Assembly: GCF_021278025.1 (NCBI RefSeq)
Contig: NZ_JAIBHJ010000027.1
Span: forward strand, 1 to 53,386
Reading direction: 5' to 3'
Source of the DNA: Motilimonas sp. E26
GTDB taxonomy: Bacteria; Pseudomonadota; Gammaproteobacteria; Enterobacterales; CBDFNC01
Length of the DNA: 53,386 bases
This document shows, piece after piece, positions 1 through 53,386 of the stretch. The notes beneath the pieces were generated by a model. It was not told the origin of the DNA. It saw nothing but the letters and a program-made list of their open reading frames with translations, and made no database searches. The position numbers and the translations under genes are program-made. Every line of letters begins with the position of its first letter. Position 1 is the first letter of the stretch.

Positions 1-45
1 GACCGCACTAAGAGAGCCTCAATATGTGTTTGTTGTAGGCGATAT

Positions 46-168
46 CCTAACAACAGCATGACAAAGCGAAGTAAACGGCTTTGCTGATTGGCTTTAAATT
101 CGATTGAAAAACAGTCGAAGGGATCAGCGTACCTCTTGACAAACGGGAGGCTCATATGTGTTAGGTGT
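46..168 (-). repeat. Probable integron attC recombination site
   Basis: On the minus strand the stop codon of the cassette gene at 161 lies inside a CCTAAC box (near 161-167), and a matching GTTAGG box lies at 46-51, as expected for the outer R'' and R' sites of an attC. Between them is an imperfect inverted repeat: GCTGATT at 83-89 pairs with ATCAGC at 123-128, with an inner TTCGA/TCGAA stem around a five-base loop. The length of about 123 bp is like VCR-type sites. The arms match poorly outside the inner hairpin, so this is less certain than the site at 659-786. A short open frame (155 to 1) lies within it and may be spurious. Confidence 0.45.
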
Positions 169-493
169 ATGCCTCCGAGATTTCTGCAACTGAAACGCTC
201 ATAGCCAAAAAGGAAATACCTGAGTCAGACTCATAGTTATGAACTTCTATTTGAGCATGTGCCCATTGACGCTCACTGATATCTACAATCGCTGTACCAC
301 CAAGATATCCATTAAAGCCTTCTTCAATTTCTAGGTTAGACACACCTTCAAACTTGAAACTTTTGAACATGCCTTTCCTGTCGTGAGCAACTAGTTCAAT
401 TGAGCTCAACGTAGAATCCCAAGGGTCGATATTATACTTAAACTCAACCAAATCATTATTGGCGAAGCCTGCAAAAATCACTTTTTCTGACAT
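161..493 (-). CDS. Integron-cassette-type hypothetical protein
   Basis: A 110-residue protein of unknown function. I chose the ATG at 491-493 because a strong AGGAGG Shine-Dalgarno sequence precedes it by seven bases; the frame stays open 14 codons further upstream without such a site. The product is acidic, has no signal peptide or membrane segment, and reads as a small beta-rich soluble domain (alternating hydrophobic strands with GFNGYLGGTAIVDI in the middle). It lies between two attC-like sites and is read in the same direction as the next cassette gene, so it is most likely a mobile integron cassette. I do not recognise the family and infer no function. Confidence 0.6.
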   Translation of the reverse strand: MSEKVIFAGFANNDLVEFKYNIDPWDSTLSSIELVAHDRKGMFKSFKFEGVSNLEIEEGFNGYLGGTAIVDISERQWAHAQIEVHNYESDSGISFLAMSVSVAEISEAYT

Positions 494-658
494 TTTAACC
501 TCCTGACACCTAACGAGACTGTAGAATAACTCCAACAGCCAGATTTGACTAAAAAACGGGGCCCTGCAATCAATCCTAAGCGCTTTTAAAACAATTGGTA
601 ATGCATTTTGAACCCATAAAACAGGCTATATTTCTTAAAAAAGAGAAATTCTACAGCC

Positions 659-786
659 TCAACGCCGAGTTCAGCGGCGGATTTTAAGTTCTAGTTTTGC
701 GGTAAAGTGAGTGCAGCGAGCCGCAAAACTGCGACTTAAAAGCTTTCCAGCACGCGAAGCGTGCGGTGCTGCAACGACTTGTTACG
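659..786 (-). repeat. Integron attC site
   Basis: Read on the minus strand, this 128-bp element begins GTAACAAGTCGTTGC and ends AACTCGGCGTTGAGG, the usual R''-L'' and L'-R' layout of attC sites. The interior is a long imperfect palindrome: CTTTTAAGTCGCAGTTTTGC pairs with a reverse-complementary arm containing GCAAAACTAGAACTTAAAAT, and a second small hairpin (GCACGC/GCGTGC) sits on the 5' side. It lies directly downstream of the small gene at 835-1146 on the same strand, where a cassette's attC is expected. Size and shape resemble the large VCR-like sites of chromosomal integrons. No integrase gene is visible in the window. Confidence 0.75.
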
Positions 787-834
787 TGATATTTTCAATA
801 GATAGACATAAAATTTATGCATAAAAAATAGCTT

Positions 835-1146
835 TCAACCACTCTTATAATTTTCAAGTATTTTTTTATATGCAATATAAAAGTTTAATTGCATTGACCC
901 AATAACCCCACCGATAAATAGCAAATTCTTAACAAAGGTTCCTATTTCCCCATATTTCAACGCAATATTCAAACGAATAGCTAGAAAATATGCAGCAAGG
1001 CAGCCGATAAGAACTGCCCATGGCCAAACACTCGAGTACCCCAAAAGAGCCTTATTATTCCATATGGTGTAGGCTTCTTGAAATGAAACGCCTAGATCTT
1101 CTGATAATTTTCTCGGCCAAGTCATTAATATTCGTCGTAATTTCAT
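835..1146 (-). CDS. Small membrane protein in an integron cassette
   Basis: A protein of about 103 residues when started at the ATG at 1144-1146, which is preceded by GGTGAAAG; a GTG at 1183-1185 would give 116 residues but has no clear ribosome site. Two hydrophobic segments are visible, one around WPWAVLIGCLAAYFLAIRL and one around LLFIGGVIGSMQLNFYIAY, joined by a short loop, so it is predicted to be a two-pass inner-membrane protein. It is followed on the minus strand by a clear attC, so gene plus attC form one cassette. The family is not recognised. Two-TM cassette proteins are common in chromosomal integrons, and no specific role can be inferred. Confidence 0.5.
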   Translation of the reverse strand: MKLRRILMTWPRKLSEDLGVSFQEAYTIWNNKALLGYSSVWPWAVLIGCLAAYFLAIRLNIALKYGEIGTFVKNLLFIGGVIGSMQLNFYIAYKKILENYKSG

Positions 1147-1285
1147 AGCTTTCACCATAACCCAAAAAATATTCTTCTTCACCACATATGGGATAAGAAT
1201 AACTAAAATGTTAATTCTCGAACCAACGCACTCTATTTAATTGATACTCTTATATTTTCAATGGTTAGCACAAAGCCAAAAAGAA

Positions 1286-1303
1286 CGCACGTAACGCCGC
1301 ATT
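1286..1303 (-). repeat. Remnant of an upstream attC (R' end)
   Basis: On the minus strand the sequence GCGGCGTTACG resembles the last bases of an attC site, namely the simple site where the next cassette inserts. The rest of the site, which should lie at higher coordinates, is missing because IS10-like sequence starts at about 1304. This is consistent with an IS insertion followed by loss of the preceding cassette. Confidence 0.4.
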
Positions 1304-1545
1304 CTAGCGAATCCCCACAAAATATCTTTCGCTATCAAATATATAGAAACGCATCGCGTTGTGTGATCTAATTAATTTCGCCAAAAACAAACCAGATTAC
1401 AACGAGATGCGTGAACTTAATATCATACACCAACAGCTACAAAATCAATGCCCTTCCTTTCATTCACAAAAAACGACTTCAATCCCTCATCGATTCTACC
1501 CAAGCATTCCTCCAAGGTGACCGCCTCACCCTTACTCAACATGGA
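1304..1545 (+). mobile_element. Left end of an IS10-like (IS4 family) element, transposase N-terminal pseudogene
   Basis: The sequence from CTAGCGAATCCCC at 1304 resembles the IS10 outside end (CTGATGAATCCCC in memory), and the untranslated leader also resembles IS10 (TTTCGCCAAAAA followed by CAGATTACAACGAGATG). The ATG at 1407 opens a frame [20 protein letters not shown], the start of an IS10-group transposase. A frameshift near the A-run at about 1467-1473 moves the reading to [20 protein letters not shown], which again fits the family (recalled counterpart: RLNSLTLACHALLDCKTLTL). Identity stops at about 1545, where IS66 sequence begins. This is a decayed fragment with no functional product. 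Confidence 0.7.
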
Positions 1546-1980
1546 GTCTAGCCCGCTGGGTAAGGCGATAAAATACACGTTCGGCCAATGGCCAAAGCTC
1601 ATCCGCTATATCGATGACGGCCATTTATCGATAGACAATAACCGCGCTGAACGCGCAATTAAACCGCTGGTCATTGGCAGAAAAAACTGGCTCTTCTCGA
1701 CCACCCCTAACGGGGCTGAAGCGAGCGCGATGCTTTACAGCATCGTTGAAACCGCGAAAGCCAACGGACTCATCCTCTATGACTACATGGTCAAGTGTAT
1801 GCAGGAGTTAGCGAAAGCGGAGCCAGATATCGATGCGCTCCTGCCTTGGAACTTCAAACATTAGCAATATCAGCCCGTGGGATCATGGGTCGTTTACGAT
1901 CTATCTCCCCTATTCGGCTGTATCTACCCTTTTCATGTGCCATTTAGCATTGGTTCGGGCGGGGTTTATGACGCGCTTAC
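1545..1980 (+). mobile_element. IS66-family remnant: transposase (TnpC) C-terminus and right end
   Basis: The frame ending at 1864 carries the typical C-terminal part of IS66 transposases: [15 protein letters not shown], then [16 protein letters not shown] (containing the last catalytic Glu of the DDE triad in the NNRAER motif), [10 protein letters not shown] and the terminal ALLPWN. About 100 residues remain of roughly 500. After the stop, the element appears to end at 1980 in GACGCGCTTAC, matching the IS66 terminal inverted repeat (GTAAGCG read inward). The 5' part, including tnpA and tnpB, is gone and is replaced by IS10-like sequence. The continuous frame from 1448 is therefore a chimera of out-of-frame IS10 and in-frame IS66. 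Confidence 0.8.
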
Positions 1981-2184
1981 TAGCAAACTGATAAGGCAAG
2001 CGTTTACATTATGATCGCCCCTTACATCCCTCCCGCTCGTCTTGAGAAAGGTACTCAGGCTAAGCGCGGTTAAGGCTCAATGCAGCAATTTACTTAATAA
2101 GGCAGGAAATCGAGCTCATCGAGGCTCCGGGCTTGTCCAACACTTGAATATAGGTGTCGGCTTCGCGACACCTATTCTTATCTG
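1981..2184. other. Intergenic stretch with a 10-bp hairpin
   Basis: No gene seen. A perfect stem lies at 2150-2159 and 2166-2175 (ATAGGTGTCG / CGACACCTAT, loop GCTTCG), just downstream of the methyltransferase-like gene on the minus strand. It could end that transcript, but it has no U-run, so it may be a factor-dependent or non-functional hairpin. Confidence 0.4.
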
Positions 2185-2862
2185 TTACACGGATTTAACC
2201 ACCAGCATTTGAGTGGCTCCTTTTTGAAACTCGTAATTAATACCCTTTTGACAACAGACTAATCCTTTGGCGCTCAATGTTTCAATTACACTATTTAGGT
2301 GGGGTGATATTTCTCCGTTGAGTGATAATAACGGATATATTCGAACTTCTTTAGCAACCCTGCAAAGCTCTAGGATAGATGCAATGTGCTGTTCTAAATT
2401 TACATGCTCGCTATATAGAAACAAATAATGGGAACACAGTGCAAGATCGAACTGTTTATCTTGAAAGCTCAGGCTAGGTAATGATTCATTAATGTAACGG
2501 CCTAATTCTTTGCCATTCTCGTAATCATCAATGAACGCATTCATAGCACTCATTCGGAGTTCTCCTAGCGCTTCCACTGTGGGGATGCTTTTCCAAATGT
2601 ACTTATCTTTATTAAGTTGCATTTGAGGCATAATTTCATCATAAACCGAAGCTATACGACTTTTCAGCTCTTCACCACTAAATTGATAGGTAGGATCAAC
2701 TGAAATAACATTTCCACCAAGTTTTGTCAGCTCAGCATTAAATGATGCGGGACCATCACCGCAACCTAAAATTGATTTATCCAGATCAACTTCCGTTAAT
2801 GAGAAGATTTCTTGATATTCATCTAAAGACCTACCCCAAGGTACTACGTTTTCCAACTTCAC
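2185..2862 (-). CDS. Class I SAM-dependent methyltransferase-like protein
   Basis: A 225-residue protein. Residues around 32-45 (ILGCGDGPASFNAE) look like glycine-rich motif I of Rossmann-fold methyltransferases, followed by strand 2 with an acidic end (GNVISVDPTY) and, at about 137-150, FDLALCSHYLFLYS, which fits motif post-II/IV. The substrate cannot be read from the sequence. The start is a GTG at 2860-2862 with an AAGGAAG ribosome site. A TATAAT box on the minus strand at 2893-2898 lies inside a perfect 20-bp palindrome, suggesting a regulated promoter. The gene stands alone between mobile-element debris and a non-coding stretch, so it may be accessory. Fold call fairly sure; function open. 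Confidence 0.7.
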   Translation of the reverse strand: MKLENVVPWGRSLDEYQEIFSLTEVDLDKSILGCGDGPASFNAELTKLGGNVISVDPTYQFSGEELKSRIASVYDEIMPQMQLNKDKYIWKSIPTVEALGELRMSAMNAFIDDYENGKELGRYINESLPSLSFQDKQFDLALCSHYLFLYSEHVNLEQHIASILELCRVAKEVRIYPLLSLNGEISPHLNSVIETLSAKGLVCCQKGINYEFQKGATQMLVVKSV

Positions 2863-2893
2863 TTCTTACTTCCTTAATACGCTGTTACACGTA

Positions 2894-2913
2894 TTATACG
2901 GAATTCCGTATAA
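2894..2913. promoter_or_regulatory. Perfect 20-bp palindrome overlapping a likely -10 box
   Basis: TTATACGGAA followed by its exact complement TTCCGTATAA. On the minus strand the second half supplies a TATAAT -10 box about 30 bases before the start of the methyltransferase-like gene. A partial repeat of the half-site (ATTCCGTAA) lies at about 2942-2950. A dimeric repressor operator is the simplest reading; no regulator gene is adjacent. Confidence 0.45.
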
Positions 2914-3326
2914 ACCCCGCACGCTAGCGCACGAGAATCGTTATTCCGTAAAAAATAAATTAATAATATTCAGCCAGTTAAATGCTCTTTTACCACCCTT
3001 AACTAGCTAAACAGGGGTAAACAAAGGGAGCCTAGTATTTACCGAGATCAAATTTGGCCCCCATAAAGAATTCAGCTGATTTATTTTGTGATTATATATC
3101 AAAGTATTATAAATAAGGTGTGAACAAAGCGAGACTTTTGCAATTACTTTACCGCGCCAAATCCCGAGATATTGCCATTTATCTCATTACCATTGGTTTT
3201 ATATGCAGAACTTTTGAAATGCATTTTATCGACCCATCTTGTTTGGCCAACTCACCTTGTTTCTGAGGAGAAATCACACTATTTCTCTTATTCAGGTTAA
3301 ATCAGGCTGCTTAAGGAGAAACCTTT
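2914..3326. other. Non-coding stretch, nothing identified
   Basis: About 410 bases with stops in all frames and no convincing RNA gene, promoter or mobile-element end. A short repeat GAGAAAT...ATTTCTC occurs near 3268-3286. It may be decayed accessory DNA between the methyltransferase-like gene and the hydrolase gene. Confidence 0.4.
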
Positions 3327-4295
3327 TTACAACTTACCTAACCAATCCCTAAGCACGGGTTGAACCTCTGGCCCAACCACTACACCCATATGGGTCACAT
3401 CGGGTAATAGCTTCACGTCTACTTTTGTGTATTCACTGATCAATGGTTGGTATTGGTCTACATACATGGTTTCGTCAGCAGTACCTGCAATTACCAGCAA
3501 TGGCTGGTTAATACTGCTCAAATCTTGCTGATAATCTCGCGGCGCAAAAGAAGTATTAAGGCGATAGGAGTAAACCAAGGTTTCACTGCCATTTCGCAGT
3601 GGCTCTGGCAGGTTAAATTGTATTGCCGTGAGTGAATCAAACCAGTGAACACCGATGTTATTTAACATAGTGAGTCCCACAATCCGTCCCGTATAAGGCT
3701 GTGCCCAACCGCCTGCATTTGGCTTTGTGGTGGGTGCGTTGTAATAGATAAAAGGCGCTAATAATACATAGGCGTCGGCTTGCCCGCCATACTGGCCACC
3801 AGCAAAACGGATAGCTAATCCGCCTCCCGAAGAATGACCGCCAACGATCACCTTAGTGTCGGGATGGCGGGTTTTGATCATTGCCATAAAATCGGCTAAA
3901 TCATCTTCAAATTGGCCAATGTAATCGACATCGCCACGTCTTTTCGGATCATGCCCATGGCCGCGTAAATCTGGTGTATAAACCTGCGCCAAACCTTGTT
4001 TGCTGACATAGTTTGCCAAGGATAAAAATTGCTGGCTATGCCAACCCGAGCCATGCAATAAGATGAGTGTTTTATTAGCCCGACTAGGATAATGGCGATA
4101 AGCGAGCGCAGTATTGTCCCGGGCCTGATAATATTGCAGTTCAGGTAATGAATTGTAATCTATCAACATTTCGTTGAAGTTAATGTTATCAGCACCTTGC
4201 TCTGCAGATATTTTTGGCTTGCTAACTATTATTAACGTCGCCGCGATGCCAAGATAAATTAGCACTGCAATAAGTAAAATTTTTAATATTATCAA
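3327..4295 (-). CDS. Membrane-anchored alpha/beta hydrolase (serine hydrolase)
   Basis: 322 residues. An N-terminal hydrophobic segment (about residues 4-24) anchors it, and the rest is an alpha/beta-hydrolase domain of the Hydrolase_4 / lysophospholipase type. Visible features are the oxyanion loop LLHGSGWHSQ near 80, the nucleophile elbow GGHSSGGG near 153 (catalytic Ser), an Asp in AGTADETM near 272 and the catalytic His in VTHMG near 302. The reaction should be ester or lipid hydrolysis; substrate unknown. The frame opens at a TTG (4293-4295) with no ATG available before the membrane segment and no good Shine-Dalgarno, so the start is uncertain. It is separated from the RNA-repair operon by a terminator, so it is probably a separate unit. 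Confidence 0.75.
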   Translation of the reverse strand: MIILKILLIAVLIYLGIAATLIIVSKPKISAEQGADNINFNEMLIDYNSLPELQYYQARDNTALAYRHYPSRANKTLILLHGSGWHSQQFLSLANYVSKQGLAQVYTPDLRGHGHDPKRRGDVDYIGQFEDDLADFMAMIKTRHPDTKVIVGGHSSGGGLAIRFAGGQYGGQADAYVLLAPFIYYNAPTTKPNAGGWAQPYTGRIVGLTMLNNIGVHWFDSLTAIQFNLPEPLRNGSETLVYSYRLNTSFAPRDYQQDLSSINQPLLVIAGTADETMYVDQYQPLISEYTKVDVKLLPDVTHMGVVVGPEVQPVLRDWLGKL

Positions 4296-4320
4296 TACTT
4301 AAGCCCATATTTAAAACTAA

Positions 4321-4347
4321 GTAAAACCCCCGCTAAGTGGCGGGGGT
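4321..4347 (-). terminator. Rho-independent terminator of the RNA-repair operon
   Basis: GC-only stem CCCCCGC (4327-4333) / GCGGGGG (4340-4346) with a six-base loop; on the minus strand it is followed by TTTTAC. It lies 45 bases after the stop of the HD/kinase gene and marks the 3' end of the rtcB-prfH cluster. Confidence 0.85.
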
Positions 4348-4392
4348 GTTTGGCGACAACAGACTAAGTGTAAGTCTAGGACAAGCTGGTAA

Positions 4393-5652
4393 CTAAAACG
4401 TACCTTGCCTGAACAATTCATTGCCTTTGTCACCAATAATAAGCATTCGGTGTCCTTCGGTCATGGAAGGCCACTCTAACTTGGTTAATTGGCGGTTAAT
4501 AATCTCATCTCCAACAACATGCTGCCGGCTTTTATCATGACGTCGCAGCGTACTTTCCTTTACTTGAAAAGCAACAATGGTAATTAACGCCCCATAATTC
4601 AGGCCAAAGTCGCAAATTATTTGCCTAAAATCTTTACGAATATTAGTCGCATCCCACACAACATTTCGCTTATTTGCTAACGCTGTTTTTAATCGAGATT
4701 TAGCCAGCTGCAACATTTGACCACGATTTTTTTGGCAACTTCTTTTTCCGTTGATCTCTTCGCGTATTTCATCTAATGAAATAACCTCGAATCCGTTAAG
4801 GTTTTGCGCAATCCAAGTGGATTTACCACTGCCACTAATGCCACACATCACGTAAAGATGGCTGTAGCCTAAAGCACCTTGGTAGTTCTTAGCGAGCGCT
4901 TCCTCTATCATATTTATTTGGCCAATTGCGAGCTGACGAACAGCATAACCATTCAAATAGGCTTGTTCAGAACGAGAAGGTTTAACCTGAATAGGCTTTA
5001 ATATATTGTCTGTTGGCTCATCCACACTCCATAGCTCATATTCTTGAGCGAACATTCTAAACTGTTCAAGCAAATCGATTTGTAGCGATGAGTCTGTACA
5101 CGTTCGGCCTTGCATATCCGCTAATTCAAGCCAATAAAGTAGTGCTAAGTCTACATGCAGTGAAAGGTGCAAGTAGTCGCTGTAACTATTATTTTTGATC
5201 ACTAGGCTTTTTGGCATCTGATGGTAGCCCACTAGCCCTATAATGGCTCTTATTACTTTATGCTCAAGGGGTAACTCAAGCAATTTAATAGCTAAATAGC
5301 TGGCACCAACCTCCTCGTGCTTTGGCGCAACAACACGTTCAATACCCGCAATTAGCTTACGCTTTGTGGTTATCGGTTTTGCAATATCGTGCAGTAGAGC
5401 CGATAGGATCAATATCTGCCTTTTTACGCCGGTTATATGCTTGGCGTCAGCGTTGAATATTTCATACAGTTTACTCAATACCATGTCTGTATGGATGGCC
5501 ACATTACCTTCCGCATGCCAAATGCTGTCTTGCTCAGTGTCAGCAAATTGGTGCAATAAGGGAAATGTCTCTCCTAAGTACCGTACACATTCAGCAAAAT
5601 TTGGCGAATGGTCTAAGGCTAAGCTATCTAGCCAGGTTGCTAGTTTGTTCAT
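4393..5652 (-). CDS. HD-domain / polynucleotide kinase fusion (HD-Pnkp type RNA end-healing enzyme)
   Basis: 419 residues in two parts. Residues about 45-200 form an HD phosphohydrolase domain, with H in WHAEGNVAIHTDMV, the HD pair in ALLHDIAKP and a later H in GYHQMPKS. Residues about 265-410 form a P-loop kinase of the T4 Pnkp type, with Walker A GISGSGKST, then SLDEIRE, WDATNIRK and an arginine-rich lid (RRHDKSRQHV). In characterised bacterial HD-Pnkp proteins (for example Runella) the kinase phosphorylates 5'-OH RNA ends and the HD domain removes 2',3'-cyclic and 2' phosphates, producing ends for a classical ligase. The gene starts one base after the stop of an RNA ligase gene, with its ribosome site inside that gene's end, so the two should be translated together. 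It is the last gene before a strong terminator. Confidence 0.85.
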   Translation of the reverse strand: MNKLATWLDSLALDHSPNFAECVRYLGETFPLLHQFADTEQDSIWHAEGNVAIHTDMVLSKLYEIFNADAKHITGVKRQILILSALLHDIAKPITTKRKLIAGIERVVAPKHEEVGASYLAIKLLELPLEHKVIRAIIGLVGYHQMPKSLVIKNNSYSDYLHLSLHVDLALLYWLELADMQGRTCTDSSLQIDLLEQFRMFAQEYELWSVDEPTDNILKPIQVKPSRSEQAYLNGYAVRQLAIGQINMIEEALAKNYQGALGYSHLYVMCGISGSGKSTWIAQNLNGFEVISLDEIREEINGKRSCQKNRGQMLQLAKSRLKTALANKRNVVWDATNIRKDFRQIICDFGLNYGALITIVAFQVKESTLRRHDKSRQHVVGDEIINRQLTKLEWPSMTEGHRMLIIGDKGNELFRQGTF

Positions 5653-5653
5653 C

Positions 5654-6295
5654 TTAACCGCCTTTTTTTAGATTTATATTGCTTAATCCATTAGGAACCA
5701 ATTCAGCATGCATCCAATGTTTATCAGTGATCACATGGTTACTTCTCACCCATTTAGCGACACTTTTATTAAATTGTGAGTAGTGAAAACCATCAGTTAC
5801 TCTTACTACGTAACCTTCTTGGTGTTTTGTATCCAGCACTATGTTTTTTATTGTTTTTTCGCACCATAAGCCAACATACAACTCTTTCGGGGTGATTAAG
5901 CCTAATTGTGCAAAAAAACGTTTGCTGTCTTGCCAGCTTAAGCATTCGTTGTTTTCATTCCATAGTGAAAACGCCATAAAATAACTCATTAATGCTTCAT
6001 AACTAATCGAGTGCCTTGCATAGAGGTTTTCACCACAAATACGCCACCCTTGTGGAATTTGGTAACCAATCTCAGCTTGCAATCCTTTCACCCATGTTCT
6101 GGATGGGTGAAAGCGACTATCAATCGAGCGAGCATGCACAAAATCACTGTAAATAGTGGTATTTTCGCCATCCATTTTTTCTGTCACAACGACTTGTCGG
6201 TTTTCAAAACAGCTTACATTACCTTGGTAAAGGTCATCATCGGTCGCCCCCGGTGACCAAGGCAAGTGCGGGGTGCGAGGGTATTTAATTCTCAT
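5654..6295 (-). CDS. ATP-dependent RNA ligase (nucleotidyltransferase family)
   Basis: 213 residues, containing essentially only the nucleotidyltransferase core. Motif I is TEKMDGENTT near residues 38-47 (adenylated Lys in KMDGEN), motif III is GENLYARHSI near 104-113, motif IV is EGYVVR near 160, and motif V is VAKWVR near 179. This fits the RNA_ligase (T4 Rnl2-like) superfamily, which joins 5'-phosphate and 3'-OH RNA ends through an enzyme-adenylate. It is shorter than T4 Rnl2 (about 330 residues) and lacks an obvious C-terminal domain. It pairs with the HD/kinase gene that follows after one base and would supply the sealing step after end-healing. A structured 155-base spacer separates it from the upstream phosphatase gene. 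Confidence 0.85.
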   Translation of the reverse strand: MRIKYPRTPHLPWSPGATDDDLYQGNVSCFENRQVVVTEKMDGENTTIYSDFVHARSIDSRFHPSRTWVKGLQAEIGYQIPQGWRICGENLYARHSISYEALMSYFMAFSLWNENNECLSWQDSKRFFAQLGLITPKELYVGLWCEKTIKNIVLDTKHQEGYVVRVTDGFHYSQFNKSVAKWVRSNHVITDKHWMHAELVPNGLSNINLKKGG

Positions 6296-6335
6296 TATGT
6301 AACTCCAAACTTAAACGTTATGATTGCCCGTTAGG

Positions 6336-6410
6336 TCAATCTCTTAATGGTTTTATGCAGCGCATAGTTAATTCTCCATTCCTGAAATGGCGAATATGAC
6401 GATGCGCTGC
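6336..6410 (-). promoter_or_regulatory. Structured spacer with a nine-codon mini-ORF inside the RNA-repair operon
   Basis: Nested inverted repeats: GCAGCGCAT (6357-6365) with ATGCGCTGC (6402-6410) encloses CCATT (6376-6380) / AATGG (6386-6390). On the minus strand the outer stem contains the ATG (6363-6365) of a tiny frame, MRCIKPLRD then TGA at 6336-6338, preceded by GGAG eight bases upstream. The stem would sequester this start. This may be a translational control or RNA-processing element ahead of the ligase gene, or an internal leader. No T-rich tract follows, so it is not a simple terminator. Confidence 0.45.
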
Positions 6411-6451
6411 TGAGCTAGAATTACATTGCCCTACCCTCTAATGTTCTGAAT

Positions 6452-6796
6452 TTAAGTTAGCGCCAAATAGCTACTAACATGTTGTTTTATTAGAATTACT
6501 AATTCTTTGTCCATGTATTGATATTCATCAGGAATATCTAATACCTGAATATCTTTATGAATTAACAACTTATAAAACTGTGCTTTTAACCTATTCTTGT
6601 GTTTTTGCTCCATAACAAAAATAACATCCGCCCACTGAATGGTATTGGCATTCACCCTTCTATGCGCCTTTGTGCTTGTACCTGCTGATTTTACAGCTAG
6701 CGTAGGATGATTTTTCCATACCTGCTCACCCGTTGGGCTTCGCCATTGGTTACGGCTACAAATAAACAGTACATTTGTTACTTGATGTTGCTGCAT
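6452..6796 (-). CDS. Small LMW-protein-tyrosine-phosphatase-fold protein (COG4551-like) in the RNA-repair operon
   Basis: 114 residues, the normal length for this short LMW-PTP branch, so not truncated. The phosphatase P-loop C-X5-R-S is present as CSRNQWRSPT near residues 13-22. SAGTSTKAHRRV follows, then WADVIFVMEQKHKNR, and near residue 87 the general-acid region LDIPDEYQYMD. All parts needed for cysteine-dependent phosphomonoester hydrolysis appear intact. The start ATG overlaps the prfH stop by one base (TAATG), so it is translationally coupled to prfH. Such proteins are annotated as tyrosine phosphatases by fold. In this operon an RNA-end phosphate or a phosphorylated translation component is an equally plausible substrate; that is inference. 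Confidence 0.8.
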   Translation of the reverse strand: MQQHQVTNVLFICSRNQWRSPTGEQVWKNHPTLAVKSAGTSTKAHRRVNANTIQWADVIFVMEQKHKNRLKAQFYKLLIHKDIQVLDIPDEYQYMDKELVILIKQHVSSYLALT

Positions 6797-7452
6797 TAAA
6801 TCATCGCTCCCTTACTCACAGAGCGCTCATGACTTAAGATAAATTTTTCACCTTTAAATGTTTTTACCGGATCACCGCGCTCAACTTGCCAGTGCTGTTG
6901 CCAACGTTTCTTTTCTTGCTGCGTCATGGTTGCCAATTTCGTTGCTTCAAGCTTTTGCAACAATATGGCCTTGGCTAAACGTTTATTGGCATGTTGACTG
7001 CGCTCACTCTCAACCCGCACTGACATACCTGTTGCGGTATGGGTGGCTCTTACCGCCGAATCGGTGGTATTAACATGCTGACCACCCGCACCCGACGCAC
7101 GGCATGTTTGAAAAGTCACACTGTTATCAAGTTGACTGTCATCAATGTCATACATTTGACCGCTAAAAAACCAGTTTTTACGTTTGTGCTTAGGTCGATA
7201 CTGACTTTGACATACCCACAACATAGCGCCCTGCCATGATATAGCAACTTGCCTCGCACCATCCTCGGGGGTGGAATCAAGTTGCAACAACACCGATTTA
7301 TAGCACTCTCGTTCTTTTGCCGTGATCGTTTCAACGACATCCAACTTGATACCTTTATCTAAACATTGTTTATTAATCATGTTGAACGCCAAGCCAACGG
7401 CTTTACAGCATTCCATTGGGCCTTGCCCTGCTGATATTTGCAGTAAAATCAT
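6796..7452 (-). CDS. prfH: PrfH, class I release-factor homologue acting on damaged ribosomes
   Basis: 218 residues. It starts MILLQISAGQGPMECC, closely matching remembered E. coli PrfH (MILLQLSSAQGPEECC), and holds the peptidyl-tRNA hydrolysis motif GAGGQHVNTTDSAVRATH near residues 124-141. ERSQHANKRLA follows, as in domain 3 of release factors. It lacks the codon-recognition domain of RF1/RF2. PrfH is reported to release peptide from ribosomes cleaved in the decoding centre so that the partner RtcB2 can religate the 16S RNA. I placed the start at the ATG at 7450-7452, which overlaps the rtcB stop in ATGA, rather than the GTG three codons upstream. The coupling supports joint function with RtcB. 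Confidence 0.9.
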   Translation of the reverse strand: MILLQISAGQGPMECCKAVGLAFNMINKQCLDKGIKLDVVETITAKERECYKSVLLQLDSTPEDGARQVAISWQGAMLWVCQSQYRPKHKRKNWFFSGQMYDIDDSQLDNSVTFQTCRASGAGGQHVNTTDSAVRATHTATGMSVRVESERSQHANKRLAKAILLQKLEATKLATMTQQEKKRWQQHWQVERGDPVKTFKGEKFILSHERSVSKGAMI

Positions 7453-8639
7453 GCTGAGCACTCCCCATTGGTTTTAAAGGTTAAAACGGGGCGCAGCCTT
7501 GCCAGCACCTCAATTAGTCCTGCTTCTACCATATCGCTGATCACCGTTTCACATTTTTTGTATGCTTGGGGGGCTTCGTCGTATAGCAATTCTTTATTGC
7601 CACATACTACGCGGCTACCTAGCGCGGTTCGGTATAAGTCTTCACGCTTGTATTTATGACCGAGGCGGCCATGGCATTCACCGCGTTGCCACTTACGACC
7701 CGCGCCATGGGCCAGTGAAAATAAGCTAATGCGGCCATTTTCAACTTGGTTTGAGCCATCCTCATTTGAATTGACTAAAAGCGGTTTAACCAGATAACTG
7801 TGATCCCCCCGCGACCCCGGAATAACCACATAGCCTTTGTCACTCGGGGTGGCGCCTTTTCTGTGTAGCCAGCCATTCAAACCATCCATGTTTTTTGCCG
7901 ATACTAAATTGTGATTAATATCTAACGTGCAGTTTCCATTGGCGCGAATGGCCTCTAAAAAGCGCATGGCAATTAATTCACGATTCAGCTCTGCAAAGCG
8001 CACGGCTTCGTCATGTTGTTGCATGTATTTGGCAAAGTCGGCATCACTTTCAGATAATCCATCGTGACTGTATTTTGTTATATGCGCGGCTAGAATTGAC
8101 TGCCCAAGCCCACGTGAGCCTGAGTGCACAAGTAGCTGCAGGTGCTTTTTATTCAACCCTAACTCATCTAATACTGCTTGATTGTAAATCTCATCAATGG
8201 CCTGAAATTCAGCGAAATGGTTACCCCCACCTATGGTGCCCAAGGCATGGTCATAGCCATTGATGGTGATGTTTTTGGCCGCTTTTCTAGATTGAATAAC
8301 CGACTGCCAGCTGTCATCGAGTGGCTGCTCAACATGGGTGAATTTTTTGGCTAATTTATCAAGATTAACCTTTGATACTTTGGCGGAGGTTTGCCATAAC
8401 GACATACCACAACCAATATCATTACCCACCAGCGCGGGGTAAATTTTGTTGCTAGTAAAAAAAGCTGCACCAATGGGGTAACCTCTACCGGGGTGTAAAT
8501 CAGGCATGCCCGCAACGCGCTGCATGCCCTCTAGCTGAGCTGTTTTGATCAGTTGTTGTATTGCCAGCCCTTCAATCCACGTATTTTTAGACGCAATGAG
8601 GCTAACGTTTTCAGAAATTTTTTGGACGGATTTGCCCAT
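7449..8639 (-). CDS. rtcB2: RtcB-family RNA ligase (RtcB2, PrfH-linked)
   Basis: 396 residues, normal RtcB length. It has the metal-binding NDIGCGM near residues 73-79, GGGNHFAEFQ near 137, VHSGSRGLGQ near 170 and the guanylylated histidine motif SLAHGAGRKW near 310. RtcB joins 2',3'-cyclic-phosphate or 3'-phosphate ends to 5'-OH ends using GTP and Mn2+. Here it leads a five-gene operon and overlaps prfH by four bases, the arrangement of the RtcB2-PrfH ribosome-repair pair rather than the rtcA-linked rtcB. An AAGGA ribosome site lies nine bases before the ATG. No sigma-54 promoter or RtcR regulator gene is seen upstream, so control appears to differ from the E. coli rtcBA operon. Confidence 0.93.
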   Translation of the reverse strand: MGKSVQKISENVSLIASKNTWIEGLAIQQLIKTAQLEGMQRVAGMPDLHPGRGYPIGAAFFTSNKIYPALVGNDIGCGMSLWQTSAKVSKVNLDKLAKKFTHVEQPLDDSWQSVIQSRKAAKNITINGYDHALGTIGGGNHFAEFQAIDEIYNQAVLDELGLNKKHLQLLVHSGSRGLGQSILAAHITKYSHDGLSESDADFAKYMQQHDEAVRFAELNRELIAMRFLEAIRANGNCTLDINHNLVSAKNMDGLNGWLHRKGATPSDKGYVVIPGSRGDHSYLVKPLLVNSNEDGSNQVENGRISLFSLAHGAGRKWQRGECHGRLGHKYKREDLYRTALGSRVVCGNKELLYDEAPQAYKKCETVISDMVEAGLIEVLARLRPVLTFKTNGECSA

Positions 8640-8797
8640 AGTACCAATTCCTTTTTCTTTATTAGAAAAATAGGATTAAAACGAAAATCGAATTGGCAGG
8701 TCTGGATCTATGTTGAAATCATCGAAAGGAATGAAGTTAACGCGGTGTTTAGCTAAATATACTTAGTGTACAAAGACGTATTTGAGCAACCCGTTTC

Positions 8798-8839
8798 TTA
8801 TCGGATAAGACCTGCAAAGGATGTTAATGTAAATGTCAT
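8798..8839 (-). CDS. Leader-like mini-ORF (13 codons) upstream of rtcB2
   Basis: On the minus strand TAAGGAG, eight bases before an ATG at 8837-8839, is as strong a ribosome site as any in the operon. The frame reads MTFTLTSFAGLIR then TAA at 8798-8800. The last codons lie in an inverted repeat, CTTATC-C-GATAAG, which includes the stop region. It sits about 160 bases before rtcB2. A leader peptide sensing translation state would fit an operon for ribosome repair, but conservation is untested and such short frames can arise by chance. The rest of 8640-8964 holds no gene that I can support. Confidence 0.35.
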   Translation of the reverse strand: MTFTLTSFAGLIR

Positions 8840-8882
8840 GATATTTTCTCCTTACAGTAAGTTGATCAATTGAGTTGGTATA

Positions 8883-8903
8883 GAGCACTTTTGGTTAGTG
8901 CTC
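8883..8903. promoter_or_regulatory. Perfect 7-bp inverted repeat upstream of the rtcB2 operon
   Basis: GAGCACT (8883-8889) and AGTGCTC (8897-8903) are separated by seven bases. It lies 44 bases ahead of the mini-ORF on the minus strand and 137 bases ahead of the lipoprotein gene on the plus strand, between two divergent units. It could be an operator or a transcript hairpin. Confidence 0.35.
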
Positions 8904-9039
8904 ATTAATTGGGCGGCATAGTATTCAGTTTTTGTGCGTAAAGCAACTGCAATTTTAGGTTAATTTGACTTATCATCCTGCGGCTGTTGCAATATTTCCC
9001 CCTGAGCGCGCATTTACTTACACAATTTTGGAGAGGTGT

Positions 9040-9909
9040 ATGCCCTTTAAATCGTATATTTTTTGTTTTTTCGGCTTTTTCTTAATGAGCTGTGATGCCA
9101 GCCCTGACTACTTGACCGATCTTAGACGCCATAAAGACACGGTGGGTAATTTTGTCGGTAAGGGCTTAACCGTTGCAGAGCGCGATACGGACCTGGATTG
9201 GTATGTAGCCGACTTTCATAGCACAGCGCTAAAAAATGCCTCACTGCTTGAATTCGCGCCCGAGAATGATTTTAAGTTTGTGCGTAGTTACAAGTTTTAC
9301 GACGGCTCAGGGCTGCTCTGGTCGTGGACTCACTCAGGTCGCCAGTTCAATATGATTTATAGCTTTGTCGGCCCTGGCACCGATGTCACCATAGTTGAAA
9401 ACACCCATCACCTTACGGACGATGAAATCATTATTGCGCTGTACTTTGAAGACAAATATCAAGCCGTACTCAATGTGTTTGAAGCCCCTAAATGGCGTAT
9501 TGTTGATCAGCCAATCACTTACCAGCCCGAAGCGCTGGGCTTTTTAGATCTCGTCGGCGACATTTTTCAAGGCAAGGTTGCCACCCTACCTTATGTGCTA
9601 ATTGAAAGTTCAGGTTGCGCCTATTTAGAAGACAATCAAGAAACATGTACCGATCTGCCCGCTCCTTTCAAGCAATGGTTAACTGAAAATGCAACGAGTT
9701 TGTTTGGTGATAAATCCAAAGCCGAATTTGGTCTCAAAGTTGTTTACAACGATAAGGCAGAGTTTAGCGAGGTAATTGCTGCCTATCACTACAGTGAAGG
9801 GTACGATAAAAATGGATACCCACTTCTTAGTGACATCCAACTGCCTATTGCTAAAGGCTACCTAAATGAAGGCAGCCGACTTAAGCTGCCGATTGGATAC
9901 AGGTATTAG
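9040..9909 (+). CDS. Hypothetical lipoprotein
   Basis: 289 residues from the ATG at 9040, which has a GGAGAGG ribosome site; a longer in-frame TTG start at 8965 has no such site and would bury the signal. The N-terminus MPFKSYIFCFFGFFLMSC is a lipoprotein signal with lipobox LMSC. The residue after Cys is Asp, which in enterobacteria favours retention in the inner membrane. The mature part is soluble and rich in aromatic residues (DLDWYVADFH, LLWSWTHSGRQF), and has a CAYLEDNQETC pair that could form a disulfide. The family is not recognised. It is divergent from the RNA-repair operon and shows no link to it beyond proximity. Confidence 0.7.
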   Translation: MPFKSYIFCFFGFFLMSCDASPDYLTDLRRHKDTVGNFVGKGLTVAERDTDLDWYVADFHSTALKNASLLEFAPENDFKFVRSYKFYDGSGLLWSWTHSGRQFNMIYSFVGPGTDVTIVENTHHLTDDEIIIALYFEDKYQAVLNVFEAPKWRIVDQPITYQPEALGFLDLVGDIFQGKVATLPYVLIESSGCAYLEDNQETCTDLPAPFKQWLTENATSLFGDKSKAEFGLKVVYNDKAEFSEVIAAYHYSEGYDKNGYPLLSDIQLPIAKGYLNEGSRLKLPIGYRY

Positions 9910-9975
9910 CAAAGGTTTAATTTTAGCTTCTGACGTTCTGAGGCTTCGAACTTTATTTATTGAGTGTCATACTTA

Positions 9976-10299
9976 TTATTCGACAATCTTGCTCCCTGCA
10001 TGATGAATACAAGACACGATCTTTTCACCATAAACTTGTTGTTCATCTTGGGTAAGCTCAGTGGGTAAATTTAGTTTGTTAGGCTCTGCCAAACAATTTT
10101 GATACAACTTGTTGATTAACTCTCTACACTTCTTCGTTGTTAGCGCTTTACTTTGAAGGTAGGACTGATCCCTTACACTACACAAATGACTACTTAAAAC
10201 AGGTTCAAGTGAAAGTAACCATTGCTCGGTTGCCAATTGATCAGCGTAGGCGCCACTACTGATTAGTAACGACAGGACTAAGGCTTTATTCAGTTTCAT
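9976..10299 (-). CDS. Small exported Cys-containing hypothetical protein
   Basis: 107 residues. MKLNKALVLSLLISSGAYADQ is a clear Sec signal peptide with likely cleavage after AYA. The mature part of about 88 residues has four cysteines (HLCSV, KKCRE, QNCLA, VSCIH), which would allow two disulfides in the periplasm, and is predicted to be helical. An AAGGGAAACG ribosome site precedes the ATG. It lies downstream of pfaD on the same strand, separated by a 136-base gap containing a long inverted repeat, so it is probably transcribed separately. No family recognised. Confidence 0.6.
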   Translation of the reverse strand: MKLNKALVLSLLISSGAYADQLATEQWLLSLEPVLSSHLCSVRDQSYLQSKALTTKKCRELINKLYQNCLAEPNKLNLPTELTQDEQQVYGEKIVSCIHHAGSKIVE

Positions 10300-10344
10300 C
10301 GTTTCCCTTATTCACGAATAATCAAATCGATCGGCAACTCATTG

Positions 10345-10405
10345 TGTTGGTGCTAAATATTCTTCAAATGATTAAACAGATAAAGGATATTATTAAGCAC
10401 CAACA
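10345..10405. terminator. Long inverted repeat between pfaD and the next gene
   Basis: TGTTGGTGCTAAATA (10345-10359) pairs with TATTAAGCACCAACA (10391-10405), 14 of 15 positions, around a 31-base loop. It lies 30 bases after the pfaD stop. No U-run follows on the minus strand, so termination of the pfa transcript here is a guess; it may instead be a small mobile palindromic repeat. Confidence 0.4.
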
Positions 10406-10435
10406 AAATGGAGCTGACATATCATCAAGTTTTTA

Positions 10436-11974
10436 CTACACCCGATACTGACACAGCTCAGGCGCTAGCATCAAGCCTTGGCTTTTCAGTAATTGAATGC
10501 GTTGTAGATACGCAGCGCCTGTCATTAAGTGACTGACTACGTCCACCACTTTACGGTTTTGGTATTCGGCTAAATAAGTACCCTTAGTCCATGCGTTAAA
10601 TGCGCCCAGTGCAGGGCCTGCCCAAATTTGATAATCCATTTCGCGCCCGACTTCGCCTTGGTTTGACCAGCGGCTGGAAAGGCCTAAATACCAGCGGAAA
10701 ATTAACGCCATTTTGCGTTTAGGGTTATTTTGCGCGCGCTCGATTTGTTTAGGGTCACGACTGTTAAAATGGGCAACGGTGTTCTGCCACACCACTTCAA
10801 GGGGTTGACGAAATACTTGCTGCTCGAGCTTTTCACGCTCAGCGGCAGGAATAGCATCAATGCTGTCGTATTGCTGATACAAGTCGTATAACTTTTGCGC
10901 GCGCATTGGGAACAAGGTGCCGCGTTTAACCACTTGTAGTTGTACGCCCATTTCAAACATATCGGCGGCTGGCGCCATGGTCACGTCGGCCATTTCGGTG
11001 GTCGATAATAGCTTTTTGGTGTGTTCACTGGCACCTGCTTCAATACAGGCTTGGTTAACCGAGCCGGTAACAATAAAGTCTGCGCCCATGGCAAAGGTAG
11101 CTAACGCGGCACTTGGCGTCCCCACGCCGCCACCCGCACCTACGCGCACGGGCGTGCTAAATTGATATTCAGCTTGCAACTGGTCGCGCAAACTGATCAA
11201 AGTTGGCAATAAAGTGACTAATGGACGGTTATCAGTGTGGCCACCAGAGTCCGCTTCGGCGGTAATGTCATCGGCCATTGGCACCTGCTGTGCTAATTCA
11301 AATTGTTGCGCGGTGATCAAACCTTGATCTAGCAAGCTTTGCAGTAATTTAACCGGCGCAGGTTTAATGAACTTTTCGGCTACTTCAGTGCGTGATACTT
11401 TGGCGATCACTTTGTTAGCTATGTTGATCTGACCTTGCGCATTCACACTTAACCCTGCGGCGCGATAACGCACAATGTGCTCAGTTAAGCCCAAAAATGC
11501 CGATGCTTCAACGGTATGTACGCCATGGCTTAAATATAATTCCACGCAGCCACGCTCTAACGCTGGCTCACTGGGGCTGTGGATCAAGTTAAATGCATAA
11601 GGGCCATTGGGCAGCGCCGCTTGAATGGTGCTAATAGCTTGCTTAACACGTTCTGGCACTAAACCCGCCGCGCCAAATGAGGCTAAAAAGCCCGCTTGGC
11701 CTAACGCTATTACCATTTCTTCTGAGGCAATGCCATTGGCCATGGCGCCCGCGTAATAAGCATAGTTAACGCCGTGACAGGCTTTAAAGGCGGCGCTGCC
11801 AAGTTCAGTGGCATCACAAGCAGGTGCAAAGGCTAATAGTGACTCGCCATTAACAGCATTGGCATCGGGGCGAATGGTGACGCCCTGCGCGCTATTAAAT
11901 ACAAAGCTATTTTGCGCCAGCTGACGCAGTGCCGTTTGGTTGGCGGTGGAAAATTCTAGTGTATTCATTGTCAT
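10436..11974 (-). CDS. pfaD: PfaD, enoyl reductase subunit of the PUFA synthase
   Basis: 512 residues. An FMN-dependent TIM-barrel enoyl reductase of the nitronate-monooxygenase-like type found in PUFA synthases. Visible features are GVNYAYYAGAMANG near 69, the substrate-loop region ADSGGHTDNRPL near 241 and the flavin-phosphate motif VGAGGGVGTPSAALA near 277, then GADFIVTGSVNQA. It reduces enoyl intermediates during PUFA chain growth. It starts seven bases after the pfaC stop, as the last gene of pfaABCD. The ATG at 11972-11974 is used, with another in-frame ATG two codons later. Length is normal to slightly short for the family (about 540). Confidence 0.95.
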   Translation of the reverse strand: MTMNTLEFSTANQTALRQLAQNSFVFNSAQGVTIRPDANAVNGESLLAFAPACDATELGSAAFKACHGVNYAYYAGAMANGIASEEMVIALGQAGFLASFGAAGLVPERVKQAISTIQAALPNGPYAFNLIHSPSEPALERGCVELYLSHGVHTVEASAFLGLTEHIVRYRAAGLSVNAQGQINIANKVIAKVSRTEVAEKFIKPAPVKLLQSLLDQGLITAQQFELAQQVPMADDITAEADSGGHTDNRPLVTLLPTLISLRDQLQAEYQFSTPVRVGAGGGVGTPSAALATFAMGADFIVTGSVNQACIEAGASEHTKKLLSTTEMADVTMAPAADMFEMGVQLQVVKRGTLFPMRAQKLYDLYQQYDSIDAIPAAEREKLEQQVFRQPLEVVWQNTVAHFNSRDPKQIERAQNNPKRKMALIFRWYLGLSSRWSNQGEVGREMDYQIWAGPALGAFNAWTKGTYLAEYQNRKVVDVVSHLMTGAAYLQRIQLLKSQGLMLAPELCQYRV

Positions 11975-11980
11975 TCTTCG

Positions 11981-14900
11981 TTAACCCTTAACTTCGGCAT
12001 TAGCAGCGGCATTGGCCGTGTCTTGCTCGGTCTCTTTAATGCAAAGAGCAATATCTGTAACTTCATAAATGCGCAGACCGTCTTTAGACAAATCGGCATT
12101 GGCAATTAGCGTGACTTTATTTGGCTCGCAGATCACTTGGGTGATCTGCACGTTAATGTTCATCAAGGTATTGAGCGGGTTAATTTGCCCGCGATATTTC
12201 CATTTCACATTACTTAGCAGTGGCATAAAGCGCGGTGAAATAAGCTCGCTGCCTAAGTCTTGTTTTAAGGCAAACACTTGCATTACTTCAATAATGGCCT
12301 CAACGCCCAATGAGCCCGGCATCACCGGATCTTGATGGAAGTGAAATTGGAAGAACCAATCACTTGGATCAATCGTGCGCTCAGCGTAGCAATAGCCTAA
12401 CTGATGCGTGCCGCTATTTGGCAGCAAGTAAACGGTATCAACAAAGTTTAATCGCCCTCCCGCCAAGCGGTAATGTGGCCGCTTCGGGTCAACGGCAAAT
12501 AAAGGGTTTTGTTGATTGGTTAAATCAATGCGCTCAGGCATTTGATTGCTGCCAACGGTGGCGGCGTCTTGCTCTAAGTACCAAGCTTGACGCACCTTGC
12601 CGTTATCTAAGCCCAGTTGATGGGTCAGCGCCTCGGCTTTAAAATAACCAAATACCGCGCTGCCTTGATAAAACGGCGCGCCATCGGTGGAGAGCACAAA
12701 ATCAAAGCTTTGAATAATGTTAGTCCCTGCGATCACCGTTGATTTCAAGGTCGATTCGTTGACGATGGTTTTACCGCGCAAGTCCACTTCACGCAGCAAC
12801 TCGCCTTGACCGTCGAGGTTTCTAAAAAACAGCTCGGTGCCAGGAAAGCCTAATGTGGTGCCCATGTAGCCGGAGATAAAGCCATTAGGTTGCAAGGATA
12901 TTTCCATCAAGATGGAATACGGCATGTAATTGTGGTGGCTGTTGCCCTGGAAGTACCAAGCATCAGCAGGCACATCATATTCCGCAATACAGCTAGCAGG
13001 ATGTTTTAAATCGCCGCGTTTACCTTGCACATCAATCACTCGGGTGGTGAGTTGTAAATCACCACATGGGGTGCGCGGCGGGATCAAGCCATCGTAAATA
13101 CGGTAGTCTTCACCAAAACACTGGCAAATATCACCTGTAGCAAATTCAAACAAATGATAAGGGGTAAAAGGCAAGGTATCGGGCGTGCGGTTTTCACCCA
13201 CCACCACTGGCGCGGGCACATGTTTTAATGGCACAACGCCTTTGATTTTTTCGGCGCTTAAATCGGGCACTTGCGCCATTAACGGTGCGCTGGTACTGGG
13301 CAATCTGGTATTAGGTAATTTCAACCCTGCTTTCGCTACCCCTTTAATCATTACGCCAAGGTTTTTAAAGTCCACCACTACCTTGCCATTAAGCACTATG
13401 TCAATGTCGGCTTTGGCATAAGGCATCGGATGCAAACCGATTTCCGTTACTTGCATGCGATACACCAAGGTGCCATGTTGCGGCAGTACTTGACCTCGAC
13501 AGCGCACTTTTTGCGGCTCGTTCGCCATCGGTTGAAAGCGCCCTTGCTCGACTAAGGTGTGTAAGCCTAAATACATCATGTAAAACTGCAGCAGTTGACC
13601 ACAGCCTTCAGCCATCAGTGAGCCCGCCATCACTTGATCGTCTTTAAAATGACACGGGAAATACCAGTGCTGCGGATCAAGGCATTTTTCACCTTGCAGT
13701 GAACCAAGTCCCCAAGGGCCGCCGTGGATATCGATATTGGACACTTGCTCAATCATCAAGAATTTTTCAGATGAGAAACAAAGTGATGAGTTTTTATCAG
13801 TGGCGTATTCAGCGCCAAAACAAGCCGAGACATCGCCTTGGATCAAATGGCGGATTGCCTCTGTGTTAAAAGCAGTTTGCTGATGGGCTAGCAGCGGTGT
13901 GAAGTGTTGTTTTTCAACTTGAGCCAGCGCCTTTAATTCATCTTGTGTTTTGATCACCCCTTTACCATCGGCTAGCTCTTGGTCGGTGAAAAAGCCGGCG
14001 CAGCCGCCGTCCATTTTCAGCACCATGGTATCGCCCACGAAGCACTCATAAGAGAAGAAGAACAACAAGGTATCGCCATTGCGCGCAAAATGATTGATGC
14101 TAATGTCGTAGCGCAAGGTCTCACCGCCTTTTGGCAAGTCAGCGAGGAAGGTTAAAGTACAATCAAGTAAACGATATACTCGCTCACCTTTGTTTTCAAA
14201 ATCAATGCCTAAGTAGCTGATCAGCATTAAATCACATTGGCCTGATTCAACCGCCACCGCCCAAGGAATTTGTCCGTCCACTAGATAAGGGGCATCCAGC
14301 GGAATATCGTATTCGGTGGTCATGGTGCAAGGCTTGTATTCGTTGACCTTGGCATTGAGCTTGGTCACCCGCGACACCAATAAGTAATCGGTAGTCGGCA
14401 AACGCACGCGGCGCGGATAACTGTCAATGATGGCGTATTCAGGGCCAAACACCTTAGCAATCGAGCCTTCTGAATACTCAACTAAATCGTCATAGTTCCA
14501 GATCTCGCCCGCTTTTGGCTGATAAGTTTTAGCTTGATAGGTTTCAGTGCGCTTAGGCAAAGGAGTCTGGCGCACCAGTCGAGCAAAATCATTTAAACCT
14601 TGCTGGCGCGTTTGTGCCACTTGGCTTGCTTGCTCATGTTGCGCCAAGGTGATTGGCTGAGCGGCTGTGTGTAAGTTAACTGACAAGGCTGTTCCCTGTT
14701 CGATTATGGTATTTGAAATAGAGGGGCCGCCGAGCACGACGGCTTTCACTAAGCCGACTTTCTGCGGCGTGGGCACCTTGAATGCCTTGGACATCTTGAC
14801 ATTAACGGCACTTTGCAACGTGACTTGGCTTAAGCTGCCATCAATACACTGCATGTAAGCCGCCGCTAATTGGCCTTGTGGTGCTGGACTTGGTAAAGCT

Positions 14901-17380
14901 GGGTTTAACTTGACCAGCACACTTAATAAACTAAACAAACCGCTGGCAGCATAAAGGTGACCCGTCTGTTCGCTACTGGTTTGCACCATGGCGTTCGGAT
15001 GACGTTGTTGACAACGCTGTTGTAACTCCTGTTGCCCTTGTTGGCTATCACTGCCGGTGATGTCCACTAGGCTAATGTCTGCGTCATCGTTTTGTGTGCT
15101 TAACTCATTAAGTTGACCACGGGTAGCAAAGTTTAGGCTGGTGATCTGGCCATAATAGGGCTGGGAAGTCACTTCATCACTGGCTAAACGCAGCACAATC
15201 GCACCCGCTCCGTCACTCACATGGCCGCAAAAATCAGCCGTTAATTGCTGGCGCAGAGCAAAGTTTTCAGCACTGGCGGCTAAATCGACAGCGGCCACGA
15301 CAACGGCATCCACTTCCCCTTGTACCAGCATATCCTGGGCAATTTGCAAGCAGTTGTAAACGGAGTTTTCTTCGCTGGAAATAGTAAACGCTGGGCCATT
15401 GAAGTCCCACAGTGACGCTATTCGCGAAGCCATAATATTGCCAATAAAACTGGTGTATTGATTTAACTTGGCAGCGCCTAACACGCTGTCCATGGCAATG
15501 GCTTGTAACTTGGCTTGCTCAGCTGTCGTAAGCGTAATGCCTGCTTGCTTGAGGCTGGCAGGAAGTTGCGTTTGCAAATTAACTCGGCCACGAAATTGAT
15601 GGGTTTCTGGCTCAGCCGACATGGCCACCAGCACAGCAACATTATCGCCAACTTTCACTTTGCCATCCTGCAAGGCTTGGTCGGTAACTTTCATTAACAA
15701 TAACTGCTGAGGGATCAAGCTATCATCATTATTTGGCGGCACTTTAAATTGCATAAAGTCCAGCTCAAACTGTTCAATAAAACCGCCTCTCATTGCTTCA
15801 GGCTCTGCCACTAATTGTTGCTCCATGCCCTTCCAGCGCAGTGGCGGCAAAGGGACAAACACGTCTTGTTGCTCAGACATAATTTGCGCAAAATCAACTA
15901 TGTTTTCAGCGCGACCAACATGACAAGCGACGCCGGTGATTGCCATTGCAGTGGTGCTTGACTCACGTTTGTTCGCTGCTATTGATTTAACATCGGTGGC
16001 AGGCGGTTGTTGTAATACTAGATGGGCGTTACAGCCGCCAAAACCAAAGGCTGAAACCCCTGCACGCTTTGGCGCACTGCTGTTATTGGCTGGCCAAGGC
16101 TGTGCATTCCTGACTAATTGTTGCTCGCCCCACGCAAGATTACCTGAGCTAATAGGCGCATTAATGCCAATGCTGGCAGGTATTTGGTTATGTTGCATCG
16201 ACAATATGGTCTTCACAATACTGGGCATACCCGCCGCAGTCAGCAAATGACCGATATTACCTTTGACTGAGCCAATCAGTGGTACCTGCTTGCCATCGCC
16301 AAAAAATTGCGACATCGAGTTCAACTCGACTTTATCGCCCAGTGGTGTGCCGGTGGCATGACACTCAATGTAATCCACGTCGCTGGGTTTAAGCTTCGCT
16401 TGGAGATAAGCACGCTGATAGGCCAGTACTTGGCCTTTACTGTTTGGACTAAGCACAAACTGACCGCGGCCATCATTAGAAAGGCCGACGCCTTCAATAG
16501 TGGCATAAATCTTATCTTGATCACGCAGTGCATCATCAAGGCGTTTCAGTACCAGTACTCCCGCTCCCTCACCGGCAAATAAACCTTGGCTTTGCTGATC
16601 GAACGGCGCTGAAATCCCATTGGCGGGATAAGCCTGAAAAATGGAAAATCCCATATTGATAAAAAAGGGGTCTGAGCCAGACACGGCACTGGCCAGCATC
16701 ACATCACTGCGCCCCGCGATTAAGGCATCACACGCTAGCTTAACGCTATATAAAGAAGAAGCGCAGGCCGCATCTAAAGCATAATGACCACGGCCAAGCC
16801 CTAATGCATTGGCCACTAACCCGGCGGTGTAGCCGGCAATCAAGCCTTGTTTGGCATCGGCTTGCTGATCATTAACGTGATCAGTGGTGTGATAGTCTTG
16901 ATCAAATGCCTCCAGTTTAAAGTCTTTGCCGAGTACTTGCTGCAACCCTGCTTCGACCGCGCGATGATATAGCGCCAAGTAAACTTGGTTTGAGCCTTGA
17001 GTCGGAAACGATAACGCGCCTAGGACTAAACCTGTTTGCTTTAACACCTCGTCCGTTAACGTTACCCCAGCGTCAAGCAAGGCTTGCTTGCAAACTTGTA
17101 AGATCCAGTGCTGGTGGCAGTCAAGTTGACTTAATTGCTCAGCAGATACTTGATAGCCAGTTGCATCAAAATCAAACTGCTCGATATACCCGCCGCGATG
17201 ACTGTAATGTTTGTCATTGTCACCCTTACTGCCGGAGAAATCGGCAGGATCGGCACATTGGCGCGCGGGATTGACGTGTGTGCGTGAATCACGTTGCTGC
17301 TGTAAATTTTGCCAAAACCCCTCAAGATCATGACTACCTGGAAATAAATGTGCGATACCGACAATGGCAATACTGGTCAT
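11981..17380 (-). CDS. pfaC: PfaC, PUFA synthase subunit with KS, chain-length-factor and dehydratase domains
   Basis: 1799 residues. An N-terminal ketosynthase (about 1-450) has catalytic Cys near residue 206 in ALDAACASSLYS and His in ECHATGTPLGD. A second ketosynthase-like region (about 480-850) has SSEENSVYN where a Cys would be expected, as in a chain-length factor. The C-terminal half holds two FabA-like dehydratase units, with catalytic-type motifs HFKDDQVMAGSL and HFHQDPVMPGSLGVE, each after a non-catalytic hotdog (PWAVAVESGQCDLM and NYMPYSILMEISLQP). These dehydratase/isomerase domains set the cis double bonds. It overlaps pfaB by one base (TAATG). It is about 200 residues shorter than the PfaC proteins I recall from Shewanella and Moritella (about 2000). 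Confidence 0.95.
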   Translation of the reverse strand: MTSIAIVGIAHLFPGSHDLEGFWQNLQQQRDSRTHVNPARQCADPADFSGSKGDNDKHYSHRGGYIEQFDFDATGYQVSAEQLSQLDCHQHWILQVCKQALLDAGVTLTDEVLKQTGLVLGALSFPTQGSNQVYLALYHRAVEAGLQQVLGKDFKLEAFDQDYHTTDHVNDQQADAKQGLIAGYTAGLVANALGLGRGHYALDAACASSLYSVKLACDALIAGRSDVMLASAVSGSDPFFINMGFSIFQAYPANGISAPFDQQSQGLFAGEGAGVLVLKRLDDALRDQDKIYATIEGVGLSNDGRGQFVLSPNSKGQVLAYQRAYLQAKLKPSDVDYIECHATGTPLGDKVELNSMSQFFGDGKQVPLIGSVKGNIGHLLTAAGMPSIVKTILSMQHNQIPASIGINAPISSGNLAWGEQQLVRNAQPWPANNSSAPKRAGVSAFGFGGCNAHLVLQQPPATDVKSIAANKRESSTTAMAITGVACHVGRAENIVDFAQIMSEQQDVFVPLPPLRWKGMEQQLVAEPEAMRGGFIEQFELDFMQFKVPPNNDDSLIPQQLLLMKVTDQALQDGKVKVGDNVAVLVAMSAEPETHQFRGRVNLQTQLPASLKQAGITLTTAEQAKLQAIAMDSVLGAAKLNQYTSFIGNIMASRIASLWDFNGPAFTISSEENSVYNCLQIAQDMLVQGEVDAVVVAAVDLAASAENFALRQQLTADFCGHVSDGAGAIVLRLASDEVTSQPYYGQITSLNFATRGQLNELSTQNDDADISLVDITGSDSQQGQQELQQRCQQRHPNAMVQTSSEQTGHLYAASGLFSLLSVLVKLNPALPSPAPQGQLAAAYMQCIDGSLSQVTLQSAVNVKMSKAFKVPTPQKVGLVKAVVLGGPSISNTIIEQGTALSVNLHTAAQPITLAQHEQASQVAQTRQQGLNDFARLVRQTPLPKRTETYQAKTYQPKAGEIWNYDDLVEYSEGSIAKVFGPEYAIIDSYPRRVRLPTTDYLLVSRVTKLNAKVNEYKPCTMTTEYDIPLDAPYLVDGQIPWAVAVESGQCDLMLISYLGIDFENKGERVYRLLDCTLTFLADLPKGGETLRYDISINHFARNGDTLLFFFSYECFVGDTMVLKMDGGCAGFFTDQELADGKGVIKTQDELKALAQVEKQHFTPLLAHQQTAFNTEAIRHLIQGDVSACFGAEYATDKNSSLCFSSEKFLMIEQVSNIDIHGGPWGLGSLQGEKCLDPQHWYFPCHFKDDQVMAGSLMAEGCGQLLQFYMMYLGLHTLVEQGRFQPMANEPQKVRCRGQVLPQHGTLVYRMQVTEIGLHPMPYAKADIDIVLNGKVVVDFKNLGVMIKGVAKAGLKLPNTRLPSTSAPLMAQVPDLSAEKIKGVVPLKHVPAPVVVGENRTPDTLPFTPYHLFEFATGDICQCFGEDYRIYDGLIPPRTPCGDLQLTTRVIDVQGKRGDLKHPASCIAEYDVPADAWYFQGNSHHNYMPYSILMEISLQPNGFISGYMGTTLGFPGTELFFRNLDGQGELLREVDLRGKTIVNESTLKSTVIAGTNIIQSFDFVLSTDGAPFYQGSAVFGYFKAEALTHQLGLDNGKVRQAWYLEQDAATVGSNQMPERIDLTNQQNPLFAVDPKRPHYRLAGGRLNFVDTVYLLPNSGTHQLGYCYAERTIDPSDWFFQFHFHQDPVMPGSLGVEAIIEVMQVFALKQDLGSELISPRFMPLLSNVKWKYRGQINPLNTLMNINVQITQVICEPNKVTLIANADLSKDGLRIYEVTDIALCIKETEQDTANAAANAEVKG

Positions 17381-19623
17381 TAAATGGATTGATCCTGTTG
17401 TTGATAAAGAGATAGAGAAAAGTGACGGCCAAATAAACTATCTAGTTCGGGCTTAAGACCTAAACTGACCAGCTGAGCCAATAAACGTAATAGACTGCGG
17501 CTACTACTTTGCCCCTTGCCATTGGTGGCTAAACTCACATGAGGCTGATGTTGCAGTATTTTATCTATATGCGTGCAGCAACTTCGCCCCGCGCCCACTT
17601 CAATAAAAATACGCGCGCCGGCTTGATACACTTGCTGCGTTAAATGGGCAAAATCCAACGGCTGACAAAAGCAATCATGAATACTTTGGCTGATGGCATC
17701 ACTGGATACCTTAACTGGTTGATAGTTCGCGCTGGAGAATAACTTAATTGCTGGCTGTCTCGTTGATGCCTGCAGCGCAAGCGCTTGGCCTTGCTCCGAT
17801 AGCGGCAGGTGAAATATTTGCGCGATTTCGTCGCCATAGTATTGCGCCGCAGGTGTGTGCATCGCCGTGACAAATCCGACCTTAATCGCTCTTACGCCTG
17901 TGTCATTCAATAATTGCTGACATTGCTGCGAATCACCCACCAAAATACCGCTGTCGCCGTGGTTGATCGCCAGCCAAGCTTTATCATAATGGGCAAGGTT
18001 TTGCGTAAAACCGTCGGGTAAACGCAGCGAATAACTGGCCCAATGCACCTCTTGTTCGGGTGCTAATTGCCAGTGCTGCGCGACGGCGTTTAACTCACCG
18101 GTAATGCCACTGTTGAAGGCCACTGATTTTGCTAGCCGCTCGCCAAGCACTTGAGGCGATTGCCATAATGACAAACCGGCCCACATGCTTACTTCGCCTA
18201 GGCTGTAACCGAATGCATAAGCAGGCGTGATGTTAAGCTGTTGTAATAAGTGACTGAGTAACCAAGCGCTACCCACGCCGGCTTGTGCCAATGTGGTCAG
18301 CTTGTCAGTGCCTTGCCCATCTGCTAAAAAATGACGCGCAGCTAATAGCTCAGCCAATTCACCGTTTGTGTCTAATGTTTGATACAAACGAGGAAAATAC
18401 CGCGACAAATCATGAAACTGCCCGGGATAACAAGTGCCGACCCCCGGATAAACAAAACAAACACTGTCAGCAATATACGAAGCTTGCTGATTATCTTTAA
18501 CTTGGCGCACTGCACTGCCAGCTGGTGTTTGTATTGACGCTTGGCTTAACGCGGTCTGTTGCCCAAGTCTTTCTAATAATTGCTTAACCTCGCCATCAAG
18601 TGCATTTATTTCGCTGGCAACTAATACCGAAATCAACCCTTTGGCATTTTGAGTATCCGTTGAGGTTTTATGTTGTTGATAGGCATTTAAGTCATTCAGC
18701 ATCTGCTGATAACGCTGACTGGTTGGCAAAGCTAAAATACGGTTGAGCTTAACAATTAATTCTGTCTTATTCAGCGCGGTAACAGGCCAAAACACTTGCC
18801 AATTTAATGGCTCCGAATCAAAGGTAGACTCTATTGGTAAAGCAGCTGAAGGCTCAGTACAAAGCAGTGGCCATGGCGTGGCAGTTTGGTTGCCCTGTTC
18901 AAATACTAATGTGGCTGATGCGACTACCCTTGGCTGCTCAGCGTTCACCATACCTGCAAGCTCAAGATACGCCTGACGGCTTTGATGCATGACGCCGTAC
19001 CAATAATGTTGCTGCAATTGCCGCTGCTTCAAGCTTTGAACCAAGTTAAATATGCAAGAGGCCAGATCGTCGTCGCCGGATAATTGCCGCTGCCAATATT
19101 TAGCTAACTGCACATTTGGCTTAGCTGTTTGTTTCAATGGTTCGGGTAAAACTTGCCTGAACCGCGCTAGCATCTTAATGCCTTGCTTTAACGCAATCGG
19201 CACTGGCATAAACGTGAGCAACAAACCAAATGATGCATTTAGACTTGTTTTAGCATCTGCTGATAGGCGCGAGCGCAGCCAAGCAGGTAGACCCGCACCA
19301 TTAACGGGGATGACAATTGAAGATCGGGCTTCAATATTTTCGCCAGCCTTTATATCTATTCGGCGCGCTAATAATTGCTGACAATAACTCAACAACGCAG
19401 CGCGATTGTCGAGCCATTGAGCGCAGCCATGTACGTCAACTATGCTAGGTCTTTCCCTTGCTGGAATTTGAGCTAAATTCAAGACAAATTCATCACTTAG
19501 ATCAATCGCACAGGTATTAGCTAAGTTGGCTGGAACATCATCTTTGGGCAGCGCCACACAATAGAGACCACAAAGGGCCCATTTGGTGGCGATGCCGTTA
19601 TTGGTTATGCTACGAGTGGACAT
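17380..19623 (-). CDS. pfaB: PfaB, acyltransferase subunit of the PUFA synthase
   Basis: 747 residues from the ATG at 19621-19623; an in-frame TTG immediately before it is less likely. A degenerate N-terminal half is followed by an acyltransferase domain with VCFVYPGVGTCYPG near residue 396 and the serine elbow FGYSLGEVSMW near 475, then a His region AMHTPAAQYYGDEIA. PfaB is reported to influence whether EPA or DHA is the end product, and the roughly 750-residue AT-only size matches EPA-type PfaB rather than the longer Moritella DHA-type. That product assignment is inference. It starts five bases after the pfaA stop and is coupled to pfaC. Confidence 0.93.
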   Translation of the reverse strand: MSTRSITNNGIATKWALCGLYCVALPKDDVPANLANTCAIDLSDEFVLNLAQIPARERPSIVDVHGCAQWLDNRAALLSYCQQLLARRIDIKAGENIEARSSIVIPVNGAGLPAWLRSRLSADAKTSLNASFGLLLTFMPVPIALKQGIKMLARFRQVLPEPLKQTAKPNVQLAKYWQRQLSGDDDLASCIFNLVQSLKQRQLQQHYWYGVMHQSRQAYLELAGMVNAEQPRVVASATLVFEQGNQTATPWPLLCTEPSAALPIESTFDSEPLNWQVFWPVTALNKTELIVKLNRILALPTSQRYQQMLNDLNAYQQHKTSTDTQNAKGLISVLVASEINALDGEVKQLLERLGQQTALSQASIQTPAGSAVRQVKDNQQASYIADSVCFVYPGVGTCYPGQFHDLSRYFPRLYQTLDTNGELAELLAARHFLADGQGTDKLTTLAQAGVGSAWLLSHLLQQLNITPAYAFGYSLGEVSMWAGLSLWQSPQVLGERLAKSVAFNSGITGELNAVAQHWQLAPEQEVHWASYSLRLPDGFTQNLAHYDKAWLAINHGDSGILVGDSQQCQQLLNDTGVRAIKVGFVTAMHTPAAQYYGDEIAQIFHLPLSEQGQALALQASTRQPAIKLFSSANYQPVKVSSDAISQSIHDCFCQPLDFAHLTQQVYQAGARIFIEVGAGRSCCTHIDKILQHQPHVSLATNGKGQSSSRSLLRLLAQLVSLGLKPELDSLFGRHFSLSLYQQQDQSI

Positions 19624-19628
19624 CAATA

Positions 19629-22600
19629 TTAATTCATGCCCTGTTTTTTACCTAAGCTTTGGCTTAACACCACTTTGCCTTGGCTCATCACGACCAGTGC
19701 TTGGCCTTGTTTATTAAACAGGCCGATATCGGCAATCAATTCACTGTGTGTTTGTTTTACAACCGTTAGCTGCAGGTACAATGTCTCGTAGGCCTTTGGT
19801 CGCTGGTAAAATGTAACTTTGGCCGCTGCGACAGGCAAACTCGCCATGCCCAACTGATCTTTTGCCCAGACCAACATGACTTGATACAACAGATCGTCTG
19901 CTAATAACGCACTGCTCGTATTGGCAAAATCGCCAAAGTAGCTGGCCTCAGGCGCTGGGATCTGCGCACTAAATAGCGCGCCATGTTGATCCATTTGCAA
20001 GCTTGCGGTTAAGCCTTGAAAGCGCTGACCATGAAACAAGGTGCCATCTTGATACCAGGTAGGTTTACTTGCTACTTGATCAACCAACAGATCAAGATCC
20101 AACACCTCCGCTGGCGCAACAACGCGGCCTTTAGCTAACATGCATAATTGCGCACCATAATGAAACACAGTACGGCCATTTTGCTCGCTGCTTATACGTG
20201 CATCCACCACTCGTTCATGCGCTGAATCGCTGACTAACTCAAGGGTTAAGTTTAACTCCGCGTTGGCATCGGCGTCTGCCAGCACCACGCCTTTAAACAA
20301 GCGGTAATCCTGTACAGCCGTTACCGTAAAGCCAGATAACCAAGTTTCGGCTTGAGCAACCATCCAACCGGTAGCGAACACTGTCGGTAACACAGGTGCG
20401 CCCGCTATCTGATGGTCGAGCAAAAATGGATGAGTCGCGACCGCGATGGTTTTAACACTCACATTTTTGTCGTGCAACTTTGCCGATTTCAGTTTATCTA
20501 GGTGCAACAAGCGTTTACTTGCTTGCTGCACCTGTGGCTTTTTTGCTGCATCAACTCCTGACTCAGGTGCTTCACCAGCCATATCGGTGCCAACTAGCAC
20601 TTGTACATTAGCTAATGCGCCGCAACTGATTTGATCGGCAAATAACTGTGCACCGCCAGCAATCGGGATCACATATACACCGCGTTGCTCAAACATACGT
20701 TTTAGCTCAGGTGTGACCATGCCACCGTCCCAAGGGCCCCAGTTAAAGCTCAGCACGCGCGTTTGCGGATATTGCTGCGCTAACGACAACGCCGTTTTAT
20801 TGAGTATTTCATTAGCGATGGCGTAATCAGCTTGACCTTTGTTGCCATAAAAACCAGCGGCAGACGAAAACAGCGCGATGTGTTTTAAACTCGCCACCTC
20901 TAAAGCCGCCAATAACGCCTGCAGTCCTGCTACTTTAGTGTTAAAGACGCGCTCAAAGTCGCTGAGTTTTTTGTTCTCAATAAAGCCATCGGCTAATACG
21001 CCAGCGCCGTGGATCAAACCAGTGATCGGCCCTAAGGTCATCTTGGTTTGTTCTACTACGCGTGCTATCGCTGCAGTATCAGTGACATCGGCAGCAACGT
21101 ATTCTGCTAATCCTCCGACGGCACTGATCGCTTCAAGACCGGCGTTAATTTCCAGCTGCGACAAGATAGGTTGGATCATCTTTTTCAAGCTGGCTGGCGT
21201 AGCTTTTTCGCCAATCGCTTGGCAATGCCCTAACGCCGCTTGTTGTAACTCGTTAGCTTGAGTTAAACCTTGCGCCCAAGCAGGAATAGTAATCGGCTCA
21301 GAGCGGCCAAGCAGAACAAATTTAGCTTGATAGCGTTTTGCTAGCTCAAGCACACAGGCATGAGTCACCCCTTTCGCGCCGCCACTCACAATAAACACAT
21401 CTGCTGGTGTCGGCGTGCAGTCAGTTTGACGCTCAGCTGATACCTCAGTATTAGCTTGCGGCACTAAGGTAAAGCGGCCTTTTGAGTTGATTGCTACTTC
21501 ACTTAGCACGACGTCACTGTCGAGGATCTCGTCGAATAACAGACTTGCTAATTCACTGCCTTCAATGCCGGGCGCGATATCCAGCGCGCGACACAAGGTT
21601 TGCGGCCATTCCTGCTTTAAAGTTTTACATAAACCTGACAATCCCATTTGCATCAGCTCTGTATTCGCCAAACCAGACGCATAACCTAAACCGCCATCGC
21701 CTCGTGCCACGGTAATAAAACAGTGCTCAGGCTTGGCGAGTTGTGCTTTTAAGTTTTTAGCGAATAAAAACACCGCCGCCAATAACTGCTGGCTTTGCGC
21801 TTCATGTTTTGCCACTTTAAAGTCGTTTGGTTGCAAGTGTACAAAACCTTGTAGCTCAGGGTAACTGACGATTAAATCTTGGCAAAACGCGGCCACTGTG
21901 GCTTCGCTAACTTCATCAAGCGCGCGGCGCTCAATTTTGCTGTTTAAAGCTGAGCTGGCTTTTATTAATGACTTAGGAAAGCTCACCACCACGGGTACTA
22001 GCCCCTTGGCTAGTAATTTTTCCGCGATAATGCCAGTGTTATGGCCATCATCGGTCAGTAAAATTACTTGGCCCTGACGCGCCTTAGTACTAGCTGGCTT
22101 TGGCGCAGCTATTGGACTCATCAGGGCATATTGAAAAGGGACCTTTGTCTGCTCCTTATCACTGTTATCTGTCACATTAGCTTGTGGCTGAATCAGCTCA
22201 CCCTCGCCTAACTGCGACTGCATGTAGGCAACGATTTCACCTAAGGTGCGCAACTCGGCTAAATCTTCTGGGTTGAGCGCAGGCAATGCTGGCAGTTGGT
22301 CTTGCACTGTACCGAGAATTTCCACGCGCTTAATTGAGTCGATACCTAAATCGGCTTCCATGTCCATACTCAGCTCTAGCATATTAGCTGGGTAGCCCGT
22401 TTTATCGGCCACCACATTTAGCATGGTTTCATTAATTGCTTCTAAGCTTAGATCGGTGCTTGGTTGCGCAGAGGCAGGTTCAACGTCACCTAGTTGCGCC
22501 TGCATGTAAGCGACAATTTCACCTAAGGTGCGCAGCTCGGCTAAGTCTTCAGGATTGAGCGCAGGCAAGCTTGGCAGTTGATCTTGTACTGTGCCTAAGA

Positions 22601-25600
22601 TTTCCACCCGTTTGATGGAATCGATGCCTAAATCGGCTTCCATGTCCATACTTAACTCAAGCATATTGGCGGGGTAACCGGTTTTATCGGCTACCACGGC
22701 GAGCATGGTCTGATTGATGGTTTCTAGACTGAGTGCCACAGAGGCAGTTTCAGCTGGCACATTCACTGCGGCAACATCACCTAATTGCGCCTGCATGTAA
22801 GCGACGATTTCACCTAAAGTGCGCAGCTCCGCTAAATCTTCTGGATTAAGCGCGGGCAAGCTTGGCAGTTGGTCTTGTACTGTGCCTAAGATTTCTACGC
22901 GCTTGATGGAATCAATACCCAAATCGGCTTCCATGTCCATGCTTAGCTCAAGCATATTGGCTGGGTAACCGGTTTTATCGGCTACCACGGCGAGCATGGT
23001 TTGATTGATGGTTTCTAAGCTGAGTGTCGCAGGGGCGGTTTCAGCCGCTGCTTGAACAACAGCAACGTCGCCTAATTGCGCCTGCATATAAGCCACAATC
23101 TCACCTAAGGTGCGCAGCTCGGCTAAATCTTCTGGGTTCAGCGCGGGCAAGCTTGGCAGTTGGTCTTGTACTGTGCCTAAGATTTCTACGCGCTTGATGG
23201 AATCGATGCCTAAATCGGCTTCCATGTCCATGCTTAGCTCAAGCATATTAGCTGGGTAACCGGTTTTATCGGCCACCACGGCGAGCATGGTTTCATTAAT
23301 CGTTTCTAGGCTGAGACTGACTGAAGAGGTTTGCACGGGTGCTGTAACTGGAACATCAGATACAGTAGTTGTGACAACTTCACCCAGTTGCGCCTGCATG
23401 TAGGTCACAATTTCACCTAAGGTGCGCAGCTCCGCTAAATCTTCTGGATTGAGTACCGGTAAACTTGGCAGTTGGTCCTGCACCGTGCCTAAAATCTCTA
23501 CGCGCTTAATTGAATCAATGCCTAAGTCGGCTTCCATGTCCATGCTTAGCTCAAGCATGTTAGCAGGGTAACCGGTTTTATCGGCCACCACATTTAACAT
23601 GGTTTGGTTAACATCACTGGCGCTTAAGCTAGCGGTTGGTGTCACTGACACACTTGGCGTGGGAATGGGCTCAGCTACAGGCGTAATCACAGGATAAGCC
23701 TTGGGCATAATTGGCTCATTGCTAACAGCCGTCTCCACTTGAACAGGCGCTTGCTCGGGGGCCGAGGTCTGTGGCACCGGCGACGCTGAAACAGGTGCTC
23801 TTGAGCTAGAGGCAATACCAGACAACGAGTCTAACAATCGATTATTCAGCTGGGCTTGTTGCTCTAGAAACTGTTGCTGCAAAGCAATACTTTGATTTTG
23901 CTGTTGCTGCAACTGTTGCTGAAACTGCGCCATATTAGCAGCCAATGTTTGCTGCTGCTCTAGTAAAGCGGAGGCTATCGGGCTGATAGCGGGAGTATGG
24001 GCCGTTTGCTCAATTGATTGCGCACTTGGTGCGACTGGCACTTCTTTAATCACTTCTTTTACCACCTGTTTCACCACTTCAATGGTTTTTGGCTCGGGTT
24101 GGCTAACTTGGCCTTGCGTTAAAGCCTGTTGCATTTTTTGTTTGGTTGCATCGCTGAGATAATTTTGCCCACCTAAACGAATACTCAGCGGTGAAGATTT
24201 TTTCGCCGCAGATTTTGGTGCAAGGGCATATTTATCCAGTGCAGTCACAGGCAAGCCCAACACAGCAAGTTGTAGGTGTGCCAATTGCAGTTGTTTATCA
24301 CTGCAATCACTGCTGCCATTGAGGGCGATGCTAATCACATCTTCTTTGTCACTTAATGTTTCTTGCACTAAACGACTCAAAACATTTTTTGGCCCAAACT
24401 CAATAAAGACACGACCGCCCTGCTGGTAAATCTCATTAACTTGGTCGGTAAAACGTACCGAACTCAGCATATGTTCTTTAAAGCTTTGCTTGATCTTAGC
24501 GCCGGTTTTAGCGTGGTTTTTACCGCTGCCATTGGCGGTTAATGTATTAACAGGCGCGTTAAATTTAACGCTGTCAATCACCTTGGCAAAAGGCTCTTGG
24601 GCAAATTCCACCAGCGGGGTATGGAATGCCGCCGAAACCGGTAATTTAACCCCTTTTATACCAAGTGCTTTAAGGTCGTTAACTGCTTTATCTATCGCAC
24701 CACTGCTACCCGCCACCACTATTTGCGTCGGAGAGTTAAAGTTGGCAAACCACAGTTCGTCATTGCTTTCAATTAGCTGTTCAAGCGCTTTAACGCGGTC
24801 GCTAAGCTCATCACCAGTCAGACCTTTAAAAACAACGGCCATCATGGCACCACAGTCTTGCCCAGCTGGCGTATTTGCCATCGCTGCGCCGCGCGCCACA
24901 CACAGTTTCAAATAATCGTCTTCGCTGATCACTTCACTGGCCGCAAGTGCAGTCAGTTCACCAAAACTGTGCCCTGCTGTGAAGTCAGCCTTAAAGCCTG
25001 CGCCTTGCATTAGTTTATGCAAACTCCAACTTAACGCGCCTATGGCAGGTTGAGCAAAACGGGTATTTTGCAGCGCGGTTGTTTGCGCTTTCTTTTCCGC
25101 AGCTGTGAATACCGGGATTGGCATCACAACACTCGATAAAGAGCTTTGATTTTGCTCTGTCAACAGTGCGTCAAATTGGCTTAGGGTGGTGCGATATTCC
25201 GGATAATTCAGCGCTAATGATTGCCCCATGTTGACATACTGAGATCCTTGACCGCTATAAAGTGCCACTATTTTACCTGTCATCTCCTGCGCCGAAGGTC
25301 GATAAAATAGGTTTTGTTGCTGCCATGATGAGGCATTATTTTGACTTAGTTTAGCCAAGGCTGCGTTAAGCTGCTCTTGAACCGGTAAACTGGCGTCAAG
25401 CCAAACGCCGAAACGGGCGTGTTCATTAGCTACGGGTTTAACACTGTATTCATTTAGTAAACAGCTTAAAGTCAGTTCGCCTGCTGAAAATTGGCTCACC
25501 ACCTGGCGTACGTCTGCAACTAACTCTGTTGGTGTTGCACGACTAAATAATAGGCTAATGCCAACGCGGTGCATACGATACGAGCCTTGATGCTCTGGCG

Positions 25601-27020
25601 TGTACTCTTCAAGGGCAACATGATAATTGGTGCCACCAAAACCGAATGAGCTAATGCCCGCGCGGCGCGGTATACCATTACTGATCCAAGGGCGCGTTTC
25701 AGTACTTAAATAAAATGGTGTATTTGGCAAATCCATTTTCGGATTAGGTTCATTAACGTTAATGGTTGGCGGCAGCACCTTATGATGCAGCGCCAATGCC
25801 GCTTTAATAAAGCCTGCCGTGCCTGCGGTCGACTTAGTATGGCCTATCTGCGATTTCACACTGCCTAATGCTATATGTTGCTTATTAGGGTTATCTTGGC
25901 TAAAAACTTGACGTAACCCTTCAAACTCAGCCACGTCTCCCGCCGCAGTGCCGGTGCCATGAGCTTCAATTAAGCCGACCGTATGTGGCGCAAAACCTGC
26001 GTCAGCGTAAGCACGATTTAATGCTTTCGCTTGGCCTTCAGGGCGCGGCGCATAAATGCTCTTAAATTTACCATCCGATGACGTGCCGACTCCTTTCACT
26101 ACGGCATAGATACGGTCACCATCGCGCTCAGCGTCAGCAAGGCGTTTTAGCACCACCATACCGATCCCCTCGCCGATCATCATGCCTTTGGAATCTTTAT
26201 CAAATGGTTGGATCACGGAATTTTCGGTAAAGGCAGGTGTTTTGGAAAAACTCATGTACATTTGCGGCGAGTTATCGGTACACACGCCGCCGGTGATCAT
26301 CACGTCTGCACGGCCTTCCCATAATTCTGATAACGCCATTTTGGTCGCGGCTAATGAGCCGGCACAAGCAGCATCCACCACGCAGTTCATACCACCTAAA
26401 TCGAAACGGTTGGCGATCCGTCCCGCGATCACATTGCCTAAGGAACCAGGAAATGAGTTTTCTTCCCAATGGACATATTGGCTTTTGAATTTTTCGACCA
26501 CGAGCGAGGCATCTTCCTCACTCACACCGCTATTAAGCAAAACCTTTTTCAGCACTGGATAGTGCAAACGTGCATTTAAGCTGTGGCTGATTTTTTGGCC
26601 GCCGCCCACGCCAAGTACGACACCAATTTTATTGCGTAACTCGGGCGATGCGTCACTTAATCCTGCATCGGCTAATGCGTCCTTGGCCACCACCAATGAC
26701 AATAATTGTGAGGTATCGGTCAACTCCAGAATATTTGGCGGTAAGCCATATTCCATCGGATCGAAGTCGATGTCTGGAATAAAGCCTCCACGGCGGCAGT
26801 ACACTTTGTCAGGTGAGCTTTTGTCACTGTCAAAGTAGTCATCAATGTGCCAACGGCTCGCTGGTACATCAATGATCGCATCCACTTTATTGCGGATCAG
26901 ATCCCAGTAAGCATCTAGATGTGCCGATTCGGCAAACAAGGATGCCATGCCAACGATGGCAATGGGTGATTTACTGTCTTGTTCGGGTTTCAACTCTGAT
27001 TTCAACAATGTTGTCGACAT
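19629..27020 (-). CDS. pfaA: PfaA, PUFA synthase KS-AT-(ACP)5-KR-DH subunit
   Basis: 2463 residues. The ketosynthase (about 15-470) has Cys219 in VDAACAGSLAAT, EAHGTGTAAGD and VKSQIGHTKST. The malonyl-acyltransferase (about 600-900) has ALYSGQGSQYVNMG and the serine elbow TAGHSFGELTAL. After a Gln-rich linker come five near-identical acyl carrier domains, each with phosphopantetheine serine in DLGIDSIKRVEIL. The ketoreductase (about 1800-2130) has VSGGAKGVTHACVLELA and NWGPWDGG. A C-terminal hotdog dehydratase has HPFLLDHQIAGAPVLP. It starts chain extension and carries intermediates on the ACPs, which are activated by PfaE. An AGAGAAG ribosome site precedes the ATG. First of four tightly packed genes. 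Confidence 0.97.
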   Translation of the reverse strand: MSTTLLKSELKPEQDSKSPIAIVGMASLFAESAHLDAYWDLIRNKVDAIIDVPASRWHIDDYFDSDKSSPDKVYCRRGGFIPDIDFDPMEYGLPPNILELTDTSQLLSLVVAKDALADAGLSDASPELRNKIGVVLGVGGGQKISHSLNARLHYPVLKKVLLNSGVSEEDASLVVEKFKSQYVHWEENSFPGSLGNVIAGRIANRFDLGGMNCVVDAACAGSLAATKMALSELWEGRADVMITGGVCTDNSPQMYMSFSKTPAFTENSVIQPFDKDSKGMMIGEGIGMVVLKRLADAERDGDRIYAVVKGVGTSSDGKFKSIYAPRPEGQAKALNRAYADAGFAPHTVGLIEAHGTGTAAGDVAEFEGLRQVFSQDNPNKQHIALGSVKSQIGHTKSTAGTAGFIKAALALHHKVLPPTINVNEPNPKMDLPNTPFYLSTETRPWISNGIPRRAGISSFGFGGTNYHVALEEYTPEHQGSYRMHRVGISLLFSRATPTELVADVRQVVSQFSAGELTLSCLLNEYSVKPVANEHARFGVWLDASLPVQEQLNAALAKLSQNNASSWQQQNLFYRPSAQEMTGKIVALYSGQGSQYVNMGQSLALNYPEYRTTLSQFDALLTEQNQSSLSSVVMPIPVFTAAEKKAQTTALQNTRFAQPAIGALSWSLHKLMQGAGFKADFTAGHSFGELTALAASEVISEDDYLKLCVARGAAMANTPAGQDCGAMMAVVFKGLTGDELSDRVKALEQLIESNDELWFANFNSPTQIVVAGSSGAIDKAVNDLKALGIKGVKLPVSAAFHTPLVEFAQEPFAKVIDSVKFNAPVNTLTANGSGKNHAKTGAKIKQSFKEHMLSSVRFTDQVNEIYQQGGRVFIEFGPKNVLSRLVQETLSDKEDVISIALNGSSDCSDKQLQLAHLQLAVLGLPVTALDKYALAPKSAAKKSSPLSIRLGGQNYLSDATKQKMQQALTQGQVSQPEPKTIEVVKQVVKEVIKEVPVAPSAQSIEQTAHTPAISPIASALLEQQQTLAANMAQFQQQLQQQQNQSIALQQQFLEQQAQLNNRLLDSLSGIASSSRAPVSASPVPQTSAPEQAPVQVETAVSNEPIMPKAYPVITPVAEPIPTPSVSVTPTASLSASDVNQTMLNVVADKTGYPANMLELSMDMEADLGIDSIKRVEILGTVQDQLPSLPVLNPEDLAELRTLGEIVTYMQAQLGEVVTTTVSDVPVTAPVQTSSVSLSLETINETMLAVVADKTGYPANMLELSMDMEADLGIDSIKRVEILGTVQDQLPSLPALNPEDLAELRTLGEIVAYMQAQLGDVAVVQAAAETAPATLSLETINQTMLAVVADKTGYPANMLELSMDMEADLGIDSIKRVEILGTVQDQLPSLPALNPEDLAELRTLGEIVAYMQAQLGDVAAVNVPAETASVALSLETINQTMLAVVADKTGYPANMLELSMDMEADLGIDSIKRVEILGTVQDQLPSLPALNPEDLAELRTLGEIVAYMQAQLGDVEPASAQPSTDLSLEAINETMLNVVADKTGYPANMLELSMDMEADLGIDSIKRVEILGTVQDQLPALPALNPEDLAELRTLGEIVAYMQSQLGEGELIQPQANVTDNSDKEQTKVPFQYALMSPIAAPKPASTKARQGQVILLTDDGHNTGIIAEKLLAKGLVPVVVSFPKSLIKASSALNSKIERRALDEVSEATVAAFCQDLIVSYPELQGFVHLQPNDFKVAKHEAQSQQLLAAVFLFAKNLKAQLAKPEHCFITVARGDGGLGYASGLANTELMQMGLSGLCKTLKQEWPQTLCRALDIAPGIEGSELASLLFDEILDSDVVLSEVAINSKGRFTLVPQANTEVSAERQTDCTPTPADVFIVSGGAKGVTHACVLELAKRYQAKFVLLGRSEPITIPAWAQGLTQANELQQAALGHCQAIGEKATPASLKKMIQPILSQLEINAGLEAISAVGGLAEYVAADVTDTAAIARVVEQTKMTLGPITGLIHGAGVLADGFIENKKLSDFERVFNTKVAGLQALLAALEVASLKHIALFSSAAGFYGNKGQADYAIANEILNKTALSLAQQYPQTRVLSFNWGPWDGGMVTPELKRMFEQRGVYVIPIAGGAQLFADQISCGALANVQVLVGTDMAGEAPESGVDAAKKPQVQQASKRLLHLDKLKSAKLHDKNVSVKTIAVATHPFLLDHQIAGAPVLPTVFATGWMVAQAETWLSGFTVTAVQDYRLFKGVVLADADANAELNLTLELVSDSAHERVVDARISSEQNGRTVFHYGAQLCMLAKGRVVAPAEVLDLDLLVDQVASKPTWYQDGTLFHGQRFQGLTASLQMDQHGALFSAQIPAPEASYFGDFANTSSALLADDLLYQVMLVWAKDQLGMASLPVAAAKVTFYQRPKAYETLYLQLTVVKQTHSELIADIGLFNKQGQALVVMSQGKVVLSQSLGKKQGMN
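22203..23620 (-). repeat. Five tandem ACP-coding repeats within pfaA
   Basis: Five copies of a unit of about 290 bp (the first linker is longer, about 310) encode acyl carrier domains of nearly identical sequence (ADKTGYPANMLELSMDMEAD in each). The segment encoding GYPANMLELSMDMEADLGID recurs at roughly 22350, 22640, 22930, 23220 and 23530. Most differences between copies are synonymous or lie in the linkers. Copy number affects PUFA yield rather than product type in studied systems. Confidence 0.95.
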
Positions 27021-27076
27021 TAAGCTTCTCTTTGTTTTCTCATTCTAATTTGGTGATTTAAACACGACGTATGCCA

Positions 27077-27811
27077 TTAATTGAAAATGGTTTTATTGCC
27101 GAATTTTTGTTTAAACACATGATAATTTTCTGCCAGTGTTCGCCTCATATGAAATGGCGCGTGGCGAAGAACGTATTTCATATAGCGAGTTGACGCCGCT
27201 TTTGCGCTATCGCTGTAAATATCGACATAGGCCCAATCACTTTGTGGGTCACTGGCAACAAACATATTAAGCGTCTCACCTTGGCTATATTGTTCAGGAA
27301 CTGGCTGCGCCATGACATGCACAACAGGCTGCTTAGCATCACCTGTGAGCTCTAAGGCATGGGCTAACGTTTGATGGTTGATGGAAAAGTGCTGACACCG
27401 ATCGGCTTCATCGCCAATGCGCAGCTGATCAAATTGACCAGAGCTGATTTTAGGTGAATCAGTTTCATCTATTTGCGACACACCGTGGCGCTTTAAACAA
27501 CGAGCAAGGCCCGACCGGGATACTTGAGGGTTAATATGTTGTTGTGTTACCAGCAGTAATTTGTTGAGGCTGAATTGTAAAATTAACTTGAGCTGCACCA
27601 CCACATATTCCTGTGGCGGAGTGAGAGTTGTGTTCAACTTTATAGGAATATTGGACGCATCATTAACGTTTTCGCGTTTTTTCCATTTACGAACGGTGGC
27701 TTCACTGATATTTAAAATACGAGCAAGTTTGGCCACAGGTAGGTCTGATGTCTGGATGAATTCACGCATTTCAGGCGTAGTTGTCGCGTTGGCATGGCGT
27801 TTCTCTGTCAT
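27077..27811 (-). CDS. pfaR: PfaR, regulator of the pfa operon; transposase-derived protein
   Basis: 244 residues, directly upstream of pfaA on the same strand. The N-terminus (HANATTTPEMREFIQTSDLP, then ISEATVRKWKKRENVND) is a helix-turn-helix. A second helical domain, LTPPQEYVVVQLKLILQF then SRSGLARCLKRHGV, follows. Both match the DNA-binding half of IS481-family transposases as I remember them (HGSATTTEAIRRAIQHS, TVAKWKKRTSVAD, LTRSSLHRCLQRHGI). The C-terminal part (LNMFVASDPQSDWAYVDIYS, then HMRRTLAENYHVF) follows the transposase catalytic fold but seems to lack its acidic residues and stops early. Named pfaR from position; it is known as an activator of pfa expression in Shewanella. A decayed transposase unrelated to regulation is unlikely given the intact frame. 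Confidence 0.88.
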   Translation of the reverse strand: MTEKRHANATTTPEMREFIQTSDLPVAKLARILNISEATVRKWKKRENVNDASNIPIKLNTTLTPPQEYVVVQLKLILQFSLNKLLLVTQQHINPQVSRSGLARCLKRHGVSQIDETDSPKISSGQFDQLRIGDEADRCQHFSINHQTLAHALELTGDAKQPVVHVMAQPVPEQYSQGETLNMFVASDPQSDWAYVDIYSDSAKAASTRYMKYVLRHAPFHMRRTLAENYHVFKQKFGNKTIFN

Positions 27812-27988
27812 GCTTTATAACTAAACCTGTTGCTGAAACAATAATTTACCATTTATTCCTCAAATACAGTGGGTTTGCCGGTTCTTTGCTAAAGTTATCT
27901 TTAGGAGAATTATTCGATATTAAAAACGCTGCCAGATTACATGACTCAAGCAAACGAAACAATCTGCCGGAACAAGTGGAATTAAAAT

Positions 27989-28010
27989 AAACCCATTTTT
28001 TGGGTTTTTA
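27989..28010 (+). terminator. Terminator-like hairpin in the pfaE leader
   Basis: AAACCCA (27989-27995) / TGGGTTT (28001-28007) with a T5 loop and a T-run, ending 13 bases before the pfaE start and just before its GGGG ribosome site. In the plus direction it would end or attenuate transcripts entering pfaE. It also has a T-rich flank on the minus strand, where no gene ends, so attenuation or simple shielding of pfaE is possible. Confidence 0.45.
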
Positions 28011-28022
28011 AGGGGAAAAATA

Positions 28023-28814
28023 ATGTCAAAATATGATCTGGATCGCGCCAGAGTGGAAGTCATTTACTCCGATATCAGTAAAATTCCCGAACAAGCCTTT
28101 AATGAGCTATCAACAATATGGTGCACAGCGGAGGAAATTACCGCGCTATCCCAATCTAAGAACCCCGAAAAGAATAATTCTCGGTTACTTAGCCGCATGT
28201 TATTACGCTACGCTTTGAAACTAATGCATCCAAAAATTAACCATTTGCATTGGCATATCGAAAACAATGCTATGGGACAAGCAATTTTACAAGGTCGATT
28301 AGATCGCCTAAATAACTTGGTTTTACCGCGTTTTAGTTTTTCGTACAGCTACCCTTACGTTGCTGTGGCTTTTCACAAAGATCTCATCGGCTTGGACATA
28401 GAGGTACATAACGAGGAACTCGATTACTTAACCATTGCAGAAAATTACTACTCGATGAGCGAAGTGGCTTTAATGGATTCGTTACCAAAGGAAGACCGGC
28501 AGACTTTCTTTTACCATCTCTGGACGATAAAAGAAGCCAGTGTCAAAGCCATTGGCAGTGGTTTGAGAATGAAACTCTCGGATATTAATGTTGATCACGA
28601 TCCCAAAGACTTACTAACCGAGTACGGCCATGTGCCCGTTCGTATCTTTGATGTAAAAGAAGTGTTTGACCCAAAAAATGGCATGAAACTGCGTAAGCGA
28701 GTGCCGATGCGAGAAATGTACAGTCAATGGTTTATCATTAAACCTAATGTTCATTTTGCCATTACCCAAGATCACGCTAACCCCATCTCATTAGAATACA
28801 TTGAATGGGATTAA
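28023..28814 (+). CDS. pfaE: PfaE, Sfp-type 4'-phosphopantetheinyl transferase
   Basis: 263 residues. The two metal/CoA-binding motifs are present: IGLDIEVHNEE near 122 and the downstream FYHLWTIKEASVKAIGSGL near 160-178. The SFSYSYPYVAVAF segment before them fits the usual Sfp motif SxS. The enzyme transfers the phosphopantetheine arm of CoA to the serine in each DSIKR site of the five PfaA carrier domains. It is divergent from pfaR, as in Shewanella-type loci, whereas Moritella keeps pfaE elsewhere. The ATG has AAGGGG eight bases upstream. It converges on a thioesterase gene 24 bases downstream. Confidence 0.93.
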   Translation: MSKYDLDRARVEVIYSDISKIPEQAFNELSTIWCTAEEITALSQSKNPEKNNSRLLSRMLLRYALKLMHPKINHLHWHIENNAMGQAILQGRLDRLNNLVLPRFSFSYSYPYVAVAFHKDLIGLDIEVHNEELDYLTIAENYYSMSEVALMDSLPKEDRQTFFYHLWTIKEASVKAIGSGLRMKLSDINVDHDPKDLLTEYGHVPVRIFDVKEVFDPKNGMKLRKRVPMREMYSQWFIIKPNVHFAITQDHANPISLEYIEWD

Positions 28815-28838
28815 TCCTTTAGCCTTGTTTAACGACGC

Positions 28839-29270
28839 TCATGTTGCTAACAAGGCGATCACTTCTTGAGGTAGTGGGCAAAGGCTGCGAGCTTTATTCA
28901 TACAAACCATTTCAATTTCAGCCGTTACGGCTGCCTTTGTGGCGTTTGGCCGCCATATTTCTTGTAACCAAATAGAGCGATATGGGCCATCAAAATAGAA
29001 ACGGGTACGCACATCGATGATGTCGGCGAATTCTACCCCCTCGAAACACCCCATATTGGTTTTATAAACGGCGAAGCCGATCCCTTGCTCATGCCAGAGT
29101 TGTTGCAACACGTTCGCGCCAATGACATGTTCTCGTGCACGTTCAAAATATTTTAAAAAGTTTGGATGATAAACCACTCCCGAAAAATCGGTATCTTCAT
29201 AATAAATTTGCACCGGAAAATTAAACTCGGCGCTTAACCTAACATCTGTTTTAGTTTGCATACTTTTCAT
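28839..29270 (-). CDS. Hotdog acyl thioesterase (YbgC/FadM-like, possible orf6 homologue)
   Basis: About 143 residues from the ATG at 29268-29270; the open frame runs 19 codons further upstream with no better start. The signature VQIYYEDTDFSGVVYHPN near 18-35 carries the conserved Asp of 4-hydroxybenzoyl-CoA-type thioesterases, followed by FLKYFERAREHVIG. It should hydrolyse acyl-CoA or acyl-ACP thioesters. A hotdog thioesterase (Orf6) borders some pfa clusters, in Photobacterium for example, and has been proposed to release PUFA from the synthase. The place of this gene, between pfaE and oleA, suggests that role or supply of acyl chains to OleA. It is divergent from oleA, with a 150-base promoter region between. 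Confidence 0.82.
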   Translation of the reverse strand: MKSMQTKTDVRLSAEFNFPVQIYYEDTDFSGVVYHPNFLKYFERAREHVIGANVLQQLWHEQGIGFAVYKTNMGCFEGVEFADIIDVRTRFYFDGPYRSIWLQEIWRPNATKAAVTAEIEMVCMNKARSLCPLPQEVIALLAT

Positions 29271-29484
29271 CGCGTCGCCTGTAACATAGAAGCTATGGGT
29301 TATAAACAATCCCCGCTTTTGCTTCAAGTAGAGATATTTGGGTGGCTAATTATTCAGCGATAAATCAAAGAAAGACCACTTGCATGACATTAAACGGCAC
29401 AAAACATTGCATCTTATTTTTTTTCTTGTTCCAATGAGCCGTTTTTTTTATCGACCGATTTAAGATAAGGCTTTATCCATTCAG

Positions 29485-30534
29485 ATGAATTACTCCAACG
29501 TCTATGTTAATAGCATTGCTTATGAGCTCGCACCAATTGCTGTTTCCAGCGAAAGCTTAGAAACCAGATTAGCGCCTATCTACGATAAATTTCGTATACC
29601 CAAAGGCCAATTGGCCGTATTAACGGGCATTGAAGAGCGTCGTTGGTGGCCAATGCATACCAAAGTGAGTGACGGTGCAATTGCCGCAGCAAAAAAAGCG
29701 ATTAACGAAACGGGTATTTTATCTGACGACATCGGTGCCTTGGTTTATACCGGTGTATGCCGTGACCAGCATGAGCCTGCAACGGCTTGTCGCATAGCTG
29801 CTGAATTAGGCATTAAAAATAAAGCCAGTATTTATGACATTAGCAATGCTTGCTTAGGCGTACTCAGTGGCATGTTGGATATTGCTAATCGAATTGAACT
29901 GGGCCAGATAAAAGCGGGATTGGTAGTGTCGTGTGAATCAGCCAGAGACATAGTAGATACGACCATCGCAAAAATGGTCGCCAATCCAAGTATGCAGAAT
30001 TTTGCCGCAGGGTTAGCAACCTTAACAGGTGGCTCAGGCGCGGTAGCGGTATTACTCACCGATGGCTCATTTAATCTCAACAGTAAACGACAACACAAGT
30101 TAGAGTCGGCAACCACTTTAAGTGCACCTGAACACTACGACTTATGTTATTGGGGCATGGAAGAAACCGCCAAAGGACTGTTTAAGGAAAACATGCGCAC
30201 TGACGCGGTTTCATTACTAAAACATGGCGTGGCACTTGCTCAGCAAACGTGGGTGGAATTTTTAGATAACGCAGGCTGGCAAGCCGAGCAAATTAACAAA
30301 GTGATTTGCCATCAAGTGGGCTCTGCCAACCGAAAAAATGTGCTTGAAGCGTTGAATATTAGCCAAGATAAAGAATTTCCGAGTTATCAAAAACTCGGCA
30401 ACATGGGCACCGTTTCGCTACCCGCCACCGCAGCACTAGCCCATGAACAAGGTTTTTTAAATGCAGGCGACAAAGTCGGCTTTCTTGGTATTGGCAGCGG
30501 CTTAAATTGTATGATGTTGGGGTTAACTTGGTAA
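29485..30534 (+). CDS. oleA: OleA, thiolase-fold acyl-CoA head-to-head condensing enzyme
   Basis: 349 residues, thiolase-superfamily fold like FabH. The catalytic Cys lies in YDISNACLGVLSGM near residue 123, His in KVICHQVGSANRKN near 280, and Asn in KLGNMGTVSLPATAA near 310. GIEERRWWP near 47-55 is typical of OleA. It condenses two long acyl-CoA molecules to a 2-alkyl-3-keto acid, the first step of long-chain olefin formation. The gene heads a four-gene operon with overlapping ends and adjoins the PUFA locus, suggesting that polyunsaturated acyl chains are its substrates. Confidence 0.93.
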   Translation: MNYSNVYVNSIAYELAPIAVSSESLETRLAPIYDKFRIPKGQLAVLTGIEERRWWPMHTKVSDGAIAAAKKAINETGILSDDIGALVYTGVCRDQHEPATACRIAAELGIKNKASIYDISNACLGVLSGMLDIANRIELGQIKAGLVVSCESARDIVDTTIAKMVANPSMQNFAAGLATLTGGSGAVAVLLTDGSFNLNSKRQHKLESATTLSAPEHYDLCYWGMEETAKGLFKENMRTDAVSLLKHGVALAQQTWVEFLDNAGWQAEQINKVICHQVGSANRKNVLEALNISQDKEFPSYQKLGNMGTVSLPATAALAHEQGFLNAGDKVGFLGIGSGLNCMMLGLTW

Positions 30535-31415
30535 TGAAAACAGCAGCAGAATATTCACCTTACCCAGCCAATTATCTTGACCGCAACGGCCTAAAATACC
30601 ACTACATCAATGAAGGCAGTGGCGATCCTGTTGTGATGGTGCACGGCAATCCTAGCTGGAGCTATTATTACCGAGAGCTTGTTGCCGAACTTAAACAAAA
30701 TTTTCAAACGATTGTACCTGATCATATTGGTATGGGACTATCGGATAAACCTGATGACGCTCATTACGAGTACACCCTTAAATCGCGTATTGACGACTTA
30801 GAAGCGCTGTTACAGCACTTAGGTGTAAACAAAAATATTACCTTAGTTGTACATGATTGGGGCGGCATGATTGGTATGGGTTACGCCGCTCGCCACCCTA
30901 AACAGATCAAAAAAATCGTCGCACTCAATACCGCAGCCTTTCATATGCCAAAGGCAAAAAAATTGCCAAAGCGCTTATTTATGGGCCGTAATACTGCCAT
31001 CGGCGAGTTTTTGATCCGTCGATTTAATGCTTTTAGCTCCCTAGCATCCTATATCGGCGTAAAACGTGCGCCCATGCCTGCCGATGTACGTCAGGCTTTT
31101 GTCGCACCATATAACAACTGGCAAAACCGGATTGCCACCGTTCGTTTTGTCCAAGATATTCCGCTTGAGCCTGGCGACAAGGCATACGATTTAGTCAGCA
31201 ATATCGAAGCGAGCCTGAGTCAATTTGCTGATACTCCCGTATTCTTAGGCTTTGGTTTGCAAGACTTCGTGTTTGATAAACACTTTTTAGCGCAATGGAA
31301 ACGTCACTTCCCCCAGGCTGAAGCACATGAATATCCAGACTGTGGTCATTATGTATTACAAGACGCGGCCAAAGACATCATTCCATTGATTAGTGAATTT
31401 ATCCGTCGTGACTAA
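30534..31415 (+). CDS. oleB: OleB, beta-lactone decarboxylase (alpha/beta hydrolase)
   Basis: 293 residues from the ATG at 30534, which overlaps the oleA stop by one base (TAATG). A haloalkane-dehalogenase-like alpha/beta hydrolase with VMVHGNPSWSYYYRE near residue 35, the nucleophile Asp in VVHDWGGMIGMGYA near 108, FGLQDFVFD near 240 and the catalytic His in PDCGHYVLQD near 270. OleB removes CO2 from the cis-beta-lactone made by OleC to give the internal olefin. The frame extends nine codons upstream, but only the chosen start is coupled to oleA. Confidence 0.92.
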   Translation: MKTAAEYSPYPANYLDRNGLKYHYINEGSGDPVVMVHGNPSWSYYYRELVAELKQNFQTIVPDHIGMGLSDKPDDAHYEYTLKSRIDDLEALLQHLGVNKNITLVVHDWGGMIGMGYAARHPKQIKKIVALNTAAFHMPKAKKLPKRLFMGRNTAIGEFLIRRFNAFSSLASYIGVKRAPMPADVRQAFVAPYNNWQNRIATVRFVQDIPLEPGDKAYDLVSNIEASLSQFADTPVFLGFGLQDFVFDKHFLAQWKRHFPQAEAHEYPDCGHYVLQDAAKDIIPLISEFIRRD

Positions 31416-33138
31416 GACACAAAAAGGTTCGCAGCAAGACTTGGCAATACACACTAATATTGCCAATCACTTAACGGACATGGCCGGCCAGCAACCAAGC
31501 GCATTAGCCATTGCTATTCAAACACACTCTTTTTTTGGCAAGGTGGCACATTACACTGAGCTTAACTTTGCACAATTAGAAGCAGAAACGAATTTATGCG
31601 CTTGGGCACTTCACCACAAAGGGGTAAATGCTGGCGATAAAGTGGTGCTGATGGTCACCCCTAGTGTGGATTTTTTTGCTCTTACTTTTGCCCTTTTTCG
31701 CCTTGGCGCAATTCCGATTTTTGTTGACCCAGGCATGGGCATTAAAAATTTAAAGCAGTGTTTTGAAGAAGCGAAACCCGATGTGTTTATCGGCATAGAT
31801 AAAGCGCATATTGCACGTGTATTATTTGGTTGGGGCAAGAGCACGCTGCGCTTGAATATTACTGTTGGGCAATTAGGCTATTGTGCTCGACTCAGTAAAT
31901 TAAAGCAAAAGGTTAAACAAGACTTCGCTTTTGAATCGATTACGCTTAAACCTAATGCGATGGCTGCCATCTTGTTTACCAGTGGCAGTACGGGCGTGCC
32001 TAAAGGTGTGGTGTATAGCCATGGTATGTTTAACGCCCAAATTCACGCTTTAAAAGGTGATTATGGTATCGCGCCGGGTGAGCGAGACCTAGCAACCTTC
32101 CCTTTATTTGCCTTATTTGGACCCGCCTTAGGCATGGCGTCAATTATTCCCGATATGGACGCAAGCAAACCTATTAAGGCTAGACCAGAATATATATTTG
32201 CCGCGATAGAACGTTACAAGTGCAGTAATTTATTTGCCAACCCTGCATTAATGGATGTGCTTGGCCGTGCTGGCTCACAAAGCAATCGCAAGCTAGACAC
32301 TTTAAAACGGGTCATTTCGGCCGGCGCCCCCGCCACCCCAGCTTCGATAGCGCGATTTGAACAGTTATTAAATGAAACAACTCAAGTGTGGACCTCTTAC
32401 GGGGCAACGGAGTCTTTACCTATTAGTAAAATTGGTAGCCACGAACTCTTGAGCGAGACTCAAGATATCACAGATCAGGGCGGTGGCATTTGTGTTGGTT
32501 CGACTGTGGCGGGTATAGACATCAAAATCATCAAGATCACAGACCTGGAAGTTGAGCGAATGGGGCAAGCGAAGCTTGCTGCTCCCGGTGAAATTGGTGA
32601 AATTTGTGTCAAAGGTCCTGTTGTTTCCCCTCGTTATTTCGAGCGTGATAAGGCAACCGCATTAGCAAAAATACAAGATGAGATACAAGGTGGGTTTTAC
32701 CACCGCATGGGTGATGTTGGCTATTTAGATTCATTTGGCCGGCTATGGATGTGTGGTCGTAAAAGTCACCGTGTTACCTTATTAGAAACTGAACTTTATA
32801 CCTTATGTTGTGAGCGAATATTTAATCTACATCCTTTAGTGAACCGCACTGCATTAGTAGGCGTAATAAAGAAAGGGGTAAAATGGCCAGTTCTTTGTGT
32901 GGAGCTCAAACCAGATGCCACTAAGAACAATGATGAAAAAGTTTTGTTTAGAGAGTTAGCATTAATAGGGATGCAACATCCTCACACTAAAATAATAAGT
33001 CAGTTTTTAGTTCATCCAAGTTTTCCGGTAGATGTTCGGCATAACGCAAAAATATTCCGAGAAAAACTAGCCGTTTGGGCGCAACAACAAATTGACCAAC
33101 TACCACTTGTGTCTATTAATCAGGTGAATAAACAATGA
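31408..33138 (+). CDS. oleC: OleC, ATP-dependent beta-lactone synthetase
   Basis: 576 residues if started at the GTG at 31408, overlapping oleB by eight bases; an in-frame GTG at 31393 is the alternative, and neither has a strong ribosome site. It belongs to the ANL (AMP-ligase) superfamily, with the phosphate loop LFTSGSTGVPKGVVYSHG near 190, a YGATES motif near 334 and MGDVGYLDSFGRLWMCGRKS near 440. OleC activates the beta-hydroxy acid from OleD with ATP and closes the beta-lactone ring. It sits third in the operon and overlaps oleD by four bases. Confidence 0.92.
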   Translation: MTKTQKGSQQDLAIHTNIANHLTDMAGQQPSALAIAIQTHSFFGKVAHYTELNFAQLEAETNLCAWALHHKGVNAGDKVVLMVTPSVDFFALTFALFRLGAIPIFVDPGMGIKNLKQCFEEAKPDVFIGIDKAHIARVLFGWGKSTLRLNITVGQLGYCARLSKLKQKVKQDFAFESITLKPNAMAAILFTSGSTGVPKGVVYSHGMFNAQIHALKGDYGIAPGERDLATFPLFALFGPALGMASIIPDMDASKPIKARPEYIFAAIERYKCSNLFANPALMDVLGRAGSQSNRKLDTLKRVISAGAPATPASIARFEQLLNETTQVWTSYGATESLPISKIGSHELLSETQDITDQGGGICVGSTVAGIDIKIIKITDLEVERMGQAKLAAPGEIGEICVKGPVVSPRYFERDKATALAKIQDEIQGGFYHRMGDVGYLDSFGRLWMCGRKSHRVTLLETELYTLCCERIFNLHPLVNRTALVGVIKKGVKWPVLCVELKPDATKNNDEKVLFRELALIGMQHPHTKIISQFLVHPSFPVDVRHNAKIFREKLAVWAQQQIDQLPLVSINQVNKQ

Positions 33139-34130
33139 AGACTGTATTAGTCACTGGTGCCGGTGGGTTTCTTGGCCTTGCCTTAACCAAACTACTGATC
33201 AGCAAAGGGATCAAGGTACATGCTTTGATCCGTCGTGATAACCCTGAGCTCTCAGATTTAGGCGCGATCATTTTTAAAGGCGATTTAATTGACTACCAAG
33301 CCATTGAAAATGCCGCTCAAGGCTGTGACACCGTGTTTCATGTTGCTTCTAAAGCCGGTGTGTGGGGTGCTGAAGCTGATTACATCGCTAGCAATATTTC
33401 TGGCACAAAACATGTCCTTGAAGTTTGCTTTGATCTTGGCATCCCACGTCTAATTTATACCAGTACACCCAGTGTTATTTTCTCTGGTCAAGACGAAAAT
33501 GGCGTTAACGAAACCGCGCCTTACAGCGCTCATCCACTTAATCATTATACTTCAACCAAGATAGCCGCTGAAAAAATGGTGCTAGCAGCCAATAGTTTTG
33601 AATTAAAGACGACAAGCTTAAGGCCTCATCTAATCTGGGGGCCTGGCGATCCACATCTTGTACCAAGGGTGATCAACAAAGCTAAACAAGGCCGATTGGC
33701 TTTGGTGGGCAAACAAGATAAGTTAGTAGATACGGTTTATGTCGATAATGCTGCCCTTGCCCACTACCAAGCAGCAATTGAACTTGAGAATGAAGCAAAG
33801 TGCGCGGGGAAAGCTTATTTCATTAGTAATGATGAGCCGGTGACCATGGCTGTCATGCTCAATCATATTTTGTCAGCAGCGGATTTACCGCCAGTAAACA
33901 AACGTGTCCCCGCGAGTATTGCTTACACCTTAGGACTAATACTTGAAGCTGTTTATGGATTGCTCAGTATTAAACAAGAGCCAGCCATGACCCGATTTGT
34001 CGCTCGTCAATTATCCACTGCACACTGGTTTGATATCAGCGCAGCAAAAAAAGATTTTGGCTATCTTCCTCAAGTCAATTTAAAGCAAGGAATGCTCAGG
34101 CTAGAAGCTTGGTTAGCAAATAAGACCTAG
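33135..34130 (+). CDS. oleD: OleD, NAD(P)H-dependent 2-alkyl-3-ketoacid reductase
   Basis: 331 residues, extended short-chain dehydrogenase of the 3-beta-HSD type. The nucleotide-binding TGAGGFLGLALTKLL lies near residues 7-21, and the active-site YxxxK appears as HYTSTKIAAEKM near 140, with STPSV upstream supplying the Ser. It reduces OleA's keto product to the beta-hydroxy acid used by OleC. The ATG overlaps the oleC stop (ATGA). The stop codon lies inside one arm of a long inverted repeat that separates the operon from the next, convergent gene. Confidence 0.92.
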   Translation: MKTVLVTGAGGFLGLALTKLLISKGIKVHALIRRDNPELSDLGAIIFKGDLIDYQAIENAAQGCDTVFHVASKAGVWGAEADYIASNISGTKHVLEVCFDLGIPRLIYTSTPSVIFSGQDENGVNETAPYSAHPLNHYTSTKIAAEKMVLAANSFELKTTSLRPHLIWGPGDPHLVPRVINKAKQGRLALVGKQDKLVDTVYVDNAALAHYQAAIELENEAKCAGKAYFISNDEPVTMAVMLNHILSAADLPPVNKRVPASIAYTLGLILEAVYGLLSIKQEPAMTRFVARQLSTAHWFDISAAKKDFGYLPQVNLKQGMLRLEAWLANKT

Positions 34131-34188
34131 GGTCTGTTGATTTTTGTTCGAGAGGGGACACCTTGTCTAAAAGATCAACAAACCCTAG
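34127..34188. repeat. Inverted repeat spanning the oleD stop
   Basis: CTAGGGTCTGTTGAT (34127-34141) and ATCAACAAACCCTAG (34174-34188) match at 14 of 15 positions around a 32-base loop. No U-run follows either side, so it may be a miniature palindromic element or a weak bidirectional terminator between convergent genes. The GGGTCTGTTGA start looks like an IS-type end, but I cannot assign it. Confidence 0.5.
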
Positions 34189-34191
34189 TTA

Positions 34192-34683
34192 CTAGTAATG
34201 ATTACGCATTTCAAATTCAAAAGTAACGTCCTCAGTTATTTCAGCTTGGCTTAAACTTAACTTCATTTGCCAGATCATTTTCTCGGTAATGCATGCCCCC
34301 AATAGAAGCTCTCCTTGCCAAGACTGGTTGGTCTGCCCCGCTTCAAAAATAACCGGAATGGTTCCCATAAACATATCTTTACCTACTAATACAGCTTTAT
34401 TGATACTGACACCAGGAGGAAGAGTCAGCGACAGTGGTAACGGCGTTTCGGCTAATACCTGTGCGTCTTGCTCTGATTGGATCGTGACCACGCCATTTAA
34501 CTTAGATAAATTCACTTTACAGCCGCGAGCGAAATCACATAAATTTGATTCTTTACTGGGCTGATGCATAGCAGGGCTATTGCGCTCTTGGTTAGATTGT
34601 TGATATGTCCGGTAGGAGAAGGCGCTGATTAAAACCACCAATACAAAAACAATTTGTATGACTCTTTTTAGCTCTAACTTCAT
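34192..34683 (-). CDS. Membrane-anchored hypothetical protein
   Basis: 163 residues. An N-terminal hydrophobic helix, VIQIVFVLVVLISAFSY (about 8-24), with a basic residue before it, fits a signal anchor. The rest is a small periplasmic domain with two Cys close together (NLCDFARGCKVNL near 48-56) and one later (GACITEKM), predicted beta-rich. It is convergent with oleD and divergent from ccoN. Overall shape (one TM, small Cys-containing beta domain) resembles copper-handling or FixH-like proteins, but no motif proves that. Family not recognised. Confidence 0.55.
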   Translation of the reverse strand: MKLELKRVIQIVFVLVVLISAFSYRTYQQSNQERNSPAMHQPSKESNLCDFARGCKVNLSKLNGVVTIQSEQDAQVLAETPLPLSLTLPPGVSINKAVLVGKDMFMGTIPVIFEAGQTNQSWQGELLLGACITEKMIWQMKLSLSQAEITEDVTFEFEMRNHY

Positions 34684-34973
34684 GTCAAATAACTTCCTAT
34701 TAACCCTATATTGTGTAGGTTTTAATCAATTGCTGTTTTCTTGGACAGATATAGTTAACAAATTTGTTCTCCATTAACAATTTAGCCTCAGTCTGACTGT
34801 CATTGTATCGCTTTCTGCAGTAGAATTCGCACCGAATATCGTGTTTTTAAAACTCCTAATCTTTACAAAGTGCGGGGTAGCCAGTTTTAATGTAAGGCAC
34901 ATATTTGCTAATTGTTTCGTGAATAACCTTTAATTTACGTGGTAACAATGGACAGCAGTGGAAGCATAATAAA
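34684..34973. promoter_or_regulatory. Divergent control region upstream of ccoN
   Basis: About 290 non-coding bases between a minus-strand gene and ccoN. A perfect 12-bp palindrome, AACAAATTTGTT, lies at 34757-34768. I found no full FNR site (TTGAT-N4-ATCAA), only an ATCAA half-site near 34725, although cbb3 operons are often FNR/Anr-controlled. Confidence 0.35.
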
Positions 34974-36401
34974 ATGACAAGCCATATAGAAACTCAACCT
35001 GACTACAACTACACAGTTGTACGCCAATTTACCGTGATGACTATCATCTGGGGTATTGTTGGCATGAGTCTCGGTGTGTTAATTGCAGCCCAATTAATTT
35101 GGCCAGCATTAAACTTCGAGACCCCTTGGCTAACTTATAGCCGTTTACGCCCTCTTCACACCAATGCCGTAATTTTTGCTTTCGGTGTTTGTGCTTTGAT
35201 GGCAACCTCCTTTTACGTGGTACAACGTACCTGTCAAACAAGATTGTTTGGTGGTCCTCTGGCACAAGCTGTGTTCTGGGGCTGGCAATTAGTGATCTTA
35301 TTGGCTGCCATCACTTTACCTATGGGTTACACCACAAGTAAAGAATATGCCGAGCTTGAATGGCCTATCGATATTCTTATCGCGGTTGTCTGGGTGATGT
35401 ATGCGGTGGTGTTCTTTGGCACGATCGTCAAACGTAAGACATCGCATATCTACGTTGCCAACTGGTTCTTTGGTGCATTTATCATCACAGTAGCAGTCCT
35501 TCATATTGTTAACAGTGCGGCAGTGCCTGTGGCAATGATGAAGTCTTACTCTGTGTACGCTGGTGCAGTAGACGCCATGGTACAGTGGTGGTACGGCCAT
35601 AACGCCGTAGGTTTCTTATTAACCGCTGGTTTCTTGGGTATGATGTATTACTTTGTGCCAAAACAAGCTGGCCGTCCTGTTTACTCATACCGTTTATCCA
35701 TTGTGCATTTCTGGGCGTTAACCTCGGTTTATATCTGGGCGGGTCCTCACCATCTGCACTATACTGCTTTACCTGACTGGGCTCAGTCCCTTGGTATGGT
35801 AATGTCTTTGATTCTTTTCGCTCCATCTTGGGGTGGTATGATCAATGGTATTATGACGCTATCAGGCGCATGGCATAAATTGCGTTATGACCCTATCTTG
35901 CGTTTCCTTATTGTTTCATTGTCTTTCTACGGTATGTCTACCTTCGAAGGCCCGATGATGGCAATAAAAACGGTTAATGCCCTGTCTCACTATACCGATT
36001 GGACCATTGGCCACGTACACTCTGGTGCACTAGGCTGGGTGGCAATGGTATCTATTGGCGCCGTTTACCATCTGATCCCGAATCTATTTGGCCAAGGCAA
36101 TATGTATAGCACCAAATTAGTGAATGTGCATTTCTGGTTAGCAACAGTAGGTACTGTGCTTTATATCGTTGCAATGTGGATTTCTGGTGTAATGCAGGGC
36201 TTGATGTGGCGTGCGGTGAACGCTGACGGTACGTTGACTTACAGCTTTGTTGAATCACTGCAAGCCTCGTACCCGTTCTATTTCGTTCGTTTCTTAGGCG
36301 GCGCTATCTTCTTATCGGGCATGTTGCTTATGGCATACAATGCTTATAAGACAATTGTTGCACCTAAAGGCTCTTTGCAGCCTGCACCGCAACCAGCATA
36401 A
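34974..36401 (+). CDS. ccoN: CcoN, catalytic subunit of cbb3-type cytochrome c oxidase
   Basis: 475 residues, a multi-pass (about 12 TM) heme-copper oxidase subunit I. Heme and copper ligand histidines are visible: [15 protein letters not shown] near 58-72 for low-spin heme, [10 protein letters not shown] near 206 for Cu[18 protein letters not shown] near 256 for the CuB His pair, and [11 protein letters not shown] near 345 for the heme histidines. It reduces O2 to water at high affinity under low oxygen. First gene of ccoNOQP with normal spacing; its ribosome site is weak. Confidence 0.97.
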
Positions 36402-36413
36402 GGAGTAGCCATA

Positions 36414-37052
36414 ATGAAACATGAAAAAGTCGAAAAGAACATTGGCTTGATGGCTATTTTGATTGTAATTGCAATCAGTTTTGGTGGCCTAGCGGAAATT
36501 ACCCCGCTTATTTTCCAAAAAGAAACCACCCAGCCAATTGAAGGCCTGCGTCCTTATAGTGCGCTTGAACTAGAAGGCCGTGACATCTATATCCGTGAAG
36601 GTTGTACTGTATGCCACAGCCAAATGATCCGCCCGTTTCGTAGTGAAACAGAACGCTACGGTCACTATAGTGTGGCTGGTGAACACGTTTGGGAACACCC
36701 ATTTTTATGGGGATCTAAACGTACTGGCCCAGACTTAGCGCGTGTTGGACAGCGTTACTCGGATGATTGGCATCGTGCTCACTTAATCGATCCTCGCTCG
36801 GTTGTGCCGGAATCTAATATGCCTGCTTTCCCTTGGTTAGAGGTAAATGAATTAGACGGCCAATTGACCGCTAAGAAGATGGAAGTCTTCAACATGTTGA
36901 CGAAAGGTAGCTGGCATACTGATGAACAAGGGAATGAAATTCCTTTGTATTCAGCGCAAGATATTGCGGCAGCTTCTGATGCAGTTAAAGGTAAAACAGA
37001 AATGGATGCCTTAATTGCTTATCTTCAGTCTCTTGGTCATGCACTTAAATAA
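36414..37052 (+). CDS. ccoO: CcoO, monoheme cytochrome c subunit of cbb3 oxidase
   Basis: 212 residues. One N-terminal membrane helix ([19 protein letters not shown]) is followed by a periplasmic cytochrome c domain with CTVCH at about residues 63-67 in [15 protein letters not shown], and a later Met ligand in [11 protein letters not shown]. It passes electrons to CcoN. The ATG follows AAGGAG by eight bases and lies 12 bases after the ccoN stop. Normal length for the family. Confidence 0.97.
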
Positions 37053-37063
37053 AGGTAGTTAAT

Positions 37064-37255
37064 ATGGATTACGGAACATTCAGTGGCTTATATACCGGAT
37101 TTTTAATTGTAATCTTTATTGGCATTATCGCCTGGGCTTATAGCAATAAACGCAAGCCTTCTTTTGATGAAGCGGCAAACCTCGTGTTTGCCGATGATGA
37201 AAAGTTTGCCAATAAGCCAAGTGCCGACAATAAAAACGCAGGAGCGAATTTATAA
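37064..37255 (+). CDS. ccoQ: CcoQ, small cbb3 oxidase subunit
   Basis: 63 residues: a single membrane helix, LYTGFLIVIFIGIIAWAY, followed by a polar tail with NKRKPSFDEAANLVF, as usual for CcoQ/FixQ. It stabilises the cbb3 complex. The ATG follows AAGG closely, and its stop overlaps the ccoP start by one base (TAATG). Confidence 0.95.
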   Translation: MDYGTFSGLYTGFLIVIFIGIIAWAYSNKRKPSFDEAANLVFADDEKFANKPSADNKNAGANL

Positions 37256-38229
37256 TGAGTACTTTTTGGAGTATTTGGATAACCGTAATCACTCTTACTG
37301 TGATTATAGGTTGTGCGGTTATTTTGTACTGGTGTGCAAAAGACAAAATGGGTGTTCAAGAAGGTGAGTCCATGGGACATACTTTCGATGGCATCGAAGA
37401 ACTAAACACTGGTTTACCTAAATGGTGGGTTGGCTTGTTTGTTTTCACTATTGTTGGGGCGTTAGTTTACGTATTAATGTTCCCTTCTTTTGGTGGTTTT
37501 GGTAACGGCTTGTTGGGCTGGACCAGTGCTGATCAGGATATTGTGTCAAAACAGGACTCCATTAACCGTGCTGCAACGTCTACTTCGCAATATCAACGTG
37601 AAATGAATAAGGCCGATGAATTATATGGCGAAGTATTTAAAGGTTTAACTCATGATGCGCAAGGACAGTACTTGCCTGTTGAAGAAGTTGCTAATAATAC
37701 TGAAGCGGTAAAAGTTGGCCAACGTTTATTCTTGCAGAACTGTGCTCAATGTCATGGCTCTGATGCTCGTGGCGCGAAAGGCTTCCCTAACCTAACGGAT
37801 AATGATTGGTTATACGGCGGTACTGGCGATATCATTAAGACAACGCTAATGGAAGGTCGTAAAGGTAACATGCCAATTCGCGGCCTACTAAGTGAAGAGC
37901 AACTGGATAAAGAAGGTTTAACTAACCTAACATCTTATGTGCTTAGCCTAAGCGGCCGTAAAGTGAACGCGATTGAGGCTCAAAAAGGTAAAGAATTATT
38001 CGGTACCTGTATGGGCTGTCACGGTGCGGATGGTAAAGGCATGCAAGCTTTAGGTGCACCTAATCTAACCGACAACGTTTGGTTATATGGCGGTAGCCGC
38101 AAAGATGTTGAAACCACACTGCTACATGGCCGTAATGGTGTTATGCCAGCGTGGAAAGATATTTTAGGTGAAGATAAAGTACATATCATCGCTGCCTATG
38201 TTTACTCTCTTTCAAACGAAAAAGAATAA
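37255..38229 (+). CDS. ccoP: CcoP, diheme cytochrome c subunit of cbb3 oxidase
   Basis: 324 residues. Two N-terminal membrane helices (about 5-27 and 58-80) fit the long gammaproteobacterial CcoP, followed by two cytochrome c domains with CAQCH near 162 and CMGCH near 250. Met ligands are in KGNMPIRG and GVMPAWKD. It accepts electrons from soluble or membrane cytochrome c and feeds CcoO. A strong terminator lies 16 bases after the stop, so the structural operon ends here. Confidence 0.97.
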   Translation: MSTFWSIWITVITLTVIIGCAVILYWCAKDKMGVQEGESMGHTFDGIEELNTGLPKWWVGLFVFTIVGALVYVLMFPSFGGFGNGLLGWTSADQDIVSKQDSINRAATSTSQYQREMNKADELYGEVFKGLTHDAQGQYLPVEEVANNTEAVKVGQRLFLQNCAQCHGSDARGAKGFPNLTDNDWLYGGTGDIIKTTLMEGRKGNMPIRGLLSEEQLDKEGLTNLTSYVLSLSGRKVNAIEAQKGKELFGTCMGCHGADGKGMQALGAPNLTDNVWLYGGSRKDVETTLLHGRNGVMPAWKDILGEDKVHIIAAYVYSLSNEKE

Positions 38230-38245
38230 ATATTAAATCTTGCTC

Positions 38246-38274
38246 AAAACCCCGAATTTTCGGGGTTTTTTTTT
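38246..38274 (+). terminator. Rho-independent terminator after ccoP
   Basis: AAAACCCCGAA / TTTTCGGGGTTTT stem ending in a run of nine T on the plus strand. It separates ccoNOQP from the assembly genes fixH-ccoI-ccoS, which should therefore have their own promoter or depend on read-through. Confidence 0.92.
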
Positions 38275-38318
38275 GCCTTTTTGTTACACTCCATTAGTCC
38301 AATTTAAGGAGTATTTTG

Positions 38319-38801
38319 GTGAAAAATAAATGGTACCAACAAGCCCCCGTGTGGCTCATTATCCTCTTACCTCTTTCCGCCGTCATCGCCGGTATTTCGA
38401 CCGTTATCATTGCCCATAATAATAAGGTGGATTTAGTCGCTGAAGATCATGTCAAAACAGGCAAAGCCATTCATGCTGATCTGTCCAAGTCAGAACAAGC
38501 CGTTAAATTAGGGATTTCACTCGATCTGACACTTGATGGCACATCGGGCCTTATTTCTTTTAATGGCGGACAATATCAACCAGGACAGGTACTAAAACTG
38601 AGTTTTTACCATGCTACACTTGCTGAGAATGATTTTAACTTAATGTTATCGGCCGATGCCTCAGGCGTTTATCGCTTTGATTTAGACCAAGCTATTGATG
38701 GTAAATGGGCAACGCGAATTGAGCCATTCGATGGCAGTTGGCGTGTACAAGAAGATATCGAATTTCCTACGGGAAAGGTTACGTTAGATGGTAAACAGTG
38801 A
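38319..38801 (+). CDS. fixH: FixH/CcoH family protein, cbb3 oxidase assembly
   Basis: 160 residues from the GTG at 38319, seven bases after AAGGAG; an in-frame TTG one codon earlier is too close to that site. One N-terminal membrane helix (VWLIILLPLSAVIAGIST) and a periplasmic beta domain fit FixH. FixH-type proteins are needed for stable cbb3 oxidase assembly, working with the copper ATPase CcoI. It overlaps ccoI by 14 bases, consistent with a shared transcript. Confidence 0.88.
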   Translation: MKNKWYQQAPVWLIILLPLSAVIAGISTVIIAHNNKVDLVAEDHVKTGKAIHADLSKSEQAVKLGISLDLTLDGTSGLISFNGGQYQPGQVLKLSFYHATLAENDFNLMLSADASGVYRFDLDQAIDGKWATRIEPFDGSWRVQEDIEFPTGKVTLDGKQ

Positions 38802-41181
38802 CACATTGGGCTGTTTTCATTGCGGTGAGCCTGTGCCAGAAAACAGCCATTTTTCCGTTGAGTTTGACGGAGATTCTAAACCTATGTGCTGCCCCGGTTG
38901 TGAAGCTGTGGCGGAAACAATTATTAAGAGTGGTTTATCGTCATACTACCACCACCGCACTGAGCCAGCGCAAAAAGCGGATCAGTTAGTTCCAGAAGCA
39001 CTGCAATCTCTTGATTTATACGATCTTGAAGAGATTCAAAATGATTTTGTCGCCCTAAACAAAGATTTACAAGAAGTCATGGTGTCTATCGATGGCATTA
39101 CTTGTGCAGCTTGTGCTTGGTTAATTGAAAAACAGCTTCGCGTTATACCGGGGCTGACTTTTATTAATGTAAATACGACATTGCATCGCGCAATTATCCG
39201 CTGGGATCCCAATCAGCTAAAACTCAGTGATATATTAAAAGCCATCGCCACGGTGGGATATCGCGCTCATCCTTTTCAGGCGGACGATCAAGAAAAGCAA
39301 TATCGTGAGCAAGTAAAATCCTACATGAAACGCATTGGTTTGGCGGGTATCGCCACAATGCAAGTGATGATGTTTGCAGTCGCCCTTTATGCCGACTTAT
39401 TCACCGGAATGGAAGACCAGTTTCGTCAATATTTCCGCTGGGTCAGTTTGATCATGGCCACACCGGTATTACTCTATAGCGCCCAGCCATTTTATTTTAA
39501 TGCATTGAGAAATATCCGTAACGGCACTTTAGGGATGGATATTCCCGTTTCGATTGCCCTACTCGGCGCCTATATCGCCTCAACCTACGCCACTATTATG
39601 GGCACGGGGGAAGTATTCTTTGAATCTATTTCTATGTTTACTTTCTTTTTGCTCATTGGCCGTATGCTTGAACTTAGGGCTCGGCGCAAAGCATCGGAAA
39701 GCGGTAATAATCTCGCGAAGCTGATGCCTAAAATGGCGTGGCTTAAAGAAGGTGATGAACTTAAACACGTCCCCGCAAAATTATTACAGGTTGAACAAGT
39801 TGTACTGGTTAAGCCTGGTGAAACAATCCCAGCCGATGGCATCATTATTGCCGGTAAATCAACCGTCGAAGAATCAATGCTGACGGGAGAGCATATCCCG
39901 GTACTGAAACAAATTGAGGCGGCGGTATACGCAGGAACCATTAATTTAGAGAGTCCGTTGACCATTCAAGTTAAAGAGACAGGTCAAAGTACATTGATCG
40001 CGGATATCATTCGGTTACAAGATTTAGCTCAAGCCGAAAAGCCTCGCATTCAAGTCATTGCAGATTTAGTTTCACGATACTTTGTCGGCGCACTGTTAAT
40101 TGTTTCTGCAGTCACTTACACCAGCTGGATGTTTATTGCGCCCGAGCATGCTTTCTGGATCACTCTATCGGTGTTGGTGGCTACCTGTCCATGTGCATTG
40201 GGTTTGGCTACGCCAACCGCATTAACTTGTGCCACCGCCAGTTTAAATCGCTTAGGCGTGTTAATTCGCAAGAACCATGTACTTGAAACCTTAGCAAAAG
40301 CAGATCACTTCATTTTTGATAAAACAGGCACCCTAACACAAGGAAAGTTTAGTGTTGTTAATACGTATTTGTATGGCGAGCTAAGCCAAGAGCAAGTTCT
40401 CGGCTTAGCTAGCGCATTAGAGCATCACTCTGAACACCCTATTGGCCGTGCATTTCACCCTTTCAAACAAAATAATATCCAGGTCGATTCTGTCACTAAC
40501 TTACCTGGAGAAGGCTTAACAGGTTATTATCAAGGTAAATTACTGCGACTTGGTAACCCTGTATTTTGTCAACAAGCTAACCCTATTGATAGCCAGCTTT
40601 TAGTGATTATGCTGACGATTGATGCGGAATTAGTGGCTATTTTTGAGTTAGATGATGCACTTAGAAATGACGCTCAAGCCTGTTTAACTCAGTTTCATCA
40701 GGCTAATGTGCAAACCACAATGCTAACTGGTGACGGCTCTTATCAAGCGCAAAGCGTTGCGGATAAACTCAATATAAAGCAAGTTATATCTGGCGTTACT
40801 CCCGCACAAAAGCTTGCCGCCGTACAAAATTTCCAGCAACAAGGCAGTGTTACTCTGATGGTGGGCGATGGTATCAATGATGCGCCAGTGTTGTCTCAGG
40901 CTCATGTTTCAGTTGCAATAGGCAGTGGCACCGATGTCGCTAAAAATTCCGCTGACGTTATCTTATTAGGCGATTCTTTAAATAAACTTGCGCAAGCACG
41001 AAATTTAGCCATTAAAACACGCACTATAATTCGAGAAAACTTAGGCCTATCATTAGGCTATAACTTATTAATCTTACCGCTTGCTGCAACAGGGCATGTC
41101 CCACCTTATATTGCCGCGCTGGGTATGTCATTAAGCTCTGTAGTAGTCGTTTCAAACTCTTTAAGGCTGTTAAAAAAATGA
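38788..41181 (+). CDS. ccoI: CcoI/FixI, copper-transporting P-type ATPase for cbb3 oxidase assembly
   Basis: 797 residues. The N-terminus has a Cys-rich metal region (GCFHCGEPVP and CCPGCEAVAE), then a metal-binding domain with GITCAACAWLIEKQ near 104-117. The membrane copper site CPCALGLATPTA lies near 471, the phosphorylated Asp is in DKTGTLTQG near 512, and the hinge MVGDGINDAPVL is near 691. Eight membrane helices are expected. FixI-type ATPases export Cu(I) slowly for insertion into CcoN rather than for detoxification. The ATG lies inside the fixH end, and its stop overlaps ccoS (ATGA). Confidence 0.95.
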   Translation: MVNSDTLGCFHCGEPVPENSHFSVEFDGDSKPMCCPGCEAVAETIIKSGLSSYYHHRTEPAQKADQLVPEALQSLDLYDLEEIQNDFVALNKDLQEVMVSIDGITCAACAWLIEKQLRVIPGLTFINVNTTLHRAIIRWDPNQLKLSDILKAIATVGYRAHPFQADDQEKQYREQVKSYMKRIGLAGIATMQVMMFAVALYADLFTGMEDQFRQYFRWVSLIMATPVLLYSAQPFYFNALRNIRNGTLGMDIPVSIALLGAYIASTYATIMGTGEVFFESISMFTFFLLIGRMLELRARRKASESGNNLAKLMPKMAWLKEGDELKHVPAKLLQVEQVVLVKPGETIPADGIIIAGKSTVEESMLTGEHIPVLKQIEAAVYAGTINLESPLTIQVKETGQSTLIADIIRLQDLAQAEKPRIQVIADLVSRYFVGALLIVSAVTYTSWMFIAPEHAFWITLSVLVATCPCALGLATPTALTCATASLNRLGVLIRKNHVLETLAKADHFIFDKTGTLTQGKFSVVNTYLYGELSQEQVLGLASALEHHSEHPIGRAFHPFKQNNIQVDSVTNLPGEGLTGYYQGKLLRLGNPVFCQQANPIDSQLLVIMLTIDAELVAIFELDDALRNDAQACLTQFHQANVQTTMLTGDGSYQAQSVADKLNIKQVISGVTPAQKLAAVQNFQQQGSVTLMVGDGINDAPVLSQAHVSVAIGSGTDVAKNSADVILLGDSLNKLAQARNLAIKTRTIIRENLGLSLGYNLLILPLAATGHVPPYIAALGMSLSSVVVVSNSLRLLKK

Positions 41182-41414
41182 GCATTATATTTACTCTGAT
41201 CCCTATCGCCATTTTATTCGTCTCGATTGCGGTCGCCTTGTTTTTTTGGGCGGTAAAAACAGATCAATTTGAAGACTTAGATCGAGAAGGGGTTAATATT
41301 TTGTTTGATGAAGACAAACCATCAGCTGAGCATTTAGCAAACAAAGCCAATGCTCGCGAACATTTAGCGGACCAAACTAACGCCTCGGAGCAAGGCAAGC
41401 CGAATAATGGCTGA
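41178..41414 (+). CDS. ccoS: CcoS, small cbb3 oxidase assembly protein
   Basis: 78 residues. One membrane helix, TLIPIAILFVSIAVALFFWAV, followed by the family signature QFEDLDREG and ILFDED. CcoS is needed for cofactor (heme, copper) insertion into cbb3 oxidase. The 3' part contains a small Ala/Asn-rich repeat (HLANKANAREHLADQTNA), longer than the CcoS tails I recall. It overlaps ccoI by four bases and the next gene by eight. Confidence 0.93.
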   Translation: MSIIFTLIPIAILFVSIAVALFFWAVKTDQFEDLDREGVNILFDEDKPSAEHLANKANAREHLADQTNASEQGKPNNG

Positions 41415-42093
41415 TTTTTACGCTGCCGTATTCATTGGCTTACTTGGTGCAGGTCACTGTCTTGCTATGTGTGGTGGTGTTGCCAGCGCCATGACCTTTT
41501 CTATCGAGCAACAGCAGCGCTCTGCCCGTCAGCTATTAGCTATTTTGTTTTATAATCTTGGTCGAGGGATCAGTTATATCGTTGCAGGGATGATTATAGC
41601 CGGCGGCGCCGCCGCACTAAGCCAATTTTTTGAGATTAAGTCTGCGTTACTTTGGCTACGCTTGCTTTCCGCAATAATGATGCTACTGCTGGCGTTGTAT
41701 ATCAGCAAAATATGGCAAGGCTTACAAAGAATTGAGGCTCTAGGTCACTATTTATGGCGTATTATTCAGCCATTAGCTGCACATTTAATGCCAATAAAAC
41801 ATCCATTAATGGCCCTGCCCTTTGGCATCGTTTGGGGGTGGTTGCCTTGTGGCTTAGTCTACTCAAGTCTGTCATGGGCGGCGGTGAGCGGCAGTGCACT
41901 ACAAGGCGGATTAATTATGGCTGGTTTTGCGCTAGGAACTTTCCCTGCAATGTTTAGCTTAGGTTTATTTTCTAACTATTTAAAAAACCTACTCAATTCA
42001 CTTTGGTTTCGCTGGATTGGCAGCACGATGCTTGCACTATACGCGGTACACACTGGTTACATAGCGTTAAGACAAATGCAATATATTCAATAG
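41407..42093 (+). CDS. TauE/SafE-like DsbD_2 family membrane protein of the cbb3 assembly cluster
   Basis: 228 residues with about six membrane helices. Two Cys motifs, GAGHCLAMCGG near 15-25 and WLPCGLVYSS near 142-151, are as in the cytochrome-biogenesis DsbD_2 group often annotated sulfite exporter TauE/SafE. The conserved place after ccoS suggests a role in cbb3 maturation, perhaps redox or copper handling across the inner membrane, rather than sulfite export; this is inference from context. It overlaps ccoS by eight bases and is followed by 130 bases carrying the fnr promoter. Confidence 0.85.
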   Translation: MADFYAAVFIGLLGAGHCLAMCGGVASAMTFSIEQQQRSARQLLAILFYNLGRGISYIVAGMIIAGGAAALSQFFEIKSALLWLRLLSAIMMLLLALYISKIWQGLQRIEALGHYLWRIIQPLAAHLMPIKHPLMALPFGIVWGWLPCGLVYSSLSWAAVSGSALQGGLIMAGFALGTFPAMFSLGLFSNYLKNLLNSLWFRWIGSTMLALYAVHTGYIALRQMQYIQ

Positions 42094-42222
42094 ATAAACC
42101 AACGCCTTGAGTAATAAACTAAATATCCGTTTTTTTTGTTACTTTAACCGTCTTTTATACGTTCTGTCACAGAATCTTAAATCGTATTGACTATATGATT
42201 CCGAGCAATAAATGTTACAATA

Positions 42223-42236
42223 TTGATATATATCAA
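42223..42236 (+). promoter_or_regulatory. Perfect FNR box upstream of fnr
   Basis: TTGATATATATCAA matches the FNR/Anr consensus TTGAT-N4-ATCAA at every fixed position and ends 19 bases before the fnr ATG. So close to the start it probably overlaps the transcription start, which fits self-repression by anaerobic Fnr. Confidence 0.88.
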
Positions 42237-42255
42237 GTGGAGATTTCGGGTAATT

Positions 42256-43005
42256 ATGAAGTCCGATAGTAAAGGCGTAAAAAGAGTCCAATCTGGTGGC
42301 TGCGAAATTCACTGCCAAGATTGCAGTATTAGTCAGCTTTGTATTCCTGTTAGCTTAAACGAAACAGAGCTTGACCAATTAGACAATATTATTGAACGGA
42401 AGAAACCAATACAAAAAGGTGAAGAGCTTTATAAAGCGGGCGAAGATATGCGCGCGTTGTATGCCATACGCTCTGGTACGGTTAAATCCTATACCATCAC
42501 TGAGCAAGGTGATGAGCAGATCACCGGTTTCCACCTTGCTGGCGATCTGGTCGGTTTTGATGCGATTAATACAGGTACCCACCCTAGTTTTGCCCAAGCA
42601 TTAGAAACATCGATGATTTGTGAAATACCTTACGAAACGCTAGATGATTTGTCAGGCCAAATGCCAAAACTTCGTCAGCAAATTATGCGAATGATGAGTA
42701 ATGAAATTGTTGGCGATCAAGAGATGATCTTATTGCTATCAAAGAAAAATGCCGAAGAACGCCTTGGTGCTTTCATCTATAGCCTTTCACAACGTTTTTC
42801 AGAGCGTGGTTTTTCACCACGAGAGTTTCGCTTATCAATGACACGTGGTGACATCGGTAACTATCTTGGTTTAACCGTTGAGACGATCAGTCGATTACTT
42901 GGCCGTTTCCAGAAGAGTGAAATGATCGCAGTAAAAGGCAAATACATTACTATTATCGATCATGCTCAACTTGCAGAGGTCGCAGGCGCAGTAAAAGCTG
43001 AATAA
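42256..43005 (+). CDS. fnr: Fnr (EtrA), oxygen-sensing Crp-family regulator
   Basis: 249 residues from the ATG at 42256; the frame continues upstream into the FNR box, which argues against earlier starts. Very close to E. coli Fnr as remembered: [16 protein letters not shown] supplies three of the iron-sulfur cysteines plus [11 protein letters not shown] the fourth, [20 protein letters not shown] is the effector-domain core, and [20 protein letters not shown] is the DNA-reading helix with the E-SR contacts. It controls anaerobic and micro-aerobic genes and probably itself. The cbb3 genes next door are likely regulon members, though no full box was found at ccoN. Confidence 0.97.
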
Positions 43006-43114
43006 CTTATTTATAAGCCAAATTATTGATCATTATCCCGTCATAAATCATTATTTTAGGCTAGATTTATACTAAGTACGTGACATTATATATCAAGTAA
43101 ACCGGAGGGTTTCC

Positions 43115-44047
43115 ATGGTTAAATTTCGCAATATTTTAGTTGTTATTGATCCTACAAAAGAAGAGCAGGCTGCGTTATCTCGAGCAGCCTATATCTGTCA
43201 AAAAGAAGAAAATGCTAAATTGAAGCTTTTCCTCTCGGTTTATGATTTTTCATTTGAAATGACCACCATGCTTTCTCTTGAAGAAAGAGAAGCCATGCGC
43301 TCAAGTGTTATCGCGCAACAAATGGATTGGTTAGAAGAGCTTGCTGCTCCCTATCGAAATCAAGGCCTTTTGATTGACACTAAAGTGATTTGGCATAACC
43401 GCCCTTTTGAAAGCATCATTCAGGAAACGCTAGACTTCGGCCACGATCTCGTCGTTAAAGCAACACACCACCACCCTAAATTACAATCAGTCATATTCAC
43501 ACCTACTGATTGGCATCTGCTGCGTAAATGCCCAGAGCCATTGTTATTGGTTAAGAAACATGATTGGCCTGAAAATGGTACGATTTTAGCTGCAATTAAT
43601 GCTACTGCTGAGGATGACGAACACTTGGCATTAAATGACAAAATAACCAATGAGGCATTAGACGTTGCAAAAATGATTAATGCTCATGTAAGTGTAGTTA
43701 ATGCCTACCCCAGTACGCCAATGAACATCGCACTTGAGTTACCTGATTTTAATCCCGTTGAGTATCGCGATGCGATAAAAGAGCGTCATCAGCAAATGCT
43801 TCAAAAACACGGAGAAAAGCACGCTATTCCCCTTGATAGGCAGCATGTAATAGAGGGGTTAGCCGAAGATGTGATACCTCAAATTGCCGAAGAGCTGGAT
43901 GCAGAGTTAGTGGTGCTTGGCACAGTGGGAAGAACCGGCTTGAGCGCCGCTTTGATTGGTAATACTGCAGAGCATTTAATTGACAGTTTAAATTGTGATT
44001 TACTCGCTCTTAAACCTCACGATTACGTCTCTCCACTCAGTCAGTAA
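43115..44047 (+). CDS. uspE: UspE, tandem universal stress protein
   Basis: 310 residues forming two Usp domains (about 1-150 and 155-305). The second ends with LVVLGTVGRTGLSAALIGNTAEHL, the nucleotide-binding loop type G-x2-G-x9-G(S/N). The first has FRNILVVIDPTKEEQAA and LVVKATHHHPKLQ. UspE is linked to stress survival and motility/adhesion in enterobacteria. The ribosome site CCGGAGGG is strong. A degenerate FNR-like half-site (ATATATCAA) lies about 20 bases before the ATG, suggesting co-regulation with fnr. Confidence 0.93.
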   Translation: MVKFRNILVVIDPTKEEQAALSRAAYICQKEENAKLKLFLSVYDFSFEMTTMLSLEEREAMRSSVIAQQMDWLEELAAPYRNQGLLIDTKVIWHNRPFESIIQETLDFGHDLVVKATHHHPKLQSVIFTPTDWHLLRKCPEPLLLVKKHDWPENGTILAAINATAEDDEHLALNDKITNEALDVAKMINAHVSVVNAYPSTPMNIALELPDFNPVEYRDAIKERHQQMLQKHGEKHAIPLDRQHVIEGLAEDVIPQIAEELDAELVVLGTVGRTGLSAALIGNTAEHLIDSLNCDLLALKPHDYVSPLSQ

Positions 44048-44079
44048 GTCAGTAATGGACTAATTTAAATAAGTGAATG

Positions 44080-44104
44080 AAAAGGTCAGTCATGCTGACC
44101 TTTT
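44080..44104. terminator. Bidirectional terminator between uspE and ttcA
   Basis: AAAAGGTCAG / CTGACCTTTT with a five-base loop, A-rich on one flank and T-rich on the other. It serves both convergent genes. Confidence 0.88.
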
Positions 44105-44110
44105 CCGTAA

Positions 44111-45004
44111 TTAAACGTTAGTCACATCGATAAATAAAGATTCATCAATATTCGATGATGAAACAACCGCTTCCTCAAACGCATATGCTTTTCTGTCCTG
44201 TTCCCGATCGATGGGCAAATTTGCAAAATCGAATATGTTTTTATCAGCTAACTGACTTGGACTGATATTTTGAATGGACTTGAAAATACTTTCTACACGG
44301 CCCGGTGTCTTTTTGTCCCATTCAACCAGCATCCCTTTAATATTTTGTCGTTGCAGATTCTCTTGTGAGCCACATAAGTTACAAGGAATAATTGGGAATT
44401 GCTTTTGTTCAGCATAAGCGATGAGATCTGACTCACGACAATAAGTTAAAGGTCGGATGACCACGTTTCGTCCGTCATCTGAGCGTAACTTAGGCGGCAT
44501 TGCTTTTAAACGAGCGCCATGAAACATGTTTAAAAATAAGGTTTCAACAATATCATCAAGGTGATGGCCTAACGCAATTTTAGTAGCACCAATGCGCTCA
44601 GCAAAAGAGTACAAGGTGCCTCGACGTAAACGGGAGCACAGACCACAAGTTGTTTTACCTTCTTCGATCTTTTCTTTAACTACTGAATAAGTATCTTTGT
44701 CGACAATGTAATAAGGTATCCCTAAGCTCTCAAAGTATTCTGGCAAAATGTGCTCAGGGAAACCAGGCTGCTTTTGATCCAGGTTAACAGCGATAACTTC
44801 AAACTTAATTGGCGCAGATTTTTGCAATGCTAGCAAAATGTCCAGCATTGCGAAGGAGTCTTTACCGCCACTAATACACGCCATTACCACATCGTTTTCT
44901 TCAATCATGTTGTAGTCGACAATGGCATTACCCACATTTCTGCGTAAACGCTTGTTTAATTTATTAAATTCAAGCGTTTCTTTTCGTATATCTTTTGGAT
45001 TCAT
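44111..45004 (-). CDS. ttcA: TtcA, tRNA 2-thiocytidine(32) synthetase
   Basis: 297 residues. The PP-loop ATP motif [10 protein letters not shown] lies near 46-55. [13 protein letters not shown] near 120 supplies the CxxC iron-sulfur cysteines, and [15 protein letters not shown] near 206 the third. [27 protein letters not shown] follows the family closely. It thiolates C32 in some tRNAs. The gene is convergent with uspE and has a likely promoter (TATAAT on the minus strand at 45067-45072, with TTTCAA 17 bases upstream). Confidence 0.95.
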
Positions 45005-45312
45005 TCAACTTCTCACAGGCCGTTAAACATGGCTGCTGGCACACTAAGGGAATTAACAAAGTGCGGATTATACGGTGTTTTAAACACAGTTGAAATACCG
45101 CTAGACGCTTGGTATTGCGTATTACAGTGTTGAAAATGATGTCGACAGGAGGTAGAAAATAGCAAGGGGCAATCTGTTTGACATCGCATAGGGAGCGAAA
45201 GCTGAGGTTCCACTCGGCTCTCATCATGCAAACAATATGACCAAACAGCCCCAAAATACTTATTCAGCAAGCATTTGCTGGCTATACACGTATAGCCATG
45301 AGGAAAGTACTG
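45005..45312 (-). promoter_or_regulatory. Intergenic region with the ttcA promoter and a short hairpin
   Basis: About 310 bases, no supported gene; a minus-strand frame of 85 codons here has poor composition. The ttcA -10 box TATAAT is at 45067-45072. GGCTATAC / GTATAGCC (45280-45297) is a near-perfect palindrome just after the upstream gene's stop, without a U-run. Confidence 0.5.
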
Positions 45313-45972
45313 CTAATTAGCCAACCAAGGCTTAATATCGATGACTTGAAAGGTCAGTTCAAGAGGCTTGTCACCCTGCTCTTCAAGCCATTGTTTAGTC
45401 AAGTTGACTTTATGGTTCACCACATTGAAATCATCACCAGCAATGCTCACTGAGTCGCTATCTAAGTCATCACTCAGTTGTAAACTAATGCCATTAAAAT
45501 CAGGCAAAAAAAGTTTCCCCCAAAAACCAGCATGCCCCTTCATAAGCATTTCTAATTCATTGGCGATGTCTAACAGTGCAGAGACTTCCGTTACTTGGCT
45601 TATAGGCTTAATCAACTTAGTCTGTATCGACATGGCACAATTGGGCTCATCCGCAGCAAAGTCCATCACCAGCTCAGCCTTGTCCTGCTTTAACCGAGCA
45701 TCAAATGGCAAAATTAACTCGCCATCTATGGTCTGCTTTACTGCTACTTTTTGAGCGTTAGTTTGTAAATACGCATCATTTAAAATACAAGGGCCAGTGC
45801 CATCGGGGCTCAGTAAAAAGAATGCCGGTGAAACTTGTGTTAAGCCTTGTTTATTGACCACATCTAAGCGTTTGTAAAAATCGCCATAAGAAACTTTTGA
45901 TTCCGCCCCTTGGGCAGCCTGAGAGAGCAATAATAAGCAGCTAATAGACAAAATTTTATGCACTGAACTCAC
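45313..45972 (-). CDS. Exported DUF2987-like protein
   Basis: 219 residues with a signal peptide (ILSISCLLLLSQAAQGAES). The mature N-terminus KVSYGDFYKRLDVVNKQG resembles the DUF2987 family of Shewanella and Vibrio as I recall it. A single Cys pair, GPCILND and EPNCAMS, may form a periplasmic disulfide. Function unknown. It overlaps the upstream membrane-protein gene by 17 bases, so the two are probably co-transcribed, but nothing in the sequence ties them to one process. Confidence 0.6.
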   Translation of the reverse strand: MSSVHKILSISCLLLLSQAAQGAESKVSYGDFYKRLDVVNKQGLTQVSPAFFLLSPDGTGPCILNDAYLQTNAQKVAVKQTIDGELILPFDARLKQDKAELVMDFAADEPNCAMSIQTKLIKPISQVTEVSALLDIANELEMLMKGHAGFWGKLFLPDFNGISLQLSDDLDSDSVSIAGDDFNVVNHKVNLTKQWLEEQGDKPLELTFQVIDIKPWLAN

Positions 45973-46741
45973 CTTTATCTTTAGCTACTTCAATACTCAA
46001 GCGGATCCCACAGACCTCGCGATAGATGAGCGCTTGGAGGGTAAAAGCGAAAGGGATCACAAAGGCTAAGCCAATCACTGTCATCACCGCTACCACCATT
46101 AGCACATTAATAACCGCATGGATTATAAACAGTTGCCCCAATCCTTTATGAACCACCCTAATTGATAGTGGTACCGCTTGGATCACCGACATTTTGCGCT
46201 CTATCATTAGCGGAATAACCAAGGAAAAAATAGCGCTGATGTAAATTGATGGAAAATATGCAAATAAGCCCAAGCCTAAATTCATAAATAACATGGAGAG
46301 CATGTTCGGAACGGCGAAAGCGATGGCGAGTGGCCCAAAATATTTAAAAAAATCAAAAACCATCAATGGTTTACTCTTAAGGCCGACAACGTGATTAATA
46401 CTCATCATAGTAAAACCAGCAATCAGCGAGGGGATAACAAATACGGACATTAACAGCGCAATAGTGACCATTTCTTTAGTAAAAATTACGGGGTTACCCT
46501 CTTCATCAACCACCTCTTTAATTAAGCCCAGTAACTCACCACCGTGAACTAAAACACTGGCAACCAACATCATGAAACCGACGGCGGCTAATCCAGCCAA
46601 CAACAAGGTCGACAAGTTTTTTAACGTTAATTGAAAAGATTCAGCAAATACATTCTTAAGGTCTAACTTAAAGCCTTGGGTTAAAGAGTTCGTTAAATTG
46701 CCGCCAATTTGTAACTGTGTTGGTTTATCTTGTTCGCTCAT
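45956..46741 (-). CDS. Multi-pass inner-membrane protein of unknown function
   Basis: 261 residues. After a polar N-terminus of about 40 residues there are about five to six hydrophobic segments (LLLAGLAAVGFMMLVASVLV, MVTIALLMSVFVIPSLIAGF, AIAFAVPNMLSMLFMNLGLGL, IYISAIFSLVIPLMI, LFIIHAVINVLMVVAVMTVI). No transporter signature or catalytic residue stands out. The layout resembles small glycerophosphoryl-diester-phosphodiesterase-type or DUF-type membrane domains, but the match is not firm. The ATG is clear and the gene is followed, with overlap, by the exported DUF2987-like gene. Confidence 0.65.
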   Translation of the reverse strand: MSEQDKPTQLQIGGNLTNSLTQGFKLDLKNVFAESFQLTLKNLSTLLLAGLAAVGFMMLVASVLVHGGELLGLIKEVVDEEGNPVIFTKEMVTIALLMSVFVIPSLIAGFTMMSINHVVGLKSKPLMVFDFFKYFGPLAIAFAVPNMLSMLFMNLGLGLFAYFPSIYISAIFSLVIPLMIERKMSVIQAVPLSIRVVHKGLGQLFIIHAVINVLMVVAVMTVIGLAFVIPFAFTLQALIYREVCGIRLSIEVAKDKGEFSA

Positions 46742-46912
46742 TACCTAACCACTATTAATGCATGGGGGGACATTTTAAGAGGTTGTGCCGAAGATGTGAA
46801 AGGGAAATCGCAATAATGAGCAATATTATTGTTTAGCAATCTCTTACGCAGAGAAAAAATAGACAATTTTACCTGATAAATGTTTTCAAGCGCTTTATTA
46901 GCCAGAATATGA

Positions 46913-47650
46913 TTAAGTTATTCTAACCGCAGCTAAAATTTCTTCTACCAGTTGTGGTACTAACAAGCCAGCGGCACCTTGTCTAAGCTCATTAAATTGC
47001 GAGCTAATTTCACTAGGCTCAAGGTTAACCTCAATGGTATGAGCGCCTTGACTTGCCGCTTCATGAACGAAACCAGCCGCAGGATAAACACTGCCTGAAG
47101 TACCGATAGAAATGAATAAGTCGGTTTGCGATAACTGGCTATAAATGCGGTCAAGATACAGTGGCATTTCACCAAACCAAACAACATGTGGCCGAAGTGG
47201 CTCAGGAAACTGGCAACAGGTGCACATATCTTCAACGGATAAATCGCCTTTCCATTCAAGAGTTTGGTTAGTATTTGGACAGCGCACTTTAAGTAATTCA
47301 CCATGCATGTGAATTACCTGATTAACACCCGCTCGTTCGTGTAAATCATCAATATTTTGCGTGACTAACGTAACTTCGCCGTTAAACTCTTCAGTGAGTT
47401 TAGCCAAAGCAAGGTGGGCAGGATTAGGTTGGATGTAAGGTTGCTGCAATTGTGCTCGGCGTTGGTTATAAAAACTATTAACCAATTGCGGGTTACGCTT
47501 AAACCCCTCAGGTGTCGCTACATCATTAATATCGTGATTTTCCCATAAACCATCTTTGGCGCGGAAGGTTCTTATGCCAGACTCAGCAGAGATACCCGCA
47601 CCGGTTAGGATTACAATATTTTGACAGTTCTTTAGATCTATTTCAGGCAT
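46913..47650 (-). CDS. cobB: CobB-type sirtuin, NAD-dependent protein deacylase
   Basis: 245 residues. NAD-binding [21 protein letters not shown] lies near 16 onward (quoted by its core [13 protein letters not shown]), [12 protein letters not shown] near 98 and the catalytic His in IHMHGEL near 117. [10 protein letters not shown] near 59 contains the Tyr and Arg that mark class III sirtuins able to remove succinyl and malonyl groups. Zinc-type cysteines occur at VRCPN and MCTCC. Shorter than the long form of E. coli CobB. Stands alone, about 170 bases after the membrane-protein gene on the map. Confidence 0.93.
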
Positions 47651-47810
47651 ATAGACATACCATGTTTATTCAATTGGCCACAAATTAGCAACAAAGTCGC
47701 AAAATTAACATCACACTATGGTCGTAGTGTGATCAAACGGTGGCTCTTTGGGGCTACAGCCCAGTTGAATCGGTATTATCTTCCGCCATTCAAGAAATCA
47801 AGACAGAAAA

Positions 47811-47836
47811 ACAAAACCGCCCGAAGGCGGTTTTGT
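47811..47836 (-). terminator. Terminator of the pheST-ihfA operon
   Basis: ACAAAACCGCC (47811-47821) / GGCGGTTTTGT (47826-47836), loop CGAA, followed on the minus strand by TTTTTC. It starts right at the ihfA stop. Confidence 0.9.
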
Positions 47837-48136
47837 TTATTTATTCTCTGACTGACTATCTTCAACTCGAGATTTTAACTTTTGACCAGGTCTGAAAGTT
47901 ACCACACGACGTGCTGATATAGGAATATCTTCACCCGTTTTTGGATTTCTCCCTGGTCGTTCATTTTTGTCGCGAAGGTCAAAATTACCAAAACCGGATA
48001 TCTTAACTTGTTCGCCCGATTCAAGTGACTTACGGATTTCTTCAAAGAATGATTCTACCATCTCTTTTGAACCGCGTTTACTTAGACCTACGTCAGTAAA
48101 AAGACGTTCTGCAATCTCGGCTTTTGTTAGCGCCAT
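47837..48136 (-). CDS. ihfA: Integration host factor alpha subunit
   Basis: 99 residues, full family length. [20 protein letters not shown], then [20 protein letters not shown] with the minor-groove-inserting proline arm, and [17 protein letters not shown] at the end. It forms the sharply DNA-bending IHF heterodimer with IhfB. It starts three bases after the pheT stop, the same order (pheS-pheT-ihfA) as in E. coli. Confidence 0.97.
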
Positions 48137-48139
48137 AGA

Positions 48140-50527
48140 TTAATCCCTCAAGGAAGCGTTAAACTCTGATTTAACCGCAACAACGATTGACTCAACCGCG
48201 TCGGCTATCTCTTTTTCTTCCAGAGTACGCGCAGTATCTTGAAGTACCAAATTAATGGCTAGGCTCTTAAAGCCCTCCTCGATACCCTTACCCTGGTATA
48301 CATCGAATAAGTTTACGCCAACTAACTGATTTCCGCCAATTTTTTGGATAAATTTTATAATTTTACCCGATTCGACTGTTTCTTCTACCACTAAAGCGAT
48401 ATCTCGGCTGTTCGCAGGATACTTAGAAACAGGCTTAGCCGCAGGTAGTTGACGATTAACAACTTTATCTAACTCTAGTTCAAAAACTATCGTTCTACCA
48501 TTAAGACCTAATTTTTTCTCAAATTGCGGGTGAATGGCACCAATATAACCAACCAAAACACCACTACGATAGATCGCTGCAGCTTGTCCTGGGTGGAGAG
48601 CACTGTGCTCAGTAGGCTCAAAACTGAAACTATTTCGGTCAACTGTCAGCTCAAGTACAGCCTCTAAGTCACCTTTTAGGTCAAAAAAGTCAGCCGGACG
48701 TGAAGGCAAGTCCCAGTGCTCCTCATGGGCTTTCCCCGTGATCACACCTGCAAGCATTGGCTGTTGCAGCACACCATTTTCAGCTGTTTCGTCTTTAATG
48801 AAGCGCAAGCCTGATTCGAATAAACGAACACGATTTTGTTGGCGACTTTGGTTATATGCCACCGCATCTAATAAGCCTGTCCATAAGCTCACTCGCATCG
48901 CCGACATTTCTGTCGAAATAGGATTAGGTAATACTAATGGATCAGATTCAGGAAACAGCAACGCTTGGCGACTAGGGTCAACAAAACTATAGGTAATCGC
49001 TTCTTGGTAGTCTAAACCCACTAAGGTATCACGTAAGCGGGCTAATGGCAGCTTGGCTTCATGATGTGTCGCCATTGACAAATCACCGATTGGCGCCTTA
49101 TTCGGAATACTGTTGTAACCAAATACTCGCGCGACTTCTTCTATTAAGTCTTCTTCAATGGCCATATCAAAGCGATATGTGGGTGTCGACACTGACCAAT
49201 CCGCACCTTGAACCTCTACACTAAAACCTAAGCGAGCAAGAATTTCTGTAACAGTTTGATCGTTAATGTGAATACCGATGATCTTGTCTAATTTGGCACG
49301 GCGCAGTGTAATTTGAGTTGGTTTAGGTAAATGTGCTTCACTCACGGCTTCCACTACTGGACCGACTTGACCACCACAAATGTCTACAATTAGCGCTGTC
49401 GCTCGTGACATAGCTTGAGCCTGTAACTCAGGATCAACCCCACGTTCATAGCGGTGCGATGCATCGGTATGCAAACCATAATGACGAGCACGCCCAGTAA
49501 TTGCTAAGGGGGCAAAGAATGCACTCTCTAAGAAAATATCAGTCGTCTCGTTGGTTACACCTGAGTCGAGGCCACCAAATATACCAGCCATTGCCAAGGC
49601 TTTACTGTTGTCAGCAATGACTAAAGTTTCGTTGTTAAGCTTAACTTCATTGCCATCAAGTAGCGTCAGTGGCTCATCTTCGTTTGCTAAACGTACTTTA
49701 ATGCTGCCTTCAATCTTAGCCAGATCAAATGCATGCATCGGATGACCAAATTCTAGTAGCACAAAGTTCGTAATATCAACCACTGGATCGATACTGCGCA
49801 CGCCACAACGACGTAGCTTTTCAACCATCCACAATGGCGTTTCTGCTGCGAGGTTAATACCTTTAATGACACGTCCTAGGTAACGCGGACAAGCTTCAGG
49901 ATTGACCAGTTCAACATCGCGACTATCTTCAATGGTGACGGGAGCTTCTTGCCAACTCGGCACTGTCACATCTAGGTTATTTAACACCCCGACTTCACGA
50001 GCAAGACCTTTAATGCCTAAACAGTCAGCTCGGTTAGGTGTTAGATCAACATCAATTGTGACATCTTCTAAGGCTAGGTACTCACGCACACAAGTGCCAA
50101 TCGGCGCATCACTTGGCAGCTCAAGAATACCGTCCGACGACTCAGCCATGCCTAGCTCAGAAAGTGAGCAAAGCATTCCCATTGACGGTTGGCCACGCAA
50201 CTTCGCTTTTTTAATTTTAAAGTCGCCCGGTAATACCGCGCCGACTTTTGCCACTGCCACTTTAAGGCCTTGGCGACAATTTGCAGCACCACAAACAATG
50301 TCGATAAGCTCTGCTTCACCCACATCGATCTTGGTCACTTGTAATTTATCTGCTTCTGGGTGTTTACCACATTCAACCACATGGCCAACGACCACATTAG
50401 TAAACGATTTGGCCACTGGCTCAACACCGTCTACTTCTAGACCAGCCATGGTAATTTGCTCAGATAGCGCGTCAGTATCGATGGCTGGGTTTACCCATTC
50501 TCTTAACCAGGATTCACTGAATTTCAT
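48140..50527 (-). CDS. pheT: Phenylalanyl-tRNA synthetase beta subunit
   Basis: 795 residues, normal length. N-terminal B1/EMAP-like tRNA-binding domain ([20 protein letters not shown]), B3/B4 editing domain region ([21 protein letters not shown], DIDVxL-type acids), B5 domain ([12 protein letters not shown]) and C-terminal FDX-ACB anticodon-binding domain ([17 protein letters not shown]). It works with PheS as an alpha2-beta2 enzyme. A GGAAAAGGG ribosome site precedes the ATG. Follows pheS by 16 bases. Confidence 0.97.
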
Positions 50528-50543
50528 GATTTTCCCTTTTCCG

Positions 50544-51539
<996 letters not shown>

Positions 51540-51547
51540 CTAAGCTT

Positions 51548-51585
51548 CTTATGGATTATAAAGGGGGAAATACTACTGAAAACTG
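51548..51585 (-). promoter_or_regulatory. Likely pheS promoter with a short leader
   Basis: On the minus strand TATAAT (51555-51560) is preceded by TTTTCA 16 bases upstream. Transcription would start near 51548, giving a leader of about 24 bases with only the ribosome site. No pheM-like leader peptide or attenuator hairpin fits in that space. Confidence 0.6.
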
Positions 51586-51702
51586 CTTGATATAGCTAGT
51601 AATGATCGACTTTCTTACGGGGAAAGGACATAGATTAAGTGTACTTACTATCAGAATGTCAGCCTTTTAACCTTAGGGTCAACAAGATTTAACATTTCCG
51701 CT

Positions 51703-53310
51703 TTACTCATTGAGTTTTAAATGAGCTTTGGCCAACGTTTTCTCTTGCAACAAGCGTGGTTTAGCGATACCAAACCCCTGTACATAATCAATCCCAATTA
51801 GACTCAGCTTTTCTTCAATCGAGCCACTTTCAACATATTCTGCAATGGTCTTAACGCCAACAGCTTTGGCCAGTTCTGAGAAGGAGCGAACCATTGCAAA
51901 ATCCGTTTCGTCAGCCAATATATCGCGTACAAATGAACCATCAATTTTCAAATAATCAATGGGCAGGCGCTTGAGGTAGGAGTATGAACAGAAGCCGACA
52001 CCAAAATCATCCAGTGCAAAGCTGCAACCTAATTCACGGAAGGTTTCCATAAAAGATAAGGTACGATCGATGTCGCGAATCGCTTGCCCTTCTGTGACTT
52101 CAAAACAGATTTTTGTTGGCGCGATTTTATATTTCTCAAAACACTGCAAGATGTGGTTTTTAACGTCACGATCGGCCATGGATTGACCACATAAGTTAAT
52201 ACTGGCTTTCTCGATATCTTGATAAACATCAGGATGCTTATTCATCCAAATAAAGAAATGCTCAACCACCCACTTATCGATAGAAGCAATCAAATTGTAC
52301 GTCTCAGCCGCAGGTAAAAACTCGCTCGGGGCAATTAAATCACCTTGTTCATCGCGTAGCCGAAGTAATACTTCAAAGTGATCACCTGTAGCCGTTTTTG
52401 TTAATGGCTTAATGGTTTGAAAGGCCAGCTCAAATAAATCGTGAGCTAATGCATCATTTAATTTAGACACCCAACCCATTTCTTGTTGATATCGGCTTAC
52501 CATACTATTGGTTTCAGAGTAGAAATAAATGCGATTACGGCCCTGCTCTTTCGCGGTATAACAGGCCGTATCGGCAAAACTTAAAACTTCGGCAAACGAT
52601 TTCATATTTGCTTCAATGGCAACGATCCCAATACTAATCCCCAGGCTAAATACTTGCTCTCCCCAAACAAAACGATAATCTTGTACTACGCAGCGAAGTC
52701 GCTCTGCTAGTTCAATGGCGTCATTAACAAAAGCATTAGTTAACATTACACCAAACTCATCCCCACCCAAACGCGCAAGAACTTGGTCTTTAGGGATTTC
52801 AGCCACTAACAAACGAGTTAAACTTTGCAGTAATTTATCGCCAACACTGTGGCCACAAGTATCATTTACCACTTTAAACTGGTCTAAATCTAAATAAAAA
52901 ATGATGTTTTTACCGTGGCCTTCCTGCTCTCCGGTGATTACTTGAGTCACACACTCTTCAAATTTTCGGCGATTATATAAGCCTGTTAGTTGGTCATGCT
53001 GGGCCATGTAACGCAAGCGTAATTCCTGCTTTTTGCGCTGTGTAATATCAACAATTGAGCCATCAATAATGCGGTCTTCATTATGATAGAAGTTAGATAA
53101 ACGTAGGTTTAATAGCGCCCAAAAAATACTGCCATCAACACGAACTACTTTAATCTCTACATTATTAACAAAGCCTTTTTCTAACATCTCAGTTATTAAA
53201 TTATCGCGGCTGTTCTCATGATGATAAAATCGCGACATGTCGCCGCCGTAATTGGCTTGCAAATCGTCAAAATTTTTATAACCAAAACTGGCGCAAAGTG
53301 CAGCATTAGC
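51703..53310 (-). pseudogene. PAS-GGDEF-EAL cyclic-di-GMP protein truncated at the 5' end by an IS66-family insertion
   Basis: About 535 residues remain. A partial PAS domain comes first (ANAALCASFGYKNFDDL to DGSIVDITQRKKQEL), then GGDEF (about 115-275) with ARLGGDEFGVML, then EAL (about 290-535) with FEVLLRLRD, INLCGQSM, CFEVTEGQAI, ALDDFGVGF, LKIDGSF and VQGFG. The EAL residues look intact, so it could be an active phosphodiesterase. The Arg of a cyclase I-site is missing (IPKD before ARLGG). Upstream of 53310 the sequence is IS66 terminal repeat, so the natural start and first PAS strands are lost. The frame can be opened at a TTG at 53320-53322 inside the IS end, without proper ribosome spacing. 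Confidence 0.88.
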
Positions 53311-53386
53311 GTAAGCGCTCAATACTCCGCAGGCTTGATTGTTAGGCGATCACTTGTTCTTGCGGATATTCCACGGTAGCAGTGCT
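53311..53386 (-). mobile_element. End of an IS66-family element with the transposase C-terminus (partial)
   Basis: The minus strand reads ALLPWNIRKNK then TGA (53350-53352), the usual C-terminal ALLPWN ending of IS66 TnpC. About 40 bases later it ends in TGAGCGCTTAC, the IS66 terminal repeat (GTAAGCG inward from 53311). It is a different IS66 member from the remnant at 1545-1980, whose end reads TTATGACGCGCTTAC. The rest lies beyond the window. The adjacent 8 bp, GCATTAGC at 53303-53310, should be the target duplication. Confidence 0.78.

Follow-up and report, generated by a model that had tools for sequence, protein, structure and literature searches.

The genome of Motilimonas sp. E26 harbors a five-gene RNA-repair set, rtcB2-prfH-ptp-rnl-hdpnkp, with one conserved RNA element upstream of rtcB2 and another between ptp and rnl. 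We favor, by a modest degree, the view that this is a single operon in which two serial translational switches would each be worked by a ribosome that has initiated and stays immobile. The window analyzed is the whole stretch of 53,386 nucleotides (positions 1 to 53,386 of contig NZ_JAIBHJ010000027.1). The genes and the end of the operon are as follows.

7449..8639, minus strand: rtcB2, RNA 3'-phosphate/5'-OH ligase of the PrfH-linked RtcB subfamily (TIGR03073, 528 bits; NF007153, 547 bits)
6796..7452, minus strand: prfH, peptide chain release factor H (TIGR03072, 254 bits)
6452..6796, minus strand: ptp, LMW-PTP-fold phosphatase of 114 aa with catalytic loop CSRNQWRS (PF01451)
5654..6295, minus strand: rnl, ATP-type (classical) RNA ligase of 213 aa (PF09414, 2.7e-29)
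4393..5652, minus strand: hdpnkp, HD phosphoesterase plus P-loop polynucleotide kinase (Pfam HD, AAA_33)
4326..4347, minus strand: intrinsic terminator, a terminator-like hairpin with an 8-pair stem followed by TTTACTT

The five ORFs lie on the minus strand where the original prediction had placed them, and NCBIfam and Pfam uphold the identities it gave. The rtcB2 and prfH products score above all NCBIfam cut-offs (TIGR03072, 167 bits; TIGR03073, 272 bits; NF007153, 407 bits). Pfam E-values were 2.7e-29 for RNA_ligase in Rnl, 1e-22 for AAA_33 and 4.8e-06 for HD in HD-Pnkp, and 9.2e-07 for LMWPc in the phosphatase. The expected set of motifs, which we take to be catalytic, was found in each of the five proteins. 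RtcB2, aligned to PDB 2epg, has intact metal and guanylylation motifs (NDIGCG, GNHFAE, VHSGSR, DINHN and HGAGR). PrfH keeps its GGQ at residue 123 (PDB relatives 7sa4 and 9mor), and Rnl contains EKMDG with the motif I lysine, EGYVVR and KWVR (motifs IV/V). HD-Pnkp has an N-terminal HD domain with the HD doublet and a C-terminal P-loop kinase, the latter matching PDB 4gp6 and relatives, presumably the Clostridium Pnkp kinase. A PDB sequence search with Rnl at E 0.01 returned no relatives, and none of the five proteins matched a PADLOC-DB model at E 0.001. The proposed couplings can all be read in the sequence: rtcB2, the first gene, overlaps the adjoining prfH by ATGA (7449-7452, if prfH is started at the ATG of 7452 and not read as the longer GTG ORF), prfH overlaps ptp in TAATG (6794-6798), and one base (5653) separates rnl from hdpnkp. 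The hairpin at 4326-4347 agrees with the terminator said to close the set. Regulation had been left out of the original prediction, both for the 156-nt gap between ptp and rnl (6296-6451) and for the rtcB2 leader of at least about 220 nt, each of which holds a conserved RNA element. The same genome also contains a separate rtcB-rtcA pair.

Thirteen other genomes, judged to be marine-type Gammaproteobacteria from their record titles, carry all five genes in identical order, and the set is therefore not a chance neighborhood. Among the prfH loci fetched, it is complete in 3 of 47 including the window (2 of 46 without it). In 57 of the 80 best rnl loci, rnl and hdpnkp are the only members of the five; an HD-Pnkp match stands beside 77 of the 80, some of these matches being weak (39-69 bits), and Rnl is alone in 3. 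Extending RtcB2-PrfH to the five-gene set is optional, and most rnl-hdpnkp pairs lack RtcB2-PrfH. The original prediction is thus partly supported: the five genes co-occur sometimes, and then in this arrangement. The translational control element that the last two genes have to themselves points in part to independent units, which the original prediction had named as an argument against itself. The set may serve a broader response to RNA-cleaving toxins, as had been suggested.

Upstream of rtcB2 the following features were recognized.

8918..8946, minus strand: promoter candidate, sigma-70-like, TTGCTT-17-TACTAT, by eye
8847..8858, minus strand: leader element 0, Shine-Dalgarno region of the leader ORF, CTGTAAGGAG, pairs with element 1
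8798..8839, minus strand: rtcB2 leader ORF of 13 codons, MTFTLTSFAGLIR, stop UAA, kept with its Shine-Dalgarno region in most rtcB2 loci
8807..8820, minus strand: leader element 1, CCTTTGCAGGTCTT, pairs with 0 or 2
8689..8703, minus strand: leader element 2, AGACCTGCCAATTCG, pairs with 1 (on) or 3 (off)
8640..8653, minus strand: leader element 3, rtcB2 ribosome-binding site (RBS), AAGGAATTGGTACT, pairs with 2

The leader ORF and its Shine-Dalgarno region are present in 47 of 53 rtcB2 loci, and the conserved leader RNA is read in two different frames among them (SFAGL vs LCR). In an alignment of kin sequences where Pseudoalteromonas is over-represented, 92% of the cells of stem 0:1 are paired (42 distinct leaders; slid controls 39-65%), 90% of stem 1:2 (slid 19-54%) and 75% of stem 2:3 (slid 25-54%). 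Covariation scores of the three stems were 0.20, 0.30 and 0.29 against slid maxima of 0.11, 0.12 and 0.14 (for stem 2:3, 0.288 against 0.059-0.138). Both sides have changed in 5 of the 8 pairs of stem 1:2; the search words partly determined its four central pairs. The number of doubly changed pairs fails to set stem 0:1 apart from its controls (2, slid 1-3) and hardly does so for stem 2:3 (7, slid 2-6). As aligned, stem 2:3 is unpredicted in many leaders outside the Alteromonas/Vibrio-like group. In a scan of ribosome positions on 25 of the 47 leaders, the mean P(1:2) lay at 0.70-0.89 as long as the P site was within codons 1-4 and fell to 0.16 at codon 5, 0.04 at codon 6 and 0.00 beyond. Masking gave a modest predicted opening of the rtcB2 RBS, its mean rising from 0.30 to 0.36; of 44 leaders, 28 showed an increase and 5 a decrease. 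No terminator-like site was found on the minus strand between the leader and rtcB2, where the last stem covers the RBS instead, and an Rfam search of window positions 4200-9100 up to E 5 gave no match overlapping either leader. Transcription may be constitutive. The promoter candidate is weak because a consensus scan did not call TTGCTT-17-TACTAT; TTGCTT-17-TANNAT occurs at the corresponding place in loci L026, L027, L088, L089 and L098.

The first switch would govern rtcB2-prfH-ptp. Healthy ribosomes would traverse the 13 codons and cover element 1, so that stem 2:3 keeps the rtcB2 RBS closed. A ribosome stuck on codons 1-4 would cover element 0, element 1 would pair with element 2, and the RBS would tend to open. 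RtcB2 could then rejoin 2',3'-cyclic-phosphate/5'-OH ends, for example those that colicin E3 leaves in 16S rRNA, and PrfH could release the nascent chain, activities reported for the E. coli homologues. RtcB2-PrfH is described as shielding E. coli from colicin E3 and as giving no protection against colicins E5 and D (PMC9223846). The Motilimonas genes share with this module the gene order and both families above NCBIfam cut-offs, and E. coli NGF1 has a leader ORF, MTNPLSMTLCRPFQD, with corresponding segments by eye; however, the Motilimonas operon adds three genes with their own control element.

In P. aeruginosa, ArmZ (PA5471) is termed an 'RtcB-like RNA ligase' with prfH (PA5470) adjacent (PMC12057347), and a 13-aa leader, PA5471.1, termed a homologue of E. 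coli ykfJ, lies about 250 bp upstream of PA5471 (PMC3516279). A role of codons 3-4 of that leader is reported, ArmZ rises when codon 3 is changed to amber, and complete translation is modeled as off (PMC13041342). Our position scan, in which stem 1:2 was predicted mainly for codons 1-4, agrees with these data. Compared by description, both systems have an RtcB-like gene followed by prfH, a 13-codon leader and early stalling as the on state, and in silico the Motilimonas leader resembles the PA5471.1-type layout, with alternative stems that are predicted to open on early stalling. However, residues Q3 and F4 of PA5471.1 are absent from those places in Motilimonas, and the published system works by transcription attenuation with a terminator and MexXY efflux as output, whereas the last Motilimonas stem closes the RBS and no terminator was seen. 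The available parts of PMC3516279, PMC12057347 and PMC13041342 make no mention of conservation of such leaders across rtcB2-prfH operons.

The locus might instead be a plain defense operon, an RNA-repair cassette of a described kind under constitutive or stress transcription, whose leaders are ordinary RBS hairpins that sense nothing. The Runella HD-Pnkp reportedly has the same HD and PNK domain order, with an ATP-type ligase in its operon. RtcB-PrfH with accessory genes has been described (PMC6514570), as has HD-PNK beside a ligase in Deinococcus, where DRB0098-DRB0100 combine the HD and PNK domain order with an ATP-type ligase in one operon; RtcB2-PrfH and a start-stop leader are not mentioned in the part of that paper available (PMC1997131). 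However, the conservation of short ORFs, the alternating stems above slid controls, the frame-independent conservation of the RNA and the experimental study of a leader preceding the P. aeruginosa counterpart argue against it, and we consider this explanation unlikely.

The gap between ptp and rnl contains the second element.

6433..6438, minus strand: Shine-Dalgarno region of the start-stop element, GAGGG
6421..6426, minus strand: putative start-stop ORF AUG-UAA (one codon), six invariant columns in the aligned leaders
6415..6426, minus strand: anti-RBS arm, AUGUAAUUCUAG, overlaps the start-stop ORF and is paired with the rnl RBS in the RNAalifold consensus
6296..6309, minus strand: rnl ribosome-binding site arm, TTTGGAGTTACATA, whose predicted unpaired probability is raised by masking

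AUG-UAA is present in the rnl leaders of 19 of 19 close relatives. All six of its columns are invariant in 17 aligned leaders with a mean column identity of 52%, and 18 of the 19 have GAGG, GGAG or AAGG about 8 nt 5' of the AUG by eye (L102 has GGA only). The exact RBS-side partner UUACAU was seen, by eye, in only 8 of 19. When the start-stop footprint was masked, predicted opening of the rnl RBS rose in 19 of 19, from a mean of 0.31 to 0.53 (control masks 0.33). Pairing of arm and RBS exceeded dinucleotide shuffles in 16 of 19 leaders (no more than 1 shuffle of 60 equaled it); in L097-L099, 6-7 of 60 shuffles were as high, with no clear gain, and control masks opened the RBS more. The AUGUAA stem has 93% of cells paired, against 23-59% for slid versions and 91% for reshuffled partners, and its double changes (2 of 11 pairs) are equaled by one slid version. 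For the closest 19 leaders we propose that the Shine-Dalgarno region, AUG and stop overlapping the anti-RBS arm, with an independently conserved hexamer, constitute a start-stop translational attenuator.

More distant gammaproteobacterial rnl leaders contain ATGTA[AG] in 16 of 23 cases against 2.4 expected, with control words near expectation; the variants seen are ATGTAG (L158, L120), another stop codon, and ATGTGA, GTGTA[AG] and ATGTA[CT] are below expectation. In most of the 15 distant leaders with ATGTA[AG] that were inspected, the Shine-Dalgarno sequence before it is unclear by eye, and therefore AUGUAA may have a role other than that of a start codon in them. An RNA model of the close leaders, run against 62 loci, did not find the distant ones except L114 (E 0.085), and in L113 masking lowers the predicted opening (0.18 to 0.10). 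AUGUAA could be a recognition motif for a protein or nuclease in a structured leader, such as an autocontrol site for Rnl or HD-Pnkp, or a stop codon at which a RelE-type toxin cuts within the A site, thereby disrupting the hairpin and exposing the rnl RBS. Its recurrence without a clear Shine-Dalgarno sequence fits this idea, as does the folding of the distant leaders, where in 15 of 15 (rnl start corrected in two) no more than 3 of 60 shuffles reach the same pairing. However, the Shine-Dalgarno-like motif in the closest leaders and the restriction of variants to another stop codon speak for translation, and we regard a recognition motif as rather improbable.

Under the start-stop proposal, the second switch would govern rnl-hdpnkp. 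A ribosome on AUG-UAA would need termination alone; should its A site refuse release factor, possibly through damage to the decoding center, it would stay parked and unzip AUGUAAUUCCA from the rnl RBS, allowing the heal-and-seal pair to be made, with end healing by HD-Pnkp and then sealing by Rnl. This second stage might deal with ends that RtcB2 cannot join, or with damage that RtcB2-PrfH failed to clear. More tentatively, and leaning somewhat against it as a whole, we suggest that bacteria use AUG-UAA as a sensor of start-competent, termination-blocked ribosomes, that in the five-gene loci the second repair pathway is staged behind the tRNA-dependent rtcB2 leader and made only as long as damaged ribosomes persist, and that PrfH, by clearing parked ribosomes, switches stage two off.

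Repair might also be directed mainly at tRNA cut by anticodon nucleases. RtcB2-PrfH would then play a minor part, and the leader would sense a shortage of tRNA that is charged or intact, as in the cca mutant of P. aeruginosa. Pnkp/Rnl systems are classically tied to tRNA repair. Loss of Cca is reported to induce armZ via PA5471.1 (PMC13041342). However, the start-stop ORF uses no elongator tRNA and therefore switch 2 could not report tRNA damage. In E. coli, RtcB2-PrfH acts on 16S rRNA and gives no defense against colicins E5 and D (PMC9223846). This also counts against a tRNA target, as does the separate rtcB-rtcA pair, and we doubt this explanation.

If the two-switch reading is correct, AUG-UAA would be the smallest possible bacterial control ORF, its signal being termination failure alone, without peptide or elongator tRNA. 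Plant AUG-stop uORFs are likewise one-codon control ORFs, but differ by eukaryotic scanning and a boron signal. Among bacterial short ORFs that steer downstream translation, stalling at the start codon of toiL induces topAI (PMC12121999) and mgtQ, which is intergenic and inside its operon, governs mgtB (PMC8092293); neither is described with a start-stop ORF or an RNA repair target. The rtcB2 leader would join the literature on ribosome repair by RtcB2-PrfH with that on the PA5471.1 leader of antibiotic-inducible efflux in P. aeruginosa. Leaders with this layout precede rtcB2-prfH in many Gammaproteobacteria including E. coli, so what is sensed becomes a general, testable question, for which damaged ribosomes are the obvious candidate. 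The operon would also combine, perhaps in stages, a 3'-phosphate and a 5'-phosphate ligase pathway. Pnkp1 differs from HD-Pnkp in architecture. The Pnkp1-Rnl-Hen1 complex resembles rnl-hdpnkp in mending ribotoxin-cut RNA with an end-healing enzyme and Rnl, but includes Hen1 (PMC4411300).

The phosphatase, we guess, assists the other enzymes by trimming RNA ends or by regulating a partner protein. It has the LMW protein tyrosine phosphatase fold and the C(X)5R(S/T) loop, with 114 aa against the ~150 aa of LMW protein tyrosine phosphatases, and DIPDEY near its C-terminal end is a candidate DP-type general-acid loop. Its AlphaFold2 model has a pLDDT of 94, and the best Foldseek match was 2cwd (E 1e-6, TM 0.76 by query).

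The five genes named in the original prediction are present on the minus strand of the window, where open reading frames and Pfam/NCBIfam identities agree:

7449-8639, minus strand, rtcB2
6796-7452, minus strand, prfH
6452-6796, minus strand, LMW-PTP-type phosphatase (PTP), 114 aa
5654-6295, minus strand, rnl, ATP-type RNA ligase
4393-5652, minus strand, hdpnkp (HD-Pnkp)

The junctions are as claimed, with overlaps of ATGA and TAATG and, between the last two genes, a gap of one base; the closing terminator corresponds to a terminator-like hairpin at 4326-4347. All five proteins contain the catalytic motifs expected for their families. The phosphatase, which is some 35-45 residues shorter than the majority of its relatives with solved structures, was modeled by AlphaFold2 with an LMW-PTP fold at high confidence (Foldseek E 1e-6 to 2cwd). 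The 4.6 Mb host genome also harbors an rtcB-rtcA pair on another contig (G000 contig C1 169146-171287), so three RNA-repair routes coexist in it.

PrfH was detected above the cut-off in 6 of 369 class genomes, 11 of 59 close relatives and 43 of 394 order genomes, sets that overlap. Among 46 other prfH loci retrieved, 36 have RtcB2 and PrfH with none of the remaining three genes, 4 have PrfH only (some of these at contig ends), 2 have the PTP a few kb off, and 2 have PrfH with rnl and hdpnkp, the matches being weak in one. The best 80 of 246 rnl relatives comprise 57 loci with only rnl and hdpnkp of the five, 13 with all five genes, 3 lacking the PTP alone, 3 with rnl only and 4 other mixtures. 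Recurrence of the five families around prfH, proposed earlier as a check, held in that the full set occurs in the same order in 13 genomes besides the window (both samples combined, duplicates removed; in one, L095, the PTP match is short and weak, 82 bits), and fell short in that all five genes occur at only 2 of the 46 prfH loci. These genomes are Motilimonas eburnea (L090, YH6), Pseudoalteromonas prydzensis, P. rhizosphaerae, P. gelatinilytica, P. rubra, six P. luteoviolacea records, an Alteromonadaceae MAG and a record named Endozoicomonas sp. G2_1, with an extra gene between prfH and the PTP. The four-gene form without PTP was found in Vibrio neptunius, Alteromonas sp. KUL49 and Alteromonadaceae M269. 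In M. eburnea, the neighbours on the rtcB2 side match those of the window. Because of these counts from the prfH and rnl sides, the island is regarded as real and conserved, yet as an accretion on the commoner two-gene module rtcB2-prfH; the rnl-hdpnkp pair joined to it here is more often found without that module. The accessory genes on record for RtcB-PrfH are TPR, pol-beta NTase, zinc-ribbon and charged-helix proteins, and Rnl, HD-Pnkp and PTP are not named among them in the available text of PMC6514570 section 2.4.

Some loci show other arrangements. In Vibrio sp. Of7-15 (L091 5900-8000) there is no RtcB2-PrfH match, and a 69-aa PTP piece, a start-stop leader, rnl and hdpnkp are left, which looks like a deletion remnant. 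PTP homologues lie 2.6-3.4 kb from rtcB2-prfH in two stretches without rnl and hdpnkp (L022 5359-8334 and L060 5233-9009), a hint that the PTP can join RtcB2-PrfH independently of those two genes. The extra gene of Endozoicomonas sp. G2_1 (L019 9103-9869) resembles by eye a proteasome-like Ntn-hydrolase and is preceded by a short ORF, MLISQLKGALF, with a Shine-Dalgarno sequence and hairpins, possibly a third leader.

Upstream of rtcB2, a good Shine-Dalgarno sequence precedes a 13-codon ORF (8798-8839). By script, a leader ORF precedes rtcB2 in 47 of 53 loci with an rtcB2 score of at least 300 bits, a set that includes two duplicate pairs (L019/L096 and L026/L090) and one doubtful leader (L131). 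The loci missed by the script are L020, L021, L022, L030, L029 and L080; a leader was found in L080 in further analysis, and L029 seems by eye to carry one. A conserved leader peptide was rejected: the motif CUUUGCAGG gives FAG in one group and LCR in another, the same RNA being read in different frames, and the leader is therefore conserved as RNA and not as peptide.

Four segments of this RNA pair chain-wise: segment 0 (the leader Shine-Dalgarno sequence), 1 (within the ORF), 2 (before rtcB2) and 3 (the rtcB2 ribosome-binding site, RBS). In 42 distinct leaders, 92% of cells are paired for 0:1, 90% for 1:2 and 75% for 2:3, against 39-65%, 19-54% and 25-54% in controls with the arms slid, four central 1:2 pairs being partly fixed by the words used to locate the segments. 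Covariation is 0.20, 0.30 and 0.29, and no slid control exceeds 0.11, 0.12 and 0.14, respectively. Doubly changed pairs number 2, 5 and 7 (slid, 1-3, 1-3 and 2-6), a count that separates only 1:2 well from the controls. When a ribosome footprint was kept unpaired at the leader start in 44 distinct leaders, the mean probability of 1:2 rose from 0.45 to 0.88 and that of 2:3 fell from 0.42 to 0.20; the predicted opening of the rtcB2 RBS is modest and does not occur in every leader (28 up, 5 down). A ribosome at the leader stop codon was rejected as the inducing state: a footprint there necessarily abolishes 1:2, and it opens the RBS in 4 of 44 leaders and closes it in 15. A codon scan of 25 of the 47 leaders, hand-picked for spread, predicts the on-state with the ribosome on codons 1-4, and its loss from codon 5 on. 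Other candidates were discarded: no transcription terminator was seen inside the window's leader, no Rfam element matched at the leaders, and no PADLOC system matched among the island proteins.

A leader resembling this one is known from Pseudomonas aeruginosa. According to the available parts of the sources, PA5471.1 is a 13-aa leader about 250 bp upstream of PA5471/armZ, a homologue of E. coli ykfJ (PMC3516279), ArmZ being an RtcB-like RNA ligase and PA5470 being prfH (PMC12057347). The excerpts of PMC13041342 state that codons 3 and 4 of PA5471.1 take part in the response, that ArmZ is raised by an amber at codon 3 or by leader deletion, and that complete translation of the leader is modeled as the off state. 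The codon-scan prediction agrees with these experiments as excerpted. The likeness to PA5471.1 lies in position, length, neighbours and logic; Q3 and F4 of PA5471.1 are not found at the corresponding positions of the window's leader, where the last stem would close the RBS, whereas a terminator is described in Pseudomonas. E. coli NGF1 (L168 2311-2443) has an unannotated leader ORF, MTNPLSMTLCRPFQD, with the same alternating segments before an RtcB-family gene and directly downstream of dinB-yafN-yafO-yafP. Because of the layout shared with P. aeruginosa and E. coli NGF1 and the codon-scan agreement, the rtcB2 leader is taken by analogy to extend a known type of leader to a wider class. The words 'leader' and 'attenuat-' are absent, by word search, from the available text of the 2006 paper defining the rtcB2-prfH pair (PMC1586002).

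The 156-nt gap between the PTP and rnl contains, in order, a Shine-Dalgarno sequence, AUG-UAA, a hairpin and the rnl RBS, which is nearly complementary to AUGUAAUUCCA. This start-stop element is present in the window and in all 18 closest ligase loci among the best 80 of 246 (L088-L105), which were unselected for the motif and 5 of which are not full islands. When 17 leaders are aligned, the six AUGUAA columns are invariant, with a mean column identity of 52%, and unconstrained RNAalifold yields only the stem between the AUGUAA arm and the rnl RBS. This stem is 93% paired (slid, 23-59%), with only two doubly changed pairs, and its pairing exceeds that of dinucleotide shuffles in 16 of 19 leaders. 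With the start-stop footprint masked, all 19 leaders show an opening of the rnl RBS (from 0.31 to 0.53 on average); like-sized masks further down give no average opening (0.33), but opening in L097-L099. The alternative that AUGUAA is conserved only because it complements the rnl RBS was rejected, since UUACAU is exact by eye in only 8 of 19 leaders against 19 of 19 for AUGUAA. An integron attC site, suggested by a loose core-like string seen by eye, was set aside. A covariance model of the element (R1) matches, under strict filters, 3 of 394 order genomes, the three with five-gene islands and nothing else; all three were among its building rows, and the matches therefore show only the lack of others. 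An R1 search of more distant rnl leaders did not reach them.

In these distant leaders the hexamer itself was counted. Of 23 other loci classed by record title as gammaproteobacterial, 16 carry ATGTAA (14) or ATGTAG (2) at a distance of 60-215 nt from the downstream rnl, against 2.4 expected from shuffles, and 2 of the 23 are not truly stand-alone (L120, with prfH upstream, and L131, with PTP and RtcB2 matches 3-7 kb off); the other 38 loci give 3 against 1.2, L142 being left out as too short. Control words stay low: ATGTGA 0 (0.8 expected), GTGTA[AG] 1 (1.4) and ATGTA[CT] 1 (2.2). [TC]TACAT, the reverse word, occurs 3 times where 3.1 are expected, which also counters the RBS-complement reading. 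In 15 loci folded, which were picked for containing ATGTA[AG], a choice that does not affect the 23-locus count, only 0-3 of 60 shuffles equal the pairing between the local RBS and the bases that follow the hexamer, and the arms differ in sequence on both sides. Most distant copies show by eye no clear Shine-Dalgarno sequence, which counts against the start-stop reading there; leaderless initiation or a hairpin-bridged Shine-Dalgarno is possible. About 100-140 nt before rnl in L107, L112, L114 and L123, a small hairpin between an AAGG-type Shine-Dalgarno and AUGUAA, seen by eye, is reminiscent of hairpin-bridged sites. The rnl leader of L121 (7780-8001) has by eye a longer leader ORF, with a Shine-Dalgarno and MIFRYLTMCVLSLVKF; in place of the start-stop, GACCTC and GAGGTC can pair at the rnl RBS, perhaps as a variant switch.

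Read economically, the island would be an operon that ribosomes open in stages. Ribosomes stalled on the first leader codons would open stage one, RtcB2-PrfH together with the phosphatase, and stage two (HD-Pnkp and Rnl) would be opened by a ribosome that initiated on the AUG but is unable to terminate at the UAA. Both signals would come from a cleaved decoding centre, and the same is expected of start-codon-stalling drugs; loss of release factor would give the second only. The action of PrfH on damaged ribosomes would close the loop. The proposed division of labour is derived from what the enzyme families do chemically: the expected task of HD-Pnkp and Rnl is to restore 3'-OH and 5'-phosphate ends and then to seal them. 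RtcB joins 2',3'-cyclic-phosphate to 5'-OH, and PrfH acts on colicin-E3-damaged ribosomes, in work summarised in the available part of PMC9223846. The start-stop sensor is the boldest and least proven part of the whole proposal. No natural bacterial start-stop switch or attenuator was found in the literature searched; the closest cases, in the excerpts available, are engineered start-stop mutations and AUGUG/GUGUG reinitiation sites (PMC4965119, PMC9841429).

Other features of the window were observed. An RNA-OUT match (1344-1414, minus strand; 46.1 bits, gathering 41) lies beside an ORF resembling by eye an IS66-type transposase fragment (1448-1864, plus strand), to our knowledge an unusual pairing. 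At 10436-17437 on the minus strand, a PfaD-like gene adjoins a very large ORF, by eye a likely polyunsaturated fatty acid synthase cluster, and both are matched in the M. eburnea stretch.
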